From: Cordylochernes scorpioides
Taxonomy: Eukaryota; Arthropoda; Arachnida; Pseudoscorpiones; Chernetidae
Direction of reading: 5' to 3'
DNA: 64,000 bases
Assembly (NCBI GenBank): GCA_030710605.1
Contig: CP092868.1
Coordinates: forward strand, 26,727,050-26,791,049
In this document: piece after piece, positions 1 to 64,000 of the stretch
Layout of the letters: every line of letters starts with the position of its first letter
Numbering within the stretch: the first letter of the stretch is position 1
Notes under the pieces: model-generated
Seen by the model: the letters and a program-made list of their open reading frames with translations, nothing else
The model's database searches: none
What the model was told of the DNA's origin: nothing
Made by a program: the position numbers and the translations under genes

Positions 1-3000
1 ACGACATGCAGGAATACTGGTTCTTCGGACAAGGAATGGTTGACAACTCCCGTGTCAGCGTCCACCCGACCTGGTATACTGGTTCTTCGGACAAGGAATG
101 GTTGACAACTCCCGTGTCAGCGTCCACCCGACCTGGTATACTGGTTCTTCGGACAAGGAATGGTTGACAACTCCCGTGTCAGCGTTCACACGACATGCAG
201 GAATACTGGTTCTTCGGACAAGGAATGGTTGACAACTCCCGTGTCAGCGTCCACACGACATGCAGGAATACTGGTTCTTCGGACAAGGAATGGTTGACAA
301 CTCCCGTGTCAGCGTCCACCCGACCTGGTATACTGGTTCTTCGGACAAGGAATGGTTGACAACTCCCGTGTCAGCGTTCACACGACATGCAGGAATACTG
401 GTTCTTCGGACAAGGAATGGTTGACAACTCCCGTGTCAGCGTCCACCCGACCTGGTATACTGGTTCTTCGGACAAGGAATGGTTGACAACTCCCGTGTCA
501 GCGTCCACACGACATGCAGGAATACTGGTTCTTCGGACAAGGGATGGAAGACAACTCCCGTGTCAGCGTCCACCCGACCTGGTATACTGGTTCTTCGGAC
601 AAGGAATGGTTGACAACTCCCGTGTCAGCGTCCACACGACATGCAGGAATACTGGTTCTTCGGACAAGGGATGGAAGACAACTCCCGTGTCAGCGTCCAC
701 CCGACCTGGTATACTGGTTCTTCGGACAAGGAATGGTTGACAACTCCCGTGTCAGCGTTCACACGACATGCAGGAATACTGGTTCTTCGGACAAGGAATG
801 GTTGACAACTCCCGTGTCAGCGTTCACACGACATGTAGGAATACTAGTTCTTCGGACAAGGAATGGTTGACAACTCCCGTGTCAGCGTTCACACGACATG
901 CAGGAATACTGGTTCTTCGGACAAGGAATGGTTGACAACTCCCGTGTCAGCGTTCACACGACATGCAGGAATACTAGTTCTTCGGACAAGGAATGGTTGA
1001 CAACTCCCGTGTCAGCGTTCACACGACATGCAGGAATACTGGTTCTTCGGACAAGGAATGGTTGACAACTCCCGTGTCAGCGTTCACACGACATGCAGGA
1101 ATACTGGTTCTTCGGACAAGGAATGGTTGACAACTCTCGTGTCAGCGTTCACACGACATGCAGGAATACTGGTTCTTCGGACAAGGAATGGTTGACAACT
1201 CCCGTGTCAGCGTCCACACGACATGCAGGAATACTGGTTCTTCGGACAAGGAATGGTTGACAACTCCCGTGTCAGCGTTCACACGACATGCAGGAATACT
1301 GGTTCTTCGGACAAGGAATGGTTGACAACTCCCGTGTCAGCGTTCACATGACATGCAGGAATACTGGTTCTTCGGACAAGGAATGGTTGACAACTCCCGT
1401 GTCAGCGTTCACACGACATGCAGGAATACTGGTTCTTCGGACAAGGAATGGTTGACAACTCCCGTGTCAGCGTTCACACGACATGCAGGAATACTGGTTC
1501 TTCGGACAAGGAATGGTTGACAACTCCCGTGTCAGCGTCCACCCGACCTGGTATACTGGTTCTTCGGACAAGGAATGGTTGACAACTCCCGTGTCAGCGT
1601 CCACACGACATGCAGGAATACTGGTTCTTCGGACAAGGAATGGTTGACAACTCCCGTGTCAGCGTTCACACGACATGCAGGAATACTGGTTCTTCGGACA
1701 AGGAATGGTTGACAACTCCCGTGTCAGCGTTCACACGACATGCAGGAATACTGGTTCTTCGGACAAGGAATGGTTGACAACTCCCGTGTCAGCGTCCACC
1801 CGACCTGGTATACTGGTTCTTCGGACAAGGAATGGTTGACAACTCCCGTGTCAGCGTTCACACGACATGCAGGAATACTGGTTCTTCGGACAAGGAATGG
1901 TTGACAACTCCCGTGTCAGCGTCCACCCGACCTGGTATACTGGTTCTTCAGACAAGGAATGGTTGACAACTCCCGTGTCAGCGTCCACCCGACCTGGTAT
2001 ACTGGTTCTTCGGACAAGGAATGGTTGACAACTCCCGTGTCAGCGTTCACACGACATGCAGGAATACTGGTTCTTCGGACAAGGAATGGTTGACAACTCC
2101 CGTGTCAGCGTCCACACGACATGCAGGAATACTGGTTCTTCGGACAAGGAATGGTTGACAACTCCCGTGTCAGCGTCCACCCGACCTGGTATACTGGTTC
2201 TTCGGACAAGGAATGGTTGACAACTCCCGTGTCAGCGTTCACACGACATGCAGGAATACTGGTTCTTCGGACAAGGAATGGTTGACAACTCCCGTGTCAG
2301 CGTCCACCCGACCTGGTATACTGGTTTCTTCGGACAAGGAATGGTTGACAACTCCCGTGTCAGCGTCCACACGACATGCAGGAATACTGGTTCTTCGGAC
2401 AAGGGATGGAAGACAACTCCCGTGTCAGCGTCCACCCGACCTGGTATACTGGTTCTTCGGACAAGGAATGGTTGACAACTCCCGTGTCAGCGTCCACACG
2501 ACATGCAGGAATACTGGTTCTTCGGACAAGGGATGGAAGACAACTCCCGTGTCAGCGTCCACCCGACCTGGTATACTGGTTCTTCGGACAAGGAATGGTT
2601 GACAACTCCCGTGTCAGCGTCCACACGACATGCAGGAATACTGGTTCTTCGGACAAGGAATGGTTGACAACTCCCGTGTCAGCGTCCACCCGACCTGGTA
2701 TACTGGTTCTTCGGACAAGGAATGGTTGACAACTCCCGTGTCAGCGTCCACACGACATGCAGGAATACTGGTTCTTCGGACAAGGGATGGAAGACAACTC
2801 CCGTGTCAGCGTCCACCCGACCTGGTATACTGGTTCTTCGGACAAGGAATGGTTGAAAACTCCCGTGTCAGCGTCCACCTGACCTGGTATACTGGTTCTT
2901 CGGACAAGGAATGGTTGACAACTCCCGTGTCAGCGTCCACACGACATGCAGGAATACTGGTTCTTCGGACAAGGAATGGTTGACAACTCCCGTGTCAGCG

Positions 3001-3317
3001 TTCACCCGACCTGGTATACTGGTTCTTCGGACAAGGAATGGTTGACAACTCCCGTGTCAGCGTCCACACGACATGTAGGAATACTAGTTCTTCGGACAAG
3101 GAATGGTTGACAACTCCCGTGTCAGCGTTCACACGACATGCAGGAATACTGGTTCTTCGGACAAGGAATGGTTGACAACTCCCGTGTCAGCGTCCACACG
3201 ACATGTAGGAATACTAGTTCTTCGGACAAGGAATGGTTGACAACTCCCGTGTCAGCGTCCACACGACATGCAGGAATACTGGTTCTTCGGACAAGGGATG
3301 GAAGACAACTCCCTTGT
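1..3317. repeat. 65/62-bp dimeric minisatellite array
   Basis: About 52 tandem units, truncated by the window edge. Two unit types differ after the shared core (ggttcttcggacaaggaatg... cccgtgtcagcg): a 65-bp form containing acatgcaggaatact and a 62-bp form containing acctggtatact. They often alternate, giving a 127-bp period, while the 65-bp form is repeated alone through much of 740-1500. A subtype reading gggatggaagac marks some units near 540, 670, 2400, 2530 and 2780. The array ends where cttgtcaacaaagacg begins. Open frames of about 117 codons here only reflect the period and lack of stops; I call no gene. Confidence 0.95.
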
Positions 3318-3350
3318 CAACAAAGACGTACATTTAGTGTCGTAGCTATA

Positions 3351-3382
3351 CCTGTCGAAGGACTTTTACACCCGAAATCTTG
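3351..3382 (+). ncRNA. Degenerate hammerhead-like hairpin (GAAA-type motif)
   Basis: The sequence reads cctgtcgaagg, a short loop, then cacccgaaatcttg. It is the paralogue of 44922-44954 and belongs to a group of motifs here (17290-17327, 21580-21611, 34909-34940, 40717-40751, 45348-45384) with the form NNGTTGAAG, a stem-loop, then CGAAAGCTTG. This resembles a hammerhead in which the CTGATGA core has decayed. It is probably inactive, and assignment to Penelope-like repeats is inference. Confidence 0.35.
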
Positions 3383-3548
3383 TATTGTCGTGATAGAAAG
3401 AAACTCTTCCCTCATCGAACTGTCTTTTATTTATCATTTTACCGAAGAGATTTTATATTGTGAGCAAGAGTTACCCAGAAATTATTTGAAAAAGTAAAAA
3501 TCAGGTAAAAAGTTTCTTTCAATTTTAAATTTGCAAGCTTTCGAGCAA

Positions 3549-3990
3549 TTATTATTATTAGTTTTTATTTATTTATTACAAAACACACGCTATATCCTAT
3601 GTGGATATTTGCATGTAAATGTTTAATCTATTTTATGTACATAGTTTTTAAATATATATACAAATTATTTATAGTTTTAAAGAGAGAGAGAGAGTGAAAG
3701 TTATTCAAATTTACATTTTAGAACAATAAATTATACAAGAAACAAAAATTATTTACATACATATTATCAAAAGTCCAATATATCTTTAGAATTACAACCA
3801 CTAAACCAGTGTCACAAATATAATAATTAAAAATAGAAATTTCAATTCTTAAAGTCCACGGCATTTGAGATAGAGTCTAAAAAAACTTGTTAAATTTTCT
3901 ATATTCTTCTTTACTGGAAACCATTTGGCTTAAACTAGAACTGTTCATTTGACATTGTACTCTCAAATCAGCAACAAGTGGGCACCGGAT
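3549..3990. other. AT-rich insertion private to copy A
   Basis: In copy B the sequence runs directly from cgagcaaatatactg to ttcttcaactgg near 45360-45380. In copy A about 440 bp intervene, so this is an insertion here or a deletion in copy B. It holds a short (ga)n run near 3682 and AT-rich sequence with no coding frame I recognise. It splits the hammerhead-like hairpin that is continuous in copy B. Confidence 0.6.
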
Positions 3991-4304
3991 TATATTGCTC
4001 TTCAACGGGCTGATACTACATGTACTATTACTTTAGCTGGAAACAATCTGATACATGCCCGCGAGAACACATGCCAATAACAAAAGTTTTCAATTATTTT
4101 GTATAAATATTATTTAGACATTTTATATTATTGACAACTTAACGCGTCCATCTATGCAAGTTCTTCCTAAGTCTTGAGGAGAAGGAAGATCACGAAAATC
4201 CCTCTCCCCCCTGATTAACTGGAGAACTTTTCCATGTTGGGGAAATCTCTCCTCGACTGTGCATAATTATACATAATATCTTTGTTTATAGTTTCCTTCT
4301 TAAA

Positions 4305-4344
4305 CCTGCGAAACCGCTGGTAGGGTTCTCCACTGATGAGCCAG
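4305..4344 (+). ncRNA. Open-stem-II hammerhead-like motif
   Basis: A copy of the recurrent 40-nt motif: arm, GAAA, 19 nt, CTGATGA, GCCAG. Here the 5' arm reads CCTGC, so the helix is weaker than in other copies. The counterpart at 46278-46317 also has a damaged core (taatgatga). Full description is under the copy at 38999-39039. Confidence 0.5.
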
Positions 4345-4644
4345 GCCTTCCCATTTATTTATCATTTTAGTAAGAGCAGTAGAAAAATGTTTTATTTTAT
4401 AAAAGAACGCGTCAAAATAGTTTAATTTTATCAAAATAGATGGCGTTCAAATGCATTCATGTGACTATACATCTTTTAAAACTTGAGTGTTGCGTATGGT
4501 CTAATATTGAAGGATGCCAAGAAAATTGTTTTAAATATATTCCATATATAACAAATGAAAACATTAAGACGCAAGTGTTTATTTCACAATTAAATCAAAC
4601 TCCTCTACTATCCTTACTGCGATGAAAACAAAATAGTGGGAGTT

Positions 4645-4684
4645 TTGGCTCATCAGTGGTAAACCCTTCAAGCGGTTTCGCCAA
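4645..4684 (-). ncRNA. Open-stem-II hammerhead-like motif, TTGGC/GCCAA variant
   Basis: On the minus strand TTGGC precedes GAAACC and GCCAA follows CTGATGA, giving five Watson-Crick pairs, with T-A replacing the C-G closing pair of other copies. The paralogue at 46611-46650 has the same variant. Confidence 0.55.
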
Positions 4685-4779
4685 TTTAATCTACCAGACC
4701 TCACTGTCTGGAGGAGGACTCTCTCAAGGTGGGGAAGCCTTACCTGCTGAAGATATTTGTACACAACTATATATATATT

Positions 4780-4996
4780 CAAATTTTACACAAATAAATT
4801 TACTGGTAATGCGTTTCTTTTAAATATCATCAAATATTATCTCTACAGACCTTACTGCAATGATATGAGTTATTGAATGAGAGGGCTTGGCTCATCAGTA
4901 GTGAACCCTCTCAGCGGTAAGGTCTGTAGAGATAATATTTGATGATATTTAAAAGAAACGCATTGCCAGTAAATTTATTTGTGTAAAATTTTAACG
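4780..4996. mobile_element. Foldback element private to copy A
   Basis: Two nearly perfect inverted arms of about 77 bp, near 4780-4857 and 4917-4994 (arm interior: tactggtaatgcgtttc), surround a copy of the CTCATCAGT motif. The equivalent place in copy B (46743-46885) has an unrelated ribozyme-repeat fragment instead. No coding capacity, so it is non-autonomous. Confidence 0.75.
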
Positions 4997-5609
4997 ATAG
5001 ATGGCAATTAAATTTAATTTACTATATATATATTCCCCTACACTTTATATGCCCTTTTACTCTTTTATTTTTCCACCTTTGTAAAATTTGATTAAAAGAA
5101 TCAATAAAATTGTTTGTATTGTCAAATTGTCTACCAGACCTCACCACTGATGAGCCAAGCCCTCCCAGGTAAGGAGAGTAGAGAAAAGTTTGATTTATTT
5201 GTGAAAAGAAACATTCGCATCTTAAATGTTTTCATTTGTTATATATAGATGGCGTGTTATTGATTTGCATATATTCTGAGTATGTAAATAGAAATGTGAA
5301 GAGTGAAATAAAATGGGCGATAACTGGATAATAAATAAAGAAGTTTTGATAAGATAGATAGATGAACGAAGCATGTTGAAGGTCATTACAGAAAAAGACA
5401 AAATTGATCGATTAAGAAATAAATGGAAATGGAGCCTTGAATAAATTTGTGTGGAAAAAGTAATGAATAGAAAGATAACGTTTTTGTATAGAAATGTTCT
5501 GGAGGAGTTTGACAATTTGATGACTACATTCCTTCCCCATGCCACACGTTCAATCTCTCCCCAAGAGAGAATCCTGTAGAGCATGACTGTAGAATATCAC
5601 TGTAAAGGA

Positions 5610-6245
5610 CAACATCATTCATGGAGATAAAATTTAAGGAAGTTGTACCTTTTAGCATGTATATCGGGATTCAGACAATAACTCTAAAATATATTACAGT
5701 GACCTTTATTGAAGACCCACTATATACCCTCATGGACAAGACTTAAGGAAGTGGTACCTTTCAGCATGTATATCGGGATTCAGACAATAACTCTGAAAGA
5801 TATTACAGTGATCTTTATTGAAGACACACGAGATAACCAAGTATGAACAAAACTTAAGGAAGTTGTACATTTTAGCATGTATATCGGGATTCAGACAATA
5901 ACTCTGAAAGATATTACAGTGACCTTCATTGAAGACACACGAGATAACCAAGTATGAACAAAATTTAAGGAAGTTGTACCTTTCAGCATGTATATCGGGA
6001 TTCAGACAATAACTTTGAAAGATATATTCAGTGACCTTGATTGAAGACACACTATATGCCCTCATGAACAGAACTTAAGGAAGATGTACCTTTTATCATG
6101 TATATCAGAATTCAGATTATAACTCTGAAAGATATTTGATACACCGTGACCTTTATTGAAGACACGCGAGATAACTAAGTGTAAACAAAATTGCCTCTAT
6201 CTATTTCAAAAAACATACGACCGTCGAAATCAAAGACTTTTCACT
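5610..6245 (-). mobile_element. Tc1-like MITE with tandem 109-bp units, 5 copies
   Basis: Five direct copies of a unit containing gggattcagacaataactc and cagtgacctttattgaag with period about 109 bp. Fuller copies on the opposite strand (19473-19877, 37814-38325) start and end with inverted actcatggacaaaacttaag, which resembles Tc1/mariner-type termini. Unit numbers at the four loci are 5, 3, 4 and 6. Confidence 0.8.
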
Positions 6246-6809
6246 TCCTTAAGTGTTGTCCATTAGTATATTTGAAAAGACAAAGTGAACTTTAGAGAGA
6301 AGTTTCCTTTTACCTGAGAACAGCTAAGTGTTAACAATGGTAAATTAGATAATAGAAACTGTCCATTGTTGGAAGGTATCCTTTAACTAGACTACTTGCT
6401 CATGGAGAAGTTGTACTAAAATCGAAAATCTAAAAATGATCGGTAGTGTGACATGGGAACTCAGAATTTCTTTTTCAAACCAACCATTATCTATTTTGAA
6501 ATTACTATGAAACAAATCATATTACTATGGAACAAATCCTATTACTATGGAACAAATCCTATTTTATTAAACAAAACGTACAGCACTTCCACTAAAGTTC
6601 AGAAATGTGTTTCATTCTTCAGGTAATCCAAAGAGAGTTTGGACGGAGTTTTTGATAATGACGTCCTCTGGGGAATAAACGAGGGAGGGAGAGAGTCTGG
6701 AAGGCGGGAGCAGAGTAAATGTTTGTAAATGATCCTAAAATATCCCGGATGTCGTGGCGGGGCGCTCTTCTTTCGTTGGGAGTTGGCTTCTGCTCTCTGG
6801 TCCTCTCAA
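6246..6809. other. Single-copy spacer shared by both duplication copies
   Basis: Matches 48216-48735 in order. Contains three short repeats of attactatggaacaaatc and a GC-richer end (ggaaggcgggagcagag) that runs into the 47-bp array. I see no gene. Confidence 0.6.
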
Positions 6810-9800
6810 CTTGTCCACATAGTCCTTCTTCATTCCTTGTTCTCTGTTCTTCTTTTGACATGTCCACATAGTCCCTCTTCATTCCTTGTTTTGTTCTTCT
6901 TTTGACATGTCCACATAGTCCCTCTTCATTCCTTGTTTTGTTCTTCTTTTGACATGTCCACATAGTCCCTCTTCATTCCTTGTTTTGTTCTTCTTTTGAC
7001 ATGCCCACATAGTCCCTCTTCATTCCTTGTTTTGTTCTTCTTTTGACATGTCCACATAGTCCCTCTTCATTCCTTGTTTTGTTCTTCTTTTGACATGTCC
7101 ACATAGTCCCTCTTCATTCCTTGTTTTGTTCTTCTTTTGACATGCCCACATAGTCCCTCTTCATTCCTTGTTTTGTGTTCTTCTTTTGACATGTCCACAT
7201 AGTCCCTCTTCATTCCTTGTTTTGTTCTTCTTTTGACATGTCCACATAGTCCCTCTTCATTCCTTGTTCTCTGTTCTTCTTTTGACATGTCCACATAGTC
7301 CCTCTTCATTCCTTGTTTTGTTCTTCTTTTGACATGTCCACATAGTCCCTCTTCATTCCTTGTTTTGTGTTCTTCTTTTGACATGTCCACATAGTCCCTC
7401 TTCATTCCTTGTTTTGTTCTTCTTTTGACATGTCCACATAGTCCCTCTTCATTCCTTGTTTTGTTCTTCTTTTGACATGCCCACATAGTCCCTCTTCATT
7501 CCTTGTTTTGTTCTTCTTTTGACATGTCCACATAGTCCCTCTTCATTCCTTGTTTTGTTCTTCTTTTGACATGTCCACATAGTCCCTCTTCATTCCTTGT
7601 TTTGTTCTTCTTTTGACATGTCCACATAGTCCCTCTTCATTCCTTGTTTTGTTCTTTTTTTGACATGTCCACATAGTCCCTCTTCATTCCTTGTTTTGTT
7701 CTTCTTTTGACATGTCCACATAGTTCCTCTATTCCTTGTTTTGTTCTTCTTTTGACATGTCCACATAGTCCCTCTTCATTCCTTGTTTTGTGTTCTTCTT
7801 TTGACATGCCCACATAGTCCCTCTATTCCTTGTTTTGTGTTCTTCTTTTGACATGTCCACATAGTCCCTCTTCATTCCTTGTTCTCTGTTCTTCTTTTGA
7901 CATGTCCACATAGTCCCTCTTCATTCCTTGTTTTGTTCTTCTTTTGACATGTCCACATAGTCCCTCTTCATTCCTTGTTTTGTTCTTCTTTTGACATGTC
8001 CACATAGTTCCTCTATTCCTTGTTTTGTTCTTCTTTTGACATGCCCACATAGTCCCTCTTCATTCCTTGTTTTGTTCTTCTTTTGACATGCCCACATAGT
8101 CCCTCTTCATTCCTTGTTCTCTGTTCTTCTTTTGACATGTCCACATAGTCCCTCTTCATTCCTTGTTTTGTTCTTCTTTTGACATGCCCACATAGTCCCT
8201 CTTCATTCCTTGTTTTGTTCTTCTTTTGACATGTCCACATAGTCCCTCTTCATTCCTTGTTTTGTTCTTCTTTTGACATGTCCACATAGTCCCTCTTCAT
8301 TCCTTGTTCTCTGTTCTTCTTTTGACATGTCCACATAGTCCCTCTTCATTCCTTGTTCTCTGTTCTTCTTTTGACATGTCCACATAGTCCCTCTTCATTC
8401 CTTGTTTTGTGTTCTTCTTTTGACATGCCCACATAGTCCCTCTTCATTCCTTGTTTTGTGTTCTTCTTTTGACATGTCCACATAGTCCCTCTTCATTCCT
8501 TGTTTTGTATTCTTCTTTTGACATGCCCACATAGTCCCTCTTCATTCCTTGTTTTGTGTTCTTCTTTTGACATGTCCACATAGTCCCTCTTCATTCCTTG
8601 TTCTCTGTTCTTCTTTTGACATGTCCACATAGTCCCTTTTCATTCCTTGTTTTGTTCTTCTTTTGACATGTCCACATAGTCCCTCTTCATTCCTTGTTCT
8701 CTGTTCTTCTTTTGATATGTCCACATAGTTCCTCTATTCCTTGTTTTGTACTTCTTTTGACATGTCCACATAGTCCCTCTTCATTCCTTGTTTTGTGTTC
8801 TTCTTTTGACATGCCCACATAGTCCCTCTTCATTCCTTGTTTTGTGTTCTTCTTTTGACATGTCCACATAGTCCCTCTTCATTCCTTGTTCTCTGTTCTT
8901 CTTTTGACATGTCCACATAGTCCCTCTTCATTCCTTGTTTTGTTCTTCTTTTGACATGTCCACATAGTCCCTCTTCATTCCTTGTTCTCTGTTCTTCTTT
9001 TGACATGTCCACATAGTCCCTCTTCATTCCTTGTTTTGTGTTCTTCTTTTGACATGTCCACATAGTCCCTCTTCATTCCTTGTTCTCTGTTCTTCTTTTG
9101 ACATGTCCACATAGTCCCTCTTCATTCCTTGTTCTCTGTTCTCCTTTTGACATGTCCACATAGTCCCTCTTCATTCCTTGTTCTGTGTTCTTCTTTTGAC
9201 ATGTCCACATAGTCCCTCTTCATTCCTTGTTCTCTGTTCTTCTTTTGACATGTCCACATAGTCCCTCTTCATTCCTTGTTCTCTGTTCTTCTTTTGACAT
9301 GTCCACATAGTCCCTCTTCATTCCTTGTTCTCTGTTCTTCTTTTGACATGTCCACATAGTCCCTCTTCATTCCTTGTTCTCTGTTCTTCTTTTGACATGT
9401 CCACATAGTCCCTCTTCATTCCTTGTTTTGTGTTCTTCTTTTGACATGCCCACATAGTCCCTCTTCATTCCTTGTTTTGTTCTTCTTTTGATATGTCCAC
9501 ATAGTCCCTCTTCATTCCTTGTTTTGTGTTCTTCTTTTGACATGCCCACATAGTCCCTCTTCATTCCTTGTTTTGTTCTTCTTTTGATATGTCCACATAG
9601 TTCCTCTATTCCTTGTTTTGTTCTTCTTTTGACATGTCCACATAGTCCCTCTTCATTCCTTGTTTTGTGTTCTTCTTTTGACATGCCCACATAGTCCCTC
9701 TTCATTCCTTGTTTTGTTCTTCTTTTGACATGTCCACATAGTCCCTCTTCATTCCTTGTTTTGTGTTCTTCTTTTGACATGCCCACATAGTCCCTCTTCA

Positions 9801-12800
9801 TTCCTTGTTTTGTGTTCTTCTTTTGACATGTCCACATAGTCCCTCTTCATTCCTTGTTCTCTGTTCTTCTTTTGACATGTCCACATAGTCCCTCTTCATT
9901 CCTTGTTTTGTTCTTCTTTTGATATGTCCACATAGTTCCTCTATTCCTTGTTTTGTTCTTCTTTTGACATGCCCACATAGTCCCTCTTCATTCCTTGTTT
10001 TGTTCTTCTTTTGACATGCCCACATAGTCCCTCTTCATTCCTTGTTTTGTGTTCTTCTTTTGACATGTCCACATAGTCCCTCTTCATTCCTTGTTTTGTG
10101 TTCTTCTTTTGACATGTCCACATAGTCCCTCTTCATTCCTTGTTCTCTGTTCTTCTTTTGACATGTCTACATAGTCCCTCTTCATTCCTTGTTTTGTTCT
10201 TCTTTTGACATGTCCACATAGTCCCTCTTCATTCCTTGTTCTCTGTTCTTCTTTTGACATGTCCACATAGTCCCTCTTCATTCCTTGTTTTGTTCTTCTT
10301 TTGACATGTCCACATAGTCCCTCTTCATTCCTTGTTCTCTGTTCTTCTTTTGATATGTCCACATAGTTCCTCTATTCCTTGTTTTGTTCTTCTTTTGACA
10401 TGTCCACATAGTCCCTCTTCATTCCTTGTTTTGTGTTCTTCTTTTGACATGCCCACATAGTCCCTCTTCATTCCTTGTTTTGTGTTCTTCTTTTGACATG
10501 TCCACATAGTCCCTCTTCATTCCTTGTTCTCTGTTCTTCTTTTGACATGTCCACATAGTCCCTCTTCATTCCTTGTTTTGTTCTTCTTTTGACATGTCCA
10601 CATAGTCCCTCTTCATTCCTTGTTCTCTGTTCTTCTTTTGACATGTCCACATAGTCCCTCTTCATTCCTTGTTTTGTGTTCTTCTTTGGTCATGTCCACA
10701 TAGTCCCTCTTCATTCCTTGTTCTCTGTTCTTCTTTTGACATGTCCACATAGTCCCTCTTCATTCCTTGTTCTCTGTTCTTCTTTTGACATGTCCACATA
10801 GTCCCTCTTCATTCCTTGTTCTCCGTTCTTCTTTTGACATGTCCACATAGTCCCTCTTCATTCCTTGTTCTCTGTTCTTCTTTTGACATGTCCACATAGT
10901 CCCTCTTCATTCCTTGTTCTCTGTTCTTCTTTTGACATGTCCACATAGTCCCTCTTCATTCCTTGTTTTGTGTTCTTCTTTTGACATGCCACATAGTCCC
11001 TCTTCATTCCTTGTTTTGTTCTTCTTTTGATATGTCCACATAGTCCCTCTTCATTCCTTGTTTTGTGTTCTTCTTTTGACATGCCCACATAGTCCCTCTT
11101 CATTCCTTGTTTTGTTCTTCTTTTGATATGTCCACATAGTTCCTCTATTCCTTGTTTTGTTCTTCTTTTGACATGTCCACATAGTCCCTCTTCATTCCTT
11201 GTTTTGTGTTCTTCTTTTGACATGCCCACATAGTCCCTCTTCATTCCTTGTTTTGTTCTTCTTTTGACATGTCCACATAGTCCCTCTTCATTCCTTGTTT
11301 TGTGTTCTTCTTTTGACATGCCCACATAGTCCCTCTTCATTCCTTGTTTTGTGTTCTTCTTTTGACATGTCCACATAGTCCCTCTTCATTCCTTGTTCTC
11401 TGTTCTTCTTTTGACATGTCCACATAGTCCCTCTTCATTCCTTGTTTTGTTCTTCTTTTGATATGTCCACATAGTTCCTCTATTCCTTGTTCTCTGTTCT
11501 TCTTTTGACATGTCCACATAGTCCCTCTTCATTCCTTGTTTTGTTCTTCTTTTGACATGCCCACATAGTCCCTCTTCATTCCTTGTTCTCTGTTCTTCTT
11601 TTGACATGTCCACATAGTCCCTCTTCATTCCTTGTTCTCTGTTCTTCTTTTGACATGTCCACATAGTCCCTCTTCATTCCTTGTTTTGTTCTTCTTTTGA
11701 TATGTCCACATAGTTCCTCTATTCCTTGTTCTGTTTTGACATGTCCACATAGTTCCTCTATTCCTTGTTCTCTGTTCTTCTTTTGACATGTTCACATAGC
11801 CCCTTCATTCCTTGTTTTGTTCTTCTTTTGACATGCCCACATAGTCCCTTTTCATTCCTTGTTTTGTTCTTCTTTTGACATGCCCACATAGTCCCTCTTC
11901 ATTCCTTGTTTTGTTCTTCTTTTGACATGTCCACATAGTCCCTCTTCATTCCTTGTTTTGTTCTTCTTTTGACATGCCCACATAGTCCCTCTTCATTCCT
12001 TGTTTTGTGTTCTTCTTTTGACATGTCCACATAGTCCCTCTTCATTCCTTGTTTTGTGTTCTTCTTTTGACATGTCCACATAGTCCCTCTTCATTCCTTG
12101 TTTTGTGTTCTTCTTTTGACATGTCCACATAGTCCCTCTTCATTCCTTGTTCTCTGTTCTTCTTTTGACATGTCCACATAGTCCCTCTTCATTCCTTGTT
12201 TTGTTCTTCTTTTGATATGTCCACATAGTTCCTCTATTTCTTGTTCTGTTTTGACATGTCCACATAGTTCCTCTATTCCTTGTTCTCTGTTCTTCTTTTG
12301 ACATGTTCACATAGCCCCTTCTTTACTTGTTCTGTTCTTCTTTTGACATGTCCATATAGTCACTTCATTCCTTGTTTTGTTCTTCTTTTGACATGTCCAC
12401 ATAGTTCCTCTATTCCTTGTTTTGTTCTTCTTTTGACATGTCCACATAGTCCCTCTTCATTCCTTGTTTTGTTCTTCTTTTGACATGTCCACATAGTCCC
12501 TCTTCATTCCTTGTTTTGTTCTTCTTTTGACATGCCCACATAGTCCCTCTTCATTCCTTGTTTTGTTCTTCTTTTGACATGCCCACATAGTCCCTCTTCA
12601 TTCCTTGTTTTGTTCTTCTTTTGACATGCCCACATAGTCCCTTTTCATTCCTTGTTTTGTTCTTCTTTTGACATGTCCACATAGTTCCTCTATTCCTTGT
12701 TCTCTGTTCTTCTTTTGACATGTTCACATAGCCCCTTCATTACTTGTTCTGTTCTTCTTTTGACATGTCCATATAGTCACTTCATTCCTTGTTTTGTTCT

Positions 12801-13072
12801 TCTTTTGACATGTCCACATAGTTCCTCTATTCCTTGTTCTCTGTTCTTCTTTTGATATATCCACATAGTCCCTTCATTCTTTGTTCTGTTCTTCTTTTGA
12901 CATGTCCACATAGTTCCTCTATTCCTTGTTCTGTGTTCTTCTTTTGACATGTCCACATAATCCCCCTTCATTCTTTGTTCTGTTCGTCTTTTGATGACAT
13001 ACCCACATAGTTCCTCTATTCCTTGTTCTATTAATTTGATGAGATCTCCATATAATCTCTCCATTACTTGTT
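6810..13072. repeat. 47/49-bp minisatellite, expanded allele (copy A)
   Basis: Roughly 130 tandem units of the form acatgtccacatagtccctc followed by ttcattccttgttttgttcttcttttg. The unit is 47 bp with tgttttgttc and 49 bp with tgttttgtgttc or tgttctctgttc, and 44-46 bp where ttca is missing (cctctattccttg). The same array in copy B is only about 1.5 kb. Minus-strand frames rich in K, R, E and T are read-through of the repeat; the mixed 47/49 lengths keep breaking them, so I reject coding function. Confidence 0.95.
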
Positions 13073-13689
13073 TAGGAATTTCAATGTTATATATATATTA
13101 CGCACAAGAACAATTTAAGTACTAACAACGCCCAAAAATTCTCGAAATTCACAAAAAATACTCAAAATCTAAAGAAAGCGGAGACTAAGAGAGTGTAATT
13201 TAAATACAAATAATTAGGTTGAATATCTAAATAAGGTATAAGAACAATTTAAATTCCGAGGAAACTGCTTAAGATGCATTACTAATTCCAAAAGAAAAAA
13301 AAATCAAGAACAATTTTAATCTCTAAGGAATATGTCAGAACACAAAAAAAGATAATGACCAACAAATAAAACCCTAATTGGATTTTTTCCCAAAGAAACA
13401 CCTATATGCAACTTTACTTATATGTAAATAATTATATCTCTTGTGGAGAGAGAGTGGAAAAAAAGGGGAAATGGGGGGAGGGGGGAAGAGAACGCTTAAG
13501 AATTAATATTAATTACTCTAATTAGTGTTAGTTTTTCAAATTTTTTTTTATAACTAATTTCAAGATTTATAACATTTTGATAATCTGGTTAGTTACAGTT
13601 CTAAGGTCAATTTTGAACTCTTCCGAAAAAAAAAAAAATTTTTTTATAAAGTGTGTTTCAAAATTCGAAACTATTTTGAAAGCGTAAGA
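13073..13689. other. AT-rich spacer shared by both copies
   Basis: Pairs with 50283-50913. It has a G-rich run near 13470-13486 that is much longer in copy B (50683-50709), and several poly-A/T runs. No gene or element end is apparent. Confidence 0.6.
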
Positions 13690-14002
13690 TTCTTTATGAA
13701 ATTAAACAATTTCTACTGACCTTACTGCAATGGAAAAATTAATGGGAGGGCCTGGCTCATCAGTGGTGAACCCTCCCAGCGGTTTCGCCAGTTTAAACTA
13801 CCATACCGCTGTTATATTGCATTTTTGGAACTTCCTTTTTTAGTGATACTGTGTTGGTAGACTCTTGGAATGGGTATTTTTAGAAGAACTATGGATTAAT
13901 AAATAAATAGAAGAACAGAGTAGATTAAACTGGCGAAACCGCTGGGAGGATTCACCACTGATGAGCCAGGCCCTACCATTAATTTTTCCATTTGCAGGAA
14001 GG
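13690..14002. mobile_element. Foldback element, right arm truncated
   Basis: Inverted arms carry the open-stem-II hammerhead-like motif at 13752-13791 (minus) and 13930-13969 (plus). The copy B counterpart keeps about 110 bp more of the right arm (near 51218-51330), including the agatggcgcg box, so copy A has suffered a deletion near 14000. Confidence 0.75.
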
Positions 14003-14019
14003 ACAGCGCCATCTATATA

Positions 14020-14760
14020 TAAAAAAAGAAAACATTAAAACACGAAAGTTTCTCTTTTTACACATAAAACAAACTTCTACTATCCTTACTGCGATGAAAA
14101 AATATTGCCACATGGAAAATTAGGGAAGGCAAAATTCAGTATGATACAGCAAATTATTTAAGACAAGAACAAACTATGAATGATAAACAAAAGATAAGCA
14201 AAAAAGGGAAGTGTACAGAGTATAGTAAAATATAAAATATAATACTCTGCTAATAAAATAATAAATACTTTGTTACAATATTATGAAGGCTTTGACTCAT
14301 CAGTGGTGAATCCGCTTTCGACAATTTAATCTACAAGATCGTTTTCTTTAGAGCTTTAATACTGTATTGGACGATTCTGATTATATATGAACTAGCCGAA
14401 TGACCCGGGCAACGCCCGTGTTTTACCCGATTGAATGTTTTTATTCAAATACTATTTGTTACAATTATAAATTGGCGCCTTAAATAAATGAATATATTAG
14501 TTAATAACTATAGCCTATGTGCTTTATCTGTCTATGTACTGATGGGGGGGGGGGGGGGGCAAAGGTGGCGTGATCGTAGCCAACCAATAGGAGGGCGCCA
14601 TTCCAAAAAAAAAAAAAAAAAAAGCAAACGGTGACAGAGTTTATTAGGAGATGAAGAATGACGCTCGTAACTGTATATAGAATTGCAGCAAAAGAAGGGT
14701 GGAATCTTAGAAATGGTATTCAAGTAAACTATGGACATAAGCTTATAGGACAGTAGAATT
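14020..14760. mobile_element. Second foldback element, with nested insertions
   Basis: It starts with cgccatctatatata and ttctactatccttactgcg as in the complete copy at 62614-63022, and its far end matches the internal unit with ggtggaatcttagaaatgg. A Helitron-like element interrupts it at 14395-14690, and about 190 bp of other sequence interrupts the left part. Confidence 0.65.
14395..14690 (-). mobile_element. Helitron-like non-autonomous element
   Basis: On the minus strand the element starts near ttctatatacagttacgag and ends cgggcgttgcccgggtcatt followed by cggCTAG. A GC-rich hairpin a few bases before CTAG is the usual Helitron 3' end, and T follows CTAG in every copy here. Other copies: 18770-19168 (+), 51716-52001 (-) and 63255-63648 (+). 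The 55.0-kb repeat shows what looks like the uninterrupted site (ttttatatgctacaatg). The interior has long G and A runs. No RepHel protein is present. Confidence 0.65.
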
Positions 14761-14989
14761 ACCTATAAATATTTACATCTATGCATCGAGTAATAAAAAT
14801 GGGTTGACATAGTCATAGATGGTACTCTGCCTTCTGTAAAGCACATATGCTCCTGGTCAGGATATGCCATTTTTAATAGTCATATATGTGAAAAAATAGT
14901 TACAAATGTGATATTGTACTGGGATAAGGTGCATAATTATGAAAAAGGGGGCATCTCTCATGATTTTTCAGGATGCCTTGAATGACCAG

Positions 14990-15195
14990 TTTTTTGGTCG
15001 TTGAGGTACAGCTTGCACCACGCTGATGAGGACCAACAGCCCGAAACGCGTCCGTGGTTAGCTTTTCTTGATTAATCAAGAATGGGTATTTGGCCAATTC
15101 TGGAATAATAAAAAATCAACGAGAATAGTTGATATTTATTCCGATAGATGGCGCAAGCCATCAGCAACTTTCAGTTGCACGATAAGGAGATGCCC
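14990..15195 (+). mobile_element. Hammerhead-bearing repeat (Penelope/retrozyme-like), single arm
   Basis: Order: ggtcgttgaggtacagcttg, the ribozyme (15018-15057), an ATTAATCAAG palindrome, tatttggccaattctgg, an agatggcg box at 15146-15153, then gataaggagatgcc. In copy B the same place holds two opposed arms (52195-52676); here the left arm is missing. Confidence 0.75.
15018..15057 (+). ncRNA. Minimal type I hammerhead ribozyme, stem II weakened
   Basis: Reads CCACG (stem I), CTGATGA, GGAC-CAACA-GCCC (stem II), GAAA, C-GC-G (2-bp stem III with GC loop, counting A15.1-U16.1), UC cleavage dinucleotide, CGTGG (stem I). All core bases are intact. Stem II has one A-C mismatch relative to GGGC/GCCC in copy B, so activity may be reduced. 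Hammerheads with such a short stem III are known from Penelope-like retroelements and animal retrozymes. Confidence 0.8.
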
Positions 15196-15675
15196 CCTCC
15201 CCCCTTTTTTTATATAGTCATATATATTCCCAAACTACTTCCAACCAACAAATAATCCTCAAAACCACACGCAAATTACAATACCCAGATAGTGCTGTAC
15301 AATAATTCTATGTTTTCCTACACAAGGAACCGACAAATATCCCTTCCCCCCGAGGTAGCTTGCCTGGAGCACAAATTCTTCTAATGCCACCAGTAATTGC
15401 TTCTACTTATTTTCTCATCTCTAACGGATTTCTTCTTTAGCTTCCGTTGACTAGGAGGTATTTCTAAATTAAAATACCATTTCTCTCTCTATCTCTCTGG
15501 ATCCTTTTTACATATATTCCCACTTTATTTAGATTAATTGCATATACAAGTGCTTTCATATGCACACATATACAGTTTTTTGACAATTAAAACAAATTTA
15601 TTGACAACTCAGTCAATATTTACAAAATAAGGAAGAGATCACAATAATAATTAGATAAAATAAAAAGATAGCGAA

Positions 15676-15748
15676 AAGTGTGTTTGAACCAGGGACATCA
15701 GGTTCTAAAGTCTAAAGCTTTCGCAGCTAGGCTATTTTGCCGTATTAT
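15676..15748 (-). repeat. tRNA-like (SINE head) sequence at gap edge
   Basis: On the minus strand tagcctagctgcgaaagc resembles a pol III A box and ctggttcaaacac a B box. The T arm and acceptor do not fold properly, so this is a tRNA-derived SINE head or pseudo-tRNA, not a functional tRNA. The paralogue is at 53147-53216. Confidence 0.5.
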
Positions 15749-15848
15749 NNNNNNNNNNNNNNNNNNNNNNNNNNNNNNNNNNNNNNNNNNNNNNNNNNNN
15801 NNNNNNNNNNNNNNNNNNNNNNNNNNNNNNNNNNNNNNNNNNNNNNNN
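15749..15848. other. Assembly gap (100 N)
   Basis: Exactly 100 Ns, the conventional size for a gap of unknown length. It lies precisely where homology to copy B stops, so the true duplication boundary is hidden. Confidence 1.
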
Positions 15849-16298
15849 TTTAGACTTGAGCTCTCTGATGAAAATTAATTAATATGACTTTTTTGTTTTC
15901 ACAGATGAGAAATAACGCTCTATTTTTATCTATCTATTAATTTTCAAAATATAGGTTTCAAATTTCTAATTGCAGAATGAAATATTAACTCGATGCTAAA
16001 AATAAACCAGCAGTTTTTTTTTGTTGTCAAAAATCTAAACATTAATTTTTGTGAGAAAAAGGCTTAATAGACAGTTTAAATTTATTATTTAACTCCCCTA
16101 TATTACATAACCTTAAAATTTTAATTAAGTGTAACCTTGAAGCTTTATTACGAAACTTAGCTGTTATTTTGCTATTAAAATCTCCCTACACATCATCCGT
16201 TTACCCCTGATTCTATATTATTTTCCTAAAATGACTCTTTCTTTATGAATTTACAAGTTTCTTCCTATTTGCGGTGATACTATATAAGATAAGTGATA
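15849..16298. other. AT-rich sequence, nothing recognised
   Basis: Many stops in all frames and no repeat shared with the rest of the window that I can see. Confidence 0.5.
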
Positions 16299-16662
16299 TT
16301 CTTCTTTCTTATCTCCACTTAATCATATTAAGATATCAAGCTTGTAAAGCTTGAAACTTGACAACCATCTTGACTGGGTGAAGTAGAATGCGTCTGCCTT
16401 TGTTATTAAGACTGGGAGCACTACTCAGTGGCAGGCCAATTTGTCTCCAAAAGAAATGGCCGCCTTTGACATGAGGAACAGACGCCATGTGCAGCCGCTC
16501 CTAACATGGAGTACAGACTCATCCTGTATCCCTGGATTAGGAGCCCTTACAGGGTACTATCAGCCGGGCCAGCTGAGCCCAGGTTTTTTTAGTGAGCTTG
16601 TTACTGCTCCCTCTCCTCCTTTTTCATTCGGGCTTGGGACCGGCAAAGGCGGAGTTATAAGT
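16299..16662 (+). repeat. Dispersed ~350-bp repeat, copy 1 of 3
   Basis: Shared blocks include gactgggagcactactcag, cgctcctaacatggagta, gtatccctggattaggagcc and gggcttgggaccggcaaagg. The other copies are 43684-44035 and 54005-54362, all on the same strand with similar ends, so it behaves as one mobile unit. It is GC-richer than its surroundings. A frame through the middle exists in each copy, but frame and length are not kept, so I do not call a protein. Class unknown. Confidence 0.75.
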
Positions 16663-16737
16663 GGTCTTAATAAAGTTGTGTGTTTCAAAATAAAAATTTG
16701 AAAAAAAAAGTTTAAAAATTACATAAAATTATTTCTC

Positions 16738-17360
16738 ACAATAACTTTATTTTTGTTTTAAAATGAAAAGCTTTCATGTGATAATCGCTCTTCAACAGGC
16801 TTAATTAAAACATTGACTATTTCTTACATAAAAAAAATTCAATTGTAACTATCCACGCTGTATATTTCACACACACATACAGCTTTATTAAGACAACCAG
16901 TCTTATACAGATTCACCACAGGAAGGAAGCATAGATAGATCTCCTATACTCCAGACAGCGCAGAACCCAACAACAGCCTCCAGGTCCGACACATGTCCAG
17001 TGGCTACAGAATCCACCGTACATAGGTTAGCATATCACTGAAAGAGTGGAATCAGCCACGTTCTAGTCTTCGCTTTCCTCATCCAAATGGACCACGACAT
17101 TCGGCGATTCTATTAATCTCCTCCGAACGGTGACTGCGGTCTTGTAGAATTTATATAAACCAAAGAGAAGACCTTGATTAAACATCATTGTATTCATCCA
17201 GTTATATATTTATTGACTATCGGATTGAGACAAGGATAAATCACCAAAGAGTTCTTTTCTCTGTTTCTCAAAGCAAAAGCAACGAAAAATTTAATTAAGC
17301 CCGTTGAGGGAGATTATCACTTGAAAGCTTCCATTTTAAAATAAAAATAAACTCATTGTG
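16738..17360. mobile_element. Inverted-arm element with hammerhead-like arms
   Basis: Arms at 16738-16809 and 17290-17360 are inverted copies (aaaataaaaataaa, gattatcac, gttaatt-type blocks). Each arm carries a degenerate motif: on the right, CCCGTTGAGGGAG then TTGAAAGCTT; on the left its minus-strand equivalent CCTGTTGAAGAGCG. The interior (16865-17060) matches 22175-22380. No coding capacity. Confidence 0.6.
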
Positions 17361-18000
17361 ATAAAAAAAAATTGTAGCTTTTCAAAAGCTTTACGTTGTG
17401 TGTATGTATTAATTTACAAGTTTAAACAATGGATATTTTCTCGGTGAGATATTTACTGAATTATCTGTATAAAAATGTATTTATAAAATTAACACCTTAT
17501 ATCACTGAAAATTAGAAATATACTTAAATTTTTTTTTGGCTAAATGCCTGGAGCAGTAAATTACCCCCCCAAAAGAACGAAACCGAAACCAAAAAAAAAA
17601 ATCGTGAGGCGTAGAGTTTCATATTTCACCGAGTTTTTCGAGCATTTCTGCCTTTATACAGTAGTCAAAATGATAACGTAGTTTTACTATTGTCCTGTTG
17701 TGGAACTAACACCTACCCACATATTCTCATGTCCAGCAATGACCGCAGCCTTGCAGAAAATTGACATAGACCCAGAGCAGCAGCTTTATACACCCAAGAT
17801 AATGAACATTACGACTGCTGTGATAGAGATGCATGGAGACATCTGAGGCTCTTCATTGGAAACGACAACAACAACTACTGTAGAAAGGTAAATACGCTCG
17901 AAAACTCGACTAAATGAAAAAAAAAATAAAAAAAAAACTTCACATGAAACTTATCGTGTCACGATTTTGTGTTTTTGTTAGCTACTTTTTCTATTTAAAT
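17361..18000. other. AT-rich sequence, nothing recognised
   Basis: Poly-A runs and scattered short frames only. The 91-codon frame starting at 17914 runs through poly-A and a repeat copy and is not credible. Confidence 0.5.
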
Positions 18001-18339
18001 ATATATAATTTAAACCTATTTCTACATTCCTTTTACTGCAATGATTACATATTGAAAGAGGAGGGGCCTGGCTCATCAGTGGTAAACCTTTATAAGCGGT
18101 TTTCTTTTTCCATTTTAATCTTACAGACAGCTTCAAACTATTATATTAGACTGTGTTTCTTACATACTCTGCCTTTTTTTTGCTATTGAATACAGTAAAT
18201 TGTGATATTTTGAAAGAACTATAGTAGATATGTGTATGAATAATATATAATTAAGGTATATTTGGTATATATTATGGTATATTTTATGCAAAAAGTAATT
18301 TCAAAAGTGAAATTATACTGGGATCGGGAGGATAAACAT

Positions 18340-18530
18340 AAAAAAAAAAAGTGAGGTACAGCCTACACCACGCTGTTGAGGGCTAACACCCCGAAACGCG
18401 TACGTGGTTAGATTTTATTTATAATTAAGATAGGATATTTGGCCAATTTTGAAATAAGGAAAAATCAACAAGATTAGTTTATATTTATTCCGACAGATGG
18501 CGCAAGCCATCAGCAAATTTTAGTTTTTTC
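18340..18530 (+). mobile_element. Hammerhead-bearing repeat with mutated ribozyme core
   Basis: Same order as 14990-15195, ending in cagatggcgcaagccatcag. The ribozyme at 18368-18407 reads CTGTTGA where CTGATGA is required, changing the invariant A6, so it should be inactive. Stem I (CCACG/CGTGG) and GAAA are intact. Confidence 0.7.
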
Positions 18531-18654
18531 TTATATATAATATGTATATATACAACATATATAGTATCACATATATATATCCCCACATAGGGTAACAAGA
18601 ATAATAAATTTAAAACAGAAAATATATCTATTAAGTCTTTAAAAATAAACTTGT

Positions 18655-18780
18655 AATATATTATTTTGCAATCGCGAAAGGATAGTTTTCAAGCTAAAAG
18701 CTTTGAATGGTGTTCTATTTCTCTATCTAGTTAGATCAACAAGCTTGGTAAATATGTTTATAAGGAGGATATTCTATATA
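18655..18780 (+). repeat. ~125-bp duplicated segment (with 20733-20860)
   Basis: Essentially identical sequence from atattattttgcaatcgcg to ggaggatattctatatac occurs at 20733-20860. At the first site it runs directly into the Helitron-like element (agttacgagcg); at the second it runs into unrelated sequence. This marks either the element's end or a captured flank. Confidence 0.75.
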
Positions 18781-19168
18781 CAGTTACGAGCGTCATTCTT
18801 CGTCGCCTCTGTCACGGTTTGCTTTTTTTTTTGGAATGGCGCCCTCCTATTGGTTGGCTACGATCACGCCACCTTTGCCCCCCCCCCACTCGCTATTTAT
18901 GTAACTATTGTGTTGGAGCGGGTCGCTCCCTAAATAAATGCATATATTAGTTAATAACTAAAAGGAATGGAATCCTCTCTTTCTTTTTCCCAGTATGAGA
19001 TGCCTACGGAAGCCAACAGTACATAGGCAGATAAAGCACATAGGCTATAGTTATTAACTAATATATGCATTTATTTAAGGCTACAATTTATAATTGTAAC
19101 AAATAGTATTTGAATAAAAACATTCAATCGGGTAAAACACGGGCGTTGCCCGGGTCATTCGGCTAGTC
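18770..19168 (+). mobile_element. Helitron-like element, plus-strand copy
   Basis: It starts near tctatatacagttacgagcg, has ggaatggcgccctcctattg and a C run inside, and ends with the hairpin cgggcgttgcccg and CTAG followed by T. It contains the inverted pair tgcatatattagttaataac / gttattaactaatatatgca (about 18937 and 19049) not present in the 14-kb copy. Confidence 0.65.
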
Positions 19169-19472
19169 TTGTATATACACGGGAAGATGTCTTCATAAAC
19201 TTTATTTGTTGGTTTTACTATTGAGAAATAGAGCTTCCTACTCTATGAATATTGTGTGGCGAAGAAATAATTTATTATTTAATTTAATTATTCAATGAAA
19301 ATATTTAACAGATTACAGAATCAACTTTTTTGAAGTTAAAGTTATCGAGAAATAGGCCTATTGAAGTGCATTTAGCTGTAAAACTAGCTTTTTACTGTAG
19401 AATAAAATATAATATTTGCAAGCAAATTTTATAGGCTATTAATAGATATGTATTGCAATTATACTCATGGAC

Positions 19473-19877
19473 AAACTTAGGGAAGTTGAACGTCTCTGTG
19501 GTCGCTGGTTGTCTGTTTTTTTTTTTTAAGGAGATAGAGGCAATTTTGTTCACACTTGGTTATCTTGTGTGTTTTCATTGAAAGTCACTGTACTATCTTT
19601 CAGACTTATTATCTGAATCCCGATATACATGCTAAAAGGTACAACTTCCTTAAGTTTTGTCCATAGTGTGTCTTCAATAAAGGTCACTGTAATATCTTTC
19701 AGAGTTATTGTCTGAATCCCGATATACACGCTAAAAAATACAACTTCCTCAAGTTTTGTCTATTAGTGTATATAGTGTGTCTTCAATAAAGGTCACTGTA
19801 ATATCTTTCAGAGTTATTGTCTGAATCCCGATATACATGGTAAAAGGTACAACTTCCTTTAGTTTTGTCCATGAGTG
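19473..19877 (+). mobile_element. Tc1-like MITE with three 109-bp units
   Basis: Begins tactcatggacaaacttagg and ends cctttagttttgtccatgag, an imperfect inverted pair. A unique stretch (gagatagaggcaattttgtt) is followed by three units with ctgaatcccgatatac (19616, 19716, 19825). The 230 bp upstream are also shared with 23045-23390. Confidence 0.8.
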
Positions 19878-20211
19878 TGTGTGTATATATATAATAATTT
19901 ATTATAAAAATTTAGCAAGTGCTTTAAAGAAAGAAAATAGATGCGTGCGCGACATATCTTTCTTATAAAAATACCTTTCAATTCAAGTTGAAAACTTCCT
20001 CACACCTTTTAATAAAATTTTATTGTCCTTTTGACTTTTCAGTGACTCAATGTCTCCCTTTTCAAAGGTGAAAAACTTCCTCATGTGAAGTATTTTTGTT
20101 TGATTCACACAAGACAATACTTCACTAATAAGTTTTTCACCTTTTTTTGAAAAAAGGCGACAGTGGGTCAAAAGGACAATAAATGTTTATTAAAAATAAA
20201 AATAAATTATT

Positions 20212-20308
20212 CCTTAATTGGCCAAATCAACGAATAGTTGATATATACGAGTATTCCGATACATGGCGTAAGCCATCAGCAAACTTTCAATTGCAAGAAA
20301 AGGATGCC
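20212..20308 (+). mobile_element. 3' fragment of hammerhead-bearing repeat
   Basis: Contains ttggccaaatcaacg, a mutated box (acatggcg) and gccatcagcaaactttcaat. The ribozyme portion is absent. Confidence 0.65.
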
Positions 20309-21137
20309 TTTTTTAAAAACTTAATTTATGCACTCAAAATATTTTTACATTTGTTCTATTTTTTTTTCACGTTTATAAAAAGGTTGATGAAGTCTTCATC
20401 TTGAATTAAACAAAATTTAACGCCTCTACAATTATGGTATATTCTCTATAACTCTATATAATACAGTTTATAATACCTGTTATGAAATTTGAGATACCCC
20501 TTCGTATGTTTTGAAGAAAAAAAAAAAAGAAAGAAGATAATACCCCCCGAAAGCATAATGAAAGTGTGCTATTATTTTAATATTTATATACCAACCAGTC
20601 TTGAACATCTATTGAATTATATCAAATCCTCAAAAAAAAAAAAAGACCTCTGGGAAAATCCCAGGACTATAATAGAAAAGCTGAGACAATGGAACCTAAT
20701 GGAGATCGTTTAAACGACTTGAGGAATAAGCAATATATTATTTTGCAATCGCGAAAGGATAGTTTTCAAGCTAAAAGCTTTGAATGGTGTTCTATTTCTC
20801 TATCTAGTTAGATCAACAAGCTTGGTAAATATGTTTATAAGGAGGATATTCTATATACTATTTTCGTTTTAACAATAACTTATATAAATAAAATATCAAT
20901 AGAGATTAAAAAATTCTCAAATTACTTTATTTTGTATATATTATTAACGAGTTTTTGATGGGATTTTAAGAATAGAAAAGAATAAAGAAGAGTATAATAA
21001 TAATAAAACAGACCAATTCCAAATGGATCCTCGTTATTTCTAAAAAAACAAACAAAAAGGGACAATTATCTATAGCAACAAGCTGGATCCTAACAAGCTT
21101 CATTATTGATTTCTGTTGATAACTCTTCTATCCTATG

Positions 21138-21503
21138 TACATTTTGTTTTTAAAAAATCGAATTTAAATAGAATAAAGGCAGTGGAGGATTCAAGTTGCT
21201 TTTGTGGTATTGAGGAATAAACCTCAAGACATCTACTGATCGATTGCCCAGCATTTCAAGATTATAGAATGAAGAATGAACTAGTTGTTTGTGAACTTAA
21301 TGATTTGATTTCCGATAAAAAATCATATTTAAAGTTCAATTCATTTTGTAAATACATTCTAAACTTTCTACAAAATCTGGATCTCTAATGTTTTCATGCG
21401 TTGAATAATGTAAATAACTTATGTAAATAAACTTTTCTCCTTGTTTGGCGCAACTCTTGTGGGATATAGCGCTTTGGAAATAAAATAATTGGTATTGTAA
21501 TCA
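21138..21503 (+). pseudogene. 5'-truncated non-LTR retrotransposon, 3' end
   Basis: Translating from about 21150 gives a Cys-rich tail, SSCFCG then RHLLIDCPAFQDYR, the CCHC knuckle found at the C terminus of I/R1/Jockey-type ORF2 proteins. A TAA at 21218-21220 interrupts it. The 3' UTR ends gggatatagcgctttgg plus aataaaataattg, which looks like a short repeat tail. It is clearly the same element as 45482-46066. Confidence 0.75.
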
Positions 21504-21579
21504 TATTTTTAAATCCTCAAAACATAGGCTTAACAAAAAGGTTTTCCGGAGATAAGTTTCGTTTTATTTCGAAACCATC

Positions 21580-21611
21580 TCAAGCTTTCGGACATATCTG
21601 TTCTTCTACAG
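21580..21611 (-). ncRNA. Degenerate hammerhead-like hairpin
   Basis: Minus strand: CTGTAGAAGAACAGATATGT followed by CCGAAAGCTTGAG. Same motif class as 34909-34940. The core does not match CTGANGA, so it is probably inactive. Confidence 0.3.
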
Positions 21612-22174
21612 AAGAACATATACAATGAATAAAACTCCGCCTGATGCTAAACCTAGGCTAACTGTATTCTTTTCATTACAGAGCTTCCTTTTTTTTCTGT
21701 TATGAAAATCCGAAACTATTTTAGACGCTGAAATTAAACAATTTCTACTGCCCTTAATGCAATGGAAAAAATAATGGAAGGGCCTGACTCATCAGTGGTG
21801 AACCCTCCCAGCGGTTTCGCCAGTTTAATCTACTATACTGCTGTTATATTGCATTTTTTCGATCTTCTTTTTAAAATGATACTGATGGTAGACTCTTGGA
21901 ATGGTTATAATATATAATATAAATATATATATTTTTTCTGTATAAGCGCGTCATGTTCGGTAGATTTAGCAGGGGGGGGGGGGGGGGGGGGGTTCTAGTA
22001 ATTCACATCTTGACATTCCAAGTAGAGTTGGAGTCTCCCTCAAGAATGAAGCGGAATCCCCCAGGATCCAAAAAACCGGTCTTAGGAATATAAAGCCTCC
22101 AGCGAATTTTCATATTTTAAACATACACTACTCCTTATTGGCTTATATAACGGCGCCTTTCCCAAACATAAATA

Positions 22175-22380
22175 CACACACATACATATAGCTTTATTAA
22201 GATCACAGGTCTTATATAGATTTACCGCAAGAAGGAAACATAGATAGAGCTCCTATACTCCAGGCAGCAAAGAACCTAACAACAACCTCCAGGTCCGACA
22301 CATGTCCAGTAGCCACAGAATCCACCGTACATATGTCAAGGTTAACTTATCATTGAAAAGGCGAGTGTGGAATCAGCCGC
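22175..22380 (+). repeat. Dispersed ~200-bp repeat (partner of 16865-17060)
   Basis: Shared blocks: agctttattaaga, ctcctatactccag, cctccaggtccgacacatgt and agaatccaccgtacat. A trace of its start recurs at 63078-63100. Class unknown. Confidence 0.7.
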
Positions 22381-22397
22381 GTCATAAATATTACACA

Positions 22398-22573
22398 GTA
22401 GAACCTCCATTAGAGGACATCCGCGCTAGAGGATACTTCTCTATAAAGGACAGTTTTCATTTGCAACGTTATTATTTTTACTATTTAGCAACTCTCTAGT
22501 AAAAGGACACATCTTACTAAAGGACATTTTTGCTCTGCAATTAGGTGTACGTTATAGGGAGGTTCTACTGTAT
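22398..22573. mobile_element. pogo/Tigger-like MITE
   Basis: Terminal inverted repeats: acagtagaacctcc at the left and ggaggttctactgt at the right, followed by ta. The interior is built of repeated agaggaca / aaaggaca blocks. Related copies lie at 53366-53562 and 53659-53843. CAGT-type ends suggest the pogo/Tigger group; no transposase is present. Confidence 0.75.
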
Positions 22574-22594
22574 ACATGTTATATCAAAATATTA

Positions 22595-22945
22595 TTTTAT
22601 TTAAAATTTTATTTCATAGATACAAATACTCTGTTAAAAATCGACCGCCAGAGGTCACGCTTACCCTATAAAAACTCATTGTTGTTGTTCCCCGCTGGCT
22701 GGCTCAAAACTTTTGTACATTATGTAAATAAGCTTTTCATTTTTTTTTTATTCTTACGCCTTAAGCCAGGTAGTACTTTTACCAAATTATGTCTTTTATA
22801 AATATTCCTTAGCTCAATTAAAGCAACCTCTGATCAAAACCATTCTTATTATCATACTTTCAAGATTTAACCACGACTGCATTACATTACCATAATCCTC
22901 AACATGATCAAAAAACAACAGAAATATCATTCATTTTTATATAAC
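22595..22945 (+). repeat. Dispersed repeat (partner of 40335-40650)
   Basis: Both copies share cgaccgccagaggtca, ttgttgttgttccccg, ctggctcaaaactttt and acattatgtaaataa in order. Function and class unknown. Confidence 0.65.
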
Positions 22946-23771
22946 ATACATATATATATACATATTACATAAATATGGTGGTGCTTATCTCCATGGTTTA
23001 AACCAATTCCTGAAGTCCACTTCTCTCCAATTTTGCAATGGTAGTTATAGGCCTCCAACATAAATATTGTGACGAAGAAATAATTTATTATTTAATTTAA
23101 TATTATTCAATGAAAATATTCTCAACAGATTATAAAAATATATATTACTCTATATTTGCAAAGTCATCTTAAAAATATTTCTTTGCTTGCTTGTTCAAGA
23201 TTCTCTAGCTGTAGATAGTTTTGTTGATAATTGTAGACTAGTCGTACTGACGTCATCAATAAATACGCTTACATCTTAAGATATACAAATACTTGATTTC
23301 TACGCTACAATATAATAAAATATAATAATAAAATGATATATACATGCTAAAAGCTAAAAATTCTTTGAGTTTTGTCCATGAATGTAGATCCTTTTAAAAG
23401 ATTCCACGGAGTTTGAGGTTTTATCGAAATAAGGTCAGGAAGTTAGAATAAGCTATTAAAACACGAAACAATGAAGGATATCAACAAAGGTATTGGCGAC
23501 TGACAATCAATTTAGACTTGAAGGATTTCCTCCATAGACGCAACAAGAGACACAGCTGGTAGCTGTAATTAATTGATGTTTTTGTGGAGAGTGTTTTTTT
23601 AATGGTTTAATGGTTGGCGAGTTGAAGTTTACTATAGTATTGTTGGCTACTTACATTAGCCACTTGGACTAATGGGTAAAGTATCATTCTCGATATATCA
23701 AACTTGGGTTTAGAAGTAACTTGACCAGTTTGACTCTTGTATCTGCCCAACTCTATCTAGCTTAAATACGC

Positions 23772-23794
23772 GATCTACGTATTCTTCGTAGATC
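23772..23794. other. Perfect 8-bp inverted repeat
   Basis: gatctacg, a 7-base loop, then cgtagatc. It lies just outside the left arm of the satellite-flanking inverted repeat. Purpose unknown. Confidence 0.6.
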
Positions 23795-23802
23795 ACGAAA
23801 TA

Positions 23803-23984
23803 CGTGGTATCGCTGGAGACCCACCGGTGATTCTCCACCAAACTCTGCAGTGCTGGCAGAGGCGCCATATTCATTGTACATAGTGTATATAATCCATATT
23901 ATCTTTTCTTATAGATAGTGCAGACTGTGCACTTTGTATGTATTGACAAGATGTCAATAAAATTATTTTAATTGTCAATTGTCT
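23803..23984 (+). repeat. Left inverted arm flanking the 36-bp satellite
   Basis: Inverted relative to 34021-34213: shared blocks are ccaccaaactctgcag, gtgcagactgtgcac and tattgacaagatgtcaataa. The arm ends in aattgtcaattgtct, resembling a tandem-repeat tail of a retroelement, right before the satellite. Confidence 0.8.
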
Positions 23985-24000
23985 CTCTAGCTCAACAGTC

Positions 24001-27000
24001 CAGTTATAGAGTCCACTCTATCTATCCCAGTACATAGAGCAGTTATAGAGTCCAACTCTATCCCAGTACATAGAGCAGTTATAGAGTCCAACTCTATCCC
24101 AGTACATAGAGCAGTTATAGAGTCCAACTCTATCCCAGTACATAGAGCAGTTATAGAGTTCCAACTCTATCCCAGTACATAGAGCATTAGATCCAACTCT
24201 ATCCCAGTACATAGAGCAGTTATAGAGTCCAACTCTATCCCAGTACATAGAGCAGTTATGAGAGTCCAACTCTATCCCAGTACATAGAGCAGTTATAGAG
24301 TCCAACTCTATCCCAGTACATAGAGCAGTTATAGAGTCCAACTCTATCCCAGTACATAGAGCAGTTATAGAGTCCAACTCTATCCCAGTACATAGTAGCA
24401 GTTTATAGAGTCCCATCTCTATCCCAGTACATAGAGCAGTTATAGAGTCCAACTCTATCCCAGTACATAGAGCAGTTATAGAGGTCCAACTCAATCCCAG
24501 TACATAGAGCAGTTATAGAGTCCAACTCTATCCCAGTACATAGAGCAGTTATAGAGTCCAACTCTATCCCAGTACATAGAGCAGTTATAGAGTCCAACTC
24601 TATCCCAGTACATAGAGCAGTTATAGAGTCCAACTCTATCCCAGTATATAGAGCAGTTATAGAGTCCAACTATATCCAGTACATAGAGCAGTTATAGAGT
24701 CCAACTCTATCCCAGTACATAGAGCAGTTATAGAGTCCAACTCTATCCCAGTACATAGAGCAGTTATAGAGTTCCAACTCTATCCCAGTACATAGAGCAG
24801 TTATAGAGTCCAACTCTATCCCAGTACATAGAGCAGTTATAGAGTCCAACTCTATCCCCAGTACATAGAGCAGTTATAGAGTCCAACTCTATGCCCAGTA
24901 CATAGAGCAGTTATAGAGTCCAACTATATCCCAGTATATAGAGCAGTTATAGAGTCCAACTCTATCCCAGTACATAGAGCAGTTATAGAGTCCAACTCTA
25001 TCCCAGTATATAGAGCAGTTATAGAGTCCAACTCTATCCCAGTACATAGAGCAGTTATAGAGTCCAACTCTATCCAGTACATAGAGCAGTTATAGAGTCC
25101 AACTATATCCAAGTACATAGAGCAGTTATAGAGTCCAACTCTATCCCAGTAACATAGAGCATTTAATAGAGTCCAACTCTATCCCAGTACATAGAGCAGT
25201 TATAGAGTCCAACTCTATCCCAGTACATAGAGCAGTTATAGAGTCCAACTCTATCCCAGTACATAGAGCAGTTATAGAGTCCAACTATATCCCAGTACAT
25301 AGAGAAGTTAATAGAGTCCAACTCTATCCCAGTAACATAGAGCAGTTTAGAGTCCAACTCTATCCCAGTACATAGAGCAGTTATAGAGTCCAACTATATC
25401 CAGTACATAGAGCAGTTATAGAGTCCAACACTATCCCAGTACATAGAGCAGGTTATAGAGTCCAACTATATCCCAGTATATAGAGCAGTTATAGAGTCCA
25501 ACTATATCCCCAGTATATAGAGCAGTTATAGAGTCCAACTCTATCCCAGTACATAGAGCAGTTATAGAGTCCAACTCTATCCCAGTACATAGAGCAGTTA
25601 TAGAGTCCAACTCTATCCCAGTACATAGAGCAGTTATAGAGTCCAACTCTATCCCAGTACATAGAGCAGTTATAGAGTCCAACTCTATCCCAGTACATAG
25701 AGCAGTTATAGAGTCAACTATATCCCAGTACATAGAGCAGTTATAGAGTCCCAACTCTACTCCCAGTACATAGAGCAGTTATAGAGTCCAACTCTATCCC
25801 AGTACATAGAGCAGTTATAGAGTCCAACTCTATCCCAGTACATAGAGCAGTTATAGAGTCCAACTCTATCCCAGTACATAGAGCAGTTATAGAGTCCAAC
25901 TCTATCCAGTACATAGAGCAGTTATAGAGTCCAACTCTATCCCAGTACATAGAGCAGTTATAGAGTCCAACTCTATCCCAGTACATAGAGCAGTTATAGA
26001 GTCCAACTCTATCCCAGTACATAGAGCAGTTATAGAGTCCAACTCTATCCCAGTACATAGAGCAGTTATAGAGTCCAACTCTATCCCAGTACATAGAGCA
26101 GTTATAGAGTCCAACTCTATCCCAGTACATAGAGCAGTTTTGAGTCCCAATCTATCCAGTACATAAGAGCAGTTATAGAGTCCAACTCTATCCCAGTACA
26201 TAGCGAGGTTTGTATTATAGTACATAGAGCAGTTTAGAGAAACTATCCCAGTACATAGAGCAGTTATAGAGTCAACCTCTATCAGTAATAGAGAGTTATA
26301 GAGTCCAACTCTATCCCAGTACATAGAGCAGTTATAGATACTCATCCAGTACATAGAGCAGTTATAGAGTCCAACTCATCCAGTACATAGAGCGTTATAG
26401 AGTCCAACTCTATCCCAGTACTAGAGCAGTTATCGAGGTCCAACTCTATCCAGTTCATAGAGCAGTTATAGAGTCCAACTCATCCGTACATAGAGCAGTT
26501 ATAGAGTCCCAACTCTATCCAGTACATAGAGCATTTATAGAGTCCACTTATCCCAGTACATAGAGCAGTTATAGAGTCCAACTCTATCCCAGTACATAGA
26601 GCAGTTATAGAGTTCCAACTCTATCCCAGTACATAGAGCAGTTATAGAGTCCAACTCTATCCCAGTACATAGAGCAGTTATAGAGTCCAACTCTATCCCA
26701 GTACATAGAGCAAGTTATAGAGTCCAACTCTATCCCAGTACATAGAGCAGTTATAGAGTCAACTCTATCCCAGTACATAGAGCAGTTATAGAGTCCAACT
26801 CTATCCCAGTACATAGAGCAGTTATAGAGTCCAACTCTATCCCAGTTACATAGAGCAGGTTATAGGAGTCCAACCTCTTATCCCCAGTACAGAGAGCAGT
26901 TATAGTACTCCAACTCTATCCCAGTACATAGAGCAGTTATAGAGTCCAACTACTCCACCCAGTACATAGAGCAGTTATAGAGTCCAACTCTATCCCAGTA

Positions 27001-30000
27001 CATAGAGCAGTTATAGAGTCCAACTCTATCCCAGTACATAGAGCAGTTATAGAGTCCAACTATATCCCAGTAAATAGAGCAGTTATAGAGTCCAACTCTA
27101 TCCCAGTACATAGAGCAGTTATAGAGTCCAACTCTATCCCAGTACATAGAGCAGTTATAGAGTCCAACTCTATCCCAGTACATAGAGCAGTTATAGAGTC
27201 CAACTCTATCCCAGTACATAGAGCAGTTATAGAGTCCAACTAATATCCCAGTACATAGAGCAGTTATAGAGTCCCAACTCTATCCCAGTACATAGAGCAG
27301 TTATAGAGTCCAACTCTATCCCAGTAACATAGAGCAGTTATAGAGTCCAACTCTATCCCAGTACATAGAGCAGATTATAGAGTCCAAACTCTATCCCAGT
27401 ACATAGAGCAGTTATAGAGTCCAACTATATCCCAGTATATAGAGCAGTTATAGAGTCCAACTATATCCCAGTACATAGAGCAGTTATAGAGTCCAACTCT
27501 ATCCCAGTACATAGAGCAGTTATAGAGTCCAACTCTATCCCAGTACATAGAGCAAGTTATAGAGTCCAACTATATCCCAGTACATAGAGCAGTTATAGAG
27601 TCCAACTCTATCCCAGTACATAGAGCAGTTATAGAGTCCAACTCTATCCCAGTACATAGAGCAGTTATAGAGTACAACTATATCCCAGTATATAGAGCAG
27701 TTATAGAGTCCAACTATATCCCAGTACATAGAGCAGTTATAGAGTCCAACTCTATCCCAGTACATAGAGCAGTTATAGAGTCCAACTCTATCCCAGTACA
27801 TAGAGCAGTTATAGAGTCCAACTCTATCCCAGTACATAGAGCAGTTATAGAGTCCAACTCTATCCCAGTACATAGAGCAGTTATAGAGTCCAACTCTATC
27901 CCAGTACATAGAGCAGTTATAGAGTCCAACTCTATCCCAGTACATAGAGCAGTTATAGAGTCCAACTCTATCCCAGTACATAGAGCAGTTATAGTCCAAC
28001 TCTATCCCAGTACATAGAGCAGTTATAGAGTCCAACTCTATCCCAGTACATAGAGCAGTTATAGAGTCCAACTCTATCCCAGTACATAGAGCAGTTATAG
28101 AGTCCAACTCTATCCCAGTACATAGAGCAGTTATAGAGTCCTACTCTATCCCAGTACATAGAGCAGTTATAGAGTCCAACTCTATCCCAGTACATAGAGC
28201 AGTTATAGAGTCCAACTCTATCCCAGTACATAGAGCAGTTATAGAGTCCAACTCTATCCCAGTACATAGAGCAGTTATAGAGTCCAACTATATCCCAGTA
28301 CATAGAGCAGTTATAGAGTCCAACTCTATCCCAGTACATAGAGCAGTTATAGAGTCCAACTCTATCCCAGTACATAGAGCAGTTTATAGAGTCCAACTCT
28401 ATCCCAGTACATAGAGCAGTTATAGAGTCCAACTCTATCCCAGTACATAGAGCAGTTTATAGAGTCCAACTCTACCAGTACATAGAGCAGTTATAGAGTC
28501 CAACTCTATCCCAGTACATAGAGACATTTAAAGAGTCCAAGCTCTATCCCAGTACATAGAGCAGTTATAGAGTCCAACTCTATCCCAGTACATAGAGCAG
28601 TTATAGAGTCCAACTCTATCCCAGTACATAGAGCAGTTATAGAGTCCAACTCTATCCCAGTACATAGAGCAGTTATAGAGTCCACTCTATCCCAGTACAT
28701 AGAGCAGTTATAGAGTCCAACTCTATCCCAGTACATAGCAGTTATAGAGTCCAACTCTATCCCAGTACATAGAGCAGTTATAGAGTCCAACTCTATCCCA
28801 GTACATAGAGCAGTTATAGAGTCCACCTCTATCCCAGTACATAGAGCAGTTATAGAGTCCAACTCTATCCCAGTACATAGAGCAGTTATAGAGTCCAACT
28901 CTATCCCAGTACATAGAGCAGTTATAGAGTCCAACTCTATCCCAGTACATAGAGCAGTTATAGAGTCCAACTCTATCCCAGTACATAGAGCAGTTATAGA
29001 GTCCAACTCTATCCCAGTATATAGAGCAGTTATAGAGTCCAACTATATCCCAGTACATAGAGCAGTTATAGAGTCCAACTCTATCCCAGTAATAGAGCAG
29101 TTATAGAGTCCAACTCTATCCCAGTACATAGAGCAGTTATAGAGTCCAACTCTATCCCAGTACATAGAGCAGTTATAGAGTCCAACTCTATCCCAGTACA
29201 TAGAGCAGTTATAGAGTCCAACTCTATCCCAGTACATAGAGCAGTTATAGAGTCCAACTCTATCCCAGTACATAGAGCAGTTATAGAGTCCAACTCTATC
29301 CCAGTATATAGAGCAGTTATAGAGTCCAACTCTATCCCAGTACATAGAGCAGTTATAGAGTCCAACTCTATCCCAGTACATAGAGCAGTTATAGAGTCCA
29401 ACTCTATCCCAGTACATAGAGCAGTTATAGAGTCCAACTCTATCCCAGTATATAGAGCAGTTATAGAGTCCAACTCTATCCCAGTACATAGAGCAGTTAT
29501 AGAGTCCAACTCTATCCCAGTACATAGAGCAGTTATAGAGTCCAACTCTATCCCAGTACATAGAGCAGTTATAGAGTCCAACTCTATCCCAGTACATAGA
29601 GCAGTTATAGAGTCCAACACTATCCCAGTCACATAGAGCAGTTATAGAGTCAAACTCTATCCCAGTACATAGAGCAGTTATAGAGTAGTCCAACTCTATC
29701 CCAGGTACATAGAGCAGTTATAGAGTCCAACGCGATCCCATCATAGAGCAGTTATGATTCCACTCTTTCCCAGTACAATAGGACCGAGTTATAGAGTCAA
29801 CACTCTATCCCAGTACATTAGAGCAGTTATAGAGTCCAACTCTATACCCAGTACATAGAGGCAGTAATAGAGTCCAAACTCTATCCTGTACATAGAGCAG
29901 GGTTATAGAGTCCAACGATATCCCATTATATAGAGCAGGTTATAGAGTCCAACTATTGCCCAGTATATAGAGCGAGTTTATAGAGTCACAACTCATCCCA

Positions 30001-33000
30001 GTACATAGACAGTTATGAAGTCCAACTCTATCGCCAGTACATAGAGCAGTTATTAGGATTCCAACTCCATCCCAGTACATAGAGCAGTTATAGAGTCCAA
30101 CTCTATCCCACAGTACAAAGAGCAGTTATAGATCCAACTCTATCCCAGTACATAGAGCAGTTATATTAGAGTCCAACTCTATCCCAGTACATAGAGCAGT
30201 TATAGAGTCCAACTCTATCCCAGTACATAGAGCAGTTATAGAGTTCCAACTCTATCCCAGTACATAGAGCAGTTATAGAGTCCAACTATATCCCAGTACA
30301 TAGAGCAGTTATAGAGTCCAACTCTATCCCAGTACATAGAGCAGTTATAGAGTCCAACTCTATCCCAGTACATAGAGCAGTTATAGAGACCCCAACTCTA
30401 TCCCAGTACATAGAGCAGTTATAGAGTCCAACTCTAATCCCAGTACATAGAGCAGTATAGAGTCCAACTCTATCCCAGTACATAGAGCAGTTATAGAGTC
30501 CAACTCTATCCCAGAACATAGAGCAGTTATAGAGTCCAACTCTACCCAGTACATGAGCAGTTATAGAGTCCAACTCTATCCCAGTACATAGAGCAGTTAT
30601 AGAGTCAACTCTAATCCCAGTACATAGAGCAGTTATAGAGTCCAACTCTATCCCAGTACATAGCAGTTATAGAGTCCAACTCTATCCCAGTACATAGAGC
30701 AGTTATAGAGTCCAACTCTATCCCAGTACATAGAGCAGTTATAGAGTCCAACTCTATCCCAGTACATAGAGCAGTTATAGAGTCCAACTATATCCCAGTA
30801 TATAGAGCAGTTATAGAGTCCAACTATATCCCAGTACATAGAGCAGTTATAGAGTCCAACTCTATCCCAGTACATAGAGCAGTTATAGAGTCCAACTCTA
30901 TCCCAGTACATAGAGCAGTTATAGAGTCCAACTCTATCCCAGTATATAGAGCAGTTATAGAGTCCAACTCTATCCCAGTACATAGAGCAGTTATAGAGTC
31001 CAACTCTATCCCAGTACATAGAGCAGTTATAGAGTCCAACTCTATCCCAGTACATAGAGCAGTTTATAGAGTCCAACTCTATCCCAGTACATAGAGCAGT
31101 TATAGAGTCCAACTCCATCCCAGTACATAGAGCAGTTATAGAGTCCAACTATATCCCAGTAATAGAGCAGTTATAGAGTCCAACTCTATCCCAGTACATA
31201 GAGCAGTTATAGAGTCCAACTCTATCCCAGTACATAGAGCAGTTATAGAGTCCAACTCTATCCCAGTACATAGAGCAGTTATAGAGTCCAACTCCTATCC
31301 CAGTACATAGAGCAGTTATAGAGTCCAACTCTATCCCAGTACATAGAGCAGTTATAGAGTCCAACTATATCCCAGTATATAGAGCAGTTATAGAGTCCAA
31401 CTATATCCCAGTACATAGAGCAGTTATAGAGTCCAACTCTATCCCAGTACATAGAGCAGTTATAGAGTCCAACTCTATCCCAGTACATAGAGCAGTTATA
31501 GAGTCCAACTCTATCCCAGTACATAGAGCAGTTATAGAGTCCAACTCTATCCCCAGTACATAGAGCAGTTATAGAGTCCAACTCTATCCCAGTACATAGA
31601 GCAGTTATAGAGTCCAACTCTATCCCAGTACATAGAGCAGTTATAGAGTCCAACTCTATCCCAGTACATAGAGCAGTTATAGAGTCCAACTCTATCCCAG
31701 TACATAGAGCAGTTATAGAGTCCAACTCTATCCCAGTACATAGAGCAGTTATAGAGTCCAACTCTATCCCAGTACATAGAGCAGTTATAGAGTCCAACTC
31801 TATCCCAGTACATAGAGCAGTTATAGAGTCCAACTATATCCCAGTACATAGAGCAGTTTAGAGTCCAACTCTATCCCAGTACATAGAGCAGTTATAGAGT
31901 CCAACTATATCCCAGTACATAGAGCAGTTATAGAGTCCAACTCTATCCCAGTACATAGAGCAGTTATAGAGTCCAACTCTATCCCAGTACATAGAGCAGT
32001 TATAGAGTCCAACTCTATCCCAGTACATAGAGCAGTTATAGAGTCCAACTATATCCCAGTACATAGAGCAGTTATAGAGTCCAACTCTATCCCAGTACAT
32101 AGAGCAGTTATAGAGTCCAACTCTATCCCAGTACATAGAGCAGTTATAGAGTCCAACTAATCCCAGTACATAGAGCAGTTATAGAGTCCAACTCTATCCC
32201 AGTACATAGAGCAGTTATAGAGTCCAACTCTATCCCAGTACATAGAGCAGTTATAGAGTCCAACTCTATCCCAGTACATAGAGCAGTTATAGAGTCCAAC
32301 TCTATCCCAGTACATAGAGCAGTTATAGAGTCCAACTCTATCCCAGTACATAGAGCAGTTATAGAGTCCAACTCTATCCCAGTACATAGAGCAGTTATAG
32401 AGTCCAACTCTATCCCATACATAGAGCAGTTATAGAGTCCAACTCTATCCCAGTACATAGAGCAGTTATAGAGTCCAACTATATCCCAGTATATAGAGCA
32501 GTTATAGAGTCCAACTCTATCCCAGTACATAGAGCAGTTATAGAGTCCAACTCTATCCCAGTACATAGAGCAGTTATAGAGTCCAACTCTATCCCAGTAC
32601 ATAGAGCAGTTATAGAGTCCAACTCTATCCCAGTACATAGAGCAGTTATAGAGTCCAACTATATCCCAGTACATAGAGCAGTTATAGAGTCCAACTCTAT
32701 CCCAGTACATAGAGCAGTTATAGAGTCCAACTCTATCCCAGTACATAGAGCAGTTATAGAGTCCAACTCTATCCCAGTACATAGAGCAGTTATAGAGTCC
32801 AACTATCCCAGTACATAGAGCAGTTATAGAGTCCAACTCTATCCCAGTACATAGAGCAGTTATAGAGTCCAACTCTATCCCAGTACATAGAGCAGTTATA
32901 GAGTCCAACTCTATCCCAGTACATAGAGCAGTTATAGAGTCCAACTCTATCCCAGTACATAGAGCAGTTATAGAGTCCAACTATATCCCTATATAGAGCA

Positions 33001-33917
33001 TTATAGAGTCCAACTCTATCCCAGTACATAGAGCAGTTATAGAGTCCAACTCTATCCAGTACATAGAGCAGTTATAGAGTCCAACTCTATCCCAGTACAT
33101 AGAGCAGTTATAGAGTCCAACTATATCCCAGTATATAGAGCAGTTATAGAGTCCAACTCTATCCCAGTACATAGAGCAGTTATAGAGTCCAACTCTATCC
33201 CAGTACATAGAGCAGTTATAGAGTCCAACTCTATCCCAGTACATAGAGCAGTTATAGAGTCCAACTCTATCCCAGTACATAGAGCAGTTATAGAGTCCAA
33301 CTCTATCCCAGTACATAGAGCAGTTATAGAGTCCAACTCTATCCCAGTACATAGAGCAGTTATAGAGTCCAACTCTATCCCAGTACATAGAGCAGTTATA
33401 GAGTCCAACTATATCCCAGTACATAGAGCAGTTATAGAGTCCCAACTCTATCCCAGTACATAGAGCAGTTATAGAGTCCAACTCTATCCCAGTACATAGA
33501 GCAGTTATAGAGTCCAACTCTATCCCAGTACATAGAGCAGTTATAGAGTCCAACTATATCCCAGTACATAGAGCAGTTATAGAGTCCAACTCTATCCCAG
33601 TACATAGAGCAGTTATAGAGTCCAACTCTATCCCAGTACATAGAGCAGTTATAGAGTCCAACTCTATCCCAGTACATAGAGCAGTTATAGAGTCCAACTC
33701 TATCCCAGTACATAGAGCAGTTATAGAGTCCAACTCTATCCCAGTACATAGAGCAGTTATAGAGTCCAACTCTATCCCAGTACATAGAGCAGTTATAGAG
33801 TCCAACTCTATCCCAGTACATAGAGCAGTTATAGAGTCCAACTCTATCCCAGTACATAGAGCAGTTATAGAGTCCAACTCTATCCCAGTATATAGAGCAG
33901 TTATAGAGTCCAACTCC
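24001..33917. repeat. 36-bp satellite, about 275 units
   Basis: Unit: cagttatagagtccaactct followed by atcccagtacatagag. Each unit holds the inverted pair atagagt-cca-actctat, a 7-bp stem with a 3-base loop, on either strand. A variant with tatatcccagtatatagag recurs at about 25475, 27425, 27690, 30790, 31370 and 33125, which points to block-wise copying. Because 36 is divisible by three, minus-strand frames of 60-280 codons (MYWDRVGLYNCS or shifted versions) run through it; these are period artefacts and not genes. Confidence 0.97.
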
Positions 33918-34020
33918 AGCTTAACACAGAGAGTCCAACTTCATCTCAGCAAATAGACATATAAAATCAAACACCAGCCTAACACAGAGACCTATAGAGC
34001 CCAATCCGAACTTAAAACAT

Positions 34021-34213
34021 AGACAATTGACAATTAAATATTTTTATTGTCATCTTGTCAATACATGCAAAGTTCACAGTCTGCACTATTGAAAAAAGAT
34101 AATTACATATATATATATATATATGCATCATACTATGTACAAAGAACATGGTTTCTCTGCCAGCGCTGCAGAGTTTGGTGGAGAATCGTCAGCAGTTCTC
34201 CTGCGACACCACG
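34021..34213 (-). repeat. Right inverted arm flanking the 36-bp satellite
   Basis: Reverse complement of 23803-23984 with scattered substitutions and an (at)n expansion near 34106-34124. It starts agacaattgacaatta. About 100 bp of degenerate satellite separates it from the regular array. Confidence 0.8.
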
Positions 34214-34235
34214 TTAACTTAAAACATAGAGAAGT

Positions 34236-34371
34236 ATAACTACATCAACCAAATATATATTTAATTCCTGACAGTGTCTAGCTGTCATTCTTCCCATTCC
34301 CCTGAGGACATCGAGTCACTGAATCTTCAGGAATTAAATATATAATTGGTTAATGTATCTATATTTCTTCC
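34236..34371. repeat. Imperfect palindrome
   Basis: Arms caaccaaatatatatttaat and its complement ending in atatataattggtta surround a GC-richer loop with cattcccctgaggacatc. Small foldback or hairpin; class unknown. Confidence 0.6.
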
Positions 34372-34399
34372 AACTTCCAACAAACAAATGGTCTTCAAA

Positions 34400-35060
34400 C
34401 ATAGAGCAGTATAGATACCAGCAGCAGTCTAACACATAGAACATAATCCGAGTCTAACCCAATATTGACACATAGAGAGGTGTACCAACTCCAAGCTAAC
34501 ACAAAGACGTATAAGTCTAACCAGAATCCAAAACATAGAGCAGTATAGATACCAACAGCAGTCTAACAACACATAGAACATAATCCGAGTCTCTAACCCA
34601 ATATTGACACATAGAGAGGTGTACCAACTCCAAGCTAACACAAAGACGTATAAGTCTAACCCGAATCCAAAACATAGGGGAGTATTGTTCTTTATTTAAA
34701 CCTCCCACATGTTTATTTCAATAGCCCTAATCATGCGCCGTCTCGTGGTTTCAGACTGCAGACTGCAGATTTAATATTTACTTTTCTCAAAATCGGTCTT
34801 CTATTAATATTAACATATATAAATAGTTTTAAAACTTTCTTTTTTATATATATTTATTCCTTCCTACCATTTGTACCATAGTCTTTATAAGTCGCGCTTC
34901 ATTTCTCGCCTGTTGAAGGGTTTTTACCCGAAAGCTTGCACCTATGCATCAATAAAATAAACTCGTCTTCCTTCACCATGTTTTTTCGTTTAATAGAGGA
35001 GTATAGATACCAACAGCAGTCTAACAACACATAGAACATAATCCGAGTCTAACCCAAGTC
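34400..35060. repeat. Degenerate tandem block of ~130 bp
   Basis: Two consecutive copies (34400-34525, 34530-34670) and a third partial one (34995-35060) share acatagaacataatccgagt and gtataagtctaac. Short pieces such as acatagagcagtatag recall the 36-bp satellite unit, so this may be an eroded relative. Confidence 0.6.
34909..34940 (+). ncRNA. Degenerate hammerhead-like hairpin
   Basis: CCTGTTGAAGGG, loop TTTTTA, CCCGAAAGCTTGCA. The GGG/CCC stem and following GAAA are in hammerhead position, but the core reads CTGTTGA instead of CTGATGA. Probably a relic or a related non-cleaving motif of Penelope-type repeats. Confidence 0.4.
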
Positions 35061-35061
35061 T

Positions 35062-36045
35062 AATACATTCAGCAATACATCATCCAACTTAAGCCTTAAC
35101 ACATATATAGCCGAAGACATAGAATACATACATCCCGGACCTAAGACATCGAGCTGCCCGACAGGAGTCAACACAACAGTACAGAGGCAGATGAATGGAG
35201 CGGCAGAGAGACAAAGGTCTCCACCACCTCATTATACCGCCCCAAGGACGAGACCTCGGGCTGACGACGTTCTTTGTTGACACAACACTACTCCTGAAGA
35301 ACAACCAGACGACAGAAATGGAATTTAAGGACTTATTCGAAAGACCCTGCGTGCCATGCCTCAGGGTAGAATTTGCTATTCGATCTAAATTTGTTCCTTT
35401 TTATCTTTAACGATCTCGCAAATGCTTTGGAGAAAACTGATTTGGCCTTTAAGAGTCTTTCTTAATAGCCTTTAAATTTTTTTTGAGTATCTTTTGTCAG
35501 ATTGTATTTTTCTATATTATAAAATATTTTATGAATCATTGTTGAATAATTTTTATTCCATATCTTATAGAAAATGGTTTTGTTTTTTGAATTATCATTT
35601 TATAGGGAAAAGATTTATTCTGCATATTTTGACAGTGTATCTAATGAATTCTATAGTTTTTGCGTCTATTTGAATACGCCTTTTATGGATTATACAGTGC
35701 GTTATAAACATTACTAAGAATTGAAACGAATTAAACAGATGAATCTAGGCAACAGTGATGTCATTATTGTATATTATGTCTATTACTAAGAATTGGAAAA
35801 AAAAGAAAACTGATGAAGATATGCAACAATGGTCATCATGAGACCATTACTAAGAATTTTAACAGGTAAACTGATGGAGATATGCAACAATGGTCACTAT
35901 AGTACGCTATGAACATTACTAAAATTGGAACAAAGTAATATGATAGAGGTATGCAACAATGGTCACTATAGTATGTTATGAAAATTGATAAAAATTGGAA
36001 CAAACACATACAACACACACACACACAAAGAAGTTACTTTGACAA
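35062..36045. other. Unrecognised sequence
   Basis: 35090-35390 is GC-richer (cagatgaatggagcggcag, ccccaaggacgagacctcgg), with short frames on both strands of about 71 codons that do not resemble any family I know. The rest is AT-rich with three diverged repeats of gatatgcaacaatggtca (35818, 35879, 35947). Confidence 0.4.
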
Positions 36046-36515
36046 CTGTAAACTGCTGAACAACAATGGAAACAAAATAAACTGCAGGGTAACAATGGGA
36101 CCAGAGTGAACTGCTGGACAGCAATAGAGACAAAGTAAACTGCAGGGCAACAATGGAGACAAAGTAAACTGCAGGACAACAATAGAGACAAAGTAAAATG
36201 AAAGACAACAATGGAGAGACAAAGTAAACTGTAGGACAACAATGGAGAGACAAAGTAAACTGCAGGACAACAATAGAGACAAAGTAAAATGAAAGATAAC
36301 AATGGAGAGACAAAGTAAACTGTAGGACAACAATGAAGAGACAAAGTAAACTGTAGGACAACAATGGAGAGACAAAGTTAACTGCAGGAAAACAAAAGAG
36401 ACAAAGTAAAATGAAAGACAACAATGGAGAGACAAAGTAAACTGTAGGACAACAATGAAGAGACAAAGTAAACTGTAGGACAACAATGGAGAGACAAAGT
36501 AAACTGCAGGACAGG
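36046..36515. repeat. 29/31-bp minisatellite
   Basis: About 15 units of the type caaagtaaactgcaggacaa plus caatggagaga or caatagaga. Frames of up to 191 codons on the minus strand (FVSPLLSYSLLC-like) are read-through of the repeat. Confidence 0.9.
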
Positions 36516-36689
36516 AATGGCGACAACAATGTACTACCGAGGACAGAACATCACGCCATACGACACCGGAAAAGAAATGTGATAGGGAAGTTGAGATGGG
36601 ACGGCTCACATTTCATTCAACAGCTTTCACCGAACATTGTGGATCAACTGGAAGTAATTTGGTTCTATTTCCATTGTGTACAGTATCAC

Positions 36690-37420
36690 AACGTACATAC
36701 ACACAAACATACATACACACTTACAACACACAGTAAACTCGTACACCACACAAGCGCACATACACACGACGCAAATATAGGAATAAATGTAAAGCACACA
36801 TACAACACATATGAAAACAATACGCATAAAACACCACACATAAACAACACACAGCGCACATACATACAAACACACATAAGCACAACATACATTAACACAA
36901 CACATATACAAACAACATATCCCATCACAAATGCAAAAACACACCACACCCATGCAGCCCATGGGTTTTTAATGAACATCACGCATTCCCCAAACAAACT
37001 AACATCCACACACATACAAAACAAATACACACAACAAGCTCCTTGACGCTGCTTTCGAGCGAACTCGGAACAGCCATCCCACCATTCGCAGGGGAATTCA
37101 CAAGCTAAGGATAGCCTTGCCCTCCTGATCAATGTACATTGTTTGCCCTTTTGACTCCTCGTGAGTAATTGTTGACCAGCGGTCAATAAAAATTATTTAA
37201 TTGTCAAAAAAATTGTCACACAACAAGCACAGACAACACAGATTCACAGATTCAACACACAAAAACATACATTATACATACACGCAATACACATGTACCA
37301 CACAAAGACAACATACACACACGCCCAAAACACCCAGCACGTATACACAAAATACACAGCACACTTACCACATCCATTCAACAACAACACATACCGAACA
37401 CATTCAACAATACACTCCGT
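36690..37420. repeat. CA-rich cryptic simple sequence
   Basis: Two tracts (36690-36960 and 37210-37420) of acacac/acatac/cacaac mixtures, split by 37030-37200, which ends in gtcaataaaaattatttaat plus tgtcaaaa, the same kind of terminus that abuts the 36-bp satellite. Frames here have T/H/N-rich low-complexity translations and are not credible genes. Confidence 0.75.
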
Positions 37421-37439
37421 CCTATATTCAGACAGTTAG

Positions 37440-37810
37440 GGCAGTTCCGTTCAAAATTTGAATACAATTTAATTGCATATTTACAGGAGATAAAGTAAAA
37501 ATAACTTTTATCAAATTAATTCTATACATATTCAAGATATATTCCAAAAACTTGAGATTGGATAATAAAACACATTTCTGTTATTGTCGATATTCCACCA
37601 ATCAATCCATCATTCTGTTTAAAGTTGCTGTGTGACCCCAGCAATCGTGTCATATAATGCCGCTGGATATTGTTTTACATAAACATTTTAGGTAAACCAA
37701 TCTATTTATTGGAATTTATAAAGAGAAAATCTCGCTCTAAACCTTTTAAGTAAGTTATTTTTATAAAGTTGCAATGGTATATGCAAAACATTCAATATTT
37801 AATATATATA
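37440..37810. other. AT-rich sequence, nothing recognised
   Basis: No repeats or credible frame seen. Confidence 0.5.
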
Positions 37811-37813
37811 TTT

Positions 37814-38325
37814 ATACACTCATGGACAAAACTTAAGGAAGTTTCATTTTTGATGTCGCCGGTCCTCTTTTTCTTTTTAGATGGAGACAGAGGTAATTTT
37901 GTTCACACTTGGTTATCTCGTGTGCCTTCAATAAAGGTCACTCAATCCCGATATACATGCTAAAAGATACAAATTCCTTAAGTTTTGTCAACGAGTGTAT
38001 ATAGTATGTCTTCAATAAAGGTCACTGTAATATCTTTCAGAGTTATTGTCTGAATCCCGATATACAAGCTAAAAGATACAAATTCCTTAAGTTTTGTCAA
38101 CGAGTGTATATAGTATGTCTTCAATAAAGGTCACTGTAATATCTTTCAGAGTTATTGTCTGAATCCCGATATACATGGTAAAAAGTACAAATTCCTTAAG
38201 TGTTGTCCATGAATGTATATAGTGTGTCTTCAATAAAGGTCACTGTAATATCTTTCAGAGTTATTGTCTCAATCCCGATATACATGCTAAAAGGTACAAC
38301 TTTCTTAAGTTTTATCCATGTGTTG
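37814..38325 (+). mobile_element. Tc1-like MITE with four 109-bp units
   Basis: Starts acactcatggacaaaactta, then the unique part gagacagaggtaattttgtt. The units contain aatcccgatataca at about 37946, 38056, 38165 and 38273, and the element ends gttttatccatg. The first unit lacks about 25 bp. Confidence 0.8.
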
Positions 38326-38329
38326 AGAG

Positions 38330-38800
38330 AAGAGAGTGTATATATTTTTAATAATTGCAGAAAAATATGTAAAAAAAACATTAAGCAGAACGATAAAAAG
38401 TATTCTCTTTTTATTTAGTTCCAAGACATTTTTAAAAACGATATTTTTTATTTAACTAAATACTTATATAGATGGGATAGAGAGTTATAAAAGAAGTATT
38501 TAAAACAGGAATGTCAAAGAGAAATATTTACGGAATGGAAAAGAGATATTTATGAAAGAGATTTTCTTTTGATATAGTGGAAAATCAAAAGTTAATATTT
38601 AGCAATCTGTAAAGGCAAACACACAGCGTGTGTAGAAATCTTATTTGAACAATTAAACCTTGCGTTAGATCTTATATTTTTCCCCTTTTCCTCCTATAAA
38701 ACTGAATAAAATAATAAATGGTATCTGGACACGTGCGACAGTAAATATACATCTTACGAAATATATCGATTTAATGGATGATAATTATTTTAAAAAAAAA
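38330..38800. other. AT-rich sequence, nothing recognised
   Basis: Poly-A/T runs and short frames only. Confidence 0.5.
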
Positions 38801-38801
38801 G

Positions 38802-38873
38802 CAGTTCTAACCGGGTTTGAACTCGTGCCTTTTCTAAATGCATGACAAACATCATTACCAGTATACCACGAAA
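38802..38873 (-). repeat. tRNA-like SINE head
   Basis: Minus strand: cgtggtatactggtaatgat (A-box-like) and cgagttcaaacccgg (B-box-like), 40 bases apart as in a tRNA. Stems do not pair well, so it is a tRNA-derived repeat, not a tRNA. Confidence 0.5.
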
Positions 38874-38998
38874 CTTCAGGTATTAAAATGACAATTTTCT
38901 TTGTAAGAAATTTAAACTATATTTGAAGCGTAGGATTCTTTTAAAAAATAAATCAATTTTCTACTGCCTTTACTGCAATGATAAAAATAATGGGAGGG

Positions 38999-39039
38999 CC
39001 TGTCTCATCAGTGGTGAACCCTCTCAGCGGTTTCGACAG
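38999..39039 (-). ncRNA. Open-stem-II hammerhead-like motif, CTGTC/GACAG variant
   Basis: Minus strand order: CTGTC, GAAA, 19 nt (ccgctgagagggttcacca), CTGATGA, GACAG. The two flanking 5-mers pair perfectly, as do CTGGC/GCCAG at 13752, 13930 and 50970 and TTGGC/GCCAA at 4645, 46611, 54960 and 62899; 21784 has a G-U pair instead. The total is 40 nt in the copies I counted. In a hammerhead, stem II lies between CTGATGA and GAAA; here the order is circularly permuted with stem II open (type II layout). AACC/GGTT can form a stem III, but only ACCA-type sequence separates it from CTGATGA, so no stem I is visible. Confidence 0.55.
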
Positions 39040-39129
39040 TTTAATCTACAATTTTTTTCAATTTTTCTGTGAAGAAAAAAGAAGCAATACTCACTTAAAA
39101 CAAGAATCAAAAATATAGTCACTATTGCT

Positions 39130-39620
39130 ATTTAGTTATGAGGGCCAGCAACCTTGAAACGAGTACGTGGTTAGCTTTTCTTGAATAATCAAGAATGAGG
39201 GGTCGGTGGAAGGCTGGTTAAACCGTTTGGTTTTCGACCACTACGACCCGGGTTCGATTCCCGCATTGGACACTTTTTTCTGTTAAAAAAAAGCTCCAAT
39301 GGCCCCCAATTCTTGCAAAAGTCCAACCCCACAAGCGAGTGCAAGTAACCAAACCGGGCTCTGGCACATTTGTAAGTGCAAAGTCGAACTGCTTTTCACA
39401 TGTGTAGATATGTAGTGCGCTTACAGTAAAAGCAGTCGCTAAATACCCTCCATGATTATCATGGCCTGTACCATGTGTACTAGGGATAAGCAAAAAAAAA
39501 AAAAGAAGGGTATTTGACTCATTCTAGAATATATATATAAAAATCAACGATTTGTTTATATTTATTGCAAAAGATGGCGCAATCTTACAGCAAATTTTAG
39601 TTGCCCGATCAGAAGATTTT
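39130..39620 (+). mobile_element. Decayed hammerhead-bearing repeat interrupted by a SINE
   Basis: The ribozyme remnant near 39137-39170 keeps tatgagggcc and gaaacgagtacgtgg but has lost the 5' stem I and part of the core. After cttgaataatcaagaatg a SINE intervenes (39199-39504). The repeat resumes at gggtatttgactcattctag and ends aagatggcgcaatcttacag. Confidence 0.7.
39199..39504 (+). mobile_element. tRNA-derived SINE
   Basis: A tRNA-like head starts ggtcggtggaaggctggtta. A perfect B box ggttcgattcc lies at 39251-39261, then a body with gcacatttgtaagtgcaaag and atggcctgtaccatgtgtac, and a poly-A tail. Short direct repeats aagaatg/aagaagg flank it, consistent with a target-site duplication. 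A 5'-truncated copy lies at 53846-54003 on the minus strand. It is transcribed by RNA polymerase III if active, and it needs a LINE for movement. Confidence 0.8.
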
Positions 39621-39710
39621 TTGATTTATCCACCAGTTATCTTAGGTACAATTTTACTTTTGTACTATTATTTCATAGAAGTTTATTTATATACATAATT
39701 AATTCATATA

Positions 39711-39831
39711 AAGTCGGTGGATGAGAGGGTAACACGCTCGATTCCCGAAAATAAGTCGGTGGATGAGAGGGTAACACGCTCGATTCCCGATATAAGTCGG
39801 TGGATGAGAGGGTAACACGCTCGATTCCCGA
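39711..39831 (+). repeat. Three tandem tRNA-head fragments (41-42 bp)
   Basis: Three nearly identical units of aagtcggtggatgagagggt aacacgctcgattcccga. The start (gtcggtgg) and end (cgattcccg, B-box-like) match the first and last parts of the SINE head, so each unit looks like a tRNA head with its middle deleted. Confidence 0.7.
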
Positions 39832-40054
39832 CAGTCATGAACCGGGATTGAATCCCGTGTTAAAAATTGTTTAATATGTGAATAACCTTCATATATTATT
39901 CACTGTTTCAATTATCATGAACTAGGTTGCTCTTGCTGAGCGGTACCTATTAATGTGATTTTGAACCGATAATTAATTCTAAAAGTAATTTTTATCTGAG
40001 AGAGATTGAAACTACTTTTATTATATTGATGGAAGTTTTGCCGGGAGGATATTG

Positions 40055-40228
40055 ATCTAAAGAGACAAAGGTCGCCTCTCCCGTCAAAATAGACGTCAAA
40101 ACTAGACGCCATCTATTAACTGTCGCCGCAACGGCAACCTGAGGCCGCTAGTTGCGGTGACGGTCAATAGATGGCGTCTAGTTTTGACGTCTATTATGAC
40201 GGGAGAGGCGACCTTTGTCTCTTTAGAT
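40055..40228. mobile_element. Near-perfect palindrome with agatggcg boxes
   Basis: Arms 40055-40132 and 40151-40228 (78 bp each) around an 18-bp loop. Each arm reads, outward to inward, atctaaagagacaaaggtcg, ctctcccgtca, agacgtcaaaactagacgcc. A half-copy of the arm is seen at 44390-44440. No coding capacity. Confidence 0.9.
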
Positions 40229-40334
40229 ACTTTTATTATATCGTTCATTTAAAGCTATATAAGGTTAAATACAGATGTTAAGTATATATATATATTTCTA
40301 AATAAGATTATTTTGAAAAAATATATATATGTTA

Positions 40335-40650
40335 TATAAAAAATATTATTTTATTTAAAATATATATCATAGATTCAAATATTGTTAAATCGACCGCCAG
40401 AGGTCATAAAAACTCGTTGTTGTTGTTCCCCGTTGGCCGGCTCAAAACTTTTTTACATTATGTAAATAATCTTTTGTTTTTCCTTGTTCTATTCGCCTTA
40501 AGCCAGGCATTACTTTTACCATAAATATTGAATAATGCCACGACTGCTCAACAAATATCTCTATTCTCAAAATAATCAGCATCAAGTATTAATTCTATAT
40601 AGCTCTAATAATCAAAATACAACAGAAATCTAATTATTTTATATAATATA
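40335..40650 (+). repeat. Dispersed repeat (partner of 22595-22945)
   Basis: Shares cgaccgccagaggtcat and ttgttgttgttccccg with the other copy, and ends in catataatatatatata. It is followed by a hammerhead-like relic at 40717-40751 (minus; GGGCGGTTATGCCCGAAAGC). Confidence 0.6.
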
Positions 40651-40922
40651 TATATATATTTTAATAACGAACTACTCGATGAGGAAAGAGTTTCTTTAAT
40701 ATATAATATCAGATCACAAGCTTTCGGGCATAACCGCCCATCCACAGGTGTAAAACGAGACAAATTATTTGTGGCAATCAGCTATATATATATATATATA
40801 TATATAAAGTAAGAAAATAAGACAAATATGTAAAATTGTGCCAGAGAAATTAACATAATATTGAAGGATCATTCATAGAAGTTAAGCAAAGCAATTGATA
40901 GTCAGGAATTGATACTAAAAAT

Positions 40923-41141
40923 AAAGCAGGCATATCCTGACCGTGCTCACATGAGCATTTCTGACCACGCTGACGAGGGCAAACAGCCCGAAACGCGTAC
41001 GTGGTTGATTTATCAAGAAATTAAGTTGGCAAAATATCACGAAACAAGTTAAATAAACGTTTAGTTTATTTTTGTTCCACTAGATGGCGCTCTGTCATCA
41101 AGAGATGTTAATGTGAGGCTGACCAAGATATGTCTGCTTTA
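40923..41141 (+). mobile_element. Compact complete ribozyme element (~219 bp)
   Basis: Short inverted ends: aaagcaggcatatcctgacc at the left and ggctgaccaagatatgtctg plus cttt at the right. Inside are the hammerhead (40965-41004), an atttatcaagaaatt region and a ctagatggcgctctgtcatc box. The same end sequence (ggcatatcctgacc or its complement) occurs near 14842, 43257, 46778, 62046 and 62562. The size and content fit an animal retrozyme or a Penelope-like terminal repeat; which of these is inference. Confidence 0.7.
40965..41004 (+). ncRNA. Minimal type I hammerhead ribozyme, intact core
   Basis: CCACG, CTGACGA (N7 = C is allowed), GGGC-AAACA-GCCC, GAAA, C-GC-G, UA cleavage dinucleotide, CGTGG. 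Stem I is 5 bp and stem II 4 bp, both fully paired. Stem III is minimal (A-U and C-G around GC). Every catalytic-core position I can check is intact, so this is the best candidate for self-cleavage with 52339 and 52492. Predicted cleavage falls after A41... position 40999. Confidence 0.85.
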
Positions 41142-41186
41142 ATTTTAAAACAAGATCATATAATATGTAAATATATAAAAATATTT

Positions 41187-41820
41187 AATTAAAAAGACAT
41201 ATATTGCATCAAAATATCATTTATTTTACCAATATTTCAGTTGGCTGAACGCCAATCTTTATCAAGGTGCATTATAACATATTAATGTGTGTCAACAACA
41301 AACTCAGCGCCACATAACGTCAATAGAATTAAGTTTTAAAAATTATGTTGCGCTGAGTTTGTTGTTGACACACATTAATATGAAAAAATAGTACAAATGT
41401 GACATTGTACTGGGATAAGGTGCATAAATTAAGAAAAAGGCATCTCCTTATTGTGCAACTGAAAGTTGCTGATGGCTTGCGCCATCTATCGGAATAAATA
41501 TCAACTATTCTCGTTGATTTTTAATTATTCCAGAATTGGCCAAATACTCATTCTTGATTAATCAAGAAAAGCTAACCTTTCTTGATTAATCAAGAATGGG
41601 TATTTGGCCAATTCTGGAATAATTAAAAATCAACGAGAATAGTTGATATTTATTCCGATAGATGGCGCAAGCCATCAGCAACTTTCAGTTGCACGATAAG
41701 GAGATGCTTTTTCTTAACACATTAATATGTTATAATACCTTGATAAAGGTTGGCGTTCAGCCAACTGAAATATTGGTAAAATAAATGATATTTTGATCCT
41801 ATATATGTCTTTTTAATTAA
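41187..41820. mobile_element. Three nested palindromes
   Basis: Outer arms 41187-41289 and 41718-41820 (cagttggctgaacgccaatc and its complement). Between them are a second pair at 41284-41318/41343-41377 (tgtcaacaacaaactcagcg) and a third at 41431-41570/41578-41716, formed by two opposed 3' portions of the hammerhead-bearing repeat. Each third-level arm has an agatggcg box and the attaatcaag palindrome but stops at gctaacc, just before the ribozyme. The outer arm contains ttgataaaggttggcgttca and ctgaaatattgg, itself resembling a decayed hammerhead. Confidence 0.85.
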
Positions 41821-42122
41821 AGATTTATTTATGGATTGCTCTATTTTCAAAACAATATAAAAATATGTAAATATATAAAATAATTGAGAGAGAGAGAGAG
41901 AGTTATTTGGTTATAAGATTAACTTGACTAAGCTCCACTGTTAACTAACCCTTTTCAACCCTCAAGTATTCACAAACCATGACGAAGTTAGGTTAAGTTA
42001 AGTTAAATAAACAAGGAAGCTAGTATAAGAAATTTAAACTATTTCTGACGCGTATGTTTATTTTTAAAATTAAAACAATTTCCTACTGTTCATGCTGTAA
42101 TAGTAAATTAATGGGAGGGCTT

Positions 42123-42162
42123 GGCTCATCAGTGGTAAACCGTCCCAGCGGTTTCGCCAGTT
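42123..42162 (-). ncRNA. Open-stem-II hammerhead-like motif
   Basis: CTGGC before GAAA and GCCAA after CTGATGA: four pairs plus one C-A mismatch. The surrounding repeat (ctgttcatgctgtaatagt, ttaatgggagggc) matches the foldback family. Confidence 0.5.
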
Positions 42163-42443
42163 TAATCTACCATACAGCTGTAATATTACATTGAGAATGG
42201 GAACTAATTCCGAAACCTTCCCGAAGCTTCTTAATTATACAGTCAAAAGTGGATAATTCGAAGCTCAAGGGACAAAAATCGAATTATTCAATAATTCGAA
42301 TTAAAAGCGAAAAATTCTATTTATAGAACGACATTTGAAAATTATCCCGCATGTGTTTCTTTTGCACGAAAAATGAAATTAAATTTAAGGGGAGAAATAA
42401 CAATTATTTCTAACCTTAGGGATGAAGTATGAAATAATGAATT

Positions 42444-42833
42444 GTGAAGAGTAGAAGTTTGTTTCATTTGGATTTAAAAATAAACATTCGGGTTTTATGG
42501 TTCAATTTATTAAGTATAGATGGCGCGTTATTGTGTCTCGTGTTTGATAACGTTTATTTTACATTATCAGAAGGTGGATATACCATATTCGAGTTTCTTT
42601 TCTTCCGGGTTAATTGGCCATGTAGAGGAAAGTCTTCTAACCCCCATGGCAGACTTCCAGTGGCAAGGGATCCTATGATCTGGTCAGCAGAGATGTCTCG
42701 CAGGGATGGAAGAAACGTAGAGATGGCAGGGCGCCTGGGAGCAGTGAGATGCAGGAGTCTTGGCTGGGGAGGAAATCCAGTAGAAGAGGACAGTGAAGGT
42801 GGAGGCAGGAGGCAGGAGGTTCACGAAGCCTAG
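42444..42833 (+). other. GC-rich open frame of 129 codons, uncertain
   Basis: The 3' half (about 42600-42830) is notably GC-rich and gives a translation rich in R, G and E (CRGKSSNPHGRLPVARDP, EEDSEGGGRRQEV). I do not recognise a family. The start of the frame lies in repeat-like AT-rich sequence with a tagatggcgcg box (42518), so the annotated start cannot be natural. It could be a captured exon or retroposed fragment, or chance. Not called as a gene. Confidence 0.25.
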
Positions 42834-42849
42834 AACTTGAGGGCCCTAA

Positions 42850-43250
42850 ACTTCAGGATAAGGCAGCTTGAGACTCTCGCCTCATGTTTGTCAGGCAGGT
42901 TATATCATATTCGAAATTACATATTTTCTTTAAACCCCTTGAAATTTTATCTCTGAATGACGTAGTTGAAGGTTGAATATCATGTGACTTTATTATCGCA
43001 GCCGACTTCCGGTGGTCGTACAGGAGAGGAAGTGCAAAACATCCGGCCATTTCTGCAGCTACAAATTGGAATCACACACAACCAAACCTATTCTCTGTGG
43101 ATAAACATTTTAAAAACTCTTTTCCAGAAAAGTAAATGATTCTATAGCGATAAGTAGTCATCTTACCTTTTTAAATATCAATTATCTTCTCTTTTTGTAT
43201 TTATAAAATATTTGTATACATTTTAAATACATATTTACATATTAAAAACA
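42850..43250. other. Unrecognised sequence
   Basis: No element or gene seen. The composition becomes AT-rich after 43090. Confidence 0.4.
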
Positions 43251-43253
43251 AAG

Positions 43254-43450
43254 TAGGCATATCCTGACCAGGAGCACATGTGTTTTCAGAAGGTAGAGCG
43301 CCATCTGGTGGAACAGAAATCAATCAATTATTCATTGATTTAACCTGTTCCCTGATATTTGGCCAACCCAATTTCTTGATTAATCAAGAAAAGCCATCCA
43401 CGAACGAGTTTCGCGATGTTGGCGCTCGTCATCGTTGAGCAGATTGTACC
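43254..43450 (-). mobile_element. Ribozyme repeat with degenerate hammerhead
   Basis: Minus strand: ribozyme remnant at 43392-43436 (ATGACGA, GCGC-CAACA-TCGC, GAAA, CTCGTTCGTGG), then an attaatcaagaaattgggtt region, the box as ccagatggcgctctacc, and an end in ggtcaggatatgcctac. C3 of the core is lost and stem II has a mismatch, so it should be inactive. Confidence 0.65.
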
Positions 43451-43683
43451 ACTGCAACCAAAAATATTTTTAGTCCCAGTGGCTTCCTGAGAAACAAAGA
43501 AATGGGTATTTAAAGCCAAACTTACGTGAATACGCTTAACACATGGAAAAACAATAGAAAAAAAATTACATATAAGAACATAAAGTTGCAGAAGAATGAT
43601 ATTCATGTACCAAAATAGATACCTCTCTCTTTAATTGTACATAAGAAAGATGGCACTGTACAACACCATAGTAAAACACTACT

Positions 43684-44035
43684 GGTCTTCTTCTTTCTTA
43701 TCTCCACTCAATCATATTACGGTATCAAGCTTGTAAAGTTGACAAGGTGATTAGGTGAAGTAGTCTGCCTTTGTCATTAAGACTGGGAGCACTACTCAGT
43801 GGCAGGCCGACTTAGCTCCAAAAGAAATAGCCGCCTCTGACATGAAGAACAGGCGCCATGTACAGCCGCTCCTAACATGGAGTACAAACGCTGCTCATCC
43901 TGTATCCCTGGATTAGGAGCCCTTACAGAGTACTATCAGCCGGGCCAGCTGAACCAAGGTTTGGTAGCAAGCTTATTACTGCTCCCTCTCCTCCTTTTTC
44001 ATCCAGGCTTGGGACCGGCAAAGGCGGAGTTACTT
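43684..44035 (+). repeat. Dispersed ~350-bp repeat, copy 2 of 3
   Basis: See 16299-16662. It ends at ggcaaaggcggagtta, exactly like copy 1, and abuts the inverted-end element at 44036. Confidence 0.75.
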
Positions 44036-44214
44036 AACTAGTGATGATAAGGAATGAGCCACAACACCAGTTTAGGAAAATTCAGACAAAAGCCAACAAC
44101 CTGTATACCATGGTATCTGGCTATGACCCTCATCAGTACAGGGACGGCTTCGATTTCATAACATTCTGGGAGAGGAGTGAACTGGTGTTGTGACTTTATC
44201 ATTACTAGTAAAGT
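44036..44214. mobile_element. Inverted-end element carrying a second hammerhead type
   Basis: Imperfect inverted ends: actagtgatgataaggaatg...caacaccagtt at the left and aactggtgttgtgactttat cattactagt at the right. The minus strand inside has the hammerhead-like motif 44100-44142. A related left end occurs at 56212-56240. Confidence 0.7.
44100..44142 (-). ncRNA. Second hammerhead family, core mutated
   Basis: Minus strand: CCTGTA (stem I), CTGATGA, GGGT-CATA-GCC, then GATA where GAAA is needed, C-CATG-G, UA, TACAGG. Stem I is a perfect 6 bp. The GAAA to GATA change should abolish activity. The sister copy at 58690-58732 keeps GAAA. Confidence 0.6.
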
Positions 44215-44488
44215 GTTTCACTAGGGGGATGCCATAGTTTTGATACACAATTAAAGGGAGAGGTGGCTTCTATTGGTACATGAATATCTTCCTCCCGTAA
44301 CTTTATATTGTAATCTTGCCTTGAAATCGGCCCTTGTCACTTCACCGAGACCTCTTTAATAAATTCGAATGATTTCTTAACCCCAATTAGATGGCGTCTT
44401 GTTTTAACGTCCATACTGACGGGAGAGGCGTCCTATGCTTTTGTACATCAATTTCCTCAGGGCAAAATTACATATATACATACGTTAA

Positions 44489-44530
44489 CCACGTACACGT
44501 TTCGTGTTGTTGTCTCTCATCATTTTAAAT
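44489..44530 (-). ncRNA. Hammerhead relic
   Basis: Minus strand: TGATGAGAGACAACAACACG, then AAACGTGTACGTGG. The 3' stem I strand and GAAA are present, but the 5' CCACG strand has been replaced by ttaaaa. It is followed on the minus strand by a cagatggca-type box only in inverse orientation (44534). Confidence 0.45.
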
Positions 44531-44921
44531 CTGATAGATGGCAGTAAGTCATCATTAGCAGTATGCGATGTTTCCCGAGATGTCCTTATGTAAACAGGAA
44601 TGTCGTGGAAGCCCAGTAAATGACGACATGGTGCCTTTCGACATCTCGTCGACCGTCTTCCTCTTTAAAAACGTAATTACCACCTGATGGTTCCATTGCA
44701 TTGAAGTTAATGGGACATTAATGGTTATTGGAATATAAAACCTCCAGAACAACGTAAGACAAGAGAGAAGGCATTGAATACACTTGGAACAATTCGGTTT
44801 CTATATTTGCATAAGGCATCGCTTATCCAGCGTCCACCCGACCTGGTATACTGGTTCTTCGGACAAGGGATGGATGACAACTCCCGTGTCAACAAAGACG
44901 TCCATTTAGTAGCATAGTTAT

Positions 44922-44954
44922 ACCTGTCGAAAGGCGGTTACACCCGAAAGCTTG
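44922..44954 (+). ncRNA. Degenerate hammerhead-like hairpin
   Basis: CCTGTCGAAAGGCGGTTACA then CCCGAAAGCTTG; paralogue of 3351-3382. The CTGATGA core is not preserved. Confidence 0.3.
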
Positions 44955-45481
44955 TATTATCGTTATAGAAAGAAACTCTTCCCTTAGCGAATTGTCTTTT
45001 ATTTATAATTTTATCGAATAAAATAATTATATGTGAATAATCTTTGTCAGGATTAGAATGACGAATCCTGTATGGGACTTTGATTCCAGTAAAAGACTTG
45101 TTGCTGTTGTATATAGTCACAGTGTAGAAAATACTATACTATACCTACTACATATATCTCTGTATTCTTAGTTCTCTTCTCTTACTCTGTAAACTGGCGA
45201 ATCCTTTATAGGACGAGAGGTCCTCAATAAAGGCTTTTGTTCTCGTTGTAATTTTACCGAAGCGATTTTTTATTGCGAGCAATAGTTACCCAGAAATTAT
45301 TTGAAAAAGTAAAAATCAGATAAAAAGTTTCTTTTAATTTTAAATTTGCAAGCTTTCGAGCAAATATACTGTTCTTCAACTGGCTGATACTACATGTACA
45401 ATCTATCACTTTAGCTGGAAACAGTCTGATGCATGCCCGCGAGAACATATGCCAATAACAAATGTTTTCAATTATTTTGTA

Positions 45482-46066
45482 TTCTGATCTCAGACTTTAT
45501 CGAATCCAGAATCATGATATCTGATCTGAGAAACTTATTTACAGATGATCAACAAATTTATGACCCATCCATTCCAGGAATTATAGACGCCTTTCTCAAA
45601 TCAAGAATGAATGTTTTGAAAAACGAAGCAAATAATACTTTCTTGAGCTTTTTTTCCCAAGAAATCCCTAAATACTTTCGTCCAAATTTTTATAATACTC
45701 AATTTGTTACAAACCACGGAAATTTCAAAAGTTTTTAAAATAGAATAAAGACAGCGGAGGATTCAAGTTGCTTTTGTGGTATTGAGAAACAAACCTCAAG
45801 ACATCTACTGATCGATTGCCCAGCATTTCAAGATTATAGAATGAAGAATGAACTAGTTGTTTGTGAACTTAACGATTTGATTTCCGATAAAAAAATCATA
45901 TTTAAAGTTCAATTCATTTTGTAAATACATTCTAAACTTTCTACAAAATCTGGATCTCTAATGTTTTCATGCGTTGAATAATGTAAATAACTTATGTAAA
46001 TAAACTTTTCTCCTTGTTTGGCGCAAGTATCCCTTGCGGGATATAGCGCTTTGGAAATAAAATAAT
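45482..46066 (+). pseudogene. 5'-truncated non-LTR retrotransposon, insertion in copy B
   Basis: Copy A shows the apparent empty site: attttgtataaatattattt at about 4104. The insertion encodes part of an ORF2 tail from about 45510 (ISDLRNLFTDDQQIYDPS) to GNFKSF, a stop at about 45736, then the CFCG...RHLLIDCPAFQDYR knuckle and a 3' UTR with gggatatagcgctttgg, ending aataaaataattg. It is the same element as 21138-21503 but longer at the 5' side. The family is likely I/R1/Jockey-like from the CCHC tail; no RT domain is visible here. Confidence 0.8.
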
Positions 46067-46778
46067 TGATATAAATATTATTTAGACATTTTATATTATT
46101 GACAACTTAACGCGTCCATCTATGCAAGTTCTTCCTAAGTCTTGAGGTGAGAGGAGATCACGAAAACCTCTCCCCCTGATTAACTGGAAAAGGAATTTTC
46201 CATGTTGGAGAAATCTCTCCTCGACTGTGCATAATTATACATAATCTCTTTGTTTATAGTTTCCTTTCTTAAACTGGCGAAACCGTTGGGAAGGTTCGCT
46301 AATGATGAACCAGGCCCTTCCATTTATTTATCATTTTAGTAAGAGCAGTAGAAAAATGTTTTATTTACAAAAAGAACGCGTCAAATTAGTTTAAATATCT
46401 TAAAATAGATGGCGTTCTAATCCATTCATGTGACTATACATCTTTTAAAACTTAAGTGTTGCGTATGGTCTAACATTGAAGAATGTCAATAAAACTGTTT
46501 TAAATATATTCCATGTATAACAAATGAAAACATTAAGACGCAAGTGTTCCTTTCACAAATAAATCAAACTTCTACTGTCCTTACTGCGATGGAAAAAAAT
46601 ATTGGGAGTCTTGGCTCATCAGTGGTAAACCCTTCAAGCGGTTTCGCCAATTTAATCTACCAGACCTCACTGTCTGGAGGAGGACTCTCTCAAGGTGGGG
46701 AAGCCTTCCTTGCTGAAGATATTTGTACACAACTATATATGAAAAACAATAGAAAAAAATAAAAGTGGGTCAGGTGTT

Positions 46779-46885
46779 GATATTAAAAATAAAGAAGGCA
46801 TTTCCTGACCACAAGCACATGTGCTTTTTAGATGGCAGAGCGCCATCTAGTGGAGCAAAAATAAACTAAACGTTTATTTATAACT
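46779..46885 (+). mobile_element. Ribozyme-repeat fragment without ribozyme
   Basis: Contains gaaggcatttcctgaccac, then agatggcagagcgccatct, an imperfect palindrome on the agatggcg box, and agtggagcaaaaataaac. The hammerhead section is absent. Confidence 0.6.
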
Positions 46886-47499
46886 ATATATATATTCCCC
46901 TACACTTTATATACCCTTTTACTCTTTTATTTTTCCACCTTTGTAAAATTTGATTAAAATAATCAATAAAATTGTTTGAATTGTCAAATTGTCTACCAGA
47001 CCTCACCACTGATGAGCCAAGCCCTCCCAATATATCGCATTAAGGAGAATAGAGAAAAGTTTGATTTATTTGTGAAAAGAAACATTCGCGTCTTAAATGT
47101 TTTCATTTGTTATATATAGATGGCGCGTTATTGATTTGCATATATTCTAAGTATGTAAATAGAAATGTAAAGAGTGAAATAAGATGGGCGATAACTGGAT
47201 TAGAAATGAAGAAGTTTTGACAAGATAGATGAACGAAGCATGTTGAAGGTCATTATAGAAAAAGACAAAAATGATCGATTAAGAAATAAATTAAGAAGAA
47301 ATGGAGCCTTGAATAAATTTGTGTGAAAAAGGTAATGAATAGAAAGATAACGTTTTTGTATAGAAATGTTCTGGAGGAGTTTGACAATTTGATGACTACA
47401 TTCCTTCCCCATGCCACACGTTCAGTCTCTTCCCGAGAGAGAATCCTTCAGAGACAAATTATAGAATCTCATTGTAAAGGACAACATCTACATTCATGT

Positions 47500-48215
47500 A
47501 TCAAGTATATCTGTATTCAGACAATAACTCTGAAAGATATTACAGTGACCTTTATGGAAGACACACTATATACACTCATGGACAAAACTTAAGGAAGTTG
47601 TACCTTTTACCATGTATATCTGTATTCAGACAATAACTCTGAAAGATATTACATTGGCCTTTATTGAAGATACACTATATACACTCATGGACAAAATTTA
47701 AAGAAGTTGTACCTTTTACCATGTATATCTGGGTTCAGACAATAACTCTGAAATATATTACAGTGACCTTTATTGAAGACAAACTATATACACTCATGGA
47801 CAAGACTTAAGGAAGTTTTACCTTTCAGCATGTATATCGGGATTCAGACAATAACTCTGAAAGATATTACAGTGACCTTTATTGAAGACACACTATATAC
47901 ACTCATGGACAAGACTTAAGGAAGTTGTACCTTTCAGCATGTATATCGGGATTCAGACAAACAATAACTCTGAAAGATATTACAGTGACCTTTATTGAAG
48001 ACACACTATATACACTCATGGACAAGACTTAAGGAAGTTGTACCTTTCAGCATGTATATCGGGATTCAGACAATAACTCTGAAAGATATTTGATACACCG
48101 TGACCTTTATTGAAGACATGAGATAAATAAGTGTAAACAAAATTGCCTCTATCTCTTTCAAAAACATACGACCGTCGAAATCAAATACTTTCCACTTCCT
48201 CAAGTTTGTCCATTA
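47500..48215 (-). mobile_element. Tc1-like MITE with six 109-bp units
   Basis: Paralogue of 5610-6245 with one more unit; the gggattcagacaataac-type block recurs at about 47514, 47622, 47731, 47838, 47947 and 48061. The fifth unit has a 4-bp duplication (acaaacaataac). Confidence 0.8.
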
Positions 48216-48735
48216 GTATATTTGAAAAGACGAAGTAAACTTTAGAGAAAAGTTTCCTCCTACCTGAGAATAGCTAAGTGTTAACAATGGTAAATTAGAT
48301 TATAGAAACTGTCCATTGTTGGAAGGTATCCTTTACCTAGACTACCTGCTCATGGAGTAGTTGTACTGAAATTTAAGATCTAAAAATGATCGGTAGTGTG
48401 ACATGGGAACTCAGAATTTCTCTTTCAAACCAACCATAATCTATTTTGAAATTACTATGAAACAAATCCTATTACTATGGAACAAATCCTATTTTATTAA
48501 ACAAAACGTACAGCACTTCCACTAAAGTTCAGAAATGTGTTTCATTCTTCAGGTAATCCAAAGAGAGTTTGGACGGGGTTTTTGATAATGACGTCCTCTG
48601 GGGAATAAACGAGGGAGAGAGTCTGGAAGGCGGGAGCAGAGTAAATGTTTGTAAATGATCCTAAAATATCCCGGATGTCGTGGCGGGGCGCTCTTCTTTC
48701 GTTTGGAGTTGGCTTCTGCTCTCTGGTCCTCTCAA

Positions 48736-50282
48736 CTTGTCCACATAGTTACCCTTCATTTCTTGTTCTGTTCTTCTTTTGACGACATGTCCACATAGTC
48801 CCTCTTCATTCCTTGTTTTGTTCTTCTTTTGACATGTCCACATAGTTACCCTTCATTCCTTGTTTTCTGTTCTTCTTTTGACATGTCCACATAGTCAATT
48901 CATTCCTTGTTGTGTTCTTCTTTTGACATGTCCACATAGTTACCCTTCATTCCTTGTTTTGTTCTTCTTTTGATATGTCCACATAGTCAATTCATTCCTT
49001 GTTCTGTTCTTCTTTTGATATGTCCACATAGTTCCTCTATTCCTTGTTCTGTTTTGACATGTCCACATAGTTCCTCTTTTCCTTGTTCTGTGTTCTTCTT
49101 TTGACATGTCCACATAGTCCCTTCATTCCTTGTTCTGTTCTTCTTTTGACATGTCCACATAGTTCCTCTATTCCTTGTTCTGTTTTGACATGTCCACATA
49201 GTTCCTCTTTTCCTTGTTCTGTGTTCTTCTTTTGACATGTCCACATAGTCCCTTCATTCCTTGTTCTGTTCTTCTTTTGACATGTCCACATAGTTCTTCT
49301 ATTCCTTGTTCTCTGTTCTTCTTCTGACATGTCCACATAGTTCCTCTATTCCTTGTTCTCTGTTCTTCTTTTGACATGTCCACATAGTTCCTCTATTCCT
49401 TGTTCTCTGTTCTTCTTCTGACATGTCCACATAGTTCCTCTATTCCTTGTTCTCTGTTCTTCTTCTGACATGTCCACATAGTTCCTCTATTCCTTGTTCT
49501 CTGTTCTTCTTTTGACATGTCCACATAGTTCCTCTATTCCTTGTTCTCTGTTCTTCTTCTGACATGTCCACATAGTTCCTCTATTCCTTGTTCTCTGTTC
49601 TTCTTTTGACATGTCCACATAGTCACATCATTTCCCTGTTCTCTGTTCTTCTTTTGACATGTCCACATAGTCACTTCATTCCTTGTTTTGTTCTTCTTTT
49701 GATGTGTCCACATAGTTCCTCTATTCCTTGTTCTGTTTTTGACATGTCCACAAAGTCACTTCATTCCTTGTTCTGTTCTTCTTTTGACGACATGTCCACA
49801 TAGTCAATTCATTCCTTGTTCTGTTCTTCTTTTGATATGTCCACATAGTTCCTCTATTCCTTGTTCTCTGTTCTTCTTTTGACATGTCCACATAGTCACT
49901 TCATTCCTTGTTCTGTTCTTCTTTTGATATGTCCACATAGTTCCTCTATTCCTTGTTCTCTGTTCTTCTTTTGACATGTCCACATAGTCACTTCATTCCT
50001 TGTTCTGTTCTTCTTTTGATATGTCCACATAGTTCCTCTATTCCTTGTTCTCTGTTCTTCTTTTGACATGTCCACATAGTCACTTCATTCCTTGTTCTGT
50101 TCTTCTTTTGATATGTCCACATAGTTCCTCTATTCCTTGTTCTCTGTTCTTCTTTTGACATGTCTCCATAGTCCCTCCATTCCTTTTTCTGTTCTTCTTT
50201 TGACGACATACCCACATAGTTCCTCTATTCCTTGTTCTATTAATTTGATGAGATCTCCATATAATCTCTCCATTACTTGTTT
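48736..50282. repeat. 47/49-bp minisatellite, short allele (copy B)
   Basis: About 32 units of the 6810-13072 array, more diverged from each other (cacttcattcc, caattcattcc, cctctattcc, cctcttttcc variants). Variants such as gttacccttcattcc appear only here. Both ends align with copy A. Minus-strand frames (MWTCQKKN...) are read-through. Confidence 0.95.
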
Positions 50283-50913
50283 AGGAATTTCAATGTTATA
50301 CGAGTAATATAACGCGTACAAGAACAATTTAACTACTAACAACGCCCAAAACATCTCGAAATTCACAAAAATACTCAAAATCTAAAGAAAGCGAAGACTA
50401 AGAAAGAGTAATTTAAATACAAATAATTAGGTTGAATATCTAAATAAGTAGAAGAAGAACAATTTAAATTCCAAGGAAACTGCTTAAGATGCATTACTAA
50501 TTCCAAAAAAAATCAAGAACAATAATAATCCCTAAGGAATATGTCAGAACACAAAAAAAGATAATGACCAACAAATAAAACCCTAATTGGATTTTTTCCC
50601 AAAGAAACACCTATATGCAACCTAGCTTATATGTAAATAATTATAGCTCTTGTGGAGAGAGTGGAAAAAAAAGGGGAAATGGGGGGAGGGGGGGGGGGGG
50701 GGGGGGGGGTAAGAGAACGCTTTAAGAATTAATTTTAATTACTCTAATTAGTGTTGGTTTTTCAATTTTTTTTTTTATAACAAATATCAAGATTTAGAAC
50801 ATTTTGATAATCTGGTTAGTTACAGTTCTAAGGTCAATTTTGAACTCCAGAAAAAAAAAAAAGATTCTTATAAAGTGTGTTTCAAAATTCGAAACTATTT
50901 TAAAAGCGTAAGA

Positions 50914-51330
50914 TTCTTTTTGAAATTAAACAATTTCTACTGACCTTACTGCAATGGAAAAATTAATGGGAGGGCCTGGCTCATCAGTGGTGAACCCTCC
51001 CAGCGGTTTCGCCAGTTTAATCTACCATACCGCTGTTATATTGCATTTTTGGAACTTCCTTTTATAGTGATACTGTTGGAAGACTCTTGGAATGGGTATT
51101 TTTAGAAGAACTATGGATTAATAAATAAATAGAAGAACAGTAGATTAAACAGGCGAAACCGCTGGGAGGGTTCACCACTGATGAGCCAGGCCCTACCATT
51201 AATTTTTCCATTTGCAGTAAGGGCAGTAGAAATTGTTTAATTTTAAAAAGAATCTTACGCCTTTAAAATAGTTTCGAATTTTGATAACAGATGGCGCGAT
51301 AGTGCATTATAAAGTGTGTTCAATTATCAT
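50914..51330. mobile_element. Foldback element, complete in copy B
   Basis: Arms of about 150-190 bp start aaattcgaaactattttaaa at the left and end with its complement at the right, followed by acagatggcgcgatag. The open-stem-II hammerhead-like motif sits in each arm, at 50970-51009 (-) and 51147-51186 (+). Copy A has lost the outer right arm. Confidence 0.8.
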
Positions 51331-51344
51331 AGGACTGCGCCATC

Positions 51345-52075
51345 TATATATATAAAAAAAGAAAACATTAAAACACGAAAGTTTCTTTTTATACATAAAA
51401 CAAACTTCTACTATCCTTACTGCGATGAAAAAATATTGCCACATGGAAAATTAGGGAAGACAAACTTCAGGATGACACAGCAATTTATTTAAGAACAAAC
51501 TATGAATGATAAACAAAAGATAAGCAAAAAAGGGAAGTGTATAGAGTAGAAAAATATAAAAAAATAATACTCTGCTAATAAAATAATAAATACTTTGTTA
51601 CAATATTATGAAGGCTTTGACTCATCAGTGGTGAAAAGGCTTTCGACAATTTAATCTACAAGATCGTTTTCTTTAGAGCTTTAATACTGTATTGGATCAT
51701 TCTGATTATATATGAACTAGCCGAATGACCCGGGCAACGCCCGTATTTTACCCGATTGAATGTTTTTATTCAAATACTATTTGTTACAATTATAAATTGG
51801 CGCCTTAAATAAATGCATATATTAGTTAATAACTATAGCCTATGTGCTTTATCTGTATATGTACTGATGGGGGGGGGGGGCAAAGGTGGCGTGATCGTAG
51901 CCAACCAATAGGAGGGCGCCATTCCAAAAAAAAAAAAAAAAGCAAAGGTGACAGAGTTTATTAGGAGATGAAGAATTACGCTCGTAACTGTATATAGAAT
52001 TGCAGCAAAAGAAGGGTGGAATCTTAGAAATGGTATTCAAGTAAACTATAGACATAATATTTTAGGACAGTAGAA
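51345..52075. mobile_element. Second foldback element with Helitron-like insertion
   Basis: Paralogue of 14020-14760. The Helitron-like insertion spans about 51716-52001 (minus), with hairpin cgggcgttgcccgggtcat read as cgggcaacgcccgt and CTAG at 51717. G and A runs inside differ in length from copy A. Confidence 0.65.
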
Positions 52076-52338
52076 TTACTTATAAATATTTACATCGAGT
52101 AATGCATCGAGTAATAAAAATGATTTGACAAAGTCATAACTGTGAAAAAATAGTACATATGTGATATTGTACTGGGATAAGGTGCATAATAATGAAAAAA
52201 GGCATCTCCTTATCGTGCAACTGAAAGTTGCTGATGGCTTGCGCCATCTATCGGAATAAATATCAAATATTCTCGTTGATTTTTTAATTATTCCAGAATT
52301 GGCCAAATACCCATTCTTGATTAATCAAGAAAAGCTAA

Positions 52339-52378
52339 CCACGGACGCGTTTCGGGCTGTTGGCCCTCATCAGCGTGG
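52339..52378 (-). ncRNA. Minimal type I hammerhead ribozyme, intact core
   Basis: Minus strand: CCACG, CTGATGA, GGGC-CAACA-GCCC, GAAA, C-GC-G, UC, CGTGG. Stems I and II are fully paired, and GUC is the preferred cleavage triplet. It is directed away from its plus-strand twin at 52492-52531. Confidence 0.85.
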
Positions 52379-52491
52379 TGCAAGCTGTACCTCAACGACC
52401 AAAAACGAGTCTGGCCTTAACTACCCGTTTCATGATTTTTCAGGATGCCTTGAATGACCAGTTTTTTTTGGTCGTTGAGGTACAGCTTGCA

Positions 52492-52531
52492 CCACGCTGA
52501 TGAGGGCCAACAGCCCGAAACGCGTCCGTGG
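52492..52531 (+). ncRNA. Minimal type I hammerhead ribozyme, intact core
   Basis: Identical 40-nt design to 52339-52378 on the other strand. The copy A orthologue (15018-15057) differs by one stem II base. Predicted cleavage is 3' of C52526 (GUC). Confidence 0.85.
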
Positions 52532-53146
52532 TTAGCTTTTCTTGATTAATCAAGAATGGGTATTTGGCCAATTCTGGAATAATTAAAAAATCAACGAGAA
52601 TTGTTGATATTTATTCCGATAGATGGCGCAAGCCATCAGCAACTTTCAGTTGCACGATAAGGAGATGCCTTTTTTCATAGTCATATATATTCCCAAACTA
52701 CTTCCAATTAACAAATAATCCTCAAAACCACACACACACATTACAATACCCAGATAGTATTGTACAAGAATTCTATGTTTTCCTACACAAGGAACCGACA
52801 AATATCCCTTCCCCCCCGAGGTAGCTTGCCTGGAGCACAAATTCTTCTAATGCCACCAGTAATTGCTTCTACTTATTTTCTCATCTCTAACGGATTTCTT
52901 CTTCAGCTTTCGTTGACTAGGAGGTATTTCTAAATTAAAATACCATTTCTCTCTCTTTCTATCTGGATCCTTTTTACATATATTCCCACTTTATTTAGAT
53001 TAATTGCATATACAGATGCTTTCGTATGCACATATACAGTTTTTTGACCATTAAAACAAATTTATTGTGACAACTCAGTCAATATTTACAAAATGAGGAA
53101 GAGATCACAAAAATAATTAGAGAAAATAAAAAGATAACAAAAAGTG

Positions 53147-53216
53147 TGTTTGAACCAGGGACATCAGGTTCTAAAGTCTAAAGCTTTCGCAGCTAGGCTA
53201 TTTTGCCTTATTATAT
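53147..53216 (-). repeat. tRNA-like SINE head (copy B)
   Basis: Paralogue of 15676-15748: ctggttcaaacac B-box-like, tagcctagctgcg A-box-like. It marks the right end of detectable homology between the copies. Confidence 0.5.
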
Positions 53217-53365
53217 AATTTTTTAAAGAAGAATTTAATATGTACAAATTTGAATTTTCAGCCGGGGAGTCTTCCCCACTGTACAAGTGTCCTCTTTCAG
53301 GCGATGTCCTCAATTCCACCATCCAGCCCCACCTGCACGAAGTACCGATAAATTCGGCACTTCGC

Positions 53366-53562
53366 TGACATATACAGTTGAACTTCCATGAAAATACATT
53401 CTTGCTAGAAGATATCTCTCTTTAAAGGAAAGCTTTCATTGTCAAAATGATATTTTTTATCATTTAGCAGGTCATTTAGTAGGTAAAAAGACACCTCTCA
53501 CTAAAGGACACATCGGATCTGCAACTAGATGTTGTTCTCTACTGGAAGGTTCTACTCTGTAA
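53366..53562. mobile_element. pogo/Tigger-like MITE, diverged
   Basis: Left end cagttgaacttccatg, right end ctggaaggttctactctgta. The interior has ctttaaaggaaagctttcat, as in 22398-22573. Confidence 0.65.
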
Positions 53563-53658
53563 TAAATATTTAATTTAATCAGTAGCGAAATGCTTCATTA
53601 AAGTCAGCTTTAAGAATAATGGTTTTAGATATGGTTAATTTTACTATTTATTTATAGT

Positions 53659-53843
53659 TACAGTAGAATCTCCATGAGAGGATACTCGCGCTAGAGGACA
53701 CCTCTCTACAAAGGATAGTTTTCATTTGTAAAATTACCATTTTTTACTATTTAGCAACTCTCCGGTAAGAGGACACCTCTTCCTAAAAGACACTTTGTCT
53801 TTGTAATTAGGTGTTCTTTACAGGGAGGTATTTCTACTGTATA
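53659..53843. mobile_element. pogo/Tigger-like MITE
   Basis: Left end acagtagaatctccatgaga, right end agggaggtatttctactgta, flanked by ta. It shares actcgcgctagaggacacct with the 22.4-kb copy. Confidence 0.75.
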
Positions 53844-53845
53844 TA

Positions 53846-54003
53846 CTATCTGATTATTAGTATTATTACTATTATTATCCTTAGTACACATAGTACAGGC
53901 CATGATAATCATGGTAGATAGTAGTTGGCGACTGCTTTTACTCAAAGTTAACCACAATCTACACATGTGAAAAGTTGTTCGACTTTTCCACTTGCATTTT
54001 ATG
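53846..54003 (-). mobile_element. 5'-truncated SINE copy
   Basis: Minus strand matches the body and 3' part of 39199-39504 (aagtcgaac, cttttcacatgtgtagat, atgattatcatggcctgtac) and ends in a gataataatagtaataa tail instead of plain poly-A. Confidence 0.7.
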
Positions 54004-54004
54004 G

Positions 54005-54362
54005 GTCAGTCTTCTTCTTTCTTTCTTATTTCCCCACTCAATCATATTACGGTACTTGTAAAGTTGACAACCATCATGATTGGGTGAAGTAGAATGCGTC
54101 TGCCTTTGTCATTAAGACTGGGAGCACTACTCAGTGGCAGGCCGACATAGCTCCAAAAGAAATGGCCGCCTATGACATGAGGAACAGACACTATGTGCAG
54201 CCGCTCCTAACATGGAGTATAAACACGGCTCATCCTATATCCCTGGATTAGGAGCCCTTACAGGGTACTATCAGCCAGGCCAGCTGAATCCAGGTTTTTT
54301 AGTGAACATGTTACTGTTCCCCTTCCTCCTTTTTCATCCGGGCTTGGGACCGGCAAAGGCTT
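54005..54362 (+). repeat. Dispersed ~350-bp repeat, copy 3 of 3
   Basis: See 16299-16662. The match stops at ggcaaaggc, a few bases earlier than in the other two copies. Confidence 0.75.
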
Positions 54363-54364
54363 GT

Positions 54365-54850
54365 GGGATAGTAATGGACAGTAGTGTCAGTTTTTTTATT
54401 TATAAAAGAAAAAAAAAGTTCTATGAATATCATAATTTATTGTATTAATATACAGATTTATGAGCTTAGAAGAGATTAAGGCTAATGATGACGAGTTTGT
54501 TTAAGATTTAAGGAAAGCGCCTTTATTTGGAATCCTCTAATTAATGCGAAATCGAAAAAATCTCTGCTCGATTATCATTAAAAAACATGAAAACAAAATT
54601 ATTTAGTTGTTAACTATTTGTTTATAGAGAAAAGTTTTAACACAGGAACTAATTGTTGATGGGTTTAACAGAATAATTAATGATGGTTCATTAGAGGGTA
54701 GTTAAATACACAGAACTCTTGTTTTAATTATTTATTGATAATTGAAGGTACCTTCGTTTGTTCACGTTTGTTTAACATTGTGTAAACACCTTCTGTGAAT
54801 ATTTATTGTGTTTTTATCCTCTGTTTTTTTTTTTAAGGAAATCACTGGAA
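54365..54850. other. AT-rich sequence, nothing recognised
   Basis: No element or gene seen. The 78-codon frame at 54212-54448 starts inside the repeat and runs into poly-A. Confidence 0.5.
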
Positions 54851-54859
54851 TTTGCTTAT

Positions 54860-55060
54860 AAGACTTTTATAACAAATGAAAACATCAAGACGCGAATGTT
54901 TCTTCTCATGAATAAATCAAATTTCTACTGTCCTTGCTGCGATGAAAAAATATTGGGAGGGCTTGGCTCATCAGTGGTGAACATTCCCAACGGTTTTGCC
55001 AATTCAATCTACCAGACTGCTTCTTTAGATCTCTAATACTGTATTGGATCATTCTGATTT
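54860..55060 (+). mobile_element. Foldback-family left arm feeding the 81-bp array
   Basis: Contains gtttcttctcatgaataaat, ttctactgtccttgctgcg, and the open-stem-II motif at 54960-54999 (minus; TTGGC/GCCAA, GCAAAA replacing CGAAA). It then runs through ctctaatactgtattgg into the first 81-bp unit. Confidence 0.7.
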
Positions 55061-56022
55061 TATATGCTACAATGAAGGGTGGAATCTTAGAAATGGTATT
55101 TAAGAAAACTATGGACATAAGCTTTTAGGACAGTAGAATTATATATGCTACACTGAAGTGTGGAATCTCAGAAATGGTATTTAAGAAAACTATGCACATA
55201 AGCTTTTAGGACAGTAGAATTATATATGCTACACTGAAGGGTGGAATCTTAGAAATGGTATTTAAGCAAACTATGGACATAAGCTTTTAGGACAGTAGAA
55301 TTATATATGCTACACTGAAGGGGGGAATATTAGAAATGGTATTTAAGAAAACTATGCATATAAGCTTTTAGGACAGTAGAATTATATATGCTACACTGAA
55401 GAGTGGAATCTTAGAAATGGTATTCAAGTAAACTATGGACATAAGCTTTTAGGACAGTAGAATTATATATGATACATTGAAGGGTGGAATCTTAGAAATA
55501 TTATTTAAGAAAACTATGGACATAAGCTTTTAGGACAGTAGAATTATATATGCTACACTGAAGGGTGGAATCTTAGAAATGGTATTTAAGCAAACTATGG
55601 ATATAAGCTTTTAGGACAGTAGAATTATATATGCTACACTGAAGGGTAGAATCTTAGAAATGGTATTTAAGAAAACTATGCATATAAGATTTTAGGATAG
55701 TAGAATTATATATGCTACACTGAAGGGTGGAATATCAGAAATGGTTTTTAAGAAAACTATGGACATAAGCTTTTAGGACAGTAGAATTATATATGCTACA
55801 CTGAAGGTTGGAATCTTAGAAATGGTATTTAAGCAAACTATGGACATAAGCTTTTAGGACAGTAGAATTATATATGCTACACTGAAAGATGGAATCTTAG
55901 AAATGGTATTTAAGTAAACTATGGACATAAGCTTTTAGGACAGTAGAATTATATATGCTACATTGAAGGGTGGAATCTTAGAAATGGTATTTAAGCAAAC
56001 TATGAACATAAGCTTTTAGGAC
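55061..56022. repeat. 81-bp satellite, about 12 units
   Basis: Unit: gctacactgaagggtggaat, cttagaaatggtatttaaga, aaactatggacataagcttt, taggacagtagaattatata t. The same sequence occurs once inside the foldback elements at 14690-14760, 52003-52075 and 62765-62850, so the array arose by amplifying that element's interior. Confidence 0.9.
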
Positions 56023-56029
56023 AGGGAAG

Positions 56030-56985
56030 GCAAACTGAAGATTTACAGCAGATCTTGAGGCCCTAGTTAGTTGCAATATATTAGCGACTGATTCCAGGAT
56101 TCCACAGTATAGTAGAAATCAAGATTTCCTTCCAAAATACTTTTCCCTGGAAGCATGATAATTTTACTCTAAAATGCATTATATTTATCAACCTAGTTAA
56201 AATACCTTTAATAGTGGTGATAAGAAATGAGCCATAACACACACATTTTGACAAATTCACATAAAAATCAAACCTTGTTGACTTTGCTTAGAATATATTT
56301 TAATGAAACTGATCCCAACAAATATTAATTAAACATTATATTTATTGATTTACAAGAGAGAGAACAAAATATGAAAAGAAAACTAATATTGAACAAAGGA
56401 ACTTTTTTTGTTTCGGTTAGCGCCTATTTACCTGTGAGATTACACACACTCTGTGATAACAAATAATTAATATATATAATAATATATGGTAATACGTAAA
56501 ATAAAATGGCCTGTGTGGGAGTACAAGGGAAGATAGTCAGGTTAACAAACAACCCCCTTGGTAAACAAGTATCACGACTTCATTCTCCCCTAGGGGACTT
56601 ATCGTACTTAAAGCGGCTTAAAAGCGGCTAGACGGGATGATCAAGGTTCAGTTCTCACCGAGGTGGTCTCGACACCAGTTGTTCTAGGGGTTGTTCTGGG
56701 ACCTTCTATCTTTCCTCCCCGATCTATTTCCTCACGGGGCCTCTGGATCCTGTGTGTCCTTACCACCCATCACTCAATAACCACGACTGCTTCTAACCAA
56801 CATGCCACACTACAGTCATCCAACAACATAAACTACATTACTACATATATATATATATATATATTAATAAAATGCAAATTTCATAAGTGTACATCACTAA
56901 AAACTTTCGTTACAATGCATCAATTTCAACCAAATTTTCAACATTTATGTAAAACGAGATGGAGCAGGTTTTGCTTAACATCAAA
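56030..56985. other. Unrecognised sequence
   Basis: 56212-56240 resembles the end of the 44036 element (agtggtgataagaaatgagc). 56500-56800 is GC-richer, with ccccctaggggacttatcgt-like stretches and several frames of up to 133 codons on the plus strand that do not look like any family I know. No gene called. Confidence 0.4.
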
Positions 56986-56988
56986 ATA

Positions 56989-58311
56989 CAAGGTATGTCC
57001 CATAAGTTCCCGGACTGGGTCCATAAAAAAAAAGGTAAGATTTAAAAAAAAAAAAAAATATTAAAACTTTTCAAAGTAATCCCCCCTTGCTTCAACGCAC
57101 CAGCGCCATCGTTTCTCCCAATTGTCGAAACAGTTTTTATAGGCCTCTTTTGGAATGCTCTTCAATGCCAGCAGCGATTTTTCTATTATGTCTTCCCTGG
57201 TGTCAAAATGTCTTCCTTTTAGAACTGCTTTGAGTTTGGGGAACAGGAAAAAGTCATTTGGTGCGATGTCTGGGGAATAGGGTTGTTGAGGTAGGATTTC
57301 TGTCCCGTTTTTCGCCAAAAAACTATCACCAAGTGCGCTGTGTGAGGGCGGGCATTGTCATGGTGTAGGATCCAGTCACCATTAGTCCATTTTTCTGGCC
57401 TTTTTTTTCGAATCGCTTCCTTTAGACGGCGAAGAATGCTCAAATACATTTCCTTAATAACTGTTTGGCCTGCAGGAAGATACTCGTGATGAACAATGCC
57501 CTTGTTATTCAAAAAAGCGACCAGCAACTTCTTGTTTCTGTATTTCAATATCCTGGATTTTTTGGTTCTAGGCTCACCCTGACCTCTCCACTCGGCAGAT
57601 TGACGCTTGGTTTCAGGGTCATAGCCATAGACCCATGTCTCGTCGCCTGTGATTATCTTGTCTTTCCATTCCGGATCCGTTCTTGTCATTTCCAACATGT
57701 CCTCACAGGTTGCAATCCGGCACAGTTTTTGCTCATTAGTGAGGAATCTTGAGATGAATTTTACAGGAGTCTTTTTGAGCTTCAAATCTTCGGTTACGAT
57801 CCTTCGAATCGTTGTTTTAGAGATGCCTGTGTCTTGCTCTAGCTCCAGCAAAGTGGTTCGAGGATTTTATTTTATCAAATCGGTGATTTTTTGCAGATTT
57901 TCATCAGTCCTTTGAAATTTTGGGCGTCCTTAACGAGGATCATCTTCAATGGAAATCCTGCCAGCTTTAAATCTAGAATGTCATTCAAAAACAGTTGTTC
58001 TCTTTAGGGCGTCATTGGGGAATGCTTTATTAAGCATTTCAAAAGTTTCGGTTGCTGATATTTGAAGTTTCACACAAAATTCTATGCAAATCCTCTGCTT
58101 CAATTTTTGTTCCATCGTAAAATCGCCGCAGCGCTAGGTGTAACCTTTAAATAAATTAGAATAACTTTGGCGCGCGCGCACATATCGTCTCGATATTGGT
58201 ACCACCGTGTTGCCAGATATTTTTTCTATAATAAACTGTCAAATTTATTTACATTTTTCATTTATTTATTTTTTTATGGACCCAGTCCGGGAACTTATGG
58301 GACATACCTTG
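56989..58311 (-). mobile_element. mariner (DD34D) element, 1323 bp
   Basis: Near-perfect inverted ends of about 37 bp: caaggtatgtcccataagtt at the left and its complement ending cccataccttg-type (gggacataccttg) at the right, flanked by TA on both sides (56987-56988 and 58312-58313). Length, TA target and the internal transposase frame all fit a mariner-family DNA transposon. The near-identical ends suggest fairly recent insertion relative to other repeats here, although the transposase is broken. Confidence 0.95.
57061..58115 (-). pseudogene. mariner transposase pseudogene
   Basis: About 351 codons on the minus strand, the normal length for a mariner transposase, a cut-and-paste enzyme with an N-terminal paired helix-turn-helix domain and a DDD catalytic domain. 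From the ATG at 58115 three in-frame stops fall at 57983-57981, 57932-57930 and 57869-57867, and a frameshift lies near 57320-57340. Visible motifs: helix-turn-helix region TGISKTTIRRIV, first Asp in TGDETWVYGYDP (about codon 158), second Asp in HHDNARPH (about codon 253), third Asp in the shifted frame at APNDFFLFPKLK, 34 residues after the second. All three catalytic residues remain, but the protein cannot be made intact. Confidence 0.93.
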
Positions 58312-58314
58312 TAT

Positions 58315-58600
58315 TTTTCCCTAACATTAACATGCGTAACTTCGCTGTTATCGATTAAATACAAAAAAAAATCAACAGAGTTAATTTTATTTATATATAA
58401 ATACAAAATTAAATTTCAACAGAGTTAATTTTTTTACATACTAGCTAATAATCTCAATCTAAAAAAATATTCAAAACAAGCAATTTTAAGATAACACCAT
58501 ATGTAAAACAGTCGGCCAAGAAAACAAATAACGTGTAATATATATATAATATAATATATATAATAAAATCTTAAATATTATTTATCAAAAGTAAGATTAT
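58315..58600. other. AT-rich sequence, nothing recognised
   Basis: Flank of the mariner; AT-rich with short repeats of acagagttaatttt. Confidence 0.5.
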
Positions 58601-58689
58601 CTCAGGATGACACGGCAATTTATTTGAGACAAGAATAATGATACAATTCCAAGGCGAAGATACTATTCCTTTAATATATATACAATAAG

Positions 58690-58732
58690 CCTGCATACCA
58701 TAGTTTCGGGCTATGGCCCTCATCAGTACATG
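58690..58732 (-). ncRNA. Second hammerhead family, core intact
   Basis: Minus strand: CATGTA (stem I), CTGATGA, GGGC-CATA-GCCC, GAAA, C-TATG-G, UA, TGCAGG. Stem II is fully paired and the core is intact. Stem I pairs A-U, U-G, G-C, U-A and then has a mismatch. Compared with 44100-44142 it has the good core but the poorer stem I. Confidence 0.65.
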
Positions 58733-58769
58733 GACAGTTTGGTTTTCATAGCTTCCTACGAGAGAAGTT

Positions 58770-59041
58770 ATGGAATCGGTCGAATTTACCAAACAGATGT
58801 TTAAACTGATGAATATATGTGGTATAAATTGGATAATGCTCAAGACAGAGATGGCTGGCGTTCAATCGTGTTTGGAATGTAATACATACAGTGGGTTACA
58901 ACGTTCGATCAGAATGGAGCTGCTCGATACCATAGTTATAACAACTCTACTATATGCTTCTTCAATCTGGTCAGATGAACAAGAGTTAATATTGAATAAA
59001 ATCCAAGTATACCTTTCACAACGTTCGATCACGAATAAAAT
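58770..59041 (+). pseudogene. Non-LTR retrotransposon RT fragment
   Basis: The frame gives RMELLDTIVITTLLYASSIW followed by LILNKIQ, the pattern after the RT catalytic fingers/palm in LINE ORF2 (LLY...IW...LNKIQ). It is a short internal piece with no catalytic YADD box and no ends, cut at the right by the MITE at 59042. It might derive from the same LINE family as 45482-46066, but the parts do not overlap, so I cannot tell. Confidence 0.6.
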
Positions 59042-59323
59042 TACACCTATCCCCCGATTTACACGGTAGATACGTTCCTAAATAAAACGTGTAAATCGAA
59101 AATTAAAAATTTTTAAAAATGAGAAATACAGACACAGTGTGCGTGTGCAGCAAGTCAGCACATAAGCTCGGGATTCCTCGTGAGATGTGTACACAGCGCA
59201 TGTGTTCAATCACAGTAGCATTTAGTATAGTGCGATAAAAACAAAAAAAAAAACTTATTTGGAAAACCGTTTAAAAGCGAAAACGTGTAAAACAAGTACC
59301 GTGTAAATCGGGGGATAGGTGTA
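59042..59323. mobile_element. Tigger-like MITE with 27-bp perfect ends
   Basis: Left end tacacctatcccccgattta (continuing cacggta) and its exact complement at 59297-59323. TA forms the outermost bases. Subterminal aaaacgtgtaaa blocks repeat inside. No transposase. Confidence 0.85.
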
Positions 59324-59344
59324 TTTTCAAAAAAAAAACATTGG

Positions 59345-59625
59345 AGAAGAATAAACATACTCCTGAGACGTGTTGCCATGTCACAAGACTGGAGATTCTT
59401 GTTCAGAGTGAAGGCATTTCCTCTGACACCTAATCTTGAATGTCTTTAACAGGCTCTTTTATAGCCGGGGTGATCACTACCGGGGTCAAAGGTCACATGT
59501 CACCGCCATGTGAAGTGATACGGGGCCAGACTCTCACCTATATCTGAGGTCGACAACCTTCCTTTAACTCTTTTGCTTCCAAGTTCCATATGGAAAAGAT
59601 ATATTTTGATTAACATATTTTATAT
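59345..59625. other. Unrecognised sequence
   Basis: Contains the inverted pair cacatgtcac / gccatgtgaagtgatacgg and is GC-richer near 59460-59560. No gene called. Confidence 0.4.
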
Positions 59626-59626
59626 A

Positions 59627-59809
59627 CAGTTAAACCTATCTATAGCGCCCCCTCTAAATAGAGCCTTCCTCTCTATAGCGCCCGATTTTAAATATGTAGT
59701 ACGATGCGATATTTACATTAAAAGTGACCTGTCTATAACACCCCATCTCTATAGCACCCTATTTTGGTGAGTCCCAAGAGGGGGCACTATAGACAGGTTT
59801 AACTGTATA
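59627..59809. mobile_element. MITE with CAGT ends, copy 1
   Basis: Ends acagttaaacctatctatag and its complement ctatagacaggtttaactgt, flanked by ta. The interior repeats ctctatagcgcccgatttta and gagtcccaagagggggc. Confidence 0.85.
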
Positions 59810-59831
59810 TTGGTTGGGAGTTTGTTTTTTA

Positions 59832-59997
59832 AAAAAGCGCCCCCTCTAAATACCGCCTTCCACTCTATAGCGCCCGATTTTATATACGTAGTTTGATGCG
59901 ATTTACATTAAAAGTGAACTGTCTATAGCACCCCCTCTCTATAGCACCCTATTTTGGTGAGTCCCAAGAGGGGGCGCTATAGACAGGTTTAACTGTA
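59832..59997. mobile_element. MITE with CAGT ends, copy 2, left end missing
   Basis: About 85-90 percent like copy 1 by eye and in the same orientation, but starts at agcgccccctctaaat, lacking the first 20 or so bases. The right end acaggtttaactgta is intact. Confidence 0.8.
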
Positions 59998-60177
59998 TTT
60001 ACATATGCGCGAACTATCTGTATATTCTATTCTGTTATTATGTTAATTTATTTGTACCTATAACTTACTTATTAAGATAAACCCAGACATGAATAGATCC
60101 TACAGGAACTGCAATAACTCTCACAACACCCAACTCACTCAGGACCATATATACAGTTGCCTGGCCATCCTTACTAG

Positions 60178-61965
60178 CCTCTATATGGCAGACATCAATC
60201 CAGAAGCGGACATTCATACAGACAAGGAATCTCAGTTGGCCGGTATTGTGATCAGGGTGCACGGACCGATCAGATCTGCAGCCCTCTATATGGCAGACAT
60301 CAATCCAGAAGAGGACATCCATACAGACAAGACACCTCAGTTGGCCGGTATTGTGATCAGGGTGCACGGACCGATCTGATCTGTAGCCCTCTATATGGCA
60401 GACATCAATCCAGAAGAGGACATCCATACAGACAAGACACCTCAGTTGGCCGGTATTGTGATCAGGGTGCACGGACCGATCTGATCTGTAGCCCTCTATA
60501 TGGCAGACATCAATCCAGAAGCGGACATTCATACAGACAAGACACCTCAGTTGGCCGGTATTGTGATCAGGGTACATGGACCGATCTAATCTGTAGCCCT
60601 CTATATGGCAGACATCAATCCAGAAGCGGACATTCATACAGACAAGACACCTCAGTTGGCCGGTATTGTGATCAGGGTGCACGGACCGATCAGATCTGCA
60701 GCCCTCTATATGGCAGACATCAATCCAGAAGAGGACATTCATACAGACAAGGCACCTCAGTTGGCCGGTATTGTGATCAGGGTGCATGGACCGTTCTGAT
60801 CTGTAGCCCTCTATATGGCAGACATCAATCCAGAAGCAGACATTCATACAGACAAGACACCTCAGTTGGCCGGTATTGTGATCAGGGTGCACGGACCGAT
60901 CTGATCTGTAGCCCTCTATATGGCAGACACCAATCCAGAAGCAGACATTCATACAGACAAGACACCTCAGTTGGCCGGTATTGTGATCAGGTTGCATAGA
61001 CCGATCTGATCTGCAGCCCTCTATATGGCAGACATCAATCCAGAAGAGGACATCCATACAGACAAGACACCTCAGTTGGCCGGTATTGTGATCAGGTTGC
61101 ATAGACCGATCTGATCTGCAGCCCTCTATATGGCAGACATCAATCCAGAAGAGGACATCCATACGGACAAGGCACCTCAGTTGGCCGGTATTGTGATCAG
61201 GGTGCATGGACCGATCTGATCTGTAGCCCTCTATATGGCAGACATCAATCCAGAAGAGGACATCCATACGGACAAGGCACCTCAGTTGGCCGGTATTGTG
61301 ATCAGGGTACACGGACCGATCTGATCTGTAGCCCTCTATATGGCAGACATCAATCCAGAAGAGGACATCCATACGGACAAGGTACCTCAGTTAGCCGGTA
61401 TTGTGATAAGGGTACATAGACCGATCTGATCTGTAGCCCTCTATATGGCAGACATCAATCCAGAAGAGGACATCCATACAACACAAGACACCTCAGTTGG
61501 CCGGTATTGTAATCAGGATGCATGGACCGATCTGATCTGTAGCCCTCTATATGGCAGACATCAATCCAGAAGAGGACATCCATACGAACAAGGCACCTCA
61601 GTTGGCCGGTATTGTGATCAGGGTACATGGACCGATCTGATCTGCAACCCTCTATATGGCAGACATCAATCCAGAAGAAGACATCCATACGGACAAGACA
61701 CCTCAGTTGGCCGGTATTGTGATCAGGGTGCACGGACTGATCTGATCTGCAGCCCTCTATATGGCAGACATCAATCCAGAAGAGGACATCCATACGGACA
61801 AGACACCTTTGTTGGCTGGTATTGTGATCAGGGTGCATTGACCAATCTAATCTGCAGCCCTCTATATGGCAGACATCAATCCAGAAGAAGACATCCATAC
61901 GGACAAGGTACCTCAGTTGGCCGGTATTGTGATCAGGGTACATGGACCAATTTGATCTGCTCCAT
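60178..61965. repeat. 105-bp satellite, 17 units
   Basis: Unit: ctctatatggcagacatcaa, tccagaagaggacatccata, cagacaagacacctcagttg, gccggtattgtgatcagggt, gcacggaccgatctgatctg, tagcc. 105 is divisible by three, and the minus strand happens to lack stops, giving a 435-codon frame (60065-61372, 35-residue repeats starting MDVLFWIDVCHIEG) and another of 175 codons. Differences between units fall at all codon positions and change residues freely (MDV/MNV, VLF/VCF/VRF, GYR/GCR), which argues against protein selection. Called as a satellite, not a gene. Confidence 0.9.
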
Positions 61966-62097
61966 AGACAAGACACCACCACCTAAATTACTTCACATTT
62001 ATTCCACTGGATGGCGCGCGGCAATCTAAAATATCCATGTAAGTGGTCAGGATATGCCTTTTTATAATTTTAATATCACCATATGAATATTTTACTA

Positions 62098-62371
62098 TAT
62101 ATACCCATACCTCGCTTTGCGTCGGGGTTACGTTCCAAAATAACACGACGCAAATTGAAACGACGCAAAGTGAAAAAATAAAATTTTGATGGCATGGAGC
62201 AATCAAAAACAAAGGTGTTGCCATATTTTAGGAAAAAAAATTCAAAAAAAAAAATTAAAGACTCGAATCCAAAACAACGCAACTTCGAAAATCTAACGAC
62301 GCACAGTAAAAATTAAGCAGCGACGCAACTTCGAAAAAAAAACGCAAAATGACGCAAAGCGAGGTATTGGT
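62098..62371. mobile_element. Tigger-like MITE, ends with cctcgctttgcgtc
   Basis: Left end acccatacctcgctttgcgt and right end acgcaaagcgaggtattggt are inverted. Interior repeats of gacgcaaa and acttcgaaaa. No transposase. Confidence 0.8.
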
Positions 62372-62398
62372 GTACTTCTTTTTTTTTTTTTTTCACAA

Positions 62399-62580
62399 AC
62401 ACAAATATGACGAGGACCAACAGCCCGAAATGCGTATGTGGATGTCTTTTCTTGATATATCAATAAGTTGACCAAAGATCACGGAACAAGTTAAATCAAT
62501 ATTTAGTTGATTTTTGTTCCACTAGATGGCGCTCTGTCATCTAAAAATGCTCATGTAAGCGGTCAGGATATGCTTTTCTT
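62399..62580 (+). mobile_element. Ribozyme repeat with degenerate hammerhead
   Basis: Ribozyme remnant 62399-62437: TATGACGA, GGAC-CAACA-GCCC, GAAA, TGCGTATGTGG. The 5' stem I strand is lost and stem II has a mismatch. It is followed by cttgatatatcaa, the box ctagatggcgctctgtcatc, and the end ggtcaggatatgc. Confidence 0.65.
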
Positions 62581-62613
62581 TAATTTTAATATTATAGTAA
62601 ATTAACACAAAGC

Positions 62614-63022
62614 AATAACGCGCCATCTATACATATAAAATAAAAGGATTTAAAAGCACGAATGTTTCTTTTATACATAATATAAACTTCTACTGTCCTT
62701 ACTGCGATGAAAAAATATATTGGAAGGGCTTGGTTCATCATCGATGCAAATATTTGAATATAATTCTACTGTCCTATAAGCTTATGTCCATAGTTTTCTT
62801 GAAAACCATTTTTGAGATTCCACCCTTCAGTGCTGCGTATATAAGCAGAATCGTCCAATACAGTATTAGAGCTCTGAGAAGCGGTCTGGTAGATTAAATT
62901 GGCGAAACCGCTGGGAGGGTTCACCACTGATGAGCCAATCCCTCCCAATATATTTTTTCATCGCAGTAAGGACAGTAGAAGTTTGTATTATGTATAAAAG
63001 AAACATTCGTGTTTTTAAATTC
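62614..63022. mobile_element. Full-length foldback element with internal 81-bp unit
   Basis: Arms: cacgaatgtttcttttatac and ttctactgtccttactgcga at the left, complements at the right (to gaaacattcgtgttt). The interior has one copy of the unit amplified at 55061-56022. The open-stem-II motif is perfect in the right arm (62899-62938, TTGGC/GCCAA) and largely deleted in the left arm (ttggttcatcatcgatg). Confidence 0.75.
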
Positions 63023-63254
63023 TTTCATTTTATAATGAAAGTAAAGTGTTTATTATTTCATTAATAGATTATCATATACACAAAGCTTTATTATGACCAC
63101 CGGTCTTATATTAAAAGATTAACAATTTTGATCTTTATTTTCTTCTAACTCTGTAAACTAACCTCGTTGCTTGTATTTTATGAATTTTAATTTGTACTTG
63201 TCTGTAATAATTGCTGTGTCAACTTGAAGTTTGTCTTCCTAATTTTCTATGTGG

Positions 63255-63648
63255 CAATTCAATATACAGTTACGAGCGTCATGCGTTCTTCATCTCTTAA
63301 TTCTTCAGTTTTCATCTCTGTCACCGTTTGCTTTTTTTTTGGAATGGCGCTCTCCTATTGGTTGGCTACGATCACGCCACCTTTGCCCCCCCCCCCCCCC
63401 CCCCCCCTTCATGCCCCCCCCCCACTCGCTTTTACGTTTTTGTAACTATTGTGTTGGAGCGGGTCGCTCCTTAAATAAATGCATATATTAGTTAAAGCCA
63501 ACAGTACATAGACAGATAAAGCACATAGGCTATAGTTATTAACTAATATATGCATTTATTTGAGGCGCCAATTTATAATTGTAACAAATAGTATTTGAAT
63601 AAAAACATTCAATGGGGTAAAACACGGGCGTTGCCCGGGTCATTCGGC
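63255..63648 (+). mobile_element. Helitron-like element
   Basis: Starts ttcaatatacagttacgagc, has a long C run near 63386-63407, carries the tgcatatattagtta inverted pair, and ends cgggcgttgcccgggtcatt then cggCTAG, followed by T. Confidence 0.65.
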
Positions 63649-63672
63649 TAGTATATATATACGCATAATAAA

Positions 63673-63850
63673 ATCCATCATATTTCTTCAAATTAAAGAT
63701 ATTTCGGCTAGTAAATCTTTTTTATTGTCTCGACGTTTCGACAAAAAACTTTTGTCCTCGTCAAGAGCGAACAAAAATTAAAACATTTGGTAAAGCGTTA
63801 GAATAAAAAAGATTTACTGGCTGAAGTGTCTTTTATTTGAAGAAATATGA
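63673..63850. mobile_element. Palindrome with hammerhead-like loop
   Basis: Arms 63673-63726 and 63804-63850 (catatttcttcaaat, agtaaatctttttt) are inverted. The loop on the minus strand reads TTGACGAGGAC, poly-A/T, GTCGAAACGTCGAG. GAC/GTC and GAAA sit in hammerhead position, but C3 is T and stem III would have no loop, so it is at best a relic. Confidence 0.6.
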
Positions 63851-64000
63851 ATGCTGGCCAGGCAGACTCTATCATTACGAAAATCTATCATGTTTTCCTG
63901 TCTTAGAAGTTGATTTTTTTCAGTAGGAATCGTCTGTTTTTTTCTTTAATTTCGTTTAGTTATGCATCTGACCATGTTTAACGCGTTCACATATATAATA
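63851..64000. other. Unrecognised sequence at window end
   Basis: No repeat partner or frame seen. Confidence 0.4.

What the first reader, a model, noticed from the sequence alone, without database searches (positions are those of the whole stretch)
38999..39039. Possible new hammerhead-like RNA: permuted core closed by a covarying helix
At least 14 dispersed copies (4305+, 4645-, 13752-, 13930+, 21784-, 38999-, 42123-, 46278+, 46611-, 50970-, 51147+, 54960-, 62899+ and weaker ones at 14286 and 51612) share GAAA, 19 nt, CTGATGA, bracketed by 5-mers that pair. The pair changes together: CTGGC/GCCAG, TTGGC/GCCAA, CTGTC/GACAG, with a G-U form at 21784. Seen directly: the sequences and spacing. 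Known: GAAA and CTGANGA flanking stem II are the hammerhead core. Inferred: a type II (open stem II) hammerhead derivative with AACC/GGTT as stem III and no stem I. In many copies GGGAGGG can also pair with CCCTCCC downstream, making a pseudoknot, though the 4645 and 46611 copies break that pairing.
Basis: partly seen in the sequence, partly recalled or inferred. Interest (0 to 1): 0.85.

Follow-up and report, generated by a model that had tools for sequence, protein, structure and literature searches.

The report
Rearranged hammerhead ribozyme in arthropod retroelements
The repeated motif looks like a complete self-cutting hammerhead RNA whose three strands are joined in an unusual order, carried by a small and very abundant jumping element in an arthropod genome; the strand order itself was published in 2023, from environmental RNA.

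Summary
In detail: GAAA-N17-21-CTGATGA occurs 14 times in the window against 0.47 expected, and an exact 30-mer of the motif 41,061 times in the 2.6-Gb genome. The third, AGCGGU-C/A^UGGUGGA, lies just upstream. [quoted passage not shown] This is the non-circular 'type-SGC' hammerhead of PMC10085705, which cleaves in vitro and was not found there in the genome of a known organism. It is not type II and does not lack stem I. Here it sits in a ~367-nt, tandem-forming, retrozyme-like element of an arthropod. A second SGC-like motif with unrelated letters lies between tandem copies of a Penelope-like GIY-YIG/reverse-transcriptase element; two amplified forms of it differ by two compensated pairs in the fourth helix. 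Many copies are decayed, one lineage and the copy at 38999 lack the cleavage-site strand, and insert ends show no clear hot spot at the predicted cut. Cleavage, circular RNA and mobilisation by the Penelope-like element are inferred, not shown.

The parts
62880..62946 (+). Subfamily B copy with the complete SGC hammerhead: stem III 3' strand AGCGGU 62880-62885, H17 = C 62886 (predicted cut after 62886), stem I 5' strand 62887-62893, stem II 3' strand 62899-62903, GAAA 62904-62907, stem III 5' strand 62907-62912, helix IV 5' strand 62913-62919, stem I 3' strand 62920-62926, CUGAUGA 62927-62933, stem II 5' strand 62934-62938, helix IV 3' strand 62940-62946
   Evidence: letters read; passes the strict three-block scan
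50968..51034 (-). Subfamily A copy with the complete SGC hammerhead; H17 = A at 51028, predicted cut between 51028 and 51027
13744..13810 (-). Subfamily A copy with the complete SGC hammerhead; H17 = A at 13804; paralogous to the 50968 copy through the segmental duplication
21776..21842 (-). Subfamily A copy, core kept, stem III 5 of 6 pairs (AGCAGU)
42113..42179 (-). Subfamily A copy, core kept, stem III 5 of 6 pairs (AGCUGU), helix IV 6 of 7
46603..46669 (-). Subfamily B-like copy, core kept, stem III 4 of 6, helix IV 4 of 7
4637..4703 (-). Subfamily B-like copy, duplicate of the 46603 copy, stem III 4 of 6, helix IV 4 of 7
38992..39051 (-). The copy of the finding: GAAA and CUGAUGA strands with CUGUC/GACAG stem II and helix IV, but the AGCGGU strand is missing (1 of 6 stem III pairs); likeness to the family begins within about 1 nt of the predicted cut. 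Predicted inactive
54920..55014 (-). Subfamily B copy with GAAA changed to AAAA; predicted inactive
4300..4385 (+). Copy without the cleavage-site strand
46269..46354 (+). Copy without the cleavage-site strand and with changed core; duplicate of the 4300 copy
13920..14006 (+). Copy facing away from 13744; likeness begins about 3 nt after the predicted cut, no cleavage-site strand
51140..51235 (+). Copy facing away from 50968 in a palindrome (50878-51289); likeness begins about 2 nt after the predicted cut, no cleavage-site strand
18018..18104 (-). Diverged family copy with wider spacing
62838..62845 (+). TATA-like box (TATATAAG) about 48 nt upstream of the predicted cut; promoter role inferred
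   Evidence: letters; same place in other copies
51059..51066 (-). TATA-like box (TATAAAAG) about 38 nt upstream of the predicted cut in the subfamily A copy; promoter role inferred
   Evidence: letters
55057..56024 (-). 12 tandem copies of the 81-bp stretch that precedes the TATA-like box, next to the copy at 54920-55014
   Evidence: identity of the unit seen

Best explanation
The motif is a hammerhead self-cleaving ribozyme of the non-circularly permuted SGC type. It is carried by a small non-autonomous retrozyme-like element (unit about 367 nt, 35% G+C) that spread to tens of thousands of copies in an arthropod genome. Proposed working: transcription starts downstream of a TATA-like box 40-50 nt before the cut (inferred). 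In the RNA the cleavage-site strand, the GAAA strand and the CUGAUGA strand build the hammerhead core with stems I-III, locked by helix IV, and cut after GUC or GUA (inferred from published SGC ribozymes). From tandem units this gives unit-length RNAs that may close to circles (inferred). A reverse transcriptase, most likely of a Penelope-like element, copies unit, multi-unit or uncut RNA into new sites (inferred). Shown here: letters, architecture, subfamily-level compensatory changes, tandem units, one multi-unit insertion with an apparent target-site duplication. Not shown: cleavage, circles, the enzyme.
For: All core letters and three stems in S-G-C order in 10 copies of window + 20 loci, 1 SGC in 60 Markov shuffles. 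88.6% of 747 cells paired against 31-54% when slid; 6 of 25 pairs and 26 cells changed on both sides. Fourth helix at the place PMC10085705 requires. Tandem array of 2.44 units of 367 nt with a 14-bp direct repeat and a 27-nt inverted 5' piece. Tandem spacings 371 and 372 nt among exact copies. A second, letter-unrelated SGC-like motif beside a GIY-YIG/RT frame, with two compensated helix IV pairs between two amplified forms.
Against: No two-sided change in stem III, and 89 of 500 shuffles reach 6 two-sided pairs, so the covariation statistic is not strong. Copies selected for a changed stem position are mostly uncompensated. A lineage 'D' (L002 954+, L045, L086-L092 and others) has the other two strands but no recognisable cleavage-site strand. 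Insert ends do not pile up at the cut. Stem III abuts helix IV with 0 nt, a geometry PMC10085705 calls not obvious and seen in few of its RNAs. No cleavage data; no demonstrated link of this element to an enzyme.
Confidence: 0.78

Rival explanations
1. The SGC fold is real but relict or dispensable: it descends from an active ribozyme and is now kept only as part of a promoter and 5' region that multiplies for other reasons.
For: Lineage D and many decayed copies lack the cleavage-site strand. Insert ends do not map to the cut. In a Penelope-like element of Anolis, uncut RNA is the main insertion substrate in vitro and no reads end at the cut (PMC11167929, passages).
Against: Subfamilies A, B and C all keep the full core with GUC or GUA in their near-consensus copies, and the Penelope-like element keeps a second SGC-like motif with compensated changes.
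Confidence: 0.13
2. A type II (open stem II) hammerhead derivative with AACC/GGTT as stem III and stem I lost, as first read.
For: AACC/GGTT pairs in 95.8% of cells.
Against: No two-sided change in AACC/GGTT. The five nucleotides CACCA cannot form stem I. ACC is needed for the longer stem III with AGCGGU, and the strand with GUC/GUA and stem I lies upstream.
Confidence: 0.03
3. A canonical hammerhead formed across neighbouring tandem units (CUGAUGA of one unit, GAAA of the next, site of a third), the compact S-G-C order being accidental.
For: Tandem arrays exist, so all strands recur in every cyclic order.
Against: It would need linkers of about 300 nt, while the strands are complementary within 67 nt; single copies predominate in the sampled loci; helix IV only makes sense within one unit.
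Confidence: 0.03
4. Chance likeness in a repeat whose letters are conserved for another reason (promoter or protein binding).
For: All window copies share ancestry, so one accidental match would be multiplied.
Against: 1 SGC hit in 60 Markov shuffles of 264 kb, four complementary helices, and a second letter-unrelated family of the same plan.
Confidence: 0.03

Closest known systems
Type-SGC hammerhead ribozyme (HRIMA-1 motif and SGC variants), Eckert et al. 2023, PMC10085705
   Same: Block order S-G-C, core letters, stems I-III, a helix joining the outer sides of stems I and II, cleavage triplet in the first block
   Different: Published ones come from metatranscriptomes and were not found in genomes of known organisms; here DNA-encoded in an arthropod, at very high copy number, in retroelements. 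Linker between stems I and II is 5 nt (A, B) rather than typically 3; stem III and helix IV are joined with 0 nt
Animal non-LTR retrozymes (PMC7229834, passages read)
   Same: Small low-G+C units (here 367 nt, 35% G+C) in single to tandem copies, hammerhead in the unit, target-site duplication longer than 4 bp, no reading frame seen
   Different: Those carry type I hammerheads; here type SGC. Circular RNA not tested here. Head-to-head pairs are common here
Penelope-like elements with hammerheads in their pseudo-LTRs (PMC11167929, passages read)
   Same: Tandem copies with the ribozyme in the repeated flank; the arthropod element with GIY-YIG and RT is of this kind
   Different: Hammerheads described for them are minimal type I variants (PMC7229834, passage); the arthropod one carries an SGC-like motif, and its GIY-YIG domain is N-terminal rather than C-terminal
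Type II hammerhead (PMC3088659, seen only as search listing with abstract start)
   Same: Core letters
   Different: Circular order with open stem II; needs a stem I hairpin between site and CUGAUGA, absent here

Membership tests
Type-SGC hammerhead ribozyme | Core letters CUGANGA, GAAA and U-H at the cut | tested here: met
   21 of 34 copies in an ungapped fit keep the core (copies were collected by a fuzzy search on two of the strands, so this is no test of conservation)
Type-SGC hammerhead ribozyme | Block order site, GAAA, CUGANGA | tested here: met
Type-SGC hammerhead ribozyme | Stems I, II and III form | tested here: met
   stems 85.0-94.7% paired in 30 copies
Type-SGC hammerhead ribozyme | Fourth helix joining outer sides of stems I and II | tested here: met
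   GGGAGGG/CCCUCCC, 89.5% paired, two pairs changed on both sides
Type-SGC hammerhead ribozyme | Covariation supporting each stem | tested here: inconclusive
   two-sided changes in stems I, II and helix IV, mostly between subfamilies; none in stem III of this family; R-scape not available
Type-SGC hammerhead ribozyme | Self-cleavage at the predicted site | not testable with these tools
   needs in-vitro transcription
Type II hammerhead | Stem I hairpin between cleavage site and CUGAUGA | tested here: not met
   only CACCA lies between GGUU and CUGAUGA
Non-LTR retrozyme | Small tandem units with a hammerhead | tested here: met
   367-nt units at L018 2781-3676; spacings 371, 372 nt on C1
Non-LTR retrozyme | Hammerhead is type I | tested here: not met
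   order is SGC
Non-LTR retrozyme | Circular RNA | not testable with these tools
   no RNA data
Penelope-like element (for the element of L075, not for the window motif) | RT and GIY-YIG in one frame, tandem copies | tested here: met
   PF01541 8.9e-07 and PF00078 6.5e-10 on parts of the 824-aa frame (the whole frame gave 0 Pfam families); spacing about 4.28 kb
Twister ribozyme (considered for the motif) | Match to a twister model | tested here: not met
   no twister hit at the motif up to E 10

The most novel reading that the evidence does not exclude
SGC hammerheads are a working part of animal retroelements, on at least two unrelated carriers in one arthropod genome (a retrozyme-like element and a GIY-YIG/RT Penelope-like element). 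The metatranscriptomic SGC RNAs could then descend from such elements or have seeded them, and the unusual strand order may have arisen or been kept through their tandem and head-to-head copying.
Probability: 0.5. Interest if true: 0.85.

Novelty: new variant of a known kind. Interest (0 to 1): 0.7.

Why it matters
The SGC order was known from environmental RNA with no host and no role (PMC10085705). An animal genome with tens of thousands of copies gives it a carrier, a series of subfamilies and a route of spread. It makes two open questions testable: how a non-circular permutation of a ribozyme arises, and whether hammerheads of retrozymes and Penelope-like elements need a given strand order. 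The Rfam scans made here did not detect it, so such elements may be overlooked elsewhere.

Tried and rejected
Twister: a recalled likeness of GCCAAGCCC/GGGAGGG to twister was tested; no twister match at the motif up to E 10, though weak twister-P1 matches lie elsewhere in the window. tRNA-derived SINE: no tRNA by ARAGORN (bacterial settings). Published letters: four stretches of the motif found one unrelated paper. L025: a GIY-YIG piece lies just downstream of a motif copy, but its flank is inverted relative to the intact unit, so I do not take it as proof of linkage. 5'-end hot spot at the cut: not found. Of 105 copies, the change-point method puts breaks from -29 to +14; 14 fall at +3, but several of these (for example L014, L031, L064) plainly have the upstream strand and are artefacts of one-nucleotide differences between the consensuses; breaks near the cut that stand by eye are 39036-, L037, 51153+, 13933+ and L040. 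Other collections: the exact motif is absent from viral contigs and genome contigs, which hold no animal genomes. A first column choice for the AACC/GGTT test was wrong and was redone. The ungapped fit counts three subfamily C copies as failures only because their linker is one nucleotide shorter.

Full report
What was checked. GAAA-N17-21-CTGATGA is enriched in the window: 14 matches against 0.47 expected; 12 of them belong to one dispersed family. The exact 30-mer occurs 20,641 + 20,420 times in the 2.62-Gb genome and the reversed control never. Of 20 loci placed without regard to the motif (20 Mb on contigs 1-20), 13 hold at least one family match at E<=0.01. The host is an arthropod by inference: 150 of 333 candidate RR cuticle domains were scored and all listed ones pass the cut-off, many in clusters; the 14 control genomes of that call have none, but they are not named there, so I rest on the recalled fact that this expansion is arthropod. 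The window copies are partly redundant because 4.1-15.7 kb and 46.1-53.2 kb are copies of one segment.

What it is. Upstream of GAAA lies AGCGGU-C (subfamilies B, C) or AGCGGU-A (A), followed by UGGUGGA, UGGUAGA or UAGAGA. AGCGGU pairs with ACCGCU, whose first A is the last A of GAAA (stem III). UGGUGGA pairs with UUCACCA before CUGAUGA (stem I; in subfamily A its fifth pair is A.C). GGGAGGG/CCCUCCC is a fourth helix between the outer sides of stems I and II. All hammerhead core letters are thus present, in the order site strand, GAAA strand, CUGAUGA strand. No circular permutation (types I-III) gives this order.

Chance. I scanned window + 20 loci, both strands, for all six block orders with core letters and three stems of at least 4 bp, of which at least 3 Watson-Crick. 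Found: SGC 10, CGS (type I) 3, other orders 0; 10 Markov resamplings had none, and 60 further ones had 1 SGC, 1 CGS and 1 GSC in total. The 10 SGC hits are copies of one family, so the test shows that the family meets the design, not ten independent events.

Pair changes. Alignment A1 holds 30 copies chosen from the 89 distinct ones. Left out were L029-L068, which were selected for a changed stem position, copies with larger indels such as L017, and other truncated or fold-back copies. Three of its rows (L001, L002, L004, L005 are four) were picked through an exact 30-mer, so A1 is not a random sample. Of 747 cells 88.6% pair, against 31-54% when partners are slid by 1-3 columns. 6 of 25 pairs and 26 cells change on both sides; shuffled means are 4.4 and 10.7; 89 of 500 shuffles reach 6 pairs, 0 reach 26 cells, 262 reach the 14 further pair types, 0 reach the covariation score. 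The pairs are stem I 2 and 5, stem II 2 and 5, helix IV 1 and 2; stem III has none. Most are subfamily differences. Of 20 copies selected for a change at 10.2, none restores a Watson-Crick pair at 11.2 and 3 have a G-U; of 20 selected for a change at 15.3, 1 has a Watson-Crick partner (L032), 3 a G-U, 11 none, and 5 no recognisable site strand. L060 has AGUGGU/ACCACU, changed on both sides at stem III pair 4, outside A1.

State of copies. In an ungapped fit, 34 copies (window and L001-L028) gave 21 with intact core and 19 with core, stem III >=5/6, stem I >=4/7 and stem II >=4/5. The copy of the finding keeps 1 of 6 stem III pairs and should not cut. A lineage 'D' has GGTTGTGCAAATC-TAGATC in place of the site strand (7 of the 20 loci, plus L002 954+ and L045), so not every amplified lineage keeps the ribozyme; those 7 loci lie within 0.9 Mb of one contig end and may be local duplicates.

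The carrier. A TATA-like box lies 38-48 nt before the cut (promoter role inferred). L018 2781-3676 is an array of 2.44 units with period 367 nt and 99.6-100% identity, flanked by the direct repeat ATAGAAAGAAATTA, with a 27-nt inverted piece at its 5' end (the direct repeat was read by eye). The unit has 35% G+C. Among the first 100 listed exact copies, neighbours within 1.5 kb are 14 divergent, 1 convergent, 3 ++ (371, 372, 1098 nt) and 3 --. This resembles animal non-LTR retrozymes (PMC7229834, passages) apart from the hammerhead type. Insert ends show no clear hot spot at the cut, which neither supports nor excludes use of the cleaved RNA.

A second carrier. L075 is part of an array (about 4.28 kb period) of an element with an 824-aa frame that has GIY-YIG near the N-terminus (PF01541, 8.9e-07) and RVT_1 (PF00078, 6.5e-10; the whole frame gave no Pfam family) and RYVDD. 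This is Penelope-like with permuted domains; the label 'Naiad' is recalled. Between frames lies GACAU-A^AUAAA...GGGGUU-GAAA-UGUC-GCUGAAA-UUUUAU-CUGAUGA-UCCCC-G-UUUCAGC inside an outer helix, again S-G-C. L073 has GCUGGAC/GUCCAGC in helix IV and CUGAAGA, so two helix IV pairs changed on both sides. The L075 form has 40 identical copies among the 40 scored of 1138 candidates, the L073 form 40 among the 40 scored of 1344. Weak points: it fails the strict scan and passes only a relaxed one because of U.U at the base of stem II, plus an extra U in the L075 form; folding without pseudoknots is not remarkable (z -1.4) and does not give this structure. A U-U mismatch at the base of stem II is also reported for an axolotl hammerhead (PMC7229834, passage). 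No sequence link between this element and the window element was found.

Comparison with print. PMC10085705 (outline, parts 1-5 of 8 and part 1 of 2 of the discussion read; [quoted passage not shown] Searches for later reports of SGC hammerheads in genomes or retroelements showed none in the listings (one search listed 20 of 673); subscription papers and preprints are not covered. The paper's supplement could not be read, so I cannot say whether any of its sequences come from such an animal.

Verdict. The architecture has been known since 2023. New here: an animal genome, very high copy number, a retrozyme-like carrier, and a second SGC-like motif on a GIY-YIG/RT element. Cleavage and mobilisation remain to be shown.

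Noticed in passing
L075:3159-3240 (+); L072:123-252 (+); L073:3047-3176 (-): SGC-like hammerhead with unrelated letters between tandem GIY-YIG/RT element copies; two amplified forms with compensated helix IV changes and a U.U at the base of stem II.
   Followed up: partly
window 58726 (-); L017 4068 (+); L028 751 (-): Canonical-order (type I) hammerheads in other elements, found by the block scan; 44130 (-) in the window looks like a degenerate relative.
   Followed up: partly
window 43982-44036 (-) and 54320-54378 (-): Type-P1 twister matches below the gathering score (38.4 bits, E 2.6e-05; 33.3 bits, E 7.6e-04), both at the edge of one dispersed repeat.
   Followed up: no
window 52324-52389 (-) and 52481-52546 (+): Two facing Hammerhead_HH9 matches (26.5 bits, E 0.0077) in a palindromic repeat 52192-52678.
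   Followed up: no
window 55057-56024; G000 C1 first 4.83 Mb: The stretch before the TATA-like box is multiplied 12-fold (81-bp period), and exact copies lie head to head far more often than tail to tail within 1.5 kb (14 to 1).
   Followed up: partly
window 4099-15748 and 46066-53214: Two copies of one larger composite segment with 109-, 20- and 49-bp arrays of different lengths and several motif copies inside.
   Followed up: no
L002 954 (+), L045, L086-L092: Lineage with GAAA and CUGAUGA strands but a different upstream sequence (GGTTGTGCAAATCTAGATC), seemingly without a cleavage-site strand.
   Followed up: no
window 57222-57866 (-): 215-aa stop-to-stop frame that looks, from recall, like a mariner-type transposase.
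   Followed up: no
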